Notes under the pieces: generated by a model | The model's input: the letters and a program-made list of their open reading frames with translations, nothing else | Databases searched by the model: none | Told to the model about the DNA's origin: nothing | Part shown: positions 1 to 64,000 of the stretch, piece after piece | Layout: every line of letters starts with the position of its first letter | How positions within the stretch are numbered: the stretch's first letter is position 1 | Translations under genes and position numbers: made by a program | DNA from: Hyaloperonospora brassicae | Taxonomy: Eukaryota > Oomycota > Peronosporomycetes > Peronosporales > Peronosporaceae | Assembly: GCA_947650285.1 (NCBI GenBank) | Contig: CANTFL010000136.1 | Location: 62,001 to 126,000, forward strand | Length of the DNA: 64,000 nucleotides | Direction of reading: 5' to 3'

Positions 1-526
1 CGAAGCTACACAGCTTCTTAAGTCAGAGGAAGACTTAATGCTCAATGAGCAACTCAAGGTTCAGAGAACCCGACTCAAAGAGTAAACAGCTCAGAGAGCT
101 AAGGTTTGGTTCAAAGAACCCGGCTCAAAGAGTCAACAAGCTCAGAGAGCTTACGGTCCCTGTTCCAGGGGGAGCCAAACGATTCAAAGAATCAAACGCA
201 CAGAGTACACAAGGAGTAGATGCCTTAACAAGGCGTTGCTATCTCCTTAACGATCGCAAGACGCCTCAGAGATGCACGCATCTTTTGAATCAAAATAGGA
301 ACTGAATTTTATTTCTTCTTTTAATCTAAAAGAACACTGTAGAAAAAAGAAATTAACCTACTCGATCATGTCCAAAATAGGACTTAAAGGATATCGTAAT
401 CAATGGTTGACAGACATCAGCCTTCAACAATTGATAATGTGTTCTAATATTACTTTAAAGGGGACCCCATCCCTTGTGTGAACCACACCTATTGTCGACT
501 ACCAGTCGACGTGTAACCCCGTTAAA
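1..526 (-). repeat. Partial LTR of a Ty3 element related to element A
   Basis: This stretch matches the LTR of element A (24410-24986) along its length but is clearly diverged. It has the same order of small hairpins, then the same run to 'gtgtaacccc gtta', where the A LTR ends. The window starts just inside the LTR. No internal retrotransposon sequence is recognisable after 526, so it is either a solo LTR or the edge of an element lying to the left. The first hairpin differs from A at two paired positions (stem gaagc/gcttc against ggagc/gctcc) and still pairs. Confidence 0.8.
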
Positions 527-1186
527 TCTACCGTTTAATACAATGGACCTTACTGACGTGCAGACTTAAGTTGAACGCTAGTAGCGTCGACGGTGTTCAT
601 TGTCAACGTGTCAGCATGAGTAAATGAGCATAATAATCCGGCCACGTATCGCTCAGTGATCGATGAACGATCGAAACACGATTGGGTTGCAACTTTGTAA
701 GCATTCTACCGGAAAACCTTGTGATGTTTTCGAGGTACATTCGGCTGTCGTAATAATCGATTACGGCCTAGTTTAGCGCGAAATTCTACAGTTGGTCACT
801 GCTAGCAATTGCGTGGATCTATTGTGCTACACCACACGCGAATCATGTGTCTCTGACGGAGCCTGTGAACCGCCCAGATTCGGATCTTTTCCGGCTCATG
901 TTAAGAACCAGGCAATGGTGCTCTAACAACGGGTGAGGAACCTCGCAACGCAAATATTAAATTGGGCGTCATTTACGGTCCAGATACATACATAATTCTG
1001 CTGTGCTAAAAGAGTCATCTGCAACTTAATTATTTATTGTTCTTGCTATGATATCATTGTTCACAGATGCATCAGATGCATCCATAGCTTGACGAAGGAC
1101 TGCGATTATAAGAGGCGGTGGTGTACTGAGGTTCCCCACTCTCTTACTAAAGCACTCTTGAGCATCACAATTTCTTCATTCGTGCT
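527..1186. other. No recognisable gene
   Basis: Moderately AT-rich sequence between the LTR fragment and the copia element. I see no ORF above about 60 codons and no repeat that recurs elsewhere in the window. Confidence 0.5.
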
Positions 1187-1191
1187 TTTGC

Positions 1192-1550
1192 TGTTGTAAT
1201 TAATCTTCTTGAAAAGTCAAGAAGGTTGTGCAGGCTAAGTGCAAGACCTGGTACAGGTAAGTGCGACCTCACCTAATTGGCTTAGAATGTGACAGAATGA
1301 CAGATGTGACGGGAAGACGGGCGTCATGTGACAGGACATCACCTGGTACGGGAGAGACGGGCGTCATGTGACAGGATGTCACATGGGACAGGGAGAGACG
1401 GTCATTACATTAGACTTGATATGGTAAAGTTTGTAGTTTCCGTCTCTGGTCATACATATCGTAGTGTTGTAGGAAGCGAGTTCTTAACACACAATATATT
1501 CACTTTAACCTTCACCTACTTTGCACTAAGTGCACTACTAAACTCTTTGA
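1192..1550 (+). repeat. Left LTR of the copia element
   Basis: Starts with TG. It matches 6029-6349, with strongest agreement from 'gtcaagaag' onward and in the last about 150 bp. It is about 38 bp longer because a segment containing 'gacgggcgtcatgtgacagg' is duplicated near 1310-1390. The 3' edge is set by the adjacent primer site and by the matching length of the other LTR; the expected terminal CA has mutated in both. Confidence 0.8.
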
Positions 1551-1561
1551 GGTTATGAGCC
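1551..1561 (+). promoter_or_regulatory. tRNA primer-binding site, half-tRNA initiator Met type
   Basis: The 11-mer ggttatgagcc directly follows the left LTR. It is complementary to the anticodon stem-loop of eukaryotic initiator tRNA-Met, not to a tRNA 3' end. Drosophila copia is known to prime from a cleaved initiator tRNA half in this way. The ATG inside the site (1555-1557) opens the gag frame, so primer site and gag start overlap. Confidence 0.7.
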
Positions 1562-2929
1562 AAACAGAACGTGTTGGCGGCGCGGATCGCGGAGCCACAC
1601 CTGCTGTGGTGGTCAATGGTCATAAGAAGACCATTGATCATAAGCTGAAAGAAAAGTTTGCAGTTTTCGCAGCCGCGGCACTGGACAAGATGCTCGTCAT
1701 GCTCGGGGATTTGTCAAGGCGAATGTGAAGGATGGAATCCTCAGATTTCCAACAAGTCGGCCGACAATGGAAGGACTCCCTAGAGTCGAGCGTCTTTAAT
1801 TTGGCCTTACGAGCAGGACATGGTGTTACCTCCAGGCTTTGGAGCGTACTCCTTCTCCCACGCAGTCACTGAATGTCTCGCCGGCCACCTACTATGGTTC
1901 CCTACGACCAGCTTTTGCTGGAAACATTATCGATCCACCAATCAGAACCGTGGCGACTATGTGAGGAATGAAGTATCAGCACCCGGAGTGCAGGGAGCAC
2001 CACCGGCACCGTATCCAGGTGTAAGTGCATCAGGTTCGATGTTTTTTCACCAAGGTCAGATACCCATGGGTGTACCTGACGGTCGTCAGCGCAAATTGGC
2101 GTTGCAGCCATTTGATGGAAAGTTACTCTATCGTGGCCTTGGAATTGGCCTCTTATATTGGGGCAAGGAGCTCGTACGCCAAGTTGGCTTCTCCGAGCGT
2201 GCGTGTGGATTCGTATGGCCTGAAGACATCAAAGTCGATTTGCTAGGCCAACACCTTGCTGGAACGGCACAAACGTATTACCGGCGACAGGTGGAGACTT
2301 GGTGGTCTGAGAGTAAAACCATGGAGCATGCAATGCAAAGGTTTCTCCAGACCTTCAACATCAAGACATTACCTGCCCAGAGCATGCAGCTGTTTACTGC
2401 AGCCAATTCGTCGCATCGAAATTGGGCGGAACTTTTCTTGTACCTCACTGCTGTGGGAGATGCCTGCGGAGGCGCGGACAACCTCGTTTTGGACAACATC
2501 GTTCAATATGCAGACTTGACGATGCGCACGACGATGATATCCTGTTTGGGTTTACACAGGGCAGACTACTTGCGACACTGAAGAACTGGCACATTTCGCA
2601 CAATCGACGGAGATAGACGTCCGTGTCAAGCAGTTCGGCCGTGACGTTGTGAACGTTGTGGAGAGGATTAGGGAGGTAACGAAAGTTGAGCCAGTCAAGA
2701 AACGCCCGAGGACAAAGGACAAAAAGATGTTACCGCTGTGGAAACACGGGATACCTCAAGGCATCCTGTACGAGAAGACCAAAGAAAAAACAAGATGCGG
2801 ATTTCGTCCTCACAGTCCATATTGCGGACGGGGGATCGGATCCAAGGATCCGCCAACTGGGCGCTGGACAGTGGGTCGTTGCGTTATTTGGTCAATGACT
2901 TGAGCCTGCTGGACGACTTTGTTGACTGA
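1555..2929 (+). pseudogene. copia gag and start of protease, broken
   Basis: A frame opens at the ATG in the primer site (1555) and runs into a TGA after about 55 codons. The frame then shifts, and the main gag body is read from 1820 to 2581. That body has the helical, Trp-rich look of copia capsid (QTYYRRQVETWW near 2270). A zinc knuckle follows near 2735 (CYRCGNTGYLKASC, with the knuckle His replaced by Tyr). About 45 codons on, near 2860, is the protease motif ALDSGS, again in another frame. At least three frame changes are needed, so no intact Gag can be made. Confidence 0.75.
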
Positions 2930-3064
2930 AATCACGAATGTTTTACCGCAGCGTCTGACGGAGTACCTCGTTGGATCACGAAGCAAGGCAGTGTTATGAT
3001 CCGGGTCAAAGCACTCGGTTTCATCGATACCATCCGACTTCTCGATGTTTGATACGCCTCCAAT

Positions 3065-4191
3065 TTGAGACGCAACATCATTTCCTTCGGAAAGTCTGAG
3101 AAGAAGGGATGCGTGCTTGAACATCGTGAACCAAGACGTATTTTGGTCTCTCATCCCGAAGGTTCCCCAATCTTGGATGTCGATCGCATCAAATATGAAA
3201 TGATTGTGAAGGTTTACGACGACATTTCGACGAATGCTTCTCGTGTTTATGGCTCACCACTGGACGCGGCCATGGCGATTGTAAATGATGATGGAGATGG
3301 AAATAGGACGAACGTTCAACGTGGAAGATTGCTACAGTTTATTCGGCGTTTGGGTCACCTATACTACGACACGATCGTCAAGATGGACCGTGAACCTGCC
3401 TCTGGAACAAACTTACAGATACTAAGCGTGTTAACTGCTTGGCATGTGCACAAGACAAGCAGACAAAGAATTGACAATCTCCCAGAGAAAGTGGTACCAA
3501 TTTGCCAATCGACGTGATAGGATGATTCATTTGCTGTAATCTTAAAGGTCCCATGACTCGTCGCGATCGGGTCGGAAACAGATACTATCAACTTTGTCGA
3601 TCATCTGTCCAACTATTGCCGGGTCTTCTTAGCGAAAACTAAAGACGTTGCTGCGATGAAATTTAATCCTTTCCTTTCGGGTTTCGAGCGACGTTTTCAA
3701 TTGCCGAATATACGTCTTACGTACAGATGGTGGAGGCGAATACAAGCCTCTGGATGTATTATGCAAAGACACTGGTGTCGCTTGCCAAATTAGCGAGCGT
3801 GATAACCCGGCCAGCAATGACAAAGCCGAAAGGATGCATCGCACGATATGAACATGGTGCGCAGTATGGTGTATGCAAGCAGACTACCTTTATAGTTTTA
3901 GGGTGATGCTGCTTTGTATGCAGTTAAATACTTAACCGAAGCCCGACAAAGGCGAACGAAGGTGGGATCTCACCGATTGAGCTACTCACCATGAAGAAGC
4001 CCAACCCCAGCAACATCGTGGTGTTTGGATCGACGTGCACAGGTCACATGCACATGGACAAAAATCCGCTGGGTGGGCGTGGAAAGGCGGCAATCATCAT
4101 CGGAAAGAGCGATGAGACGAAGGGATTCCGTATCTACCTGCCAAAGGGTCGCGTTGTTGTGGTCACGCAACGAGGAACATTGAGACCCTGA
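3065..4191 (+). pseudogene. copia pre-integrase and integrase region, broken
   Basis: From 3065 to 3517 the frame reads the end of protease and the zinc-binding pre-integrase segment (RRLGHLYYDTIVKM near 3340). From about 3579 a shifted frame gives the start of the integrase core (FVDHLSNYCRVFLAKTK), and this soon decays. At 3991-4191 a 66-codon frame gives the conserved C-terminal segment of copia integrase (NPLGGRGKAAIIIGKSDETKG). The stretch 3650-3980 keeps only fragments, and the catalytic residues cannot all be placed. Confidence 0.7.
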
Positions 4192-4423
4192 ACACAATAC
4201 AAGATTACAAAGCACTAGAAGCTTACGATGATGCTGAAGGTCAGAGGAAGTCACAATATAATCACGACGAACGTCCAGCAACAAATCGTTCATCCGGATG
4301 GACTCTTGACCGAAACGTGACAAGATCCACGCTAGAAATTGGATAAGTCAAATGATGAAACCAAAGGCGAAGAAGATCAAGATATTTTAAGCATCGTGAC
4401 CGAGCCAGGGATACTGTGAGGCT

Positions 4424-5115
4424 GTGCGAAGTCCATCAAAAGACAAGTGGCGCGTAGCGATGATTGAAAAACTGACAGCCATGGAATTAAATGGAGTGTG
4501 GACGGTGGTGATACCACCCGAAAATGCACATGTTCTACATAACAAGTGGGTGTTCAAGACTAAAACCGACGCTGATGGAAATTTGCAGCGGTACAAGGCT
4601 AGACGGGTGGTATGTGGAAATGAACATGTATTCGGGATCGACTACACACTGGATTTTGCTGCAGTGATTGAGCTTGGGACCGTACAGGTCATCTGGGTAC
4701 TGTCGCGTCGATGGAACGTACCATCTCGCCACGGTGACGTACCGAACGCCCACTTCAAGGCAGAAAGCGATAGGATCTCGATATATACATGAAGGTGCTT
4801 AGCGGGATGCAGGTAAGTTAAGACATCTTGGACGAACACGACGTCAAGCACCCACCATATCTTGCCTTGCTTTTGAAGAAGCCCCTATGCAGATTGCAGC
4901 AAGCTGGACGTTTGTGGAGTCAACTGTTACACTCGAAGTTAGTTGAACTCGGTTTCAGCCAATATACGACTGACATGTGCCTATACGTCAAGAAGATCGA
5001 CGAGGCCATAACGATCGTAAACAGATATGTCGACGACCTTTTTGTCACAGGAACGTCAAGTAAAGCTGTGGAACAATTTTTAAGAGCATGGTGTGCCTCA
5101 ATAGCAAGGATATAG
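4424..5115 (+). pseudogene. copia reverse transcriptase, broken
   Basis: Two frames together cover most of an RVT_2 domain. 4424-4792 reads the N-terminal part, with NGVWTVVIPP and HNKWVFKTK. 4828-5115 reads the rest, with LCRLQQAGRLW and the catalytic box RYVDDLFV near 5030. A stop and a frame change around 4790-4830 separate the two halves, so the enzyme is not made. Confidence 0.8.
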
Positions 5116-5212
5116 GCATCTTTAACAAGTTCTTGGTGTTAAAAATTCAGTTAAATGACAAATGTGGTTACATGCTGTACCAAGAGGTGATGATAGACGT
5201 GTTGTTAAAGGA

Positions 5213-5935
5213 TCATGGACTGGACTCGGCGATATTTTTTCGAGATCCTATTGATGAATAATGCAACGAAGTAGACCTTGCAGCCACAGACACATTGGTT
5301 ACGTCAGCTGGGTCTCGACATGCGAGCATCAAGACGTTCCAGTCGCTGGTTGGAAGCCTGCTTTGAATTGCACGCTGTACAAGACTGGACATCAGCTTTG
5401 CGGTACATCGTGCGACAAGGCAGACACAAAACCCAAGCGTGAAGGATTGGAAGATGGCCAAACGCATTGCAAGATATCTGATGGAAACATAGACATTTGT
5501 GTTGTTTATTGACAGCTCAGGCAAGTCAATGGACCCGATCAAGATCGAGAGCTGGAGTGACGCGTACTTTGCAGCAGACAAGTCGGACCGCAAGTCGGCT
5601 CAGGATGCGTGTTTACGATGGATGGAGTAGTGGTGTCTTGGGCGTGCAAGAAGCAATATGGCGTCTCCCTGAACACCATGGAAGCTGAGTTTACCACGGC
5701 GCCACAGGCATGAACTGAACTAGTAGGGCTGAAGGAACTATTCGGGGAGCTGGACATGAGGGTCGCTGAGCCCATGCCGATGTGGATTGATAACCAAGCC
5801 ACGATCAAGCAACTAGACAGCGAGAAGAGTACGTCAAGCGCTAAGCACGTTGACATTCGATTCAAGTTCATCTACCACTACGCTCAAGCCAAGATAGCTT
5901 AGCCAAGTTATGTCAAGTCTGGAGGCATGATTGCA
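5213..5935 (+). pseudogene. copia RNase H region, broken
   Basis: Short in-frame blocks spread over several frames read the end of a copia polyprotein. TMEAEF near 5675 is the RNase H signature, followed by ELVGLKELFGELDM and DNQATIKQL. Stops interrupt near 5714 and 5900. The sequence from about 5940 to 6028 is the 3' untranslated part, with a weak purine tract (gatgaggag) just before the right LTR. Confidence 0.65.
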
Positions 5936-6028
5936 TACCTATAAACGAAAACACTGCCAACGCCGCGGATTGTGGAATTACGCAGGATATTAAAGTTGAA
6001 GTCCATTCAGGATAACGTCGATGAGGAG

Positions 6029-6349
6029 TGTTAGAATATACTCTTTCTGACAAGTCAAGAAGTTTGTGCAGGCCAAGTGCAAGACCTGGTACAGATAAGT
6101 GCGACCTCACCTGATTGGCTTATGATGTGAAAGAATGACATTTGATACGGTAGAGACGGGCGTCATGTGACAGGATGTCGCATGAGACAGGGAGAGACGG
6201 TCATTACATTAGACTTGATATGGTAAAGTTTGTAGTTTCCGTCTCTGGTCATACATATCGTAGTGTTGTAGGAAGCGAGTTCTTAACACACAATATATTC
6301 ACTTTAACCTTCACCTACTTTGCACTAAGTGCACTACTATATTCTTACG
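6029..6349 (+). repeat. Right LTR of the copia element
   Basis: Starts TGTTAG after a short purine tract and matches 1192-1550. It is followed at once by the target duplication tttgc (6350-6354). Confidence 0.8.
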
Positions 6350-6580
6350 TTTGCTGCATGTCCTCGCACCTGCACAATATATTCACATTCGCCGAGAACA
6401 CATAGATGATAGCATCATATGGCCTTCGTTTTGCGCTATACTTCCCCAAAGATTTGTTGTGTAAGGTACAGGAAACGCTGCACCATATGAAAGCATATTT
6501 AGCCCAAATCGATCATATCTCGTCACAGTAGTAACTGGCAGTATCCAAATAAGAAGCGAACAAGAACAGATCCTGCTACA

Positions 6581-6693
6581 GAAGACTGGTTTGAGCTGAA
6601 CCGTAAACATTTGTGAAATCGATCCCAATGTTTGCGGTTCAGCTCAGGTCTCAGAATTCCCAATTTTTTACGGTTCAGCTCAAGTTAGTCTTC
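6581..6693. repeat. 27-bp inverted repeat with a third copy between the arms
   Basis: Arm 6581-6607 and arm 6667-6693 are reverse complements at 25 of 27 positions. Between them, 6627-6646 carries another inverted copy of the core (gcggttcagctc against gagctgaaccgt). The sequence can therefore fold in two competing ways. It could be a small inverted-repeat element or a rearranged transposon end; I see no clear target duplication. Confidence 0.65.
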
Positions 6694-6889
6694 TCCTACC
6701 CCTTTGGAGGCGGCCACTTCGGATTTAATCTTCCCCACAGGGGAGACGATAGGGTCTGGAGTCTGCCTAGAGCTAGCTGCACTCGCAGTCTCAGCTGTGG
6801 GCGTGGGGGACCTACGGGTCACGCAAGCGGCCGAGAAGAGGTATTAGACGGAATGGAGGTGTACCCCGCGCCACGTGTCTTCTCTGCGA

Positions 6890-7200
6890 CGGTTGTACAG
6901 TCCAAGTCCTGGGGGTCGCGCAAGCGTCCACGATGGCATCCGCCATCGCAGATCTGATGAATAGTCAGGGGGATGATACGGCAAGTTAGCGTTCCCCACG
7001 CCTTACGTTTCCTTCGCTAATCGCACTCCACGTCGAGGGATCGTGCGGGAGGCTGATATGGGCCATCATCGCAGATGTATGAGCGTCTCGGTGATGATGC
7101 GGCGGATTGACGTTCCCACGCCTTGTAATACTTTGGTTATTGCGATCCACGTCACGGGACCGCGCAAGCGGTCCAAACGGGTCATCTGCCACGAATGGTA
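6890..7200. repeat. Degenerate GC-rich tandem repeat, period about 123 bp
   Basis: The motif catcgcagat recurs at 6944 and 7067. Both are followed by related blocks (gatgatacggc/gatgatgcggc, then acgttccccacgcctt-type sequence). A partial third unit lies upstream, seen in the repeated 'cgcgcaagcg' at about 6920 and 7163. The block is much richer in GC than the AT-rich sequence after 7390. No gene is recognised in it. Confidence 0.5.
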
Positions 7201-7389
7201 GCACACCCGCGTCACGCGCTGCTGCTTTGGCGGTACGCACTTATAGTCAGATTGGTCGCGTCAGCGGTCGTGATATACTCGAACCTGGCTTGGTTAGGAT
7301 GGTCTATGTCCTTCGCTTCCCTCGCCCCCGACTCTTTGGAGCACCTCCGTACTAGTCCCGGTTTCTGGGTCGTATTCCACTTACATGTT

Positions 7390-8886
7390 TAGTAGTTAAT
7401 TATTCCACATAATGGACGTACTTGACAAAAAAAGTTTCTAGTGTAATGTTAAGATTTTACATCGATGGTATTATTCAATTGTTTTGTTTGATTTAACCTT
7501 GTGTTTGCATCAATGATTTTATATCGCACAAAACAAAGATCTAATTTCTCTATAAATGGAATTATTATAATCAAAAAGCATTATTCACACTTATTTTACC
7601 AATTGTAGTAGTAGGATAGTCATCTGAAAATTGTCCTACCCAGCCAATAACACTTGATTTCTAAGCTGTATACATTGCTACCATCCCGTACGATGATGCA
7701 CTATACACAACTAAGAAGATGGCTATTTTGCTACGAAGAACATGAATCCTCAAATTGTGTATTCCACCACGAAAAAAGGGGCCAAACACCTTTTCTCTTG
7801 ATGTCCCGACTTTTTTCCCCAGCGTCTCGACACAGCAGCCTTCTGTGTGCGCTTTCAAAATATAGTATCAACCGTCAGCAATAGTCTCGTAGATAGTACT
7901 ACAGAGATTCACACATCAGCAACGGTCTCGTAGATAGTAGCTAGAGAAAAGGAATCGACACAAGCAATGATGAGAGGGTTGGTAATGAAGGCAAGGGATA
8001 AAAACGGATCATCGTCGTTTATTGTACTACCGTCACTAGCTCTGTGGTGAAAGAGGTCACTAAAGGTGGTAAAAGCGTCCTGAACAATGTCGTCACGAGA
8101 TTGTTTTCTACTATATCGTCCAACCGATGATCAGTGGATATTAATCAGTCGATGTTAAAATTCAGTAAACATTTTTACGATCGGGTCCAGTCCAAAAAGT
8201 GTGCTGCCCACCGCATATGCGGGTATCGTGGAAGGCAGGGCGGGTAACACCGAGTTTAACTTGTAGCTTCTACGATCTGCCCAAATTCAACTTGTGGCTT
8301 CTACGGTCTACCCGACTTCAAAGTATGTCGATAGGAAAACGTTGTATTGAATCTGGCGACAATCTTGCATCTTAAAGGTCGCCCCAGTACACCTTCAGAC
8401 GGTACTTGCAATCTATACGAAAGCACGACAGCTCGAGTATTAAGGGGATAGACGAGCGGAGCTGGTAATTGATTGACTTGCTTTTTATTTAGCTGCAAGA
8501 CAAAGTTAGTTAACGTGGACGCTCCACGGCAAGCCACCAGTGTATTGCGGTCCTCTTTAGATCGACGCTTGCAACCCATCGGCTAATGACGAATTATGTG
8601 CTGCGATGAGCCCGCAAGTGCATTCTATCACTTGTTATCGGGTAAAAGGAGCTTATTGCTGAGGGCCACACCAAATATGCAGGATCTAGATGCACTAATG
8701 TGTGCATTAGTCGCACCGCTGAAAGCAAAACTACATTGTCGCCAAAAGAAACAGGAAAACGAAAAACGCTTGCGCATACTTCGCCAACGCGTTATCGCCT
8801 GTACCCTTGCTTCGTGTTCTGAAGGGTCCGTGGTTTTCGACATTACGTAGCAGCTGCTTTATAAATGGATACACACTTTTTGAACA
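7390..8886. other. AT-rich stretch with two short uncertain ORFs
   Basis: 7390-8160 is AT-rich with nothing recognisable. 8252-8313 holds two copies of a 31-bp unit (acttgtagcttctacg-like). Two short ATG-initiated frames follow: 92 codons on the minus strand (8301-8579) and 84 codons on the plus strand (8596-8850, Lys/Arg-rich and helical). They start 16 bp apart in opposite directions. Neither resembles a family I know, and both may be chance. Confidence 0.35.
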
Positions 8887-8891
8887 AAAAG

Positions 8892-9337
8892 TGTAACGAG
8901 GCACGCCTTGTGTCCATTCGACACAAGGTTGTGTGTAACCGACGTCACGTACACGTGGCGTGAGGAAGCGCAGCGAAGTAGGCAGAGCTTGGAAGTTCTG
9001 TATAAGGGAAATTGTAGAACTGTATATAATATAGTTATGTTTCTTAATGACCATCTTTTGTCTTGAGCTAACTGTATTAAACTACAATATCCTATGCGGG
9101 TTTCTTGCTCACCACCGATTGCGCGCGTCCAGCAGCGATTGGTGGTTAATCTGGTTGATGTACCGTAAGCATCAACCATCAGGTGGAGCAACCCATCATA
9201 TAAATATTACCCTTGGGGGTAATATTGCTTCAACCTTACTCCTTACGATTAATGTCAGTTGAACATTATCTAAATAGATAATGTTCAAAAATTGGTTCAA
9301 AGATATCAATTTTATGTACCTGACTCACCCCGTTACC
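8892..9337 (-). repeat. LTR of element B (3' copy)
   Basis: TG start; the end is set by alignment with the other LTR, and the expected terminal a is a c here. From about 8940 to 9290 it is nearly identical to 16775-17130. The outer about 55 bp on each side is quite different in sequence, though it still contains hairpins (for example 8906-8928, 9-bp stem). The purine tract of the element (gggaggg on the minus strand) sits just inside, near 9337-9345. Confidence 0.8.
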
Positions 9338-9458
9338 CTCCCTTTAACCATCAGTCACAAAATTAAGTGTTTATATTGATTGGTAACAGAGTGATCACCG
9401 TTTGGTCGCTCTGTGGGAAAGGGAGCACTTGTTGGGTTTGACCAACTCATTCCAGCGC

Positions 9459-11248
9459 ATGAAGAGTTCGTACATGCGCTGCGCGAACATGACCGCCAGT
9501 AAAGCTTCTGCACGGATGCATGCAGCCGGAGAACAAGCTGTTCGAGACTCAGCAGCAGATGCCAAGTCACCTGCTACTGCCTGTAAGCAGTCTGCAACTC
9601 CCGTAGTTGCAGAAGCGCGTGTTCATCCACGTGCTGCTCCTTTTCATGCAGCTTCGGCTGCGGGAGGTAGTACCATATACCAAAATCCCGAAGTAGAGGT
9701 GGTCTTTTAGAGCAAGTCGGTCTCTCCGTCCGGTATCAAGCCGTCCGCAGCGCCCGACCGTCGGGTTGCGGAATTGACGACTGCTGCGCCTCGCGGCGGT
9801 CTCGATTAAGACTTGCGCCATGAAATGTTTGGTTGTTCCGACGAGTCTGTGAACTCGTCGCCGGTTTCGAAACGATTGCGCTCGTATTCGCACGTGGCGA
9901 GTGCGAAACATGATGATGTACGTCCTCATAACGGTGTCGATGACTATTTGCGGAGGCATCGTAGCCATAGCCGCAGCAACACTAGTTATTGCGGCGATCG
10001 TGGTGCTAGCTCTAATGTTGGCACCACACAAGAGGAGCCGTATCGTGACGCGTTGCGATCCTGCTCCTGAGAACAAGCCATGGATGCCCACCTTGAGCGA
10101 GTTGAGACAGTGGTATGGATATACCACTGAGATTTGTCAAACACCACTCTTTGACTCGTTAAGGATTCATGGACTGGATCCCAGTGCGATCCATTATCGC
10201 ACTGAGCATGAATTCTACATCGATGTCTTCTTTAGACATTGATGGTACCACGAAATCCGAAAGAGAGACGAGCTCTCTTTGGTGCAGGCGTGGAACTCGT
10301 TTATCGTTAACACTGAGAATATTTACCGCAAGGTTTGGCTGGACAATCTCGATGTTGCTCGCAATAGGTTTGAGCTGAAGTCTCATACCGGTTCTCCGTT
10401 TAAATTGCACCGATTATCTCCATAGGCAGGTTTACCTTGCTTCTCGTGGGGAAAGAAGTGCCAGAGTGGTGTTGACAACTCAGGTCGCGCCTCTAGGGAG
10501 GCGTACCTCTCTAATCAGTACTATTGGAGGGCGCAAATCTCGTCCGAGATGTACCAAGGGATTGAGACTTCGCAATGCCTTTACGAACGCGGCGGGGGCT
10601 CGTACGACGATGGCCCTCCATCGTAGGGTGTGTCTCGTCGTAGTTCTCGACGAGACCGGGCACGTCCAACATCAGATTAGAGCGGTATCTCAGCTGTTTC
10701 AAGAGGGCGGATACCCCCGCCACTGGACGAGGTAACTCGTTCTGATCCTAAGTTGTCACAGAGGTTCAAGATACGCTCGACAGTGAAGCGTTGACGACCT
10801 TTTAAGTCCACCAAAGGATGTGGAGGAATAGGATAAACCTCCTCCAAGTCGTTCGGCTCACCATTTCGACCAATACAAGATGGATCGCGCAATCGATCAA
10901 TTGCGCGAGGATATGGAGCACGAGCGAGATGGGCGTTACGCTCTGACCGACACTGTGCGACATCAACGCAAGGATCGCGAAGCCGATCGTGCGAAGGATA
11001 GTGCTGAGTACGCGGTCGAGCAACTTCAGGTTAAGCGTGATGTCCGTTCCCTCATTAACGATCTGGCGACATCTCGCAGAGAGATCTCTAAACTGCGTGG
11101 AGAGGTCTCTTCGTTACGCGTCCAGACTGATCTTCTGAAGCGCGAACGCAAGTGCCTAATGGAGGTTCTTGAACGTGGGGGTTATCTTCATCGTCGGAAG
11201 AGGACTCGTACTGACAGTACGGGCGGAGACGTCCCACGTAAAACGTAG
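9459..11248 (+). pseudogene. Antisense ORF relic of element B (aORF)
   Basis: Read opposite to the retrotransposon, between integrase and the 3' LTR. From the ATG at 9459 one frame runs to about 10070 with stops at 9708 and 9807. A second frame continues to about 10425 with a Trp/Tyr/Asn-rich, protein-like reading. Further blocks include an Arg/Ser-rich run (RRSSRRDRAR near 10640). The last block, 10880-11248, is an open 122-codon coiled coil (REISKLRGEVSSLRVQTDLL) ending in a basic tail. No homology recognised. Elements A and C have antisense ORFs in the same place. Confidence 0.45.
10511..10892 (-). pseudogene. Chromodomain of element B, degenerate
   Basis: Two overlapping frames carry the two ends of a chromodomain: GRQRFTVERIL near 10800 and VPGLVENYDETHP near 10680. 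The central WRGY-type segment is garbled by frameshifts. In chromoviruses this domain follows integrase and is thought to guide insertion towards particular chromatin. An antisense ORF lies on the opposite strand. Confidence 0.6.
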
Positions 11249-12943
11249 GATGCGTACGCATCCTGCGTGGCAGTTCGATCGTGTATGCGTTTCCTTGTCG
11301 GAGCAGCACACGAAAGGGAACGATGTACTTGGGCAGTAGTTTGCTGCTTCCCACGTTAGTTACTACATGTCTAGTTAAGTTTATCGTTTATAGTAGGACT
11401 AAGTCGCCTTCAATAAATAAAAGAACATTTGCTCTTCCATTCTTGTCGGGGTTCGATTTCTGCTAGTCCTCCGCGGGAGCGATGGAATCCTGCACGAAAC
11501 GGACCACTGCTTCGCGATCCAGCAGAAATCTTTCTGCTGATTTAGCCTTGTTGTGTTTAGTTCGCCTTGTGCGAACTGCAGAAAGAGTTCTTTCTTCTTT
11601 CTGTTCATCATCTTGGATGTCATCATCCTCGCTTGAACAGTCGTTGGCGATGCTGAAAATACCAGCATCGTCATCCTCATCTGTGTTAATAATAGCATCA
11701 TCGCTATTATTGAGGTGATCTTCTTCATCGATGTCGACTTGATCGACATCGGCATCGTACGTGCCGACGTTCGCGTCGACACGTGATGAGCAAGAGCTAG
11801 AACGGTTTGTTCCCGAGCGAGTCCCTCCCTTCCTAAACCAAGGGTCACACTCTAACATAGAGGGCTGACGTAGATGGCGTAAGCCATTCACGAACAATTG
11901 TGTGTGCTAAGTTGAAGAATGCACCGAATTATTGAAGGCGAATTCTGCGAGAGGTGAAAATTCGCTCCAACTCGAGAACGAGTGAACGGATCCGCGAAGG
12001 ATCTCGTCAAGGACGCGTTTGGCACGTTTCGTCTGACCATCGGTTTCGGGATGGCCAGATGTTGACACCTTCAACCGCGTTCCAATGGATCGGAACACGG
12101 ACTGCCAAAACTCCGCCGTGAACCTGGGATCACGGTCGGATACGAGTTCACGGGGTAACCCGTGAAGTCAAAGTATCGTGTCGATAAATACACGCGCACA
12201 TCCGTGTGCGCTGATCAACTTTGTAACTGCAGCAAGATGAACCATCTTGCTAAAACGGTCAACAAACACAATATTAACATTATTCTTGTGAGCTTCTTTG
12301 GGGAAACCGAAGACGAAGTCCATTGAAACGGACTGCCAGACTCTGCCGGGACAGGATGAGGCTGTAATGGTGCACGGGAAGAAGGACTGGGCTTCACCCG
12401 CTAACAACCCTCGCAATCTCGAATATACTTGCGGCACAACGGATACTGGCGTGGCCAGTAAACGTTGCGACTTACCTTGCGGTAAGTCGTTTCCCTTCCA
12501 CGATGCCCGCCTGTTGAGGCATCGTGACACTCATACAAGATGCGCAGGTACAAATTATTATGAGTAGGGACGGCGACATGAGACGTGTCGCCGGCAACGG
12601 CCGTATAGTACAGCAACATGTTGCGAGTTGTGTACCGATCCGAAGAGGGTTGGTAAAAAGCCGGTAAATCTTTCAAAGCTTTACGAGATGGATTTGCCAG
12701 ATGATCCATCAAGCGCAGAAGATCCTTGTCCTCTTCGTAGGCCTTTCTCAAGTCATCAAGTAATGTTGGCGACGGGAAACTGACCGTAAGTACAGCAACA
12801 TTGGGCTTGTTCCCACTGTTGGATTGCGCGCCTGGCTCTAAATCGGGTCGTCGCAATAGGGCGTCAAAGATGACATTCAGTCGTCCTGGTTTATACTCGA
12901 CGGAAAAGTTGTACTCCGCAAAGAAAGACAGCCACCCCGCCAT
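11088..12943 (-). pseudogene. Integrase of element B with an acidic insert, broken
   Basis: 12401-12943 holds the end of RNase H (FAEYNFSVEYKPGR) and the HHCC zinc domain (HDASTGGHRG, CRKYIRDCEGC). A shifted frame to 12168 gives the start of the catalytic core (SVSMDFVFGFPKE, VDRFSKMVHLA). 11907-12098 gives the end of the core (SGHPETDGQTKR). Then comes a run of about 100 Asp/Glu/Ser-rich codons (11463-11790), not usual for this family. The GPY/F-like module (KYIVPFRVLLRQGNAYTIEL, near 11330) follows and ends at 11088. At least four frame breaks. Confidence 0.75.
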
Positions 12944-12966
12944 TCGTTGGAAGACATGGGGACTGT

Positions 12967-14109
12967 TTACGGCGGTGCGTAGTGAACATGGTCCTTTTGG
13001 ACGATGAAAGGTCTATCTCCTAAGAGAGAGACGCGAAACTTGGCCATTGCGTACTTCATGGCAAGGATTTCCTTGTCATAGACTGAATAATTACGCTCAG
13101 CTGCTTGCAGCTGACGCGATTGATAGCAGATGACGCCTTCTGCACCATATGTGTCAAATTGCATCAGCGCACAGCCGATAGCAAAATCGCTGGCGTCACA
13201 GACCACATGAAATGGTCTGTCCTGATCTGCAATCGCCAAGATGGGCGATTGCATCAAGCTCCGCTTGATGGTTTCAAAGGAACGCTGGCACTCAGCGTTC
13301 CATGACCACTTGACATTTTTCTTGAGTAACCAAGAAAGATGCACAGTCATCTCGGCGTAGTTGCGCGAGTACTTGTGCAAGTACGCCGCTAGTCCAAGGA
13401 ACTTCCTTAGTCCCTTGACATCGACTGGCACAGACCAGTCGGTGATCGCCTTGATCTTTTCGGGATCAGGGCGTACGCCGTGTTTACCCACGATGCAACC
13501 AAGAAGTGGTATTTCGCTATCTGCGAATATACACTTCTTGAGGCTTGCGTACAACTTATGCGCAAGCATAAGTTGAAGAACCTGACGAACGTGAGTTCTG
13601 AGAACTTCAACGTCCGTCTTCACGTCCATAGCCCGACTATGGACGAACACATCGTCGATGTAACTCGGTGCAAAATCCCACACCGGTCTCAACAGATTTG
13701 TGACACATCTGTTGAAAGTAGCAGGGGCATTACTCAGCCCCTGTGACATCACTAGCCACTCCCACAACATACCGCTGGGGGTGCTCACTGCCGTGTACGG
13801 GATGTCCCGTTCACGCATGAGGATCTGATAGAATCCATCCATCAGATCCATGGAAGAAGAGATGGTACTCTTAGACATGTCATCTATGATCACGTCCTTC
13901 CTCAATATCGGTGTCTGAGCCGGTACCGTTGTAGCATTCAACTTGTTGAATGCGTGCACTATCCGCCATACTCCTGTGATCGTTCGCACACCGAAGGTCG
14001 GAGATCTGTGAGTAGAAGTTGATTCCCTCATATGGTCCGTTGCAAAGCGGTCTGCAAAGAGCCTGTCGATCTCTAGTACTTGTTCACGAGGCAGTGGCCA
14101 CTGCTTCAT
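12967..14109 (-). pseudogene. Reverse transcriptase and RNase H of element B
   Basis: One open frame of 380 codons covers nearly all of a Ty3 reverse transcriptase and the first part of RNase H. The catalytic box is SYIDDVFVHSR near 13650. [13 protein letters not shown] and LGLAAYLHKYSRNYAEM are the usual fingers/palm and connection signatures. RNase H begins [16 protein letters not shown] near 13190. The frame is lost at 12967, just before the end of RNase H. This is the best preserved block of the element and also the densest in stem-loops: I count 13 between 13090 and 14110. Confidence 0.85.
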
Positions 14110-14223
14110 GACACAGTACTTCGAGACCGGTTTGAGCTCGATCTAGTGTCGAGCGCCTTTGTCCTTAAGCAACTCGCAAAGTACGGGTTCAGGTAACACA
14201 TCCCTGAATTCGATCAAATCCTT

Positions 14224-15490
14224 TTACAAAGGATTTGCCTGAAGTGACTCCCAGGATTGAGAAGTGTATCGTTCAATCCAAGTCTTCTCATCGAGGACAC
14301 TTTCATTCATCGATGAGCTGCTGAGAACCCGTTCGTTCTCGGCAAATACCGTCGCCGACCGAATATCGGCCACATACTCATCCTCTGTGACGAGTATGAA
14401 GATTTGCTTGACTTTGCCACTGCGTAGATCACGCAAGAACCGTTTCGGTTCTAGCGTTGGCAATTGAGCCATCTCCGAAGTTAACTTCGGAGGCACAATC
14501 AGATCAAGCGTATAAGCGCCTACGCTTGATCCGTCATTAACCAAGACGTTCAACGTCTCGGTTACTTCCTGGGAACTTGTTTCCACAGGTTGCTGAAGGC
14601 CTAATCCTTCAGCAAGTGATTCTTGAGGAATTCCTTCCTCAAGTACGTGGGGACTTATTCCCTCGACGTCTTCCTGCTGTGGCTGTGCAACCGCAGTCAG
14701 GCACCGATCCTCTACGGTCGACTCTCCAGTCGACCTAGGATGTCCATGATGCCCTTTGAAGGCAACAGGTTTCTTTTGTCTAAGATGCTGCCCTCTAGGC
14801 ATGCATCCACGTCCCGGTCCACTCGACTTATTCGAGTGGTGGACCTTCGGCGCTGCCTGTACTTCTGTACAGCCGCCGGGAGCTTGCTCCACAGTGTAGT
14901 GATCAAATACACTGTGATCTTGTGCAGTCGTGCGAACGACCGTACCGCAAGTGAGGCCATCGCACTCACTCGCAGAACATCCAAACGCTCGTGGACGCTC
15001 CAAGATGTTCATCAGATGGCCATTTGATGAACAAGTGGCAGGAATCTTCACGGGTCGATGCTGCCAGCTCACCCTTGGCTCGTATATTCTGAGCCAAGAT
15101 AATCCCAAGATGACATCAAATTCGTCATCCAGATCCAGTACGATGAAGTCATCATCGTACTGTTCGCCCTCGAACGTGTAGTGGATTCCTACTACACGTT
15201 TTTCAACGGTAATCGATGCGCATGTAGCAAGACGCACCGTCATCCTCGTGAGAGGGTATGGCGCTCAACGAACTTGAGCCCAAGCTCCTCCAGTGACTGG
15301 CGACGAACAAAGTTGTTCGACGCTCCACAGTGAACCAGAGCACGAAGTGACACATTGTTTGTCACTTTTAACTTCAAAGGGATGAGTAATATCTCATCAC
15401 CAGGTGCAGAGACACACAGTGACTGTGTGTCTGGAGCAACTTTCGCAAGAGATTTGCAAATTCTCTTGAGGTTGCTGGATCAGTAGGACG
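14224..15490 (-). pseudogene. Protease and linker of element B, catalytic Asp lost
   Basis: Two overlapping frames read a retropepsin. The active-site motif is ALVHCGASNNF instead of the expected D-[ST/C]-G. The codon at 15330-15332 is CAC (His) where GAC (Asp) is expected, so the enzyme could not cut. A frame change near 15245 leads into the ORF 14224-15243, which reads the second half (VILGLSWLRIYEPRVSW) and then a long low-complexity linker towards reverse transcriptase. Confidence 0.75.
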
Positions 15491-15498
15491 CTCCGCCC

Positions 15499-16653
15499 CT
15501 ACTGACCCCGGCCATTTTTGGATGGTCCGCTCCGCTTTTGCGATTTCGCAACAGCGCTGGACCCACGCCCATTGCCCGTTTTGACAAATGGTCGTTTACT
15601 TCGCTCAGTACTGTTTGGTACTGGGCGTGGAGCACTACACTCGTAAGCGTAGTGTCCTAGCTTATGACAACGATTGCACTTTTGCAATCGCTTGTTGTTT
15701 GAAGAGAGAGGTCTCTCGCTCTCAACATAACAGAGTTCCATTGGTTCTGGACCTTTGGTCTCTTGTCGTCTCGGTGGACGATAAGATCTCGGTCTAGCAT
15801 GAGCGTGTCTCATGCTAAAGTCTTCCGGCTCCGCAGATACGATTGCGTGTTCCATCGTATCCAGCTATAGGCGGAACAGGGGATTCCTGACGGGCCCGTC
15901 TGCAAGCCCTTGTATGAACACAGTAATCAATGTGTGTTCATGAACTGGGTTAGCAGTTAAACTACTCGCGAGTAGTCGTATATGCTGAGCGTATGCGTGC
16001 ATATCGCACTTACCTTGTTTGAATTTCAGTAGCTCAGAACGAGCCCTGAACTCAGCCCGAGGCGGTTCAAACGTTTGTTTGAGCCGAATGTTGAAGGTTT
16101 CTAGCAAACCGAAAGCATATGGGTCGCTCATCTCGAGCCCTAAGGCCCAAGTCTTGGCACTTCCTGCCAAGTGGGTTTGAACAAATGTTAGTTTCATTTG
16201 ATCATCGTCGATGCGACGTGCCTTTATGGCTCTGTCTATTTCGACGAACCCCAATAACACGGAGTATTCCTCGACTCATCTGTACTTGGAGATATCAATC
16301 TTCAAGATTTCGGGACGACGCGTGTGTGTCGTTTCACCCACCGCAGCATTGAATTGCTGCTGTCTCAACAGCTCTGTCTGTTGAGCACCGGGTTCTCTAA
16401 ACTGCTCATCCTGTTTTGAGCCTTGCTGTTGAAGCAAGGCTACTTTCTTTCATTTGGTATCAAGTCCATGTTGAATGAAGCTGGCGATGACGACAAATTT
16501 TTGGTCTCTGTCAAGAGATTCTAACATAAGGGTTACGCCAATGTCGCCCACGGTATATCTCATTCGCCCTACCGCGGCCCATTCGAGGTCACTAAAATGG
16601 GCGAAGCCTTCACGTGTGGAGTAATATCTCTCTTGCTCATCCCTCATGTTCAT
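15499..16653 (-). pseudogene. Gag of element B with three in-frame stops
   Basis: A single frame of 385 codons from the ATG at 16653 to a stop at 15499. It is interrupted by stops at 16450-16452, 16278-16280 and 15865-15867 but by no frameshift. It reads a Ty3-type capsid (LTFVQTHLAGSAKTWAL near 16170) and one zinc knuckle (CNRCHKLGHYAYEC near 15660). The start follows the primer site by about 30 nt, as usual. Confidence 0.8.
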
Positions 16654-16685
16654 GTCGGATGAGGTGATTGTGGTCGCTGGATGGA

Positions 16686-16701
16686 CTACGAAGTGCTACC
16701 A
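16686..16701 (-). promoter_or_regulatory. Primer-binding site of element B
   Basis: On the minus strand the sequence TGGTAGCACTTCGTAG starts two bases after the 5' LTR. It begins with the TGG that pairs with a tRNA CCA end. The same 16-mer is the primer site of element C (39251-39266), and element A has a one-base-shorter version, so the three families prime from the same tRNA. I cannot name that tRNA from the sequence alone. Confidence 0.8.
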
Positions 16702-16703
16702 GG

Positions 16704-17176
16704 TGTAACGGGGCACGCTCTTGCTCAGATAACTGAGCAAGGCCATGTATTGATAACAATACAAGTGTGCGTACGCCCGACGTCACGTATACGTGGCGTG
16801 AGGAAGCGCAGCGAAGTAGGCAGAGCTTGGAAGTTCTGTATAAGGGAAATTGTAGAACTGTATATGATATAGTTATGTTTCTTAATGACCATCTTTTGTC
16901 TTGAGCTAACTGTATTAAACCACAATCTCCTATGCGGGTTTCTTGCTCACCACCGATTGCGCGCGTCCAGCAGCGATTGGTGGTTAATCTGGTTGATGTA
17001 CCGTAAGCATCAACCATCAGGTGGAGCAACCCATCATAGAAATATTACCCTTGGGGGTAATATTGCTTCAACCTTACTCCTTACGATTAATGTCAATTGA
17101 ACATTATCTAAATAGATAATATTCAAAGATTGGTACTTTCGTACCAATTTTTATGTAACGGGCTCACCCCGTGACA
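16704..17176 (-). repeat. LTR of element B (5' copy)
   Basis: Runs from TG at 16704 to CA at 17175-17176. It is 27 bp longer than the 3' copy. Its outer part holds two tandem hairpins with the same ATAA loop (16720-16741, 9-bp stem; 16746-16763, 7-bp stem). The other LTR has one unrelated hairpin there. The central about 350 bp are nearly identical in both. Confidence 0.85.
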
Positions 17177-17181
17177 AAAAG

Positions 17182-18443
17182 TGCGTAAACGAAGTCGGAC
17201 AGTCATGACGAGATGGATGGTAGATCGTACGATACGTTCATAAGAATCTGATGAGTGGTGCATTGTACGCTTGACAGGATGATGGAAGCTTTTGTATACA
17301 ACTGAGGACGGCTTCGTGGGTCGACTACCCGCGTAAACCTAACAGGAGAAAGTGCAGTTGACGGCAAATGCAATATTGGCTCCAGGTCTCTCCTTTGCGA
17401 CACCATGCCCAGCTACGTTGATTATCTGCGCATAACCCGCGTAACGAAGAAGAAGGTGCACTTATGCAGTTGTAGCCCAACATCTTGTGTCGCGAGGTAA
17501 GAAATCGATGACTGACGCGGGAGGAGACAATAAAGCGAGTGTATTGTGACGGTATGAAGTGTGAAAACGTGCGAACAGAAGTACACGCTAGGGGTTCAAT
17601 GATAGATGTGCAGGACGCAGGGCCGTAGCGTGCCATATCGATCAATTCAACGTTGTGAAATGCAATGTGGTCAAGCTAATTATGATGGAAAACTGGTGAT
17701 ATGATGAGAATGCATCATCCGAAATAATAAAACTTCACGACGTTGACCAAAGATGCAAGCTCAGACGAAAGCAAAACATTGGGTAACATTTACGAGCTCT
17801 GGAGGTTAGTCGTCGCAAGGTGTAGTTATTTCGAGAAACGTTCAAGTACTACTGCAGCAATGGTCAAGAGCGATTGAATAACGTGTATGGTTCATGCAAA
17901 ACCGCCTGGGCCATTACGAAGGTGAAAGCTTCGGTCTCGGATACACCGCATTCGGGTGTATCCAACACCAGATCCAACAACAGATACACCGGACTCGGAG
18001 GAACGGCAGAACGACATTGTGTAGAACGACATCACAAGGTATATGATTGTTGTTTTTCCCTCTTGTTTATTTGACGGCCGTAAAAACGCACTACTCGAAG
18101 GGAGTGCAAGGGACAGCTGCGTCATCTATACAACTACCAAGCTAATGGATAAGCAAAAGGCACCAGTTAGACGACCCCGGCACTAGTGAGAAACAGCTAC
18201 GATCCGCGACAAAACCTGCCTGACCCTTGGACGCCCAAGTGCTACTGCACAGGACTCGAAAATGGAACAAATACGTGGCCATTGAACGCAAGCCTCTCAC
18301 TCTTCCCGTATCGATTTGGACAGTAAAAGTTGATGAAATGAGTCAATTTACGTGTGGCTGCCCGAGAGTCACCTTGTATTTTTTTCAACGCGCAATTTAT
18401 GTGCCAGCTGGATCATGCTTGCGTGGATGGATAGACGTACAAC
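17182..18443. other. No recognisable gene
   Basis: Mixed-composition sequence between element B and the F-box gene. Only short frames occur on both strands and none resembles a known family. 18225-18443 lies just downstream of the stop of the minus-strand gene and probably includes its 3' untranslated region. Confidence 0.4.
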
Positions 18444-19460
18444 TCAGTCATGCCAATGGTTGCTTAACTTTTCCTTCTTTCTCGCTTCACCTCGGAAGTT
18501 GTAGCAAAGTACAGCGTCGGTGAAACGCGGCGCCATGCGTCCGAAGCAGTGCGAGTATGCAAGCGCCCACGAGATCGATTGCCAGCGAGTCACCACTGAC
18601 TCGAGGTTCCCACATAGTTTCTCCTTCGCTTGCCGTGCAAGGACTTTGTCCCACACTAAAAACTGACGCATGGCATCTTTTGCCTCGTTGGAATGCCGGA
18701 ACTGATTCCAGATCTCGGTCGCGTCAGTGCCTACTGTATCTCCGATCACATGTGGCCCGCCTGGATGCAACTCCAAGAAGTCCGTGACATCATACACCTG
18801 TCCTTCAATCGCCACGCACTTGCGGCCCTCTGTAATGTCCAACAACCGAGCGAGCTCCACAGCTCGTGACAAGTGGTGGCGGAAGTAGAACTGCCGCCAG
18901 CACTCGATGGGAAAGACCTTTGCAAACCTATCACCCGGCTCACCAAAGTCCCGCTGGAACACACGTCGCCAGAGAACTTCAGCAGCGTCACCAGTGATAA
19001 GGTCCCAAGTTGTGCAGACTAATGGACACATGGCCAACTCCCTCGGTGACAAGAATAGCAGCAGCTCGTGTCGGACGTCGCGTGGTAAGTTGTCCACAAA
19101 AGTGGTAACAGTCGTAAAACCGCTCGTTGCAAGTCCAGTGCTCTGACGTGACAATCCACTTGCACTCAGCGTCCGTTCCGCTTGACTTATGGTCTTCTTA
19201 TCCAGTTTTTTCTTGTGTTGAAAGAGTCCAAAGAGACCCAGGAACAGCAAACAGCCAGTTATCTCCGAACGTAGCGACTCTTCGCCGTGACGGGGGTACT
19301 CTGAATCCAGCGACGACGATGCCGTGCCCGACGGACAGGAGACAGCTGGTGGCTGCAGAAAAAGATGGTACAGGACGCTGAAGACAGCGGCGGTCACGAT
19401 ACAGGAAGCCACTCGATTGCTCGTGGACGCGGCGGCAACACGACTGCTACGCGACGTCAT
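18444..19460 (-). CDS. F-box / cytochrome b5 fusion protein, membrane-anchored
   Basis: An intact, intronless 338-residue ORF with an ATG start. Two hydrophobic segments (about 17-36 and 66-80) suggest an N-terminal membrane anchor. Residues about 121-166 form an F-box (VDNLPRDVRHELLLFLSPREL ending in a WRR segment), which would bind Skp1 of an SCF ubiquitin ligase. Residues about 205-272 form a cytochrome b5 fold with both haem ligands: His232 in HPGG and His256 in FRHSNEA. The tail is basic. The domain matches are strong; the combined role (possibly haem- or redox-dependent substrate selection at a membrane) is inference. It stands alone between transposons yet has no lesion, which suggests it is under selection. 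Confidence 0.85.
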   Translation of the reverse strand: MTSRSSRVAAASTSNRVASCIVTAAVFSVLYHLFLQPPAVSCPSGTASSSLDSEYPRHGEESLRSEITGCLLFLGLFGLFQHKKKLDKKTISQAERTLSASGLSRQSTGLATSGFTTVTTFVDNLPRDVRHELLLFLSPRELAMCPLVCTTWDLITGDAAEVLWRRVFQRDFGEPGDRFAKVFPIECWRQFYFRHHLSRAVELARLLDITEGRKCVAIEGQVYDVTDFLELHPGGPHVIGDTVGTDATEIWNQFRHSNEAKDAMRQFLVWDKVLARQAKEKLCGNLESVVTRWQSISWALAYSHCFGRMAPRFTDAVLCYNFRGEARKKEKLSNHWHD

Positions 19461-22230
19461 GGTCGCCGAAGACTTGGGATAACGATTTGGGATACAGTGT
19501 CAGACGGCTGTAACGGATACTCGAGATACAGTAATACTACATACTTGTCGGTCGATCCTCTAGTGGTCAAGAACTCACTTACACGCGATGGAGGCGAAGA
19601 GTTGGCCAAGCGCTGAGTCTCTGAGTCCAAGTCACTTATGTTTACGGCATGTACGGCCTCGCGACGATCGAGAAAGTGGTCCAATTGTGTTGGACGACGA
19701 ACGATAGCGCGGTCAATTGTGTGCAAAAGAGGGCGTGTTATTCGTTTTACGAGAGCTCGTGCGTGCAAGAAGTCTGTACGATGGGATAAATCATAAACTG
19801 AAACCCCAGGGGTGGGGACGTACGTAATCATGATCGTCCGCAAACAATGTCCGTAACAGAAGGAGCCTGTTCTACGTGAAACGGACATTGAACCACACAC
19901 GTCCATGTGGATACTATCGAATCGGATAATGTCAAGAGAACATCGTCGGATGTACAACACGCAAAATAGGAACATAAGACCGATGGAAAGAGCAAATCGT
20001 CTATTAGCTCTTACGAACGCTACAAATGACCCAGCTACCTTATTATAGCTGAAAGAAACAGCCTAAAAGGCTCTTTCGGAGGCTTTTTCATACCTGAGCC
20101 CCAGCAGTCGCTATTAGTACGTAACTGTCGTCCACTCGAAAAAGTGACGGTCACAACAGCATCACGCTTTAGCGTCGACGGAGTGTCCATATCTAGCAAC
20201 GTTTACCGCTGAAGGCATTTTCTGTAGCGCTTGACAAACACTGCTCGTGTTACGCCGATAGATGTCATGATATCAGTCAACTAAGCCATTCATTATGACG
20301 ACAGCGCAAAATGAGGGGTGAAAAAGCAGCGAACGTGCGCATTTGCATTTAATGCAGTCAAAGGACAAATTGACTCAATTTTTGCTCAGAAGACTTCGAT
20401 TATGCCAAGTACATTTTATACTGTTCGACCAAACAACGCGTCACCAATTTGCCGTCTGCACTTCTTGCTACACATGTTATAAGCATCGTTCTAGTGCAAA
20501 TATCTACACCATAACCAGTATCGATAGCATACATGGTGTCTACTATTACTAAAACGTGCCTCTTAGCACCTGGTCGAGCTCTGTGAGCCGTCGAGCGATC
20601 ACGTGACCATCCACCATGGACATGGCGGGTGAAGATAGCTCTCACGTCACGCTCAGACGTTTCGCCTGGTCGACTGCATCGATAAACACACAGTATGACA
20701 TTAGTAGCTTGTCCGTGGTCGGCATAGTCGTATGGACAGTATTGTTCGCCCTAGAGAGGGATACACTTGGAACTACGAATTCCAAGGCATAAAACATAGA
20801 TTGAAGTTGCTGAGAACATTACTCTCATTTAGCAGCCAGGTATAATGCAGGTAGAGCTGTTGAGAGTGCGAGGCGATTTACTCTCATAGCGGCTACGATA
20901 CTGTAACAAGTAGTTACTATTTATGTCAGGGCGATGCATGCACGTGGAACCGACATCAGATATTGGTCGTCTCCAGAGTCAAGACAGACGAAGTAACTAC
21001 CTTTTAAAAATGTTTCACCATTCTTAACGACGTCATTGAAGGTCTTCGCGCTATCGATAATCCCTAAACATATAGTTGCGCATGGGTCCAACTTGGCTGA
21101 ACGTGCTAAGTAATGGACCTCAAAGCTCAAGATAAACGATCTAGACGTGTTTGGTCGTGCGAGATATAAAATCGATAATTAGGAAATGCTTGAATCTGCA
21201 CTTGCTTAAATTAGGGCTCGAACAGGGCTCCCATACCGCAGAAAGCTACACATGGTACATACGTTTGGTTAAGCGGAGGTACAACAGCTCCTTACGCGAG
21301 GACGACTTAAGCTTGACGAGTTCTTTCGTTCTTACACGAACACGACTTGACGATTCTGCTTAGCTCACTGTTCTTCTAGTTTTGGTTATAAAGACAGATA
21401 CGATTCAAAATAGTACCAGCACCAAGTGTGGAAGAGCCTATGTCTAAACCAGCCTTCTAACTCTAGTGATCAAAGGAGCCTTGACAAGGCACGTGTCTTA
21501 TACATATCGATATGCAAACTTACGTTTGTAAACGTTTCCACACGAATACAAATCATACGTATTATGTAAAATGTAAGGTTTTACTTCTGTTTAAGTAATC
21601 CCTCGCCTATGGTTTGGTGGCTGAAAAACAATAATATAAAGGAGTTGTACATTACATGGTACAAGTACCTGCGCCATTAATGTACCGCTACAATATACCG
21701 CCGTTACACGTAATCAGCTGCAGCTGGCTCATCATGTTTCCGTATTTCCGGTATCAAAAATGCATTTAGGTTTCCGGGGTATGAGTTATATGTATATTTG
21801 CAAACTGATGTATCTCCATCTCTAGGTACTTCTTCCTTAGATATTACAAGTCTCGCTAATCAATGTCCTGAGTTGCCCTCTACCGTTCGATATGTAGCAC
21901 GTGCTCTAAATTGACTAGTCTTCCAGCACTCCTCCCACGGCAATACAACACTAAAAATTGTATTGTCTTGCATGCCATCCTGCTCTGTCCTGATATGCCT
22001 TAAGTCACGATATACGCCAGTGATTCCTTATTATCACCATAAATGGAATTCACTGTACCTTTTTTTACTTGTCACTCAAAAAAACTTTAATTCAACTTCA
22101 GCATAATCTTGTGTCACGAGCACACTTTAACTTAATGTCAACATTATCGCGCTGCTAGACATGACCCTATTTCCAAATTGTTGAATCGCTGCCTGATTAT
22201 GAATGCGTATCTCTATAATGCCGTAATGTA
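19461..22230. other. Decayed sequence with unassigned coding-like minus-strand blocks
   Basis: Starts with the upstream region of the F-box gene. On the minus strand, 20400-20760 and 20921-21130 read long frames with balanced composition (for example DTMYAIDTGYGVDICTRTML near 20500). They lie in different frames with stops between, so they look like pieces of one decayed gene. I cannot assign a family. 21370-22230 is AT-rich with nothing recognised. Confidence 0.35.
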
Positions 22231-22233
22231 ATG

Positions 22234-22540
22234 TCACTTTACATACTTTTTTCTATCTATTTGAATTACATTAGCTTCACTAGCTGCAGCAGCTAGAACT
22301 GCCTTCGACAGCGCAATCGCCTTTTGCTGTTTTCGAATACCATCCCACAAAAATGCATTTGAATAATAGAAACCCTCCTCATACGAACTTTCTCGTTGCT
22401 TTGTTTGGAGCATATCATCTCTGTATCTCAATACGCTGAGCGCAAACTCCTCTGATCACCTTCCCATTTGTTGCTCCATCTCTGCTATACCTGCTAATTC
22501 CGTTATTTCCATCGTGCGGTTCTCATATCGTGCGGGACTG
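22234..22540 (-). pseudogene. Unknown coding remnant
   Basis: About 100 codons in one minus-strand frame with a single internal TGA near 22455. It reads MEITELAGIAEMEQQMGR, then after the stop RYRDDMLQTKQRESSYEEG and an Ala/Lys-rich helical end (ALSKAVLAAAASEANV). The helical, Gln/Lys/Glu-rich style resembles transposon-encoded or coiled-coil proteins, but I recognise no family. A perfect 18-bp palindromic hairpin lies just upstream. Confidence 0.35.
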
Positions 22541-22550
22541 GCGCATGTCT

Positions 22551-22591
22551 TTGTCGTGTTGCCCAGTGTGCAGCACTGGGCAACACGACAA
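22551..22591. repeat. Perfect 18-bp inverted repeat with a 5-nt loop
   Basis: Arms 22551-22568 and 22574-22591 are exact reverse complements (ttgtcgtgttgcccagtg) around the loop tgcag. It is much longer than the stem-loops of the Ty3 elements and stands alone in unique sequence. Confidence 0.85.
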
Positions 22592-23339
22592 GGTCGAAAT
22601 TTCTGGTCGATCACAACGTGAGATGGATGAGAATTTTAATTAATGGTTGAAAGAACTTGATCGCAAGTAGTTTTAAATTTTAGGTTCTGTGGTGGGAAGC
22701 GGCTTAGTGCACTTATTTCTAAGTTTAGCTATCATTCATATGCGATTAACGATCTCACGAAATTAGCTTTCCTTTGTCCATTTTTCCAGAGTTCGTTGAT
22801 CGATTACCATTCACAGTGGTATCATCCATTTCTAGGTCACATCCAATCCTCATACTGACGAAACATACATATTAATAAAAGGCATTTAGCTCCACGCGCT
22901 TCATGTCGCTACCAATGCGTCAAGTATATCGTCGCCAGCCGCTACTGGAAGAAGGTCGTCCATATTGGTGTCTACCACAACGTCTCCTCTATTTTAGCTC
23001 TCGTAGTACACGCACGATCCTGTTATGTACTTAGTGAACAAAAACAGCTCAGCGTCTCGTGGCTTCATAGCCGAAGTGCTTGTTTTGAGCCGTAAATGAA
23101 ATTTAGTAACTGTAAACACAGTCCGGATTCATCTGTTGCACCTTGGTGCATCTGCTATCCACTGCTTGAATCATTATGTGAGACACACAAGTAAATCTCC
23201 TAAAAATATTCTCTCTATGCCTAACATATGCATTGTGTAGATATTGGTGCCAGGCTCTAATTTTACAATGAGATAACCAGCTCTACCAAATTGAAGAAGG
23301 TGTGAAATTCCAATGAAATTTCTCCACCACAAATGGGCT

Positions 23340-24404
23340 TTATGATAAGAACGATTTTTCATTCCGCATCATCATCACGGACGACGAGCTCATCGAAATC
23401 ATCGACAAGCTCATAAGGAAGTACATCAATTCACTCAATTTATTAATCACGGGCACGACATTGCTCACAAAAAAGCGTGCCATATACATCATGGCGACAA
23501 ATGTGCCCATCTTCGTACTCGTCAGCAAACACTGCACAAAGAATAAATTTTCGGATCGCAGAGTCCGGCACATCTCTGCACGCATCTTCAACCCAGCCCT
23601 AAATTATCTTGATTCCCGTTGGCTTTAGATTTCTCTCTCTTGGTGACTCAGCTGAATCGGACCTTTGAAGCATCGATCTCATGAGATACATGATCCTTAA
23701 AATGATTTGCATCTGCCAATGTCGCCGGCCTGGAGGAAGGGTATTAGTTTACCAGGGGCAACCACCGGTATAATTCTATTTTCGTCGCATCTATCGTTCA
23801 CGACATTTTTAATATGCGCACTCATTGAATCCCGCACGAGGATCTTTTGACCTGGTTGGCTTCGAATACGATGGGGAACACAAACTCGTCCACCTGAGCA
23901 AAATTTCACTATTTACCTACGCTTTCTCTTCCAACTCCACGTCTACGTTGCCTTCCCGCTCCAGCTTCCACCACTTCTTCCCTTTCATATGACCACCTGT
24001 AGAAGATTCTTAACGTATTCTGAGTCAACATATATTGCAGCGACTCGCATTAGAGCAAATCTGTTGAGTTGAGCACAACATTTCTGGATCCAACAATGCC
24101 GACAGTGTTCAAGCGCGGATTCTTGAAGAATGCAGCGGTCTCGTCCATCAAAATTGTGCGCGCTGGAATGGACGTTGGACGATTCGTGGAGAAGTAGAAA
24201 TGTAGTTGATTGCGCGCGAGACAACGTTATTTTCCATAGTGTCTTGAGATCCGTCGTTCACCTCAGAGTGAACTCAAAGCGGCCCATGAAGAGGCTGAGC
24301 CGAAAACAAACGTCTAGTGGCCCTCTTAATGGACGAGGTGACGAGAAGTGCCTTAAATTTACTCGCGGACGACAATCAGCATGATTGAATGTCGCTTCAT
24401 GATG
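23340..24404 (-). pseudogene. pogo-like DDE_1 transposase remnant
   Basis: Several minus-strand frames read a Tc1/mariner-superfamily pogo transposase. All three acidic catalytic positions are visible: MDETAAFF (Asp at 24143-24145), RDSMSAHI (Asp at 23829-23831) and the third acidic residue in LQAGDIGR (Asp at 23721-23723). The spacing of about 104 and 36 codons fits this family. An acidic tail (VDDFDELVVRDDD) lies near 23390. Upstream, KRHSIM at about 24385 fits the end of the CENP-B-type DNA-binding domain. Element A interrupts the gene right there (24405), and the upstream coding region continues at 32321. Multiple stops and frameshifts. Confidence 0.65.
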
Positions 24405-24409
24405 AGGTC

Positions 24410-24986
24410 TATAGCGGAGCTACACAGCTCCTTAAGTCAGAAAAAGACTTTACGCTCAATGAGCAACTTCGGTTCAAAGAACCCGACCCAGAGAGTCAAC
24501 AGCTCAGAGAGCTTAAAGGGTGGTTCAGAGAACCCGACTCAGAGAGTCAACAGCTCAGAGAGCTTAAAGGGTGGTTCAGAGAACCCGACTCAGAGAGTCA
24601 ACAGCTCAGAGAGCTTACGGTCCCCGTTCCAGAGGGACCAAACGATTCAAATGAATCACAGCACAGAGTGCTCGAGGACAAGCTACCTTTACAGGCGTTG
24701 CTTCTGTCCTCCCGATCAAAGACGCCTCGTAAGGCACGTGTCTTATGTTGATCAAAATGGGAACTGAATTTTATTTCTTCATTTAACCTAAAAGAACACC
24801 TTAGAACAAAGTATTTAACCTGCCCTAAATAACCTCTTAAAAGATCTTGCAATCAATTGATGACAGACACCAGTCTTCAACAATTGATACGCTCACTGTG
24901 TTCTAATATTACCTTATAGGATACCCCCCTCTCTTGTGTGCACCACACCTATCGTCGGCTACCAGCCAACGTGTAACCCCGTTACA
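24410..24986 (-). repeat. LTR of element A (3' copy), with an array of micro-hairpins
   Basis: 577 bp. The part nearest 24410 is a chain of short hairpins: ggagc/gctcc, aagtc/gactt, gctc/gagc, then repeated triplets with 5-bp stems and mostly AGA loops. The triplets lie in a 51-bp unit repeated about three times (24471-24617). Each unit has ggttc-gaacc, gactc-gagtc and agctc-gagct stems. In the sense direction this is the U5 end, so it would sit in the 5' leader of the genomic RNA. Confidence 0.9.
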
Positions 24987-25093
24987 CCCTCCCCCACCAG
25001 ACTGACGTTACCACAAAACGTCAATCGAACTTTTCCTCGAAGAGGACGGTGTGTGTGCGCTCTAACCTCACGGTTTGCAAAGCACGAAACACC

Positions 25094-26545
25094 ATGGCAT
25101 CGCCACCTAACGAGTCCCCGACTCTCTCTTCTTACCTCGGCATTAATGTGGAGGAGGACTATGGTAGTGATACCGATGTCCGTGGTGAAGAACGGACAAT
25201 GTCCAACTCACCAGTGCAAGAGGCATCGCCTCATACTGCACCAAACCCATTTGCCGAGCGTAGTGAGACCACCGCGTTAGAAACGCTGCATCATGCAACA
25301 GATCCAGGTGAACACATCATCACCAACCCGCTCGATGAGCAACAAGAGTTGGTAATCCAACAAGAGGAGAGCGCTCAGCGCCGTATGCAGCTTGCTGCAG
25401 GCCTTTAGGGTCGTCGTGGCTATCAGTTCACGCCACTCAATGTGGAAGAGCGTAAACGCCAAACGACAGGTCGTTCCCTGGCAACGTGGGCCATTGGCGC
25501 TGAGCCTACATCTTCTGATGAAGTGGCGAGCCGACAGGCACTTCGTGAGAGGTACCTGCAACCCCACTTGACGACTCTAAGTCAATACAAGTTGCGACTT
25601 GACACGCAAGCACGGGGTGCACCGCTGCCACCGATGAGGGGTATACCCATCCTCTTATTCGCAGGCGAATCTCCGGAGGAGGAGGACAACACTTTTGTGC
25701 GCTGGGTGCACCGGAAACGTCACCTCATCAGCATGCTAGCTCTCAGAGCAAGTGCCAATGTGGCAGATGTTCGTCTAGAACGAAAGCTTCGGTATGACTA
25801 TGCCAAGCTTAAGGCCAGAGGCCAATTGCGATTTCGCACCCGCTATGCTCCGGCTGTGCCGATGGAAGTGGGAGTTGGTCAAGCGGCACCCAACTACCCA
25901 CCTGCTTCCACCACTATTGGTGGGAAGCGATATCGGTCGAAGGATGATCCCTGCCACGATGTTCAAAAACATCAACGGCGTACGGGCAATCCTGCCGAAG
26001 GGGTACCTCAAATTCCCACGAGTTCTCCGACTCCGGGTACCCTCGCCACTTTACCAGATACTGGTATTGACCCTGACGACGACGTCGTTTCAGGAGTCGT
26101 TCCACATGGAACTGGCGGTTCCCTTGCTCATCGAGCAGCGTCGGAGGTGGTCGGTATACCGAAGGAGGAGCACGAGAAGGTGCTTCTCGAGCTGAGTGGT
26201 CTCCGTGAGACGTTGGGTCAGACCCAGAGTGCGTTCGACGCAATGCGAGCCCGTGTTCGGGCGTTGGAGTTGGGCCAAGCCCGGATGGAGGCTCAGCTTG
26301 ACCTCCTGATACGGATTCAGCAACCGATGGCAAAGCCAACCTACCCGGCGCAAGCGCCTCCAAGTTCACGTGGGACGGATCTGATACGGCTGAAGCATGC
26401 CAACGTAGAACACGGGGTGTGTGCGCAGTTTGCGCGGAAGGTTGAGCGTATACGCAAGTCCCTTCTTGGCGACGACCGTAAAGGGTCCAATGAAGCGCGG
26501 GCGCAACTTCGTCTTGAAGACGGCGGATACTACATTTGTAGGTAA
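25094..26545 (+). CDS. Antisense ORF of element A (aORF), one stop
   Basis: A 484-codon frame on the strand opposite to the retrotransposon, from ATG 25094 to TAA 26543-26545, with a single TAG at 25406-25408. The first third is acidic and Ser/Pro-rich (SYLGINVEEDYGSDTDV). The middle is basic and globular-looking (FVRWVHRKRHLISML). Residues about 355-410 form a coiled coil (EEHEKVLLELSGLRETLGQ), followed by a basic end overlapping the integrase tail. Between 25094 and 25910 there is no sense ORF to explain the open frame. The 3' LTR lies upstream of the start and could act as promoter. Function unknown. Confidence 0.6.
25914..26369 (-). pseudogene. Chromodomain of element A, out of frame with integrase
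   Basis: A 151-codon frame carrying a Pro/Ser-rich linker and then a clear chromodomain: RQFHVERLLKRRRRQG, LVKWRGYPESENSWE and a C-terminal helix. It starts where the integrase ORF stops, one frame away, so a single frameshift near 26368 separates them. The aromatic cage positions of the fold are partly kept (F, W). It is fully overlapped by the antisense ORF. Confidence 0.8.
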
Positions 26546-27958
26546 GTTTTTAGCATTGAGTAGAACTTGGTCTCCGACCTTATAACGTTCAATAAAACCT
26601 CTGCCTTTGGCATCTGCTTGTTCCTTCTGCTTATCTTGGCTATCAGCCAGTGCGTCACGCACATGTCGTGAGATATTCAATTGCGTTGCGAGAAACTCGC
26701 TTACCTGTTTTTGAACAGTAGCACGGATGATATCAGCAAGCCGATCGGCAACTCCTCCCCCACCAAGCCCTGAACTACGTAGTGGTAGCGTTAACGGAAC
26801 GCGAGGGTGTGTGAGACCGTTCACGTAGAACGGGGTAAAGCCGGTGGAGGCATGCACAGCGTTATTCAACGCAAACTCAACGACAGGGAGCATCGAGATC
26901 CAACGCCTAGGTGTTTCAGCGCAAACACTGCGCAAGATGTCACCAATGACACGATTAACGCGCTCCGTTTGACCATCGGTCTGCGGATGATCCGCTGTGG
27001 ACATGTCCAAACGTGTGCCGAGCACCTTGAAGATGGAATTCCAAAACTTACCAGTGAAGCGAGAATCTCTATCAGAGACAATTGCCAACGGCAGACCGTT
27101 TTGTCGAAACACGCGATCGATAAACAGCGTCGCTGTACCTTCACCATCAATGGTGTCTGGCACCGCCTCTAAACGAGCCATCTTGCTCAAACGGTCAGCA
27201 AAGACCACAATACCCGTATTTCCATACGAATCCGTCGGTAAACCGAACAGGAAGTCCATACTGATGGACTCCCAACACCCTTTGGGTATAGGCAAACTAG
27301 CCAGCGGCGCTGCCTCATGTGGTGAGGGTTTCACCCGTTGGCACGTTTCACACGTACGTACATAGGTGCTCACCCATTTGTATAGTTTGGGCCACCAATA
27401 GAATTGGCTCACAGAGCCGTAGGTCTTTTCACGACCGAGATGACCACTCAACGCAGTATCATGTGCCTCATAGAGGATCCGATACTTCAACTCCTCATCA
27501 TGAGGGACAACGATGCGAGGGGTATCCTCCACATCCGTGCTATAGCACAACAGGCCTTGATCGATGGAATATCGATGTAACCTCGCACGTAACCGTGCCG
27601 ACAATTTTATGTCCGAGTCTTTAAACTCCTCGCTCCCTAGAGCACGTAGCAGGGCTACACAATGTTCATCCTTGACATATTCCGTGCGGATTAGGTCAGT
27701 GACCGGTGACGACAGAGTCGTAACATGAGCAAGCTCATAGTCAGGCCTGCGTGACAACGCATCCGCCAAAGCATTTTGCTTGCCCGGCTTATACTTCACC
27801 TCGAAGTTGTACTCGGCAAAGAAGGAAAGCCAACGAGCGATTCTCTGAGAGAGGGGAAGCGACGGGGTCGCAGTGCGTAGTGACGCATGATCTGTATAGG
27901 TCACAAACGGCTTAGATCCAGGAAGATAAACTATGAATTTGACGAGAGCATACTTCAT
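26366..27958 (-). pseudogene. RNase H end and integrase of element A
   Basis: A long open frame of 530 codons. It begins in RNase H (TDHASLRTATPSLPLSQRI), then reads the HHCC domain (HDTALSGHLGREKT, CETCQRVKP). The catalytic core follows (SISMDFLFGLPTD, FADRLSKMARLEAV, SDRDSRFTGKFW and a DHPQTDGQTERVNR end containing the Glu-bearing region), and then the GPY/F module (RPRFIGPFTVVAKKGLAYTLNL). The integrase itself looks intact. It lacks a start of its own and would need the upstream frame, which is broken. Confidence 0.85.
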
Positions 27959-28074
27959 TGCAAGTAGCTCTTTGTCATGAACGGGATAGTTCTTTTCTGC
28001 AGCCTTCAGCTGCCTGGACTCAAACGCAATGACGCGTTCTCGTCAATTAGAATCTGTCTGTAATAGGGCTATGC

Positions 28075-29760
28075 CTATGGCAAAGTCAGATGCGTCACAT
28101 ACGACACGGAAATATCGATCAGGATCAGGCAAAGCCAATATGGGCGCATGAAGGAGACTCTCCTTGACTGCTTGAAAAGCATCATGTTCGGTGCTAGTCC
28201 AGCACCATTCCACAACTTATTAAGGAGATTGGATATTGGCCGAGCCATATCTGCGTAATTCGCACTGTACTTGTGCAAGTAATTGGCAAGGCTAAGCCAC
28301 TTACGTAAGTCCTTTTGACTCTTTGTAATTGGCCAATCGACTATGGCTTTTACCTTGGCGGGATCCGCTCGAAAGCCTCGCTTACCAATAAAGCACCCTA
28401 AAAAGGGAATCTCTTCTGCACCAAAGATGCACTTAGACGCGTTGGCGTACATCTTATTCGTTCGCATGCACTCGAGCACCACTCGTAAATGGTCGATATA
28501 TTTATCCACATCGGACCGACCGTTCATAGCACGTCTAGGGACAAAGATGTCATCAAAGTATGTCTGTGCATAACCTCTGTGAGGTCTGAACAATTGTGTC
28601 ACAAGACGATTGAATGTAGCCGGGGCATTTGATAACCCTTGCGGCATAACGAGCCACTCCCAGACCATACCACTTGGAGTGCTGGCCGCTGTCAGCGGAA
28701 TATCGCTTTCTCGCATGAGAAGCTGGTAATAACCATCGACCAAGTCGAGCGCACTGTAAATTGTACATCCCACCATATTGTTCTGAAGAACATCCTTCCT
28801 CGGAATTGGTGTCTGAGCCGGGATGGTGGCCGCATTAAGCTTATTGTAAGCATGAACAATGCGCCACTTCCCATTGGGATTTTTGACACAGAAGGTCGGT
28901 GTGGAATGGGGAGATTTGCTCCCACGAACCATCCCCGCCGCGTGCTTTGCACGAAAGAAGTCGTCTATGACGTCACACTGTTCCTTGGGCAAAGGCCACT
29001 GCCGTGTTACGCAGTATTTAGTTCCAGGAACCAAGTCAATTTCATGACGTACACCTCTATGGGGAGGTAATACAGACGGTGAGTCGTGACACACCACGTC
29101 TTGAAATTCCTTTACCAAAGGATAAAACAGATCAAGAAAATCCTTAAGGATCGAGGATCCACTACGGGCATCCAATGCCGCCTTTGTGTCCTCAAGGACA
29201 GACTCGTCCAATAACGAGGATGAGTTCAACTCAATATCAGGCCGAATGACCACTAACTCGGAGAATTCTCCTGCCTGCAAGGCTTGGCTAAATTCGCCGT
29301 CAGACATCTCGTCTAGCTCAAAGATTTTATCCACGGATGGAAGAGTCTCAAGACTAATATTGCCATCGATCTGGCCAGTCAATCCATTGACAAGTGTATA
29401 CAGTGTATTATTACTATTATCACTTCGTGACTTCTTAAACGTTGGGCGCTTAACAGTCACCACCCTACGCTTCGATTGTTTCCTCAAAGAAACCTTACGC
29501 CTCTTAGAGGCCGGGACAGCAAAGTCCCCGTGGTTGCTATTCATCTTAGCACGCTCTATACGAGAGCTCATGTCTTGAGCGACATCTGGTGAAGTGTTAC
29601 GTAACTCGAACACTTCACCCAGTCGATTTACACGTACCACTTCACGTACATTATTCGGGCCTAGCCCTAAACACTCTGGCTTCTCGCCAACAATGTCATT
29701 ACCGACATTCAGTGAGGTGCCACCTCGGCCGCCCTCACTCTGTGTAATTTCACGTGCCAC
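28075..29760 (-). pseudogene. Reverse transcriptase of element A
   Basis: 561 codons with a basic nuclear-signal-like linker ([15 protein letters not shown]) at residues about 85-100, followed by reverse transcriptase. [34 protein letters not shown] and the catalytic [11 protein letters not shown] are all in place. The frame is lost near 28230, inside the tether before RNase H. The RNase H start is read in another frame and has a TGA near 28044. The upstream join to protease is broken by a 1-bp loss in the second copy of a 120-bp duplication. Confidence 0.85.
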
Positions 29761-29892
29761 CGCACTTATAGCATTAGGGTCTAGCCCTGAACACTCTGGC
29801 TTCTCGCCATCAATGTCATTACCGACATTCAGTGAGGTGCCACCTCGGCCGTCCTCACTCTGTGATTTTCACGTGCCACCGCACTTACATCA
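29653..29892. repeat. 120-bp tandem duplication with a 1-bp deletion
   Basis: Two copies exactly 120 bp apart (compare 29701-29750 with 29821-29870). The unit is a multiple of three, but one copy reads tgtgtaatttcacg and the other tgtgattttcacg, one base shorter. That single base puts protease and reverse transcriptase in different frames. The duplication lies in the variable linker of pol. Confidence 0.85.
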
Positions 29893-30746
29893 GAGGAATT
29901 ACATTCTTGATGTTTCGGCCCTAGGCCAACCATGCTTGACGCATGCAGTGACTCAGTATCACAACGAGTATCACTCAACGGATTATAACTCTCTCCAAAC
30001 GCGTTAGAAGAGCTCCGCTCAATATTTATGTCATCGACATTCGAGCTAAATAACTCTGACATACCAATGTCCAGCACATTGACATCTTCCGTCAATGGCT
30101 CGCGCCAATAGCGCTTTTGTTGCCTAGCAAAGGTGGGTTCATGACTCTCCAAAGCTTCGCTGGGAACATTGCGCGTGGCGCCTAAGGTCTTAGTCCTCCA
30201 ATCAATCCATGGCTCATGGCGTTCAAGCCAAGCCATACCCAGGATGAGATCATATCTCGAATCCAAATCGAGGACGAGACAACGTTCAATGCTGTCAAAG
30301 TCCAAAAACTTCACACCTAAGTTCAACGGAACTTTAGGCACCGTGACGCGACTACCAGTCGCTAAACGAACGGTGATCGAATCACCTTCGTGCGCTTTGA
30401 GCGCTTCAGCGTATCGCTGACTTCCCTCAAGGGAACGACGTCGAGCATAGTTACATGATGCTCCTGAATCGATTAAAATCGACCACGGCTTCTCAAAGCC
30501 TTTTACTGTCGCCTCGGCGACTAACAAGCCAGGATTGTATCCACGCTCTGTGATGGCTGGCACAGCGCTAAGTGGGGCTAAGCCCTGTTTCACTTTATCT
30601 CGTAGAGATGTGACAGAACTTAGTTCTACCCCAGTAGGCCGCCCCGCGCCTACTGGGTGTCGACGTTTCCCCGTGCCATACCAGGTTTCTGGTTGAGGCT
30701 GGGGTTTCGACTCATAGGAGTCGGTTGTTGCTTTCGCAAAGGACAA
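29829..30746 (-). CDS. Protease frame of element A
   Basis: 305 codons overlapping the end of gag by 97 bp in the -1 frame, which suggests a -1 ribosomal frameshift in the overlap. The shared family motif PVGAGRPTG is near residue 31. The retropepsin active site [11 protein letters not shown] is near residue 91, and the second conserved segment [17 protein letters not shown] is near residue 170. The C-terminal third is a low-complexity linker. The ORF ends early because of the 1-bp loss in the 120-bp duplication. Confidence 0.8.
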
Positions 30747-31684
30747 GTGGGACGCAAGTGTTTAGTGCTTCCGCACATGTAACAGCGTCTCACATCCTGT
30801 CGTTGCTCCGCAACATGAAGCTCCGCTTTGCCTTCATCTTCAGCATGGCTGAGATCCATCGGTTCTGGCTTACAGTAAGCCGAAGTCCTCGCAGAGGCCG
30901 CCCTCGCAAAGCTTGGGTTGTACCCATTCCAACCAAGTCTGGCCGACTTGAAGTTGTGCTCAGCATTTTGAGCGACGCGCACAGCTTCCTCAAAAGTAGA
31001 GGGATGAACCCGAAAAACCTCGGTTCTGGCCACGCCAGTGCGGAGACCTTCCATGAAGACTGTCACGTAGACAGTCTCAGGGAGAGGGTCAGACTGCATA
31101 GCAGCCATTAGATTTCTCAACTCTTGGACATAGTCCGTTAACTCGCTCTTACCCTGACGGGTTGATAAGAAGCGTGATCGCACGCGATATGCCTGGTTAG
31201 GCGGCGAGAAAACTCGCATGAGGTCTAACTTGAGCGATTCCCACGTGGGAAATGCCAAATTGACCGACGTGCCACACGTCAAAGCCCACTCTTTAGCTCT
31301 ACCATCGAGCTTGGAGATAGCCAAAGAGACCCGTTGGTTCTCTAGTGAGATGAGACCAGAGTCCATGGCCATCTCAATCTCACGGATCCAGAGGGTCAAG
31401 TTTTCCCCCTCCTTCCCGGAGTAACATTTAAAGTCCACCCGAAGGGGACGAGGCTTAGCCTCTTCTGGTGGCATAGCCACGTAGCGTGTCGGCATAGCCG
31501 ACGCTACTTGGTTTTGAACCTGACCCAACAGAGCCGTTTCATACTGCATAAAGGCCTCGACTCGTGCATTGAGCACATCGGGACCCTGTGCAGCTAGAAA
31601 CTTTACATACTCTAGGCCTACGGCCGCGGTCAGCTTATCAAGCGCGACCTTTTGAGCCTCAGAGAGGGGTGTGGATTGCTCCAT
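30650..31684 (-). CDS. Gag of element A, intact
   Basis: 344 residues from an ATG 42 nt after the primer site. Residues about 80-265 are a Ty3 capsid domain (FKCYSGKEGENLTLWIREIE, LDGRAKEWAL). One zinc knuckle, [14 protein letters not shown], lies near residue 304 and has the normal CX2CX4HX4C spacing. The C-terminal tail is basic. This is the only retrotransposon gene in the window that looks complete and functional, so the copy could still supply Gag or be mobilised in trans. Confidence 0.88.
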   Translation of the reverse strand: MEQSTPLSEAQKVALDKLTAAVGLEYVKFLAAQGPDVLNARVEAFMQYETALLGQVQNQVASAMPTRYVAMPPEEAKPRPLRVDFKCYSGKEGENLTLWIREIEMAMDSGLISLENQRVSLAISKLDGRAKEWALTCGTSVNLAFPTWESLKLDLMRVFSPPNQAYRVRSRFLSTRQGKSELTDYVQELRNLMAAMQSDPLPETVYVTVFMEGLRTGVARTEVFRVHPSTFEEAVRVAQNAEHNFKSARLGWNGYNPSFARAASARTSAYCKPEPMDLSHAEDEGKAELHVAEQRQDVRRCYMCGSTKHLRPTCPLRKQQPTPMSRNPSLNQKPGMARGNVDTQ

Positions 31685-31726
31685 CCTCGCAGAGGATCAG
31701 TCGTTACCGACTCAGGTGTAGATTGA

Positions 31727-31741
31727 CTACAAGTGCTACCA
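31727..31741 (-). promoter_or_regulatory. Primer-binding site of element A
   Basis: TGGTAGCACTTGTAG on the minus strand, two bases after the 5' LTR; it is one base shorter than the site of elements B and C. Confidence 0.75.
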
Positions 31742-31743
31742 AG

Positions 31744-32320
31744 TATAGCGGAGCTACACAGCTCCTTAAGTCAGAAAAAGACTTTACGCTCAATGAGCAA
31801 CTTCGGTTCAAAGAACCCGACCCAGAGAGTCAACAGCTCAGAGAGCTTAAAGGGTGGTTCAGAGAACCCGACTCAGAGAGTCAACAGCTCAGAGAGCTTA
31901 AAGGGTGGTTCAGAGAACCCGACTCAGAGAGTCAACAGCTCAGAGAGCTTACGGTCCCCGTTCCTGAGGGACCAAACGATTCAAATGAATCACAGCACAG
32001 AGTGCTCGAGGACAAGCTACCTTTACAGGCGTTGCTTCTGTCCTCCCGATCAAAGACGCCTCGTAAGGCACGTGTCTTATGTTGATCAAAATGGGAACTG
32101 AATTTTATTTCTTCATTTAACCTAAAAGAACACCTTAGAACAAAGTATTTAACCTGCCCTAAATAACCTCTTAAAAGATCTTGCAATCAATTGATGACAG
32201 ACACCAGTCTTCAACAATTGATACGCTCACTGTGTTCTAATATTACCTTATAGGATACCCCCCTCTCGTGTGTGCACCACACCTATCGTCGGCTACCAGC
32301 CAACGTGTAACCCCGTTACA
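31744..32320 (-). repeat. LTR of element A (5' copy)
   Basis: 577 bp, matching 24410-24986 with only two differences that I can find. The 51-bp hairpin units are at 31805-31951. The flanking duplication aggtc follows at 32321-32325. Confidence 0.92.
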
Positions 32321-32700
32321 AGGTCGAATAAGACGCGCTTGATGGCGACCAGATGAGTCTTAGCACTACCACCCTCAAGTCACAACTCGATCGCCCATGT
32401 GGCAATGATCTAGTCGCACATCTTCTACCAGCCTTTCACCTGAGAAGAAGAAATTATCCAGCTACGATTATTTTTCGAGTTAGTGGCGGCACGGTTTGGC
32501 GCATATGGGCAGCTTTTTTAATCCAGTCGACGTTTTCGCCCGCTTCAGCCATATATTTGGCCAGACGGCGAGATGGCATGAGTAGCGAGGGCTTAAGGGA
32601 GATCTCTTGATTCGGGTATACACCGTAGTTGGTTGATCTGAGAATGACTCGAACAATTTCAACTGCGCCGCAGCCGTGGGATTGGTTAGCGCAATTTTAA
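32321..32700 (-). pseudogene. Upstream part of the pogo-like transposase, split off by element A
   Basis: If element A and one aggtc are removed, the minus-strand reading of 32321-32370 continues straight into 24404 (AKTHLVAIKRV then LIMKRHSIM across the join), as expected for the DNA-binding domain. Further upstream, a 50-codon frame (RLAKYMAEAGENVDWIKKAA near 32550) and another (FESFSDQPTTVYTRIKR near 32650) may be the N-terminus, but I cannot confirm this. Confidence 0.4.
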
Positions 32701-33389
32701 ATTTCGTCGTACGTTTCGATCTGTCTAGAAATTCCAGTCAAATTAGTAGGGATTTCTATCCGGATATATTGTTTAAATAGTAAAACTAGTTATACTAACA
32801 TTTTACGTGTCATATTCAAAGTAAAAGATAATGTGAGATCATAGTCACGTCCAGTACTTGATTGTGTCGCCGTTCGCAACGAAAAATACTTGATAGCGTT
32901 TAAAACCTCTACTTCAAATGAAGAATTTGCTCAAATACTACTTTATAGGAAGTGGGTGAATTACAGGCGTCCTTTTGAGCACCTGCCACGTATCTTTGGC
33001 AATGGAGGTGGCGAGTGCTGCATGTCTGGCTTGCGACTAGTGATGTGCGTTGGGGATCAGAGTTGACGCTATGCAGGAGTTGGGGTCCTTGATTCGATAA
33101 ACTCCTTGTCTGCCCCTAAGTACGCGATCGAAAACCAGATCGCAACATTAGCGACAATTTATCGTCGGAATATACGATCGCCAAGGGTCTGTATCAGGTC
33201 TAATTTTAAAGCTCGCTGAACAAGTTGTGACTAAGTAATTATCAGGTTTTGTCAAGAGCATAAAAGCAGTGGTACTCTCTTCTTAATAATAAGTACTAGT
33301 GTTAGACGGTGTAGGTCTGGCCCCAGTATTTTCGCGCGCGTCACGTTCCGCTTGACTTGACCGCACCAGTTCCCAAATTTATGCGTCCG

Positions 33390-33660
33390 TTATGGAATGG
33401 ATAAATTGTTTGAGATTAAACAAAGGTTCGATTGAATACAAATTATTTCGAACGACGTGACGCGTAGTGATGTATTTCTGATACTCAGGCTAAGGAAGTT
33501 TGTTTTCCAAAGTCTCTTTATTCTTCCTAAGAATAATTTGTGGGGGTGCCTCTTATTCAGCGATTTGATTTTAGATTTCTGGTACACTATCCATGGTGAC
33601 CCAAACGTCGCGACGTAGACAAAGCTAGTCGCTTGGCCAGTGAGTACCTCAGTAGGCAAC
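33390..33660 (-). pseudogene. copia integrase C-terminal relic
   Basis: An 89-codon minus-strand frame reads TPTEVLTG-like sequence (PTEVLTGQATSFVYVATFGS), then KIKSLNKRHPHKLFLGR and a beta-rich end. This is the layout of the conserved segment after the copia integrase core (FG..., K...CIFLGY). Nothing else of this element is clear, so it is an isolated relic. Confidence 0.5.
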
Positions 33661-36600
33661 TTTCGTCCTGTACTCGCCTTTATGGGTATGTACTTTTAGT
33701 ATTAAATCATTATATCTACCGCATACCTCTACGAAACTATGGGCAATTCTCATCCAAATATCATGCACCGTAACATATCCATCCTCTCGCGGTGTATGCG
33801 CTTTTCTTCACCATTCGTCTTTGAGTTGTATAATGCACTAATTTGACAACCAGCACCGGTTTTGGGGGGAAATAAAGTCAAGTGCTTATACTCTTTCCTC
33901 CTCCATCAGTCCGACAGACGTGTACTCAAACATCAAATTGTCTCTTGAACCACAACATGAAGTGCTGGAACTGTATAGCCGCATATTTGGGTCTTTGCCA
34001 CAAATGCGCGACAACAAATCGAACGGGGGTCCACAACTATTAGCCATGAATGGATTCTATTCCTGTCCACAAACTTACTAATTTCTGTTATTTTTATGCC
34101 GATGATTGCACCAACCACGTATGTTGGCGTTCCTTGGCATATGTCTTTCTTTTTCTTCACTTTTGCAGCCCTATATTGATTACTTTTCTCCCATGTAAGG
34201 CAATTACTCCTCACAAAGTCAGTTCGATGTCACTACACGGGTATATGACGAGCGCTCGACATTATCGAATCTCATGCGGCCAAAAAGAAGGTGATAAGGA
34301 TGCAGTGACCCACGCTATGACTTATTCGATGGCAGATCCACTGTTTCTCTGATCACGCTTAGTATAGTATCGTTGGATAAAATCGTGCGCAGCGCCCAGT
34401 GGTACAGCATTAGCACAAGCAAAATTTGACTGTATTTAAAAATTGTAAGTATCCCCTTATATTATGACTATTAAAAAGAATCATTTACGAAATGACATAG
34501 TATTCAGTCCAAATACCTTTGGCTCATAACTTCCATCACACGGGATCACAAAGTAAACCTTGTTCTCTATTTGTACTTGCATTCTAGCCGTTTCTCGCTG
34601 AGTAATACGCACTTGCGATCCACATCAGGTAGCTGACAATCTGTACGAGCCTCGATACATTTTCAATACTCGAGCCTGTCTTGCTGCACAGAATATGATT
34701 TATGCGGCACGATTTTGCCTCGAAAGCACTAGTTGATGCTTATAGCAAACGATACGCTTCCTCTCCTAGGATTCGATCTTTACAGTAATTGGAAATTTTT
34801 ATCAACTCCACACGCTCAAAATTTACTAGTGTCCATGCAGTTCTTTACTGCTACCTCTTGCGTTGATCATGTAGTTTTCTTTCTCAAATCTTCGCATTTT
34901 TCATTGCGCGATCTCTAGCGCATGTTCTACATTATCTCTCGTATAGTAAAGATATTGGCTGACTAGCACAACTCGGTGGTCTGGGAATGCGTGCAAAACT
35001 AAGCTCTTCTTAGGTATCATTGCTGCCGAGGAGCCCGTTGCAATCTCCGTAGCCAGAACCGAATATAGTGTGCATGCCACGTAACGTTTGTCACTATCTT
35101 ACTTTAATATTTTAAGCGCTTGAAAACGTTCCCAAGTACACCGACACCATGGCCTTTATGAATTATCCTAGGGTAGGTTCAATCCCCCGCCATTCGTCTC
35201 TAAGACAATTAAACTTTCCTCCGCTTTACTGGGGAAGAAGCAGCTCCCGAACTTGCTTATTTCGTATCATTCATTTCTTTTGAAACCACATGTTTCTGCA
35301 GAAATACCAAACTCAACCATATCTTTTACGATGAATGATTTAGTAAATATCCAAGACTTAGATGTAACTCTTTGCCGGTGAATGACCTGAAAATTTATGT
35401 TTATATCTATGTATGATGATACAAGTCGCACTACATCAATCCTTGAAATCATCGATTAGGCCCTGCGCTTGAACTTGATATGAATGTTGCATCAGCTGCT
35501 GTCGGTTGACTATCATCTCGAGTACATCTTGCTTGAGGGGCTGCTCTCGTTCTCGCCCTCAATTTCGACAGCGCCACAGGTTTCAACGGCCCCGCCATTA
35601 AATCTTTTCTTATCATGTCTGTCCATGAGCGCAGGTTTTCTCTCGCCTCCTCGCTTGCGCCGCAGTCGATGCTACTCCTTGGTTGTTTTCTGCCCGCGCT
35701 GAGCTTCCGTGGTCAATTTAGCCTCAAGAATAATTTTAGCAATTGTCTGGTCCTTCAACAACATCCTTCGTCTAATATGCTGCTCCTGCGATATCTTACT
35801 GCCTTCTTTTCCACATCATTGTGTATTCGTAGATCATCGCATTCTATCATGTCACTCTTTATAGCATAAATATATATTTTGTTTGTGTTTCTGCTTGATA
35901 TTCTAGCGCTTCCCGCTCTTTATCTTGCACTACTACCGCTTCTATAGCATGTTGCTTAGAAGCACTTATCCGATCTCCGTCCTTCATATCTAGAGCAGGA
36001 GCTCCGCGATAGCAAGGGATTGAATTTAAGTCTAGCTCAAAGTTGTTTTTCGGCTTTACTATACTCGTTATAGTGTCATTGATTTCCTTGTCGTAGAGTA
36101 TGTCATTAGGGAGAAATCTTTCATCGCGAGCTCTAGACTCCAGGAATTATACGTTGCCTGCCTAGTTTAGCTCCATCTCTTCAGTATCTTTCCTGGTACC
36201 AGCTCTCCTAATTTATAAAGCCCGGCTTCCACCGTGCTCGATCAGTAAGATAACCGTATTTTCGGTTGGATCTTGCATTCATGTGTGTCACATCTTTATC
36301 TCAGCCAGATATGCCATCGTGACAGATCAATTAAACATGAACATCGCTAGTTCTGGGTCAAATCAGTGACCTCTTTCTGTGGTAGACGGCAAATGAGTTC
36401 GCCCCATGTTGTCGTTTCGACGGCGTTAAAATGACTTAGCACCCGCTAATTGGGCCTGGTCGATTATCTCTTACCTTTCTCCCCCGTTTAAGCTCATTTG
36501 ATCTAAGTAGGAGAACCTAGGAATGAGGTCTGCATATTTACAAAAAAAATATCGTTATTACTGGTACCACATACTCTAGATACTACAAGATTTCTTATAA

Positions 36601-37042
36601 ACGCCCTGACTTTTTCCATCGTGCATTTGGAAAATAGCTACCTTTCACATGGACTCGACTTCCATCGTTCGGAATTAGGCTTTTGCTTCAGCTTTTTCCG
36701 CTCGAACGATCTGGTGCGGGGGATCACTATTTAGTTGTTGCGGCACCGAGACGCGCTGATAGCTTCAGTTGCGAGGCTATTGACGCGCTTCCGTTAGCGG
36801 CGCTTATTCAGGGATTATGATCACCCATCAGGTCTCATAAAGTGTAAAATAACGCTAATAAACCTTTGAGGATGAGGTTGCCTCATATTATTACTAATTA
36901 TGTAACTTACTGCTCTCTCATATCGCGTTCTCAGCTGCCATTTCCCACCATATTCTAGCAGTCTATCGCAGATTATGCTGCGAAAAACTTTCCTCCCAAT
37001 TGATGATTGATTACCATGATTGTGATTGACACCATGCTTGTA

Positions 37043-37389
37043 TCATTGATTTTTTAACGCATGACTTCTTCTCCCACCCTCTTTCTTCTGCCTCGTTTCC
37101 GACACTTCCGATCGTTTAAAGCATCGAACTGCGTCCTTAATTGTCAGAACGTTGATGCCACTAATTTCATAGACCAGCTCCAATCACTGAGCGTCGAGCG
37201 CTAAAAGTATCGAATTAATATCTCATCGAAAAGCAGAATGGAACCAATTGGGACGCCAGCTATCGTTTGCGTCAGACATGTCATCCGACGGTAAAACTGT
37301 GCAATAGGTTCGCCTCGCCTTTTAACAAACATAAAGATATCCTCTTCTAATACGCCGTTATTATTAAAGGCACGAAGTACTTCCGCGTA
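37043..37389 (-). pseudogene. Retrotransposon gag relic
   Basis: A minus-strand reading with one frame change near 37205. It gives YAEVLRAFNNNGVLEEDIFM, FVKRRGEPIAQFYRRMTCL, LLFDEILIRYF, then in the next frame LELVYEISGINVLTIKDAV and a basic Arg/Lys/Gly tail. The pattern of a capsid helix bundle with a basic end is typical of LTR-element Gag. No LTR is seen nearby. Confidence 0.5.
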
Positions 37390-38342
37390 TCTTGTAGGCT
37401 ACATCGTAGGCGATTTCATAATCAATTTATATAATCATGTTGTTGCATCGAAGCAAGCTTCGCGAGCTTCATTTTTCAGCACCACCACTAAATTTAAGTG
37501 CGCATATTCTCGATGCCACTTCTTGAAGTCTCATATATATCGAAGCGAATATACCAAATAAGACCGTTTTTGAGCAATGTCACCGATGAACAAAGAAAGA
37601 GTAACTTGCAAAGATTCTCGCCGTACGCCGTTTGTACCAGTCTTTGTCTAAATATTAAACTGTACATTGCTGCAGGTCCCGTCCATGACTTCTTGACTTA
37701 TTTTCAACTTCAACAATGGTTTTATAAAATACCCAATTTAAAAACCTTGTCTTATAGAGGAATCTATGGAGAAGAACGACCCGTAGCTGGTAGAGATGTC
37801 CCTTTGTCATTCTGTAGAATGAGAAGTGATATTAATGTTTGTCCTCATGCTTTTCTCGTCAATCAATCGTAAGAGAAAGGCACATTTCATCTTGGCTACA
37901 AAGTAAGAGTTTTGTCGGGAAAGACCGTTGTAAAAGCCGCCAACTGCGAGACAAAACATACCTAAATGAACGGGAAGTTTCATATGAAACCAGGCTTTAC
38001 CAGTAGCGCATGCCACACAGGAAGAAGCCGTATGTACTGAAGTACGACGAATTATGGACCTAGATGTGACCAAGCAAGTGTACTACTCGAAGATGGTTTC
38101 AACTTAAATCAGTATCGCTAATTCGGATGAACGACTTCGGCATTATTGACTTTATACGCCTCAACAAGTTTCCGTAAGCGTAGTCCCTATTACGTGCCGT
38201 CAAACAAGGAACTTTTGATCCGTTTTGGTGCTGAGAAGGTGGACTCAACTATGGGTGCAAGCATGGAATATCACACACGCCAAATAGCATCAGAAAGCCG
38301 TTGGCTAACGGAATATTGATAACCGTTTGGTCAATATCAATC

Positions 38343-38928
38343 TCACAAGCACAAAGGAACGAAAACACGTTTTTCATACGTCGAAAGCCGCGCTCCCATC
38401 GAATTCATGATCTGATAATCGGTATCGCTTGTGTTTATAACGCAATGATGAAATAATGCTTGCGTGTCTAGGTCTACATCTTTACCAATTAAAATAGCTG
38501 CCGTCGATGATGTAGTTGTGGTGGAGTGGTGATCACAAATTTTAATGTGAGCCCAACTCTCCACTGGCGCCCGGACGACCGACTAACGGAGGGGGTACCC
38601 CGATTCCGTGCTCTGTGATTTCTTGCTCACTTTGTGTACCCGTCGGTGGTGCGGGTCGCTCTCTTCTTGGTGTACATGAGCTGAAGCTGAACCTGACCGT
38701 TTTGGGGGTAGGGTTTGATCGGGTGGAAATTCTTCACTCGGTGAAAAGTGGGGTGGATCGAGTGGAAATTCTTCACTCAATCGCAAGTACACTTGGGCGC
38801 TCTCCCAGAGTCGCCTTTGTCCAAGGGTTATGCTTGATACGCGAGCCTTCTGACCACTTGAGCCGTCTCGAGATCTAGAATCTGAACCGTTAGGTTCCCT
38901 GCGTCCGATCGCTATTGGGGGTGAGAAC
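38343..38928 (-). pseudogene. Unknown ORF interrupted by element C
   Basis: A minus-strand frame runs from the element C target site down to 38343 with one stop, TAG at 38583-38585. It contains a short duplicated peptide (SEEFPLDPP / SEEFPPDQT, from a 38-bp tandem repeat at 38715-38790), a Ser/His/Lys-rich part and a more ordered end (GKDVDLDTQALFHHCVINTS). When element C and one agaac copy are removed, the same frame continues into 46678-46730 on the right (VFTNFDFELFGQAEHQF near the join). Family unknown. Confidence 0.4.
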
Positions 38929-39248
38929 TGTAACGGGGCAACCCATTACATTAAGTAGTCATAGTTTTATTACATAATTACATACATTAAGTGTAGACAG
39001 TATCCGGATAGCGGATACTGCGCGTCTATTTATTATTGGTTTATTTTTGGGGTGCCAGACCCAATAATTAGCCAATAATAATTAGTTCTGTATTTGAGTG
39101 GTTCCCATGAGCTAGGGAACATATTCGCACTTACTGCGAATTATAAAAACACAAAAATACAAACAGAGTTGAATTTACCTTAAAAATCACAGCGCTTCCT
39201 CAGCTTAATTATTAGTGTAAGACGGTAACGGGCACTCACCCCGTTACA
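38929..39248 (+). repeat. Left LTR of element C
   Basis: TGTAAC...GTTACA ends. It contains several hairpins, for example around 38998-39020 (cagtatccg/cggatactg), a gttccc/gggaac stem near 39100, ttcgca/tgcgaa near 39130, and gtaacggg/cccgttac at the 3' end. Confidence 0.9.
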
Positions 39249-39250
39249 CC

Positions 39251-39266
39251 TGGTAGCACTTCGTAG
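39251..39266 (+). promoter_or_regulatory. Primer-binding site of element C
   Basis: TGGTAGCACTTCGTAG, two bases after the LTR, identical to the site of element B. Confidence 0.8.
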
Positions 39267-39274
39267 TCCTTCCC

Positions 39275-40339
39275 ATGACCAAGTTCGAGATGGATATGAG
39301 TGAATCTTCGATGGCTCCAGCAGTTTCGCTGGAGCATGCAGATTTTCCCCATCTCACTACGGTAAAATGGCAGGCATTACACCGCCTCGCGGCGGTGTCT
39401 TGGGAAATCTTCGTGACGTCGCTGCTAAGCACAGCGACGCCCGAACAACACCGTGCCGCCATTCAAGACTACATGGTGCGCGAGCTCGCCGAAGCGAACC
39501 GGCGAGTACATACTCTCTCGCGCCCCTCCCATTACGATGCAATTAAAATGGAGACGTCGACATACTCTGGTGATGGTCCAGATCGTCTCCCCCTTAATCG
39601 CTGGTTTAGGGAGATTGATATCGCCATAGCGTCAAGTTTGATTGACGCTCCTACGGCCAAGGTTAATTTTTTACTGTCTCGGCTTGTTGGTAAAGCCAAA
39701 GAATGGGCTCTTGGGAAGCTCGTTGTAGACGAGTTGGCATTCCCCACGCTGGACGATATCCAGCGCGACTTACGACTGGCGTTCGAGCCCCCTCAAGATG
39801 AGTCACGCTTGCGCGCAGATTTCTTTTCACTTTGACAGGGCAAGCTGTCGATACGTGATTACGTACAGAAGACGCGACATCTTGCTTCGTGTATCATCAC
39901 TCAGCCGATCGACATGGCTTCGCAAGTTCATGTCTTTGTCTTTGGTATGCAAGAGGGCATGACCCGCCATTGCCTCACACGTGCTGAACCTAAGACTCTT
40001 GAGGAGGCATTCGCCCTCGCGCTTCGTGAAGATTACACGGTCGCATCGTCATATTTGCAGGCAGCGTCGCAACGCCCGCGTACGTCTGGCCCAGAGCCTA
40101 TGTAAATTGACGTTATCGATGCATCTCGTGGTCGCGACAAGCAATTTGGCCGCGACATTCGAAGTCAAAACACGATGAAGTGTTATCGGTGCGGCAAGAC
40201 TGGCCATCGTGCGGCCGTCTGCCGAGCACCAGCGCCGGTGTCCATGAACACAGCTGTCCCACGTGGAGATACTGTGTCGTCATGGTCACGCCAAAAAACG
40301 AGCGGTTCCAGTAGGTGCGGGGCGCCCTACTGGCAGTAA
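39275..40339 (+). pseudogene. Gag of element C with two stops
   Basis: One 355-codon frame from ATG 39275 to TAA 40337-40339, broken by TGA 39833-39835 and TAA 40103-40105. It reads a Ty3 capsid ([33 protein letters not shown]) and a normal zinc knuckle, CYRCGKTGHRAAVC, near 40180. It overlaps the pol frame by 77 bp in the +1 frame, whereas element A uses -1, so the frame relation differs between families or has drifted. Confidence 0.85.
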
Positions 40340-42656
40340 TAGATCCCCGAGTACTCAGGTGGCAGCTCGGGCTCCTAGCCCTAAAGTGATACATACCCAC
40401 TTCAATGCCACCACTATGCGCGACGATTCGAGACTGATAATTATCAGTCTCATCGTTGCTGGAGTTAAACGAACACTTCGAGCGTTGTTGGATTCGGGTG
40501 CATCCAACAACTTCTTTCGAGCATCATGTTTGTCCCTTCTCCCGTCGACAGTTACGGTTCGAGAAGGTCCAGGTGACATCGTTGTCAAACTTACTGATGG
40601 ACAACCACAGCGTGTCCCGCGTAAAACAGTGGTTTTGCCGTACACGTTCGACGGCTTCCAAAGTAATGACGAATTTTTGGTGTACGAGATGAATTATGCA
40701 TTCGATTGCATCTTGGGGATACCGTGGCTGTCACGGCATCAGCCGACGATAGACTGGCTATATCGGTCCGTCAAACGACGAAGCGGTTACGACGCAAGTG
40801 AAGTTTCTACTCATCTGTTGGTAGCGCCATCCGATTGGCCTCACGTCAGGGTCGTGAACGAACTCGACACGACTAGAAGTCAGTACAGAGAGAGCGATGG
40901 CCCTCTGTGTCCGGTATGTTCATACACACTGATAGAACCACAACACGAGGCGGTCGAACAGAGGTTCCCGCAAACACAGACATCGGTCAAGCAGGGGCTC
41001 CCGATTCACAACGAGGCGGTCGAACAGGGGTTCCCGCACACATGGACATCGGTCGAGCAGGGGCTCCCGATTCACAACGAGGCGGTCGAACAGGGGTTCC
41101 CGCACACACGGACTTCGGTCGAGCAGGGGTTCCCGAAGTCTAGCGAGGCGGTCGAGCAGGGGCTCCCGCATACACACACAACGGCCGAGCAGAGGCTCCC
41201 GATTGTAACCGAAATGTTCGAGCAGAGGCTCCCACGTACATCTGAGGCGGTCGACGACGAGCTCCCGCCTCTTATCGATGAGAATGAACGGGCTGAGGAC
41301 TTAAATGTGAACGACGTGGTGGAGACAGAGCTTCCACGTCTAGCGGGGGGTACTTCATCCTCCAGCGACAGCGACGTTCCAGCCTCGAGCAGTGGCTCAA
41401 GACGCAAGAGAAAGCGTAAACGCAAGAAAGGTGCACGCCGATCACCAAGACGACGAAATTCTCGCTCAAGCGCCGTTGACGATATAACTGTATTGACGGA
41501 ATCCGTTTGTGCGCTTAAATATGTGGAAGGGTCTTCACATCGTGGCCGCTACGTTGAGGTAGCGAGCCCTCCGAGCACTATTGCAGAGATCACATCTCTA
41601 ATAACCCTACCATGGAAAGATTTCCTTCACGACCTCAAGGCCGGCGACATCGAACAAGTGTGCATCATATCAGCCGCCGAAGCAGCTAGTGGAGAAGTTC
41701 TGAGGGCTCGCCGAAAGAGCGCTGAGACCAAATCAGCGCGCGAAGAACGTTTCGTGGCACAGTCTTGGGAAGCCCTTCGTGCTTCGGGCAACCCTGTCTA
41801 TGATATCGCGCGTGAGTATGCCGAGATCTTTCCGGAGAATATCCCCGCTGAGCTTCCAGCGGATCGTGGTGTGCGACACGAGATCGATCTCGTGCCAGGA
41901 TCGAAGTATTGCGTGACTCGACAGTGGCCGCTACCGCGTGACCAAGTCATCGCAATTGATGAATTTTTTGAGGGCCGCCGTAAGGCAGGACACATCCGCG
42001 AAAGCATATCGCCACATTCGAGTCCGACTTTCTGTGTGAAGAAAGCCACCGGCGGTTGGCGCATCGTGCATGCTTTTAACAAGTTGAATGACGCCACGAT
42101 CCCGGCTCAAACACCAATTCCTCGTAAAGACATGGTACTGGATACCATGTCCGGCAGCGAGATTTTTAGCGCCATAGACCTGACAGACGGGTTTTACCAG
42201 ATTTTAATGAGGGACAGTGATATCCCGTTCACCGCTGTCAGCACACCGAGTGGGATGCTTTGGGAGTGGCTAATCATGCCACAAAGCCTTAAGAACGCTC
42301 CAGCAACGTTCAACCGGATGGTGGCACAAGTGCTTCGGCCACTACGTGATTTCGCTCCAAGTTATTTCGACGATATTTTTGTTCACAGCCGCGCTGAGCA
42401 ACAACTCAGCGCTACAGATGTCCACCTTCGGCATTTGAAACAGGTGTTCCAAGAGATGCGCGAGAACAAACTGTACGCAAATTTGAAGAAGTGTGTCTTC
42501 TGTGCTCCCGAGATTCCAGTTCTTGGATGCTATGTTAGCAAGGAGGGTGTCCGTGCTTATCCCGAGAAAGTGTCATCGATATGTTCCTGGCCTACTCCCA
42601 GGAACCAAACGGAACTACGCCAATGGCTTGGCTTGGCCAATTACTTGCATAAGTAA
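40263..42656 (+). pseudogene. Protease and reverse transcriptase of element C
   Basis: 797 codons. The shared PVGAGRPTG motif is near residue 20. The retropepsin site ALLDSGASNNFF is near residue 74 and CILGIPWLSRHQPTIDW near residue 155. A repeat-rich linker with 22-residue units follows, then a Ser/Arg/Lys block (SRRKRKRKRKKGARR) that looks like a nuclear signal. Reverse transcriptase has [34 protein letters not shown] (Ser where the family has Gly) and the catalytic SYFDDIFVHSR. The frame stops at TAA 42654-42656, a point mutation in the LHKY motif. Confidence 0.88.
40947..41240 (+). repeat. 66-bp tandem repeat in the pol linker
   Basis: gaggcggtcga starts at 40947, 41013, 41079 and 41145, an exact 66-bp period, with decayed copies after. 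Each unit encodes 22 residues (NEAVEQGFPHTRTSVEQGLP-like). Element A has a different duplication at the same place in pol, so the linker is expansion-prone. Confidence 0.9.
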
Positions 42657-43817
42657 ACGAAGAACTATGCAGAACTAATCCAGCTACTATCGACCCTACT
42701 GAAGAAAGACGCAGTTTGGTCATGGAAAGCTGAACATCACTCTGCCTTCAACTCTGTGAAAAAGAGCTTGTCTGAAGCACCAGTGCTGATGTTACCTGAT
42801 GATTCCAAGCCATTTCACGTCGTCTGTGATGCGAGTAATTTCTCTATTGGATGTGCCCTCATGCAGTTTGACGATGAGGGCCGAGAGCGCGTCGTGAGCT
42901 TTCAGTCACGACAGATGAAACCCGCAGAGAGGAACTATCCGGCACATGACAAGGAACTTTTGGCTATGCGTTACGCGCTGATCAAGTTCAGAGTATATAT
43001 GCTCGGCGAGAAGATGTTTTCGGTCTATACAGATCACGCATCATTGCGTACCGCCGTCAAAACTCCCCACTTGTTTCAGCGTATGGCACGTTGGTTATCA
43101 TACTTCTCAGAGTATAATTTCGTGGTCTTTTACAAACCCGGCAAGAACAACATTCTTGCTGACGCGCTTTCTCGACGTCCCGATTATGATCCTCGACGTG
43201 ACATGGGTCATCAGCCAGGCATTGCTGAAGACGAGGACGACGACATTTGTTTATGCTGTGCTGAGCAGGGGCTCAATGCAATGATTTCGACACCTGAGCT
43301 GTCAATCCGGACTCAAATCGCTGAGTCATATGCGAACGATTCATTCTACACGGGAATCATCAATTATCTTCGACAACCTATTGAGGGTTCACTCGCGAAG
43401 TTGACGAAACCAACGCGTGACAACATCAAGCGGTACGCGCTTGATGGTCCGCTGCTGACTTATACAATGGACGTTTTCGACCCACCGCGCGTCGTCATCC
43501 CTGCTGATGACGACCTCCGCGCACGATTGGTGCATGAATTTCATGACACTCCAACTGGTGGTCATTTGGGTCGCGAGAAGACGTTCGCGGCCATCTCTCG
43601 TGTGTTTTTCTGGCCGCGTATGTACAAATACATCCAGAAATGGGTACGCTCTTGTGAAATATGTCAGCGTGTGAAGCCTGCGCCGTCTTCACAAGCTCCA
43701 TTGCGTCCGCTTCCGATTGCCACGGAAGCCTGGCGTTCGGTCAGCATATATTTTAACCTTGGTCTCCCTCCGGACGAACAGAAACGCACGGGCGTATTGG
43801 TTTTGTGGATCCATTAA
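42657..43817 (+). pseudogene. RNase H and N-terminal integrase of element C
   Basis: Same frame as the preceding segment, after the TAA. RNase H reads VCDASNFSIGCALMQF, ERNYPAHDKELLAMRYAL and YTDHASLRTAV, with its acidic residues present. Integrase begins with an HHCC domain (HDTPTGGHLGREKTF, CEICQRVKP) and the start of the catalytic core (WRSVSIYFNLGLP, where family members have D in place of Y in MDF). A frameshift near 43800 ends the frame. Confidence 0.82.
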
Positions 43818-45863
43818 GCAAAATGGTGCATTTTGCTCCAGTCTCCGCGCACGTTACGGCGGAGACGACCGCGCAGATCTTCATCGATCTCATATTTCGA
43901 CATCACGGCTTGCCTGAATCAATTGTTTCGGACCGCGACCCGCGCTTTACATCAGCTTTTTGGGCAACGTTGTTTCAACTATTGGGCACGCGACTGCTTA
44001 TGTCTACGGCAGCCCATCCAAAAGACGGATGGGCAAACGGAGCGCGTGAACAGAGTGCTTGAAGATTTACTACGCAGTTATGCGACATCGTTCCAGTCGT
44101 GGAGTTCGTTTCTCCCTCTCGCTGAATTTGCAATCAACAACGCAGTTCATGCGTCGACTGGGTTAACGCCATTTTTCGTGAATAACGCGAGGCACCCTCG
44201 CGTTCCAGCGCTTCTTGCTCTTTCAGCTTCAGCACACCCAGTTTCTCAGCTTGGTGGGGGAGTATCTCCCGATGACACTACGCGAAAATTTTTTATGATT
44301 GGTAATGTTGAAGACAAGGTTGCTGCCGATGCAACTCATTCTGTTTATTTCGTGGCCAATGGCATATCGAGTCCTGACGCGATGCATCCCATCGCGCCTC
44401 CCGTCGCTAATTTTGCTCCTAAAGAGTCCACTTCTCCTGTAAGTTTGGCTGCTGTGACCGAATTGCTATTACTACGGCAAAGTATCACGCGTTTTGTACG
44501 CGATGCACTCCAAGAAGCAGTGGATAAACAAAAGGAGAACGCGAACAAGCGAGGTCGAAAGAACTTGCTGACGTTCAAAGAAGGTGGCAGAGTCTTACTA
44601 TCTACAAGCGGATTACCAGACACGTCAGTAACGAATTTGGGCGCTAATAAATTAGCGCCAAGATATATTGGGCCCTTTCGGATTGTTGAAGTCCATGGAG
44701 ATGCTTACACGCTAGACATACCTACCACTATGCGTTTGCACCCGACATTCTATGTCGGGCGCCTTAAGGCTTACCTGCCGGCGTATCTCCCTTTGGTCCT
44801 TCCTCACTCGTCTGTATCGGCTCAAAGTCCGACACCCCCTGCCGACGACGCTGACGACGACTGGGACCAAGTCCTAGACGAGCGCGAGCAGACTCGTTCT
44901 GCTGGGGTCCACCGAACGCAGCAGTCTCGAGCTGTCGCAGACGCTCCACCAAGCCCTGCTGCTCCCGTCGGGTTCTCTCGGCAGCCTCTGTCGCAGCTGC
45001 TGCACGATCTCGAGCCCTCTCTGCCATCTCACGGGCATCCAGAAGGCCGTTCATCGCCTCTTCAGTGTCAGCACGAAGGAAACGAATCTCGTCATTCGAC
45101 GGCACAGGCGCCCGATTATGAGAATCGGCGCCCAACCCAAGGAGCCTTCCGTCGTGATGCTCCTCCTCTCTTGGTAGATGCATCGGGTGAGCGACGCTGG
45201 ATTGTGGACCGTATCGTCGGTCATGAAGACCCCACGCTTCTTGCGCCGAGTAGTGGCTCGGCGCCATCGAATAGTCGTTCAGAAACGCATTACAAGGTCC
45301 GATGTTTGGGTTGTTCACCAACGGAATACACGCGGGAGCCTCGAATTATGCTGGCTCACGATGTTCCTGACGTCGTTGAGGAGTACGAGACCAGTAAGAG
45401 GTCGGCGAACGCGACCGACGCTGCTGACTCCTTCCACGATCCCGCGAACCGTAACGTGCGTGAATTGGCGATCGACGACGATCTCCCGAGCGACTCCGAC
45501 GTCTTCTACGAGGCTCGGGAGCATTTGGATACCTTGGCGGTCGAGAGCGACTACGAGAACGACCTCGGTGGTCGTAAGACAAACGATCTCGACTACGTGA
45601 ACGCCTCCATTGATCGACATGGCGTTCCCTCATGTGACGCAACGCAGATACTTGGAGCTCTGAGAGGCTCCTCTCATAGCGTCCGATCCATGGTCGGATG
45701 TGCTGGGGCATTCCCCGTGCACACACCATGTTGTCCCATTCCTGCCGCATTGGTCGCGGTCTCTCCATGTGACACCGTGGACACCCTTCACGGACATGGA
45801 CGTAACAAATGTGGAACCCATCACGAGTCAAATGACATACGCGTCGTCGTAAGTCGCCAATAG
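43805..45863 (+). pseudogene. Integrase core, GPY/F module and chromodomain of element C
   Basis: 43805-44028 reads the core in a shifted frame (SKMVHFAPVSAHVTAETT, SIVSDRDPRFTSAFWATL). A second shift near 44028 restores the original frame for DGQTERVNRVLEDL and the long C-terminus. A GPY/F module (APRYIGPFRIVEVHGDAYTL) is near 44680. A chromodomain lies at about 45175-45390 (RRWIVDRIVGHED, YKVRCLGCSPTEYTREP, VPDVVEEYE), interrupted by a Ser-rich insertion. After it comes an acidic tail to 45863 that is antisense to the aORF. Confidence 0.8.
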
Positions 45864-46044
45864 CGTGGTCGCCATGAGTACTTTCGCGTCCCTCGATCTA
45901 GGACGTGAAGGATGCCCCTTCACGTCGACTCGCGTTCCAACGTCTGATGAAGGCACACCAAGATCGTTGCAGTGCGTCTTCAGTGTATGTGTGATTCGTT
46001 CCCTTGCCTCGAACGTTACGGTATCGTGTGAAGAGATTCTTCAT
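44764..46044 (-). pseudogene. Antisense ORF of element C (aORF), two stops
   Basis: 427 codons on the minus strand from ATG 46044 to a stop at 44764, with a TAG near 45900 and a TAA at 45346-45348 but no frameshift. The order is: Trp/Arg-rich start; a Cys/His cluster that could bind zinc (CHLTRDGFHICY, CPRCH, near 45800); a long Arg/Ser-dipeptide domain (RSRSRDRLSYDHRGRSRSRS near 45580); a coiled coil (AERARDRAAAATEAAERTRR near 44960); a basic end. RS domains of this type are known in splicing and nuclear export factors. It overlaps the sense chromodomain, so some of the open frame could be forced. Confidence 0.45.
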
Positions 46045-46352
46045 GGTCTCAAGTGATCAGGTTGGTGCGCACCTTCAAGGCTGTACAAGCCCCACGGCTT
46101 CAAGTCGTCATCCATGGTCTGCGGTGCACGCTCTCTTCGAAGTGTCTGATGACCTCAACTGTCGTTTGGGGTCGAGTCGCGTGGGTGTTCAGGATTCATG
46201 CTGCTCAGTTGTTTGTGGCTGAGCAGATTCGAAGACCAAGATGACGTGTCGTTGGAGTTCTCGCTGGGCTTTTCGTTGGGCTATTCGTTAAGAAGAAACT
46301 TTCTGTGTATGGCGCTTACGTCACGGTAAGCGCAACTCAAAGAGGGGGGTGA

Positions 46353-46672
46353 TGTAATGGGGCAACCCATTACATTAAGTAGTCATAGTTTTATTACATA
46401 ATTACATACATTAAGTGTAGACAGTATCCGGATAGCGGATACTGCGCGTCTATTTATTATTGGTTTATTTTTGGGGTGCCAGACCCAATAATTAGCCAAT
46501 AATAATTAGTTCTGTATTTGAGTGGTTCCCATGAGCTAGGGAACATATTCGCACTTACTGCGAATTATAAAAACACAAAAATACAAACAGAGTTAAATTT
46601 ACCTTAAAAATCACAGCGCTTCCTCAGCTTAATTATTAGTGTAAGACGGTAACGGGCACTCACCCCGTTACT
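46353..46672 (+). repeat. Right LTR of element C
   Basis: Matches 38929-39248. The final base has changed (gttact against gttaca). It is followed by agaac. Confidence 0.9.
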
Positions 46673-46677
46673 AGAAC

Positions 46678-47600
46678 TGATGTTCCGCCTGGCCAAACAA
46701 TTCAAAGTCAAAGTTTGTAAAGACGCCGGTGACTCTCTATGCAACGGGATGCCAAATTATCTGCCCAGGAGAAGTCTACGCGTGTCTTTCGTAGCAATTT
46801 CAGTTCTGTCAAATGTCAATTAATTGAGTCCAAAACCAATGACTATGCCTATCTGTTCGCTAGGTCACTGTTGCGTATCGCCTGTATATGTCATTAAACT
46901 CGTGCATCACGTGGTCCACAGCAGATAATCCGTAGCAGATCGATAGGTAGTGGATCGCTAGGTGGTGGATCACTCCATAGTAGATCGCACCATAGTGGAT
47001 TGCCCGGATAGTGGATCGCTAGTTATTGGATCGCCCGGATAGTTGATCGCTAGCTATTGGATCGCCCGGATAGTTGATCGCCTGGGGTGGATCGTTTGGG
47101 TAGTGGACCGCGATATGTGATCCACACCAATTATGCGTCCACACAATTATGTGTCCACACAATCAAGCATTACCTACCCAAGGTGGATCGTAATCAATCT
47201 CTCGAGTCTCTGATTGGGCATCCACCGTCGGATCGCCGTTGCTTTTGAGACCTCGCATGTTGTTTATCTTGACGGTCAACTCTTCCAGATATCTTCCATG
47301 TTCGCCTAATTTCCGTTGTCGCTAGCGATCCAGTATTCCAGTTGATGTTCACACCTTGAGCGACCCGGTCCTTGTGACTTGGTGATCCAAGACCTCGATC
47401 GCGAATCGTGATCGGTCAATGGTCGATCCTTGACTATACTACTTCTTGGCCGTTAGGTAGATTAATCCGCGTAATTTTTACATTCGTTTTCTATTATTCA
47501 GTCGTTTGATCCATCATTCGTGCCAACTGGCCTATCTCCGAGCGCACTCCACCAATCAAATCGATATCGCACTTAATGCGTTAGGCGCGATCCACACTTT
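46678..47600. other. Flank of element C and a 31-bp tandem repeat
   Basis: 46678-46730 continues the minus-strand ORF interrupted by element C. About 46935-47115 holds a degenerate tandem array; cccggatagt recurs at 47003, 47034 and 47065, an exact 31-bp period, with looser copies around it. Nothing is recognised in 47120-47600. Confidence 0.6.
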
Positions 47601-47819
47601 CCATCATTATTCTTCTGCGCTTCTCCACATCAGCAACGGATGCTGAATCTGATTCACCGTCATCATCATCGTGAGGGGAAAAACGAAGTCGATCCAGTAA
47701 ACACACATAATTGGGGCGCTTATTTTGAACACGATAGACTTTCGGATCATCAATGTCCTCGTATGGAGCCCATTTGCGCGTATTACATTGAAAATAATAG
47801 ATTCTGTGTCCAAAATGGG

Positions 47820-50200
47820 CTATTTGAGACCCAAGGCAAATCCAATCGTCGCATTATCCTTATGTCGCGGTCGTTCCGGACCCTTTGGAACATGAACATA
47901 CGCTAGAGCACCAAACAAGCGAATAGGGTGAAGATATGTCTTAATACCAAACACCCGTTCGTACGGTGTGCAAGTCGTCGTATTGTTGTAGAAACGATTA
48001 CTCATGCATACTCCATATTCCAAGGCATCTGGCCATAGCGTGGTTGAGAAACTAGATTTACGTAGCATCGTTTTGTCATATTACTTAAGTAATGATGTTA
48101 TCTCTACGGGATTCGTGTGGGAGCTTTTCGGTACAACTTGCACATGATCGATACCACTTGTATGATACCAGGCATATATATCGTGGTTCGCAAATTCACC
48201 ACCTTGATCCGAATTAATTCTTGTGACAGGTAAAACTCGATGCCTTTCCATGGCATCCCATCGAAGATGAACGATTTTCTTTATGCTCCGGCCAGCCTGC
48301 CTTTCGGCCCAGTTGACGTATTTCATCATGAATCTGTTTACCGTTTATGCCTTCTTTTTTGTGAGGAGATGTGCTGTCAAATAGAGTAGACCTTTATACT
48401 GACGAGAATTGCCACGTATAAAATACCATTGCTTCCCGACGGAAACATAAGATCTGCATACACCACTCGATTCATACATTTGATTTAGGGGTCCTTTTTC
48501 TTAGTTCGGCGCTGCCGCCTTTTCTGACCAACGTGGCAATCATCACACGTCAATGACTTTCGTTCCGTTAGAATCGTACTATGAACATAGCCTTGGTCGA
48601 TTATGTTATTTAAATAATGCTCGTAGATGCGTTCAAGACGTGTATGCCAAATTTTTATAGACGCTAGACCATCTGAGCTGTATAATTTGCTTCCTTCTGA
48701 GTTTTGTCATCGATTAGGATATGCTGGACAAACGTATCTTCTGTATGAACTTTTTTCCTGGATATCCAATACCCTTGAATTCAAAATAGGCATTAAAGGA
48801 TTCAATCGATATGACGAGAAACTCCACCTTTCATCATGGCGTTCGTCTCGAAAAGTCGGTTGCTCATACAGTGGGCCAGAAAATCCATACTTGAACGGGC
48901 CATGGTTACCCGAAATACTTGATTTACTGCCTTTCCTAGAGAGAAGATTCCATGATCTGCATACAACGTGCAACACGTCATTTAGTAGGAAACTTTTTTC
49001 TTTCCCATTTATTTTTTTACTTTTTTTATAGCACTCACTCCAGTCACGCACGCATTTATTTATGCGGATATACCAGAGAGACTTATCTGCTACTGAGAAG
49101 GCACCAAATCATATTTAACAAAGTCATCTCGATTTGCTGGAACGTTAGTATATGCACCGGTATCAAAACACCAGTGATGAACGACAGTCGGCATCCATTG
49201 CATAAACTAGCGCTATGCGTGCTTCCTGGTATCGAGTGTCGATCTCTCTTTGCATCCCCACTTTGCTTCTTATTGACTGGACTAGTAAAAACAGGAATAT
49301 CGAGTTTCAAACATCCTTCTGGATTCTCATTTGATTGACCCGACTTGCATTTACGATATTTTCAGCAAGAGACATTTCTCTCTCCCGGATCCTTCGGGTG
49401 CAGTGCAAAACAGACACGTGGTTTTGGAATTTCCTCAAAGTCACGTTTATAATTTACTGTCTTGCCGCAGCTGTAACAAACCTTCATTTTATTCTTATTT
49501 CCACGTTTAACCTCACTTTTGCTTTGTCCGTCACCCTTTCTTGACCCTACATTGTCACCTTGCACAAACACTCCTTGGGAAATCCTTCGTTGACGTTCGT
49601 ACCTGATTTTTTGAACTAGCCGCATGTATCTGCCCCAAGCTCGTACATATCTTTAGCTGGTACATTCCCGAACCAGTTCTGCGTTTGAATTAATCCAAAA
49701 TCGTGTACCACACTCGGTAAACTTTGCAATTTGTAAACATCATCGTCGTATCCGAGAGCTTGCTCTCATTATCAGCTAGTCCAAGCTCCTTGTTTCTACA
49801 GGCTCCTACGATGATCCTTGATGTCGTCTTCAGGATAACAGCGCATTCAGATCAGCTCTTCTTTACGACGTTGTATCGCAAGGATAGTCGATATTGTGTT
49901 TGGTCGATTTTCAGGCCTCTTGCTCAAAGTTTCAAAAAGCTTACTTTCAGTCTTCTCCGTCCTATAGAGCTCGGCAAGCTCTGGCGATAGTGGCATCATT
50001 ATCTCTCGTCGAAGTCTTTTTTTGGCTTTTCAAGCTTGAGGTTTCCTTCATTATTTGAGAGAAACTTCCGGTCGATGTGGCCGCACGCGACATTCCAAAG
50101 TTTTTGGTCAATGTCTCGAAGCTACATCGTCTCCATCTCCTTGTAGTTATACTAGTACCTGCCCTTAAAGGCACGTGTCATCCCATCCTCTGAGTATAAC
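47820..50200 (-). pseudogene. Second copia retrotransposon relic
   Basis: A minus-strand copia polyprotein in many frames. Gag pieces lie at 49960-50200 (LRDIDQKLWNVACGHIDRKF in the corrected frame). A zinc knuckle is at about 49480 (CYSCGKTVNYKRDF, last Cys lost). The pre-integrase segment is around 48560-48660 (HIYEHYLNNIIDQGYVH, CDDCHVGQKRQRR). The integrase core lies at 48081-48329 (NSDQGGEFANHDIYAW) and the C-terminal segment at 47820-48068 (TPYERVFGIKTYLHPIRLFG). Reverse transcriptase and LTRs are missing, so the copy is truncated. It is not the family at 1.2-6.3 kb. Confidence 0.75.
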
Positions 50201-50429
50201 TTGTCCACCATTGGAGCCATACTTGGGCTCATAAGCCTGTTGGATATAAATAATGTATGGTTGACGACTTTACCTTAAAACGCGCTCCAAACGGGTTTCT
50301 TCCCCCCGCCGGGGGCCTCGTCAGTGGATTTATCAATCTAGAAGTGATACATTTATCTATCCTGAGCTCAACGACTAAGAACCATCTAGACTTATGATGC
50401 TCACAAAAATCACCCAATCAAACTACCAA

Positions 50430-51490
50430 TCTGGCAGCTAGGGCGTCGACCCGGAAGGAGGTGTCCGAAATGACAACATCACCTACAACAATCCCATTCG
50501 ACGGCAAAGTTGTCGGCCTCTATATCACTTCTCTCCAGCAACCATGAGCCACAACTCCCCTGATAATATGTCTCCTTCCGCTAGAGCTCTTTGCGGTCCT
50601 CTGGAGTATTGTGGTCGAGCGACTCCGGCGCTCCCCTGGGCCTGCCGATCTTCTGAGCTGGTGTCTTGGTCGTGTCCCATAGTATTGCGCGTCCTTGTGG
50701 GACCCTTGAGTGCGGAACTTTCTTGCCACGCACAACATCCGGTCACCTTGAACTGAGCCTCCTTCTTCTTTGATTATCCTCTTACATGGTCCTCCGTCAC
50801 CAACTCCTCCATTTCTTGTGTAGCACTTGTACAGCCAACCCATCTTCTATTCAATCTTGCGTTTCACTCTTGTCTTCAGCACGTGCACCGTCTTCGTCAA
50901 TCTTCAGACGAGACCTTCGGCGCCTACTTATGCTTTACGCGCCTTCACCGGCGGAGTGTCCGTTTGTATCACGAATCGTGCCGGACGCGTTTTGGCTCTC
51001 CACCGGGGCCTCTTCAAAAGATTTATCAAGCGAGAAGTGAATCATACTTTGCATTGCGCTATCACCAACTTAGAAGGTTCTGATCTTAGTGTAATTACAT
51101 TACCACACCACAGCTATAAAGACTGGTATCTAGGCGGTCTTCCAGGAAAGAAGTGTCCGCAATGGCAATCCATTTCAAAGGGCGTGTTTGTAATGTGCCC
51201 CGAGCAGATAGCTACAGTAAATAACGAGAGTTATAATGTACGGCCGTACCAATGCGCATTATGAAAGCTACAGCTGGACAGCGTGGGCCACCTCGTTTCG
51301 TTCGAGGACTCATCCAGACGCAAAAAACGCGCGCGAGTCTTAGCATTCGTCATGATTTGCATCATAATTTCCAATTAGGAAAACGACAAACGCTCGCTAT
51401 CCAAACGTAATATTTGTCCCCACCTCAGATCGTTTAAGAACTGTCCTTCCAACTGCACATATCCCTCTTTGTGCTCGAGTTAACGTCGCT
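50430..51490. other. Unassigned region with one 145-codon frame
   Basis: The plus-strand frame 50827-51264 is the longest and starts with an ATG near 50827. Its start is hydrophobic and the remainder has no motif I know (HHSYKDWYLGGLPGKKCPQW near 51110). 51270-51490 shows nothing. It borders the Mutator-like element, so it may be old transposon sequence. Confidence 0.3.
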
Positions 51491-51499
51491 TTTCTACCA

Positions 51500-51610
51500 G
51501 GGAAAATAAAAAAATGCCCCATTTAATCACGAAAATTAAAAATGCCCCAGATAATTGGAAAAAAATGCCCCAGAAAATCACGAAAATATAAATATGCCCC
51601 ACGTCCTAGT
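51500..51610 (+). repeat. Left terminal inverted repeat of the MULE
   Basis: Pairs with 53773-53853. Repeated 'aaaatgccccaga' blocks show that one repeat unit has been duplicated here. Confidence 0.85.
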
Positions 51611-51825
51611 TTGACGAATGCGCTTAAGGCATCATCGCACGTTTCCTTCCTGAATAGGCCTGCATACGACGGATTCTGCAGACAGTGAAGTCATCAATAA
51701 GAGCTATAGAGAAAGAATAGATTCTTTGGGATCTACTGGTATGATTATGTGTTTTAAAGTACCAAAGCTGATAATTAGGAGGGGAACGCGATCCCACAAG
51801 TAGAACAACGTTGATATCAAGGGCA

Positions 51826-51990
51826 GCACCTACAGCAGCAACAGCAGTAGCAACAGCAGTAGTAACAGTAGTAGTATCGTATACAGAGCAACAACAACAG
51901 CAACCGCATCACCTACAACAACAGCAGCAGTAGCATCAACAGCAGTAGCAGCAACATCATCAATAATAGCAAATAAATCAACAATAACAA
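51826..51990. repeat. Trinucleotide microsatellite, mainly (CAG/CAA/TAG)n
   Basis: About 160 bp of imperfect cag/caa/tag/atc triplets. Similar atcaacaac triplets resume at 53530 on the other side of the nested element, so that element seems to have inserted into this tract. Confidence 0.75.
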
Positions 51991-52005
51991 AAGCAATTGC
52001 ATCAA

Positions 52006-53522
52006 GGGAAGCTTTATACATCCACCACCCAAACGTTAACCATCCACCCCCTCCCCAAATTAATTTGATTGGCTATTATTTATCATTTAGATTGTTCAAA
52101 GAGAATGAACGCAACTGTAAGAATTTCAACACCCACAAGACACTCACCTTCAAATTGCAACCTTCAGCGTACGGGAACGAGGAGGAGGCAAGCGACAGAG
52201 ACAAAGACGGAGGCAGAGACGAAGCGCAGTGGCGTCCTTTCGTGTCGGTATCCGCAGGTAAAGAAGAAGAAAAGAAGAGAAGAAGGAAGAAGAGATAAGG
52301 CAAAAGAGGTGGAGGCAGAAGCTGAGGAAGAAGCAGAAGGTCAAGGGAAGGAGCGGGAAAGAGAACGATGTTGCAAGAAGAGGATCAGGACAAGAGGACG
52401 ATGTTATAAGAGGAGGAGCAGCAGCAGCAATCGGTTGCCCAGGACATACTTCTGAGGCGAACGTGTCTGCAGCGAATGTGCGTTGGTCGTTGCTGTGTCG
52501 AAAAAGTGTCTGTCGAGAGTGTGAGCTGCTCATGGCTCATTTGTTGTGCTTTTGGTGTTTTGCTAGTTACCGACAGCTGCAGAGTACGCATCCAGAGGAG
52601 GGTGACACGAGGATTCGGCAGCTTGCGACAAATATTGAGGTGCAGGTGTGCCAGAAGGCGAGAACGCGGGTACGTACTGTTTTGTCTTGACGACATTTGG
52701 GGTCGTGAGATGAGTTGCAGACTCTTTTTTTCCTTCTTATCGGTTCCTGACCGGGTCTTGTGCTGTGCACTAAAATGCTTACGTAGCTGCAATTGATCAG
52801 GAGATTCGCAAACTCTTGCAGGTCGAAATGGCCCAAGCCAACAACGCTGTCCTGTATTCAAGCGCGAGTCAACACTTCGACAATTTGCATCACGAGACTC
52901 AAGCTCAACAGTCGGCAGTGTCGAGGGGGATGCAAAGTAATTACTCCACGAATCAAGCCTCACAGGCGCACAGTTTCGAGTACGCTCTAGCACTATCTCA
53001 AGACACAAATAGCAGCGACAAATTGTCGGCATCCTCTGCGACAATCCAGTCTAGTACCGACAGATTTTCGAAATTCTCTGCACCACGTCAGTCGATGGGT
53101 GCAGTAAACTCGTTTTAGTCGATGATGAGTGATCAGACGCAGTCGTGTGGACCCAACGATGCGCACACACACAAATAGATGAACGCAATCAACCAAGGCT
53201 TGAACACGCAGGGCCACCGGCAACTGAGAGCCCGATGTTATCCGCCCACTACGGTCGTGTCACCATCTCGTCAAAACTTCTCGGTCCAAAGTAACGTCGG
53301 AAATTCGCCAAGGCAAGTTTCATCCCACGGCAATATGGAAGGACAACAGCAGCTTGACGATCGAATGAGCAATTTGGAGGTGAGTGTCTTGTGGGTGTTG
53401 AAATTCTAACAGTTGCGTTCATTCTCTTTGACCAATCAGAATGGTTGATTTTCGCCGATCGAAATTTAATTTTATGGGGGGTGGATGGTTAATGTTTGGG
53501 TGGTGGATGGATAACGCTTCCC
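52006..53522. mobile_element. Nested inverted-repeat element carrying a KIX-domain gene
   Basis: Arms of about 153 bp (52006-52158 and 53370-53522) are reverse complements with few differences. They start gggaagc and contain catccaccacccaaac. The arms end inside coding-like sequence: both carry a 'caatttg-ag|gtgagt' exon-intron junction. I cannot find a clear target duplication. It lies inside the MULE. Confidence 0.75.
52568..53379 (+). pseudogene. KIX-domain (MED15/CBP-like) gene fragment inside the transposon
   Basis: An exon after an acceptor (ttttgctag) reads YRQLQSTHPEEGDTRIRQLA and TNIEVQVCQKARTR up to a gtacgt donor at 52670. After the presumed intron the reading resumes near 52780 as YVAAIDQEIRKLLQ. 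Together this is the three-helix KIX domain of transcription coactivators (CBP/p300, MED15). A Gln/Ser/Asn-rich segment follows, as in MED15, with stops at 53116-53118 and near 53176, to a gtgagt donor at 53380. The acceptor of the second exon is not clean. Upstream, 52160-52450 is Lys/Glu/Arg-rich and may be an earlier exon. Probably a captured copy of a host gene. Confidence 0.55.
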
Positions 53523-53772
53523 TAATATTAATATCAACAACATTAGCACCGACTGACTGTGTTTACGGCCGCGACTGATCATACAAAGACGCGTTTACGT
53601 CCTCACATCTCGCGTCTGCGCCCGCAACTGGTGGCTGCAAGCGCAGCACCCCCGCGGCAGAACCCTCTCCGCGGCTTCCTAAACAGGGCGTGGGTTGGTC
53701 ACGGCCGTAAAATGGGAAAACGAAAAGATTAAGGACGTGTGGTTTTATGTGTACCACATTAAGGTTGCTTTA

Positions 53773-53853
53773 CTAGGACGTGGGCCATTTTTTTCCAATT
53801 ATCTGGGGCATTTTTTTATTTTCGTGATTAAATGGGACATGTTTTATTTTCCC
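53773..53853 (-). repeat. Right terminal inverted repeat of the MULE
   Basis: Reverse complement of the left repeat, followed by tttctacca. Confidence 0.85.
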
Positions 53854-53947
53854 TTTCTACCACCTGCAAAAGGGATCACAACGTCACACTTGTGCCCGTC
53901 GACCGCACATCTTCGCCTCCAGCCGCCACCTCAGCCGCCCTCTCCTC

Positions 53948-55111
53948 ATGCTTCGCTACGACGGACAAGTTGCTCTGATCACGGGATCTGGCGCTGGCAT
54001 TGGCCGCTGCTACGCGCTGCTCTTCGCCGAGCGCGGGGCCAAAGTGTGCGTGCCAAGACTGGCTCTTGGCTCTGTCCTTAATCACTGAGCGTCCCAGCAT
54101 GAACCGACTGACTATGTCTCTTGTTAATGATAACAGAGTGGTGAACGACTGTAGCAGGGAATCTGCAGACTCTGTGGTCAGGGAGATCAGGACCAAAGGT
54201 GTGTGTGTGTGCGTCGGATGAAGAGGCTCTGGGCCGATACAAAAGGAGCAAAACAGGTTGTGTCGAAATGTGAGTAGTACCAACCAGCGGACTGCTCGTC
54301 ACGTGTTTTGTTTTTGTAGGCGGCGTCGCAGTTGCTGACTACAACTCGGTGACGGACGGCGGCAAGGTCGTGGCTACTGCCATGGACAACTTTGGCCGTA
54401 TTGACATTCTGGTGAACAATGCGGGTATCCTGCGGGACGTCAGCTTTGCAAAAATGACCAAAGCTCAATGGAACCAAGTGCTCGACGTTCACCTGCAAGG
54501 AAGTGAGTGCTGCAGCCATCAATGCTACAGGCTACATGCTGCCTGACCGTTGCCTTACCTCCTTGTACTGCGCCTGTTGTGTAGCTTTTGCCGTGACGCA
54601 TGCAGCGTGGCCTCATATGCGCAAGCAGAAATACGGCCGCGTGATTCTCATCACGTCGATCAACGGTCTGTACGGCCAATTTGGTCAAACGAACTACAGC
54701 GCGGCGAAGGCTTCGATGACTGGTTTTGGCAAGTCGCTGGCGAAAGAGGGCGCCAGCTCGAATATCAAGGTGAACATCGTCGCCCCTGGCGCTGGTTCCA
54801 AGATGACGGCGTCCGTGATGCCCGAAGACCTCGTGGCCAAGTGGAAACCCGAGTACGTGGCGCCTACGGTCGTCTATCTGTGCCACGAGTCCGTGCCGTG
54901 CTCGGGCAAAATCTTCGAAAGCGGCGGTGGCTTCGTCGCGCAGGTCAAGTACGTGCGCAGCCACGGTGTGTTCCTCGATCTGGCCAAGGAGATCACGCCT
55001 GAGACGGTGCAGAGCAAGTTTGCTCAGATCACGGACTTTGCGGCCGCGACGGACCCAGACGAAGACGAGATATCGCCGCAGCTGAAACAGATTCTGACGG
55101 CAAAGCTATAA
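53948..55111 (+). CDS. (3R)-hydroxyacyl-CoA dehydrogenase, MFP-2/HSD17B4-type SDR
   Basis: Four exons: 53948-54045, 54137-54198, 54320-54502 and 54585-55111, all with GT-AG introns, giving 289 residues. It is a classical short-chain dehydrogenase matching the N-terminal domain of peroxisomal multifunctional enzyme 2. It has TGSGAGIG at 12-19, VVVND with Asp37 selecting NAD, NNAG at 86-89, Ser139, and the catalytic YSAAK at 152-156. In beta-oxidation this domain oxidises (3R)-hydroxyacyl-CoA to the 3-keto form. The protein ends Ala-Lys-Leu, an accepted peroxisomal PTS1 signal. The hydratase and SCP2 domains of animal MFP-2 are absent, so the dehydrogenase is separate here. Confidence 0.9.
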
Positions 55112-55284
55112 GTCGGACATCATGTCGGGCTTTTGGTCTGCTAGTCCGACGTGCCGTCGGCGAAGAAAGTAGCCACTTGAGGTTTATGCCGCGCGGTCCT
55201 TCAGATCACCCTGGGGTGGTCTGCGAGTACTGTGACTCAGTTTGAACTCCTTACAGACATCCGCCCTCATTACACTATGGGGCT

Positions 55285-55500
55285 TTTCGGCTGAGGGGGC
55301 CTCCAGCGCCCGGCACTACACACCCTGAGATGCGGCCCGGTTACGCAGCCACCCATTGGATGGTTTATCGTCCCATAAAAGCCTATCTCCGGACCCCTGT
55401 GATCGAGCCCCCACCAGGGTATCGATCCGGATTTTTCCCGGTCCCAGTTCCAGTGGTCTACTACCACTCGGCCACTGGGGTCGGTGACAGGAGCCATTTG
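55285..55500 (-). mobile_element. tRNA-derived SINE
   Basis: On the minus strand a perfect RNA polymerase III A box (TGGCCGAGTGG, 55464-55474) is followed 46 nt later by a near-perfect B box (GGATCGATACC, 55418-55428). The spacing and flanks look like a tRNA, but the acceptor stem does not close and there is a non-tRNA body of about 130 bp. This is the structure of a SINE; tRNA-derived SINEs are described in Phytophthora. It sits between two host genes. The 3' boundary is approximate. Confidence 0.55.
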
Positions 55501-55659
55501 AAACAACGCAATCCTGATGCGGCATAAGTGGACCACATAAAACAAAACGTGCTCGACGCTGCCATGTGATTGGCCATTTTTCGTTTGCAGCGCCACGACA
55601 ACAACGACGTCAAGTGGTCAATCGCACGTCCTCCTGTCGGCTCTACGGACGGCGACGCG

Positions 55660-56732
55660 ATGATCCGTCTCAAGGCCAAACAAGCGGAAAAGGCGGCAGA
55701 AGAGAAACAAGTAGCAGCAGACGCAGGGAACGCCGTGTCGGCCCTGAAGCCCAAGACGAAGATCCTGGGCGTCGGCCGCGGCAAGCGCAGTGGCTTAAGC
55801 AAAGAGAAGAAGCGCACGCCGGGCGAGATCCGTATCCAGAAAGGTGGGACAAAGTGTAGCCATTGCACAATCGTGCGGGGACAATGGGTGCACGGGTGCT
55901 GATGGTAGTTGCGCGTGTGGCTGTTGTGGGTCATAGATATCGCAGAGCTGGACGGTGGCAAGGCCGCGACTGTCACGTTCCCGGAAGTGAACGATTTGAC
56001 ATTCTTCAATGTTAAGGTGTGCAGGTGGATAGGGACTTGGATGTGGGTGGATACGATGCGACTGATGGCGCTTGTGATTGGTGCAGATTGCCGTGGACAC
56101 GGGTCTGTGGAAGGGCGCGTCGTTTGGCTTTAGTTTCAAGATCCCGCCTGTACGTGTGGACCTCGCGACTCGAGGAGGTGTGGTCTGTCGAGATGGCTCA
56201 TGTGCGTGTTGTGCTCGATGTGCAGATGTACCCACATGACCCGCCAAAGGTCCAGTGTCTGACAAAAGTACGTGTGTGTAGTTGCTGCTGCTGTTGATTG
56301 AGCTATGGAGCATCAGGGACGATGGATTGATGGGTGAGCAGAGCGCGGTGCATACTAACGCCTCGCCGTGGTTGGTGTCGACTTGCACCGTGCAGATCTA
56401 CCACCCGAATATCGACCTGGACGGGAACGTGTGTCTGAACATCTTACGCGAAGACTGGAAGCCCGTGTTGGACATCAACTCGGTCATCTATGGGCTGATC
56501 TACCTCTTCTACGAACCGAATCCGGACGATCCGTTGAATAAAGGTTTGCACGATACGGCTCATTGCATTTGCTTGGTGCTGAAGTCGGGTGCTGACCGAT
56601 GTGTCTGTTTTTGTTGTGAGAGCAGAAGCCGCCGAACTGTTCCGAAATGACCCCACGCAGTTTGCTACACTGGTGCGGCAATCGTTGCGCGGGTACAGTG
56701 TTCGAGGCATTTCGTTTGAGAAACTGATATAG
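55660..56732 (+). CDS. UBC12: NEDD8-conjugating enzyme UBC12 (UBE2M)
   Basis: Six exons: 55660-55843, 55937-56016, 56087-56149, 56226-56267, 56396-56543 and 56626-56732, giving 207 residues. All introns are GT-AG and 69-128 nt. The E2 core is very well conserved: HPN at 126-128, catalytic Cys136 in [17 protein letters not shown], and [11 protein letters not shown] before it. The N-terminus is a long basic extension starting [11 protein letters not shown], the type UBC12 uses to dock on the NEDD8 E1. It transfers NEDD8 to cullins and so controls SCF ligases. I chose ATG 55660 because it matches the family start. The frame is open further upstream without a good ATG. Confidence 0.92.
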
Positions 56733-57006
56733 TTCCGCACAGCTCCCGTCCAAGTATCTCTTCATTCAAGTAGAATTGGTTGCCTTCTTGGCGACGAACG
56801 CCACGCAAGTTTGACGATCTTGCGTCATAGACACGTGGGCACAGGGTCTAGCTAGCAACTGCTTGTCCAGCTCGTGTTTGGGAAAATATCCACGTTGCTT
56901 CCTTTGTACATTCACTCTGCACATGCTGGATGCTATCACCCATCGCGTCTAGAAAGGGGCATGCCGTCATTCAGTAAAGGTACCAAGCACACTCAGCTTT
57001 ATGGTG

Positions 57007-58810
57007 CTACGACATGTAGATGGCCTCGATCTCTTCGGACGTGCTATCGCGAATGACGTTTTCCTGTCGTCGACACAAACAACACACGATGAGCCCACGA
57101 AAAAAGACGAGAAAGACAAAGTCACGCACCCTTTCCAGCTTGCATTTGCCTCCAATAGTAAGGTTCAGCGAGTACTCGTAAAAGAAGCCATCGGCAGTTG
57201 CCACATACAGCTGGACCACTGGGCTATCATTGTCCTTGGGACCGTGAATCGCACATTGGTTTGGTACTCCAGTCGAGCAGAGTCGAGCCTGTGAGATCGC
57301 AAGGTAGTACCGTCAGAAAGGTTCAAGTTCGTCATACTCCAACGAAGCACAACTTACATAGGCAAAGTCGCGAGTTCCTTCCGCGATACCCGAGAAGGAG
57401 CTCGGAAGGTAGGCGCTCATCACACCAGCCACGTCCTCAAAATTACTGACAGCTGAGCTGGCACTACGCGTCGTTCGCGAGGTGGTAGACGCACTAGTGT
57501 TAGAAGCGCGTGCCGAAGATTTACCAGGCAAAGCGTCAACTGTGGTTGAGACCGAGCTGGATGCAGCAGCAGCACTCCCGAAGACCGTAGAGCCGAAGGT
57601 GCTTCCAGCAACAGCCAATGTCAACGTGATCGGCGTGAAATGGCCGAAACTGCCTGTCGCAGAACTTTCTGCACCAGTTAGAGAGAAGAAGTGGATCGTG
57701 CCTGTGTCACTGGAAGCACACAGAAGCGTTGAGCTCTCGTTGAATGCGAGGCAGTAGACTTGAGCACCGTAGGATCCCCGTCGAAAAGCTGCAACTTTCT
57801 GTCCGCTTGGAACGGCAAAAACACGAATCAGCGTTCCCTACAGCAACAGTCGCAACATGGTTACCACAAGCTTCGATCAAACACGTCGTCGTCTAGCATT
57901 ACTTACAGACTCGGACGCTGTCGCAAGTAGTGTGCTTTGCATGTTGAATGCCATTGCCACGGGTGCTGTGCGATGTGCCTGAAATGCATTCAGCACACCA
58001 AGATCATTGGCGTCGTACAACACGATCTCTCCTGGCGTGGCTCCGGAGGGGAATGCTAGATGCCCATTGTCGTGTGGAGACAGCACGCACAACGCTTTTG
58101 GATTCGGCGAGGTGTCCAATGTCTCCAGAATCTTCATGGTACTAATGTCGAAAATGTAGATCTTGCGCTCTAGCACTGCAATCAACCTATAGCAGTTAAA
58201 GATACGCACATCAGTACCTCACTCCCTCACGCGTAGTATTGCCTGCCATCTCGATCGTTCCAGTTCAGACTTACAACCACGAACACTGTACCTCTGTCGG
58301 TTCATACGCACAGCCAGCACGGCCGTGACGAAATTCAAATCACAGATTGCAGCTCCTGTCTTCGTGTTCCATACACGCAGTCGACGCGGTGAGAACGCAG
58401 GCTAGAAAAGATACGAAGGATAGTAGAAAAGGATCGATCAGGCATACACACGAAAGAGACAGCAGTCGCCTGATAGCTCAGAAGCCATTGCCACATCACC
58501 CACTTGGTCCCCAGCACCCACGAGAGCCACGAGACTGGTACAATACAGCATTTCCGCAATGCCAATGCCCCCAATGTCTTCCTGGAAGCATTTACTGAAC
58601 GGTTCGCAGTTGTAGATCGCAAACCCTTGACGAGTCCCGACGCTGATGCATCTAAGAGAACGAACACCCACCAACGTCCGTTCAAACCGCACACATAACA
58701 CGTGAGAACAAGTCCACAAGCAGATGCGCCAAGTCTGGGCATACGTACGACGCGTCCTGGTTGAAGTTGAGGCAGAGGAGGTCACGATGGCCGCTCGTGG
58801 AGCTCTTCAT
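57007..58810 (-). CDS. ATG18: Atg18/WIPI-family PROPPIN (autophagy)
   Basis: Seven exons (58749-58810, 58504-58651, 58401-58292, 58186-57907, 57837-57358, 57288-57130, 57063-57007), all GT-AG, 431 residues. It is a seven-bladed WD40 propeller of the PROPPIN type. LNFNQDAS and ISVGTRQGFAIYN form blade one, then EMLYCTSLVALVG, NTKTGA and LIAVLERKIYIFDI, MKILETLDTSPNPKALC, and FRRG at 218-221, the motif that binds PI3P and PI(3,5)P2. A Ser/Thr/Ala-rich loop at about 275-335 fits the membrane-inserting hydrophilic loop of blade six. It acts on autophagosome and endosome membranes. It converges with UBC12, 274 bp apart. Confidence 0.88.
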
Positions 58811-59523
58811 TTGGTCTTGTGACGAAAAGTAGCTCAAGGCCGTCTGGATGTGGTGTTTGTGTGGGCCAAATATAGCCAATCACGTGCTCGTCCGAGAGTC
58901 GAGCGGCCACTTCAACAACGTGGCCAATGAGAACACGCTGCACAACGGCGCGAGTCATCACTCGGGACAAGACGGGTCAAGTAGATCAGAAATTCGCTGC
59001 GGTGGTACATAGTCGCAATGTTTTGTTGCTAAAAAGGGCTACTGGCGTCTCCTTTGTGGGATTCGATGCATGGAGATGGAATGTGCGGCCAGTTAGTGTC
59101 CATGTGACGCTGCTCCTGTGTCTTCTACTCGGTCGTTACTCGGTCAGTCCCGATTCTGAAGTGAGACTGCTATCAACGTCTTGCGATGTCCAAATCGAAA
59201 ACAAGGAGCACAAGACGCAGTTCCGTCGCGGAAGACGTATTTTGTTGTCACTCACATTGTCAGTGGTGCTGGAAAGACTAAACAGAGGAGCAAGCGCAGC
59301 GGGGGTATGTGACGCTTGGAAGCGTAAGGAAGGGCGGTGTTGCAGGTATGAACCACACGGCTTGATGAACTGTCTGGAGGTGACAACAATGGTGACGATT
59401 ACCAACAGCAACAGCTGCAACCGGAGTGGACCATACTCTTTTGTTTGAACAAAGCGGTGGATCCTCTTCCACCTCCACAAATTCAGGTAGACGTCCATCG
59501 CCATGATGTCCATTGCAAGCACC
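58811..59523. other. Intergenic region between PROPPIN and SDR-like genes
   Basis: Contains the upstream region of the PROPPIN gene and the 3' region of the SDR-like gene, both on the minus strand. A 174-codon frame on the plus strand (58927-59448) and a shorter one on the minus strand exist but show no motif and no credible splice pattern. I take them as chance frames. Confidence 0.5.
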
Positions 59524-60507
59524 TCACTCATGGACATGGAAAGAGGCAGCAACCTCGAGCATCTTGGTCGTGTCTAGCGTTTGTGCGTGAACGGGACCGA
59601 TAGCACTGAGCACTGCCGCCTTGGCAACCGCATCAACAGGAACAGCAGCTTGCATCTCCTCACCGACGAAGGGCACGTAGCCCAATGCAGTCGAAACTGC
59701 ACCAAGGTTACGTGCCAGCATCGAGATAGGTGCGCCGACAAGCTGGAGTGGAATCCCTTGTCCCTTCGCCGTACGACGCCAGCCATAGATGAAGCCTGGA
59801 CGCAGCACGACACCTGTGCTTGGGAAGCTAGAACATCCACAATCAATGTAAGCATCAGAAACGATTGACGTCAACAACGAAAGCGTTCGCTCACAAGATA
59901 TCCTCACCTCTCTTGCACGGCAGCTTCGGCTCGCTCTTTGCCATGGTAATAGCCATACAGCGGCAGCCACGACGGGTAACACGAGCCGACTCGAGAGTTC
60001 GACACGAAGACGAACCGTTCCACACCTGCTTTCTGCGCCGCGTGCGCCACCGCAATCGTCGCGTCTCCGCACATTTTCTCCATGAACTCCTGGCTGCCAA
60101 ACGCACCTACCGTCGAGACTAGAGCAAGCAAGCGAGCGAGCGAGAACGACACACAGAACGACGATGATCAGCTACTCGTTAGTGCACTCGTCTCGTGCTT
60201 CAATCTCTGCTCTGCAACACGTACTAACGCCTGTTACGCCTTCGACCGCCTCCAGGAGATGCTCTTCATTGAACACACTGCCCGATCGCCAGTCCACTTG
60301 ATCGATCCACGGGACGTCCTGCCACTGCGGTTTGCCCGAGCGGTTGAGGCTGCGGACTTCAATGCCCTTTTGCACTGCGCGCTGCAGGATGTTGCTACCC
60401 ACAAAGCCGCTTCCGCCGACGACCAGAAGGCGGTGCTCGCTCTTGTCGTAGGCCCGAAGTGTGTGCATAGACCTCGCGCGAAGACGCTGCGCTGCTGCTG
60501 CGATCAT
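59524..60507 (-). CDS. Atypical SDR, NAD(P)-binding protein of the NDUFA9/COQ11-like group
   Basis: Three exons (60507-60225, 60118-59908, 59827-59524), GT-AG, 265 residues. The first about 24 residues are basic and lack acids (MIAAAAQRLRARSMHTLR), which fits a mitochondrial presequence. The Rossmann motif VVGGSGFVGSNIL is at 29-41. VISTVGAFGSQEFMEKMCGD and RFVFVSNSR are the second and third strands. LRPGFIYGWRR is typical of plant and fungal mitochondrial NAD(P)-binding relatives of NDUFA9 and yeast COQ11. The catalytic YxxxK is replaced (LYGYYHGKERAE keeps Y and K). Probably a mitochondrial inner-membrane or quinone-pathway protein; the exact role is unknown. Confidence 0.8.
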
Positions 60508-62225
60508 CTGTGACGAGCGATCCGAGAGCTGGATCGAAGTCGAGCTGGTGCGAAAGGATACCGGTTTTGATTCGACATCGTACCGGTTTTATTGCTCAAG
60601 ACACAGCAGATATGTTGCAACCGACAGGGTACGCAAGCGGTAGGTAGGTATTCACAGTAAGTGCAAGTTTGAGAAAGCGTAAGTTAGTTTGGAAACTTGA
60701 GGAGCAGTCTCGTGTAGATGACGAAGTCAAAGCGGTGTATTCACTTTCGCTTTCGCGATTGATGAAGAGGTATTGCATATACAGGTAGAGATCCAGATGT
60801 CGAGGTGTGCTGAATGTTTGACACAGCAGCATACACATGCAAAAGACAATCTCGTGATTGATCATCCGATGTCGAAGAATGCAGGCAGCCATTCTGCAAA
60901 TGTGCCGAGCTTAAAGGTGAGATAGGGACATGAAACTAGCGAGGCTTGACCATGCCTTACCATCGATATCCTTTAGTTATACGATCAGTGCTGATGAGAC
61001 TGAGTAACAGCTGCTTGTCTGTGAATGGGAACAATGTACATCCAAACTTTCCTGTTCATTTACGTGTCCAGGGGTACTACTTCATTTCTGCAATGTTGAT
61101 GCTTGATTGGAAAACATACTTCGTCTATCTTGCGACTATGCGATAACCGCTATCGTGTTGCATTCATGATAGTGCTGGATCGAGTGAGGATGACGGCGAC
61201 CTATCTTTGCACCCAGTTGTAGCTCCAGCGACACGTCCCGTCGTCGATGTCGATGTGTTTGTTTTTGCGCCTTTTCATGATTGTCGATCATTTTGCCGTG
61301 GAGGTGCTAGATGCCAACCACTTGAGCCAAATCGCTAATGTGGTAACAAATCACATCCTGTGCGGGCTGCGTCGTCTTCCGCATGTGACGAATGCATGTG
61401 GTGAGCATCTAGCCCTTGTTTTGCGCCTTCTTACCCACTTAGCTCAAGCGTTACCGGTTGACAGCACTTCTACTACCAAGACGAGTCATCTCGTTTTCGT
61501 GGATGTGACTGGATGCAGACATTTGTATCACCTGTATGCGACTGGTGCAATACGGTATCTTTGATGATGATGAGCTTCGAGCTATCGGGCGCTCAGTGTT
61601 CGATCAATGTTTTATGCTGAATTACATGCTCGACATCGGGCGACTGCAGTGTGTTCATGGCAATATGTACGTACGCGTGACAGCACTTCGTTTTGCCAAC
61701 TTTGAGACCGTCTATAGTGCAGAAGCGAACCGAAAGCCTGGTGACAATCTGAGAGCCCCTAACTAGCACGGAAGCTAAAGCTCATATAAGTCAAGATAGA
61801 CTGACTGACTGACTGACTGACTTGACTTGGCTTGGCTTGTCGTTGACAGGGTTGTCGATGAGGCAACGTGACGTATCGAAAGAAGAAATACACATCTCAC
61901 TACACGGGTGTGGCGCTTGAGTACACACTTGATGGTGACACCGGTGAAGGGGTCTGCTTGAGCCATGAAAGGGACTGCCACCTTGTGCTTCTCGTACCCT
62001 CGGACTCCAACTGGACACCCGTACTCTTTGCTCGTGCGCGTAGAAAGGCAGGAACCTGTTTGCTTCGTCGTTGCAGACGTGTGCTAACAACTGCATTGCG
62101 TGCAAGCAGTCAAAGACGTGTGAAAGCTCTAGCTGCATCTACAGGGAGCTACGACCGTGGCTGCTTCGACGCCTACTCCCAGTACCCGTTGCTTTGCAAC
62201 AATGAAACGAAGCGATGGCCTCACC
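60508..62225. other. Intergenic, with possible unassigned exons and a (GACT)n tract
   Basis: The plus-strand frames 61247-61564 (105 codons, helical) and 61536-61766 (76 codons, GIFDDDELRAIGRSVFDQCF) look coding but sit in different frames without a usable intron between them. On the minus strand, 61890-62040 reads EYGCPVGVRGYEKHKVAVPF up to a gtgaga, which could be an exon. None matches a known family. 61798-61840 is a (GACT)n microsatellite. A short uncharacterised gene may lie here. Confidence 0.35.
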
Positions 62226-62231
62226 TTTATT
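62226..62231 (-). terminator. Polyadenylation signal AATAAA
   Basis: AATAAA on the minus strand starts directly after the stop codon of the ankyrin gene (62232-62234), an unusually tight placement. Confidence 0.5.
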
Positions 62232-63773
62232 TCACACCGTTATAACAACCTCGTCCTCTGCGTCCTGCGCTACCTCGCTTGGTCCGACCCAAAGACCGTT
62301 CCACACAGTACTCCAAGTGCCAGAGCCGTGCTTGTCAATGTGTCGAGTCAAGCTTCCTTGCTCGCGCTGCGCCTTGGACGCCCAAGCATTCAGCTTCAGC
62401 GGTTGCGCATGAGGTCTATTCGGTCCACTACCTTCGTTTGGTTGTGTCTCCGCGTGATGCGAATCCGTAAGGCTCATCATGCTGTAGCTGCTATCCGAAG
62501 GACCATTTGCGGGGCTGACTGTGGAGCCATCACTAGTTTGAGAGGAAACGTCGTGGTCAGTTTCAAGCTAGTATGTAAAAAGAGTAGACCAACAGCCGTA
62601 AGAACACATCCCCTTCATGTCAACATGTACTTACAAACTGCGTACCTCTTTGCCAGCCGTTGACATGGTTGCTTGGATCTGCTTCTTCAAACTATCCAGT
62701 AGCCGTTGTTGGTCTTTTATGTAATCGTTGGCGTCCTCCAGCTGCCTCTGAATGATCGACTTTTCCTCTCGCAACTTACGGACATAATCGAGCATGACAC
62801 GCTCTTCCCCAAGCATCCTCGTTTCTTGCAGTTCCTGCACAAGCGCTTCGATAGTCCTTTTCAGCTGTCCCACTAGCAAATCCTTCTCTTCGAGCTGCAA
62901 CAGTAGCGTCTCATTTCGGACATTGTGCACATCAGCCCCTGATTCTCCTTGTTCGCCTTGCGTTGCCACCAATGGGCACGACGCCTCTACCCCCTTCCCT
63001 TCATTTTCTCTACTTCTATCACCCATCTTCGATTCCTTGGACTTGTCGTCAGCACTTATCCCCTCGCATTTCCGAGAAAACAGCTCCTTCACTTCTGGCA
63101 TTGTCGTCAGCTCCATTGCCGTCTTACCTTTGCTAATCCCCTTGTCACCTTTCATACTCACATCTGCATGACACCTCAGTAGCATCTCAACACACTCCAC
63201 TTGGTTCGCGTGACACGCCAAGTGCAGCGGCGTGGCGCCTTCTCCGTTGCGGGTGTTCACCAACTCAAGTCTTTGCACGTCCTCCCTCTCCAGCAACTCT
63301 TTCATCACGTCCAGCGCTTGGCAAGACGCTGCCCAATGCAGCAGCGATCCTCCAGTCGCTGCGTCTCGGACGCCTACGTCCACTCCAGCAGCCAGCAACT
63401 GGTTCACACTCTGTACATCGTTCGCTGCAACTTGTTGAATCAGAAACTGATGGAAGACCACCATCAGATCCTGAGCCTTCAGCTCTTGTGCCAGAGCATA
63501 CGCCGATCGATTGTCGTGTTCTTTTCCAGTCTCATTCTTGCTCTGATGCTCTGGGGGGAAGCCCGCAGCCAAAAGAACTCGAAGCGCGTCCTTCTTGCCG
63601 CTTGCTACAGCCACATGCAGCGGTGAGCGACCCGTGACGGGGTCCACCACATCAGCAAACGATAGCCGACCACGACTGTGGTCCGCCAGTGCCTTAATGA
63701 CATCGGAACGGCCGTACTCTGCCGCTAAGAAGAAGCCATCGAGCGCCTCCAGGAGCTCTTCGGGCGTGGTCAT
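62232..63773 (-). CDS. Ankyrin-repeat / coiled-coil protein
   Basis: Two exons, 63773-62646 and 62567-62232, with a 78-nt GT-AG intron (gtacgc...ctag), giving 487 residues. Without the splice the frame would stop five codons later. Four ankyrin repeats are clear or partial: about 11-41, 49-78 (GRSPLHVAVASGKKDALRVL), 140-172 (GGSLLHWAASCQALDVMKEL) and 179-207 (GATPLHLACHANQVECVEML). A charged linker follows, then a coiled coil at about 285-372. The second exon adds a Ser/His/Pro-rich tail ending with a Trp-rich segment (WSTVWNGLWVGP). Likely a cytosolic scaffold; the partner is unknown. Confidence 0.85.
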
Positions 63774-64000
63774 TGTTCGCCACTCGCGGAGATGTGATTC
63801 GCTGAAAAAGATCGAGCAAGCGTAAGTACGGTCGCGTACATAAGAGCGAGTGTCAAATAGAGTCGATGGTGTCGAAAGAGACTCTATTCGCGAATTGGCT
63901 AAACAGCGCTGCTATAAAGCGGTGTATCAGCTGATCCAGCAGCCTCTCTCACCAATCGACGAGCAGTACATGGCTCGATTTGCTTCAACAACGATCCGAC
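63774..64000. other. Upstream region of the ankyrin gene
   Basis: The start codon is at 63773 and this stretch should hold its promoter. I do not see a TATA box at a convincing distance. An open plus-strand reading towards 64000 may be the start of a divergent gene outside the window, but there is too little to call. Confidence 0.35.

What the first reader, a model, noticed from the sequence alone, without database searches (positions are those of the whole stretch)
9400..16690. A retrotransposon saturated with short perfect stem-loops (element B)
Through gag, pol and the non-coding end, element B carries perfect inverted repeats with 7-10 bp stems and loops of 0-10 nt, often back to back. 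In 13090-14110, inside reverse transcriptase, I count 13: 13097-13114, 13198-13220, 13228-13253 (10-bp stem), 13252-13270, 13279-13301, 13369-13384, 13422-13441, 13552-13575 (10-bp), 13623-13645, 13689-13715, 13722-13743, 13934-13953 and 14091-14104. Others include 12231-12251, 12468-12489, 11688-11711, 11729-11751, 14591-14614, 14622-14643, 10108-10129, 10182-10204, 10632-10656 and 9591-9613. With equal base frequencies, a 7-bp stem with a loop of 3-8 should occur about once per 2.7 kb (6 x 4^-7). The host genes at 54-64 kb do not show this. Protein motifs are kept, so the stems must use synonymous freedom. Possible causes: selection for a highly folded genomic RNA, or template switching of reverse transcriptase that converts imperfect palindromes into perfect ones. 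Either would be new for this group as far as I know.
Basis: partly seen in the sequence, partly recalled or inferred. Interest (0 to 1): 0.9.

Follow-up and report, generated by a model that had tools for sequence, protein, structure and literature searches.

The report
Jumping gene built from tiny hairpins
A family of mobile elements in what looks like a water-mould genome has nearly its whole sequence, genes included, written as a chain of tiny self-pairing hairpins that evolution appears to keep intact, which suggests that folding itself, and not only the proteins encoded, helps these elements survive.

Summary
All 23 listed stems exist. Element B, LTR to LTR, holds 75 perfect hairpins (stem >=7, loop <=10) against 4.8 in dinucleotide shuffles. 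Codon-preserving shuffles do not reproduce it: pol of copy L026 has 69 against a mean of 3.5, maximum 9. B is an ageing copy; 18 of 19 other fetched copies carry more, 106-131 per 7.8 kb against 70. Folding energy exceeds shuffles by 49% in L026; a virus survey gives 23% as its record. The trait marks one Ty3/gypsy clade (B, C, D, L041 families), each with its own hairpin size, and is missing or weak in another Ty3 lineage, LINE-type elements, two Copia copies and host DNA. Inherited variants avoid stems, single-copy variants hardly do: pairing looks selected in the active lineage. One-armed clusters expected of template switching are not in excess. G-U mismatches are no commoner than A-C, so both strands seem to matter. 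Best reading: selected, strand-symmetric local folding, resembling viral GORS but stronger; the benefit (shielding from small-RNA silencing, or a role in reverse transcription) is inferred.

The parts
8923..9333 (-). LTR of element B at its 3' end in sense orientation, with hairpins at 9152-9178, 9203-9226 and 9259-9288 (14-bp stem)
   Evidence: BLAST of the two ends: 8939-9333 against 16777-17172, 95.2% over 396 nt; ungapped repeat from 8923; hairpins
16761..17172 (-). LTR of element B at its 5' end in sense orientation, with hairpins at 16990-17016, 17041-17064, 17103-17120 and 17129-17148
9334..16776 (-). internal part of element B (broken gag-pol and non-coding 3' part), filled with perfect hairpins
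   Evidence: 75 hairpins over 8939-17172; MFED 27.7% for 9334-16776
14224..15243 (-). ORF of 339 aa with weak retroviral aspartyl protease match (RVP_2); 13 hairpins
   Evidence: Pfam; hairpins and codon shuffles
12967..14109 (-). ORF of 380 aa: reverse transcriptase and RNase H; 14 hairpins
   Evidence: Pfam; hairpins and codon shuffles
12401..12943 (-). ORF of 180 aa with integrase zinc-binding domain (H2C2)
   Evidence: Pfam
38929..46671 (+). element D, a recent LTR element of the same clade (LTRs 38929-39247 and 46353-46671, 99.4%); 39 hairpins of stem >=7
   Evidence: MFED 7.6%; Pfam
24410..32320 (-). element C, a recent LTR element of the same clade (LTRs 24410-24986 and 31744-32320, 99.7%) with many small hairpins of 4-6 bp
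   Evidence: MFED 15.5%; Pfam

Best explanation
Element B is a decaying copy of a high-copy Ty3/gypsy LTR retrotransposon (chromodomain seen in relative L026) whose LTRs, gag, pol and 3' non-coding part are written as a chain of short local hairpins. Shown by computation: the excess over dinucleotide and codon shuffles; its presence in the sampled families of one clade, each with its own hairpin size; fewer inherited variants in stems than elsewhere, without a comparable deficit of single-copy variants; compensated pairs; no preference for G-U over A-C. Inferred: natural selection during the element's life cycle keeps its single strands, the RNA and its complement, locally folded; hairpins were gained by point changes in both arms using codon freedom, and their positions turn over between families. 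Inferred and less certain (about 0.3 on its own): self-folded strands resist forming, or being matched by, intermolecular duplexes (antisense transcripts, small RNAs), a cis-acting, sequence-independent shield against silencing, similar in kind to the shielding proposed for GORS of RNA viruses.
For: Shuffle tests. 18 of 19 other fetched copies carry more hairpins than B. Variants among 16 near copies with L026's own hairpins as mask: singletons 0.084 per stem site against 0.091 outside hairpins, shared variants 0.031 against 0.078 (loops 0.112), Fisher p = 2e-8, the same with five other copies as mask; compensated 12 of 64 shared against 3 of 176 singleton stem variants, p = 1.3e-5. Clade distribution. 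Both arms changed in gained hairpins. Folding gain equal on both strands and G-T 16, A-C 19 among shared stem variants. AT-rich stems are longer in 5 of 7 sequences tested and C's loop-closing pairs are biased (91 of 120), which points to stability. C-family copies show lower stem divergence in 11 of 11 directed comparisons. Small RNAs of 21 and 25/26 nt come mostly from LTR elements in Phytophthora infestans, and map in both orientations along its two commonest Gypsy elements (PMC3522703, passages).
Against: Other intact retroelements of the same genome (LINE-type, L037/L040, Copia) have little or none of it, so it is not needed for survival in this host. Folded regions of maize transposons map to more small RNAs, not fewer (PMC10760457, abstract). 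No expression, small-RNA or probing data were available. Perfect stems are strand-symmetric by nature, so the two-strand claim rests on few mismatches (16 and 19). Loops of B are A-rich on the sense strand only, a hint of sense-strand selection. GC and stem length are not significantly related in L013 and L041. In the C family the lower stem divergence is modest (0.45 to 0.93 of the rest). D and L041 show a loop-closing bias opposite to that of C.
Confidence: 0.6

Rival explanations
1. Mutational origin: the element's reverse transcriptase folds the nascent strand back and copies one arm from the other, so that imperfect palindromes become perfect without selection for folding.
For: Such template switching is a known source of perfect stems in replicated DNA (PMC8794818, abstract and passages). 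It explains Watson-Crick perfection, equal G-U and A-C, restriction to retroelements of one RT clade and a family-specific size.
Against: Multi-base differences between lineages are not concentrated in one arm, and in gained hairpins the two arms changed about as evenly as in randomly placed ones. Correction should turn about half of stem mutations into compensated pairs; L026 against L018 shows 2 compensated and 28 single changes in 1,159 aligned pairs, although non-hairpin sites differ by 4.5%.
Confidence: 0.13
2. Selection for folding, but for a step of the element's own cycle and not for defence: hairpins compact or protect the packaged RNA and the minus-strand DNA, limit strand transfer between co-packaged genomes, or bind Gag.
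For: In reverse transcription the RNA and then the minus strand are single-stranded, which would make both strands count, as the mismatch data suggest. Family-specific hairpin size suits a family's own Gag or RT. A clade-limited trait suits an element-intrinsic role.
Against: No shared loop or stem motif was seen in the listing of L026 hairpins, and loops of 4 nt are nearly all different; related families of the clade manage with far fewer hairpins (MFED 6-15% against 49%).
Confidence: 0.25
3. Stems mutate less than other sites (mutational cold spots), with no selection.
For: Inherited variants are depleted in stems.
Against: Single-copy variants are nearly as frequent in stems (0.084) as outside hairpins (0.091); a cold spot would not create the excess over codon shuffles nor compensated pairs. 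A cold spot acting only during reverse transcription is not excluded by the singletons.
Confidence: 0.02
4. Chance, base composition, codon usage or an assembly artefact.
For: None found.
Against: Dinucleotide and codon shuffles; the same hairpins recur in copies on different contigs, up to 1.7 Mb long.
Confidence: 0.005

Closest known systems
[quoted passage not shown]
   Same: Many consecutive stem-loops through coding and non-coding parts, MFED far above the 3% threshold, paired sites less variable, positions poorly conserved between relatives.
   Different: An LTR retrotransposon, not an RNA virus; MFED 49% against a reported maximum of 23.4%; discrete perfect hairpins of family-specific size; no preference for G-U over A-C.
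Hairpins made or repaired by template switching (PMC8794818, abstract and passages); quasi-palindrome mutation in yeast (PMC3820800, search listing only)
   Same: Perfect Watson-Crick stems and compensated changes.
   Different: No excess of one-armed multi-base changes, and few compensated changes.
Ty3/gypsy LTR retrotransposons with chromodomain (chromoviruses; name recalled)
   Same: Domain order and LTRs.
   Different: No hairpin saturation is known to me in that group; the searches (listings only, open-access library) showed none.
miRNA-like secondary structures in maize transposons (PMC10760457, abstract)
   Same: Local folding in transposon sequence.
   Different: There pre-miRNA-like regions, which map to more small RNAs; here short stems of about 8-12 bp along nearly the whole element.

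Membership tests
GORS | MFED above about 3% (threshold in PMC3950689) | tested here: met
   B 27.7%, L026 49.3%, L013 47.2%, C 15.5, L042 14.7, L041 12.6, D 7.6, L038 6.1. Among controls L040 4.0 +- 2.2 and Copia L050 3.2 +- 2.3 also pass the bare threshold; L037, two LINE-type, Copia L049 and host do not.
GORS | Structure spread over the whole genome, coding parts included | tested here: met
   12.8-18.9 hairpins per kb in the five regions of L026 examined; gaps between hairpins fold too.
GORS | Paired sites less variable than unpaired | tested here: met
   weaker in C family
GORS | Positions of pairing poorly conserved between relatives | tested here: met
   B shares 1 of 43 hairpins with L041 and 2 of 41 with L038; L038 and L041 share 5 of 14.
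GORS | Genome of a positive-strand RNA virus | tested here: not met
   LTR retrotransposon by domains and LTRs: it works like GORS, it is not filed as a member.
GORS | Shields the RNA from host recognition | not testable with these tools
   needs small-RNA, expression or reporter data
Ty3/gypsy LTR retrotransposon | gag and PR-RT-RH-IN order | tested here: met
   L026: Retrotrans_gag; RVP_2 86-188, RVT_1 540-705, RNase H 769-899, integrase 1017-1186; chromodomain and SH3 in the third ORF. Zinc-knuckle matches are below their cut-offs. In B itself the frames are broken.
Ty3/gypsy LTR retrotransposon | LTR pair with target-site duplication | tested here: inconclusive
   LTR pairs in B, C and D; AGGTC on both sides of C; none recognisable at the BLAST-defined ends of B.
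Template-switch hairpins | Multi-base changes confined to one arm | tested here: not met

The most novel reading that the evidence does not exclude
A retrotransposon clade has evolved a sequence-independent, both-strand self-folding code: each family keeps its strands in hairpins of a characteristic span (mostly 20-28 nt, peak 23, in B; 11-14 nt, peak 13, in C), in B close to the 21 and 25/26 nt small RNAs of a related oomycete (PMC3522703, passages), so that neither the transcript, nor its antisense, nor a small RNA cut from either can easily pair with a partner: a cis-acting anti-silencing armour written through its own genes.
Probability: 0.2. Interest if true: 0.93.

Novelty: new variant of a known kind. 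Interest (0 to 1): 0.8.

Why it matters
Genome-wide ordered structure has been argued over in RNA viruses, where the survey read here gives MFED values up to 23%. Here a cellular mobile element reaches about 49% with discrete, countable hairpins; many genomic copies (40 and 108 matches in two capped searches) separate inherited from single-copy mutation; and related families range from 6% to 49% beside unstructured elements in the same cell. That makes the open question of why genomes evolve pervasive folding directly testable, by small-RNA mapping and structure probing in one organism. It also shows protein-coding sequence under a second, dense constraint.

Tried and rejected
Chance, composition and codon bias: rejected by shuffles. 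Sense-RNA-only selection: not supported, G-U is not favoured over A-C (pairwise counts go either way), the folding gain is equal on both strands, and GNRA tetraloops are no clear sense-strand feature (2 sense and 2 antisense of 20 in L026, 4 and 2 of 25 in L013). One-arm template switching. Conserved position-specific signals: hairpins are mostly not at homologous places between families. Hairpins as insertions: indels overlapped 0 to 3 hairpins per lineage comparison. Extension to Copia: two copies fetched of 151 matches; L050 shows 11 against 2.1, but 5 of the 11 are a tandem TGACGTCA repeat and its MFED is 3.2 +- 2.3%. Rfam at gathering threshold: no match. IMG/VR scan for relatives: 2 pattern matches, neither a relative. 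Post-insertion decay as the only reason for B's lower count: an LTR-based estimate predicts about 100 surviving hairpins where 70 are seen, so decay explains about half of the shortfall from about 129. Literature searches (listings only, up to 15 papers shown each) showed no report of hairpin-saturated retrotransposons.

No probability was raised on recheck.
Full report
What was checked. In the window, stems of at least 9 bp with loops of 0-10 number 58 against 1.4 in dinucleotide shuffles; 50 of the 58 lie in two LTR elements, B (37, minus strand) and D (13, plus strand). Between the LTRs of B there are 75 hairpins of stem at least 7 against 4.8 in 200 shuffles, maximum 11. Host DNA at 46.7-64 kb shows 9 against 10.6.

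What B is. Pfam places the pieces of B in a Ty3/gypsy pol; a complete relative (L026) has gag, protease, RT, RNase H, integrase and a chromodomain. The genome behind the window is 100.6 Mb in 898 contigs. Of 1,317 related RT proteins 120 were listed, and those that show an organism are all oomycete (Phytophthora, Peronospora, Pythium, Globisporangium, Aphanomyces), so the host is probably an oomycete; its name was not given. Two capped searches of the genome listed 40 and 108 matches of this family. B's LTRs differ at 18 of 396 aligned places plus a gap and its frames are broken, so it is an old copy.

Other copies have more hairpins. Of the 20 copies fetched, including B itself as L011, B has 70 hairpins in the 7.8-kb frame used, its near-twin L012 has 68, and the other 18 have 106-131; up to 38% of bases lie in perfect hairpins of stem at least 7. 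In L026, stems peak at 8-10 bp and loops at 4-5 nt, and the total span lies mostly between 20 and 28 nt, most often 23 (27 seen, 0.3 expected) and 24 (18 seen, 0.2 expected). Pairing just beyond the stems is near chance (0.14-0.34 at +2 to +7 in L026).

The excess is not a codon effect. In the 1,339-aa pol ORF of L026, 69 hairpins stand against a codon-shuffle mean of 3.5 and maximum of 9 in 200; at stem at least 9, 37 against 0.37, maximum 3. The phase in which third codon positions would pair with each other is rare (7 against 25 and 23), as expected if synonymous freedom is being used.

Extent of folding. Against dinucleotide shuffles, 200-nt pieces of L026 fold 28 kcal/mol better on the sense strand and 27 on the antisense strand; L013 26 and 24; host 0.8 and 1.5. 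Twenty-four gaps of at least 60 nt without a perfect hairpin still fold 24 kcal/mol per 200 nt better than shuffles, equally on both strands. MFED in 350-nt pieces is 49.3% for L026, 47.2% for L013 and 27.7% for B. The survey in PMC7642675 gives 23.4% as the highest recorded in vertebrate RNA viruses and about 15% for SARS-CoV-2 (abstract and passages); its shuffling program differs from mine.

Which elements have it. Twelve retroelement loci were fetched from 150 scored RVT_1 matches. Excess hairpins of stem at least 7 occur in L041 (26 against 2.4) and L038 (14 against 2.1), not in LINE-type L031-L036 and L039, nor in Ty3 L037 and L040 (the LINE-type label rests on the long RVT_1 span and was not tested further). 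C and L042 have a different style: stems of 4-6 bp, loop peak 3, span peak 13 nt (50 against 4.8 in C, 30 against 3.3 in L042), with stems of 7 or more near chance; for stem at least 5, L042 has 84 against a codon-shuffle mean of 21.9, maximum 31. One control, LINE-type L036, also exceeded its codon-shuffle maximum for these small hairpins (36 against 20.4, maximum 30), although its MFED is 0.8%. B, C/L042, D/L038 and L041 are 47-67% identical to each other in pol (D and L038 91%, C and L042 94%), and 23-28% to L037/L040. Two Copia copies of 151 matches were fetched; their MFED is 0 and 3.2%. So among the elements sampled the trait marks one clade, with family-specific hairpin size and strength. 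Hairpins of different families are mostly not at homologous places: B shares 1 of 43 with L041 (0.5 expected) and 2 of 41 with L038 (0.3 expected), L038 and L041 share 5 of 14 (0.23 expected). One hairpin shared by B and L038 has a base pair changed on both sides.

Selection or mutation. The main test uses 16 near relatives. Variants seen in one copy should mostly have arisen after insertion; variants shared by copies have passed through the active lineage (inference). With the hairpins of L026 as mask, singletons hit stems and non-hairpin sites almost alike (0.084 and 0.091 per site; loops 0.131), but shared variants avoid stems (0.031 against 0.078; loops 0.112; Fisher p = 2e-8). Five further copies used as mask give the same. 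Compensated changes make up 12 of 64 shared and 3 of 176 singleton stem variants (p = 1.3e-5). In the C family, 11 of 11 directed comparisons give stem divergence below non-hairpin divergence, by factors of 0.45 to 0.93: the same direction, weaker. One-arm clusters, the mark of template switching, are not in excess within family B nor between families, and compensated changes are few for a correction process. AT-rich stems tend to be longer in 5 of 7 sequences (not significant in L013 and L041, and L026 and L029 are relatives), and the small hairpins of C prefer a pyrimidine on the 5' side of the loop-closing pair (91 of 120, p = 7e-9), both of which point to stability as the selected property. 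L041 and D show the opposite closing preference (3 of 24, 8 of 35), which I cannot explain.

Which strand. Perfect stems serve both strands; mismatches tell them apart. Among shared stem variants G-T is 16 and A-C 19, among singletons 44 and 44. If only the sense RNA mattered, G-U should be favoured; a 2:1 ratio is rejected at p = 0.009. One sense-specific hint remains: loops of B copies are A-rich (0.34 against 0.25 outside hairpins in L026), though not those of D or C.

Interpretation. Selection for dense local folding of both strands in the active element fits best. What the folding is for is inferred. Shielding from small-RNA silencing is attractive because the majority of small RNAs in Phytophthora infestans come from LTR retrotransposons, with 21 and 25/26 nt classes, and map in sense and antisense along its two commonest Gypsy elements (PMC3522703, passages), and because both strands must be folded to keep duplexes from forming. 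Against it, other intact elements of this genome do without, and folded regions of maize transposons map to more small RNAs (PMC10760457, abstract). A role in reverse transcription, where RNA and minus-strand DNA are single-stranded in turn, would also give strand symmetry. Small-RNA mapping would decide.

Relation to known kinds. It works like GORS of RNA viruses, at about twice the largest value in the survey read, in an LTR retrotransposon, with perfect hairpins of family-specific size and no sign of a favoured strand. I rate it a new variant of a known kind. That no earlier report was seen is limited to the searches named (listings only).

Noticed in passing
24410-32320 (element C), L042-L048: C and its relatives are filled with much smaller hairpins (4-6 bp, 3-nt loop peak, about 13 nt in all) that a stem >=7 scan misses; loop-closing pairs are strongly biased to a 5' pyrimidine.
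   Followed up: yes
22551-22591: One perfect 18-bp hairpin with a 5-nt loop outside B, C and D.
   Followed up: no
40945-41274: Array of 33/66-nt repeats inside the long ORF of element D.
   Followed up: no
29615-29854: 120-nt tandem duplication (85%) inside the pol region of element C.
   Followed up: no
1201-1547 and 6039-6346: Direct repeats about 4.8 kb apart (87-94%), perhaps the ends of a further element; two 9-bp hairpins at 1365-1385 and 1613-1637.
   Followed up: no
289-359, 24751-24821, 32085-32155: A 71-nt stretch of C's LTR recurs at 89% at 289-359, perhaps a solo or truncated LTR.
   Followed up: no
18444-19460: ORF joining an F-box-like and a cytochrome b5-like domain.
   Followed up: no
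L050:538-611 in locus orientation (reverse of 3125-3198 on the Copia sense strand): Tandem array of the perfect palindrome TGACGTCA beside a Copia ORF.
   Followed up: partly
L041 and element D: Hairpins there favour a 5' purine at the loop-closing pair and G-C at the outer end, opposite to C; no explanation.
   Followed up: partly
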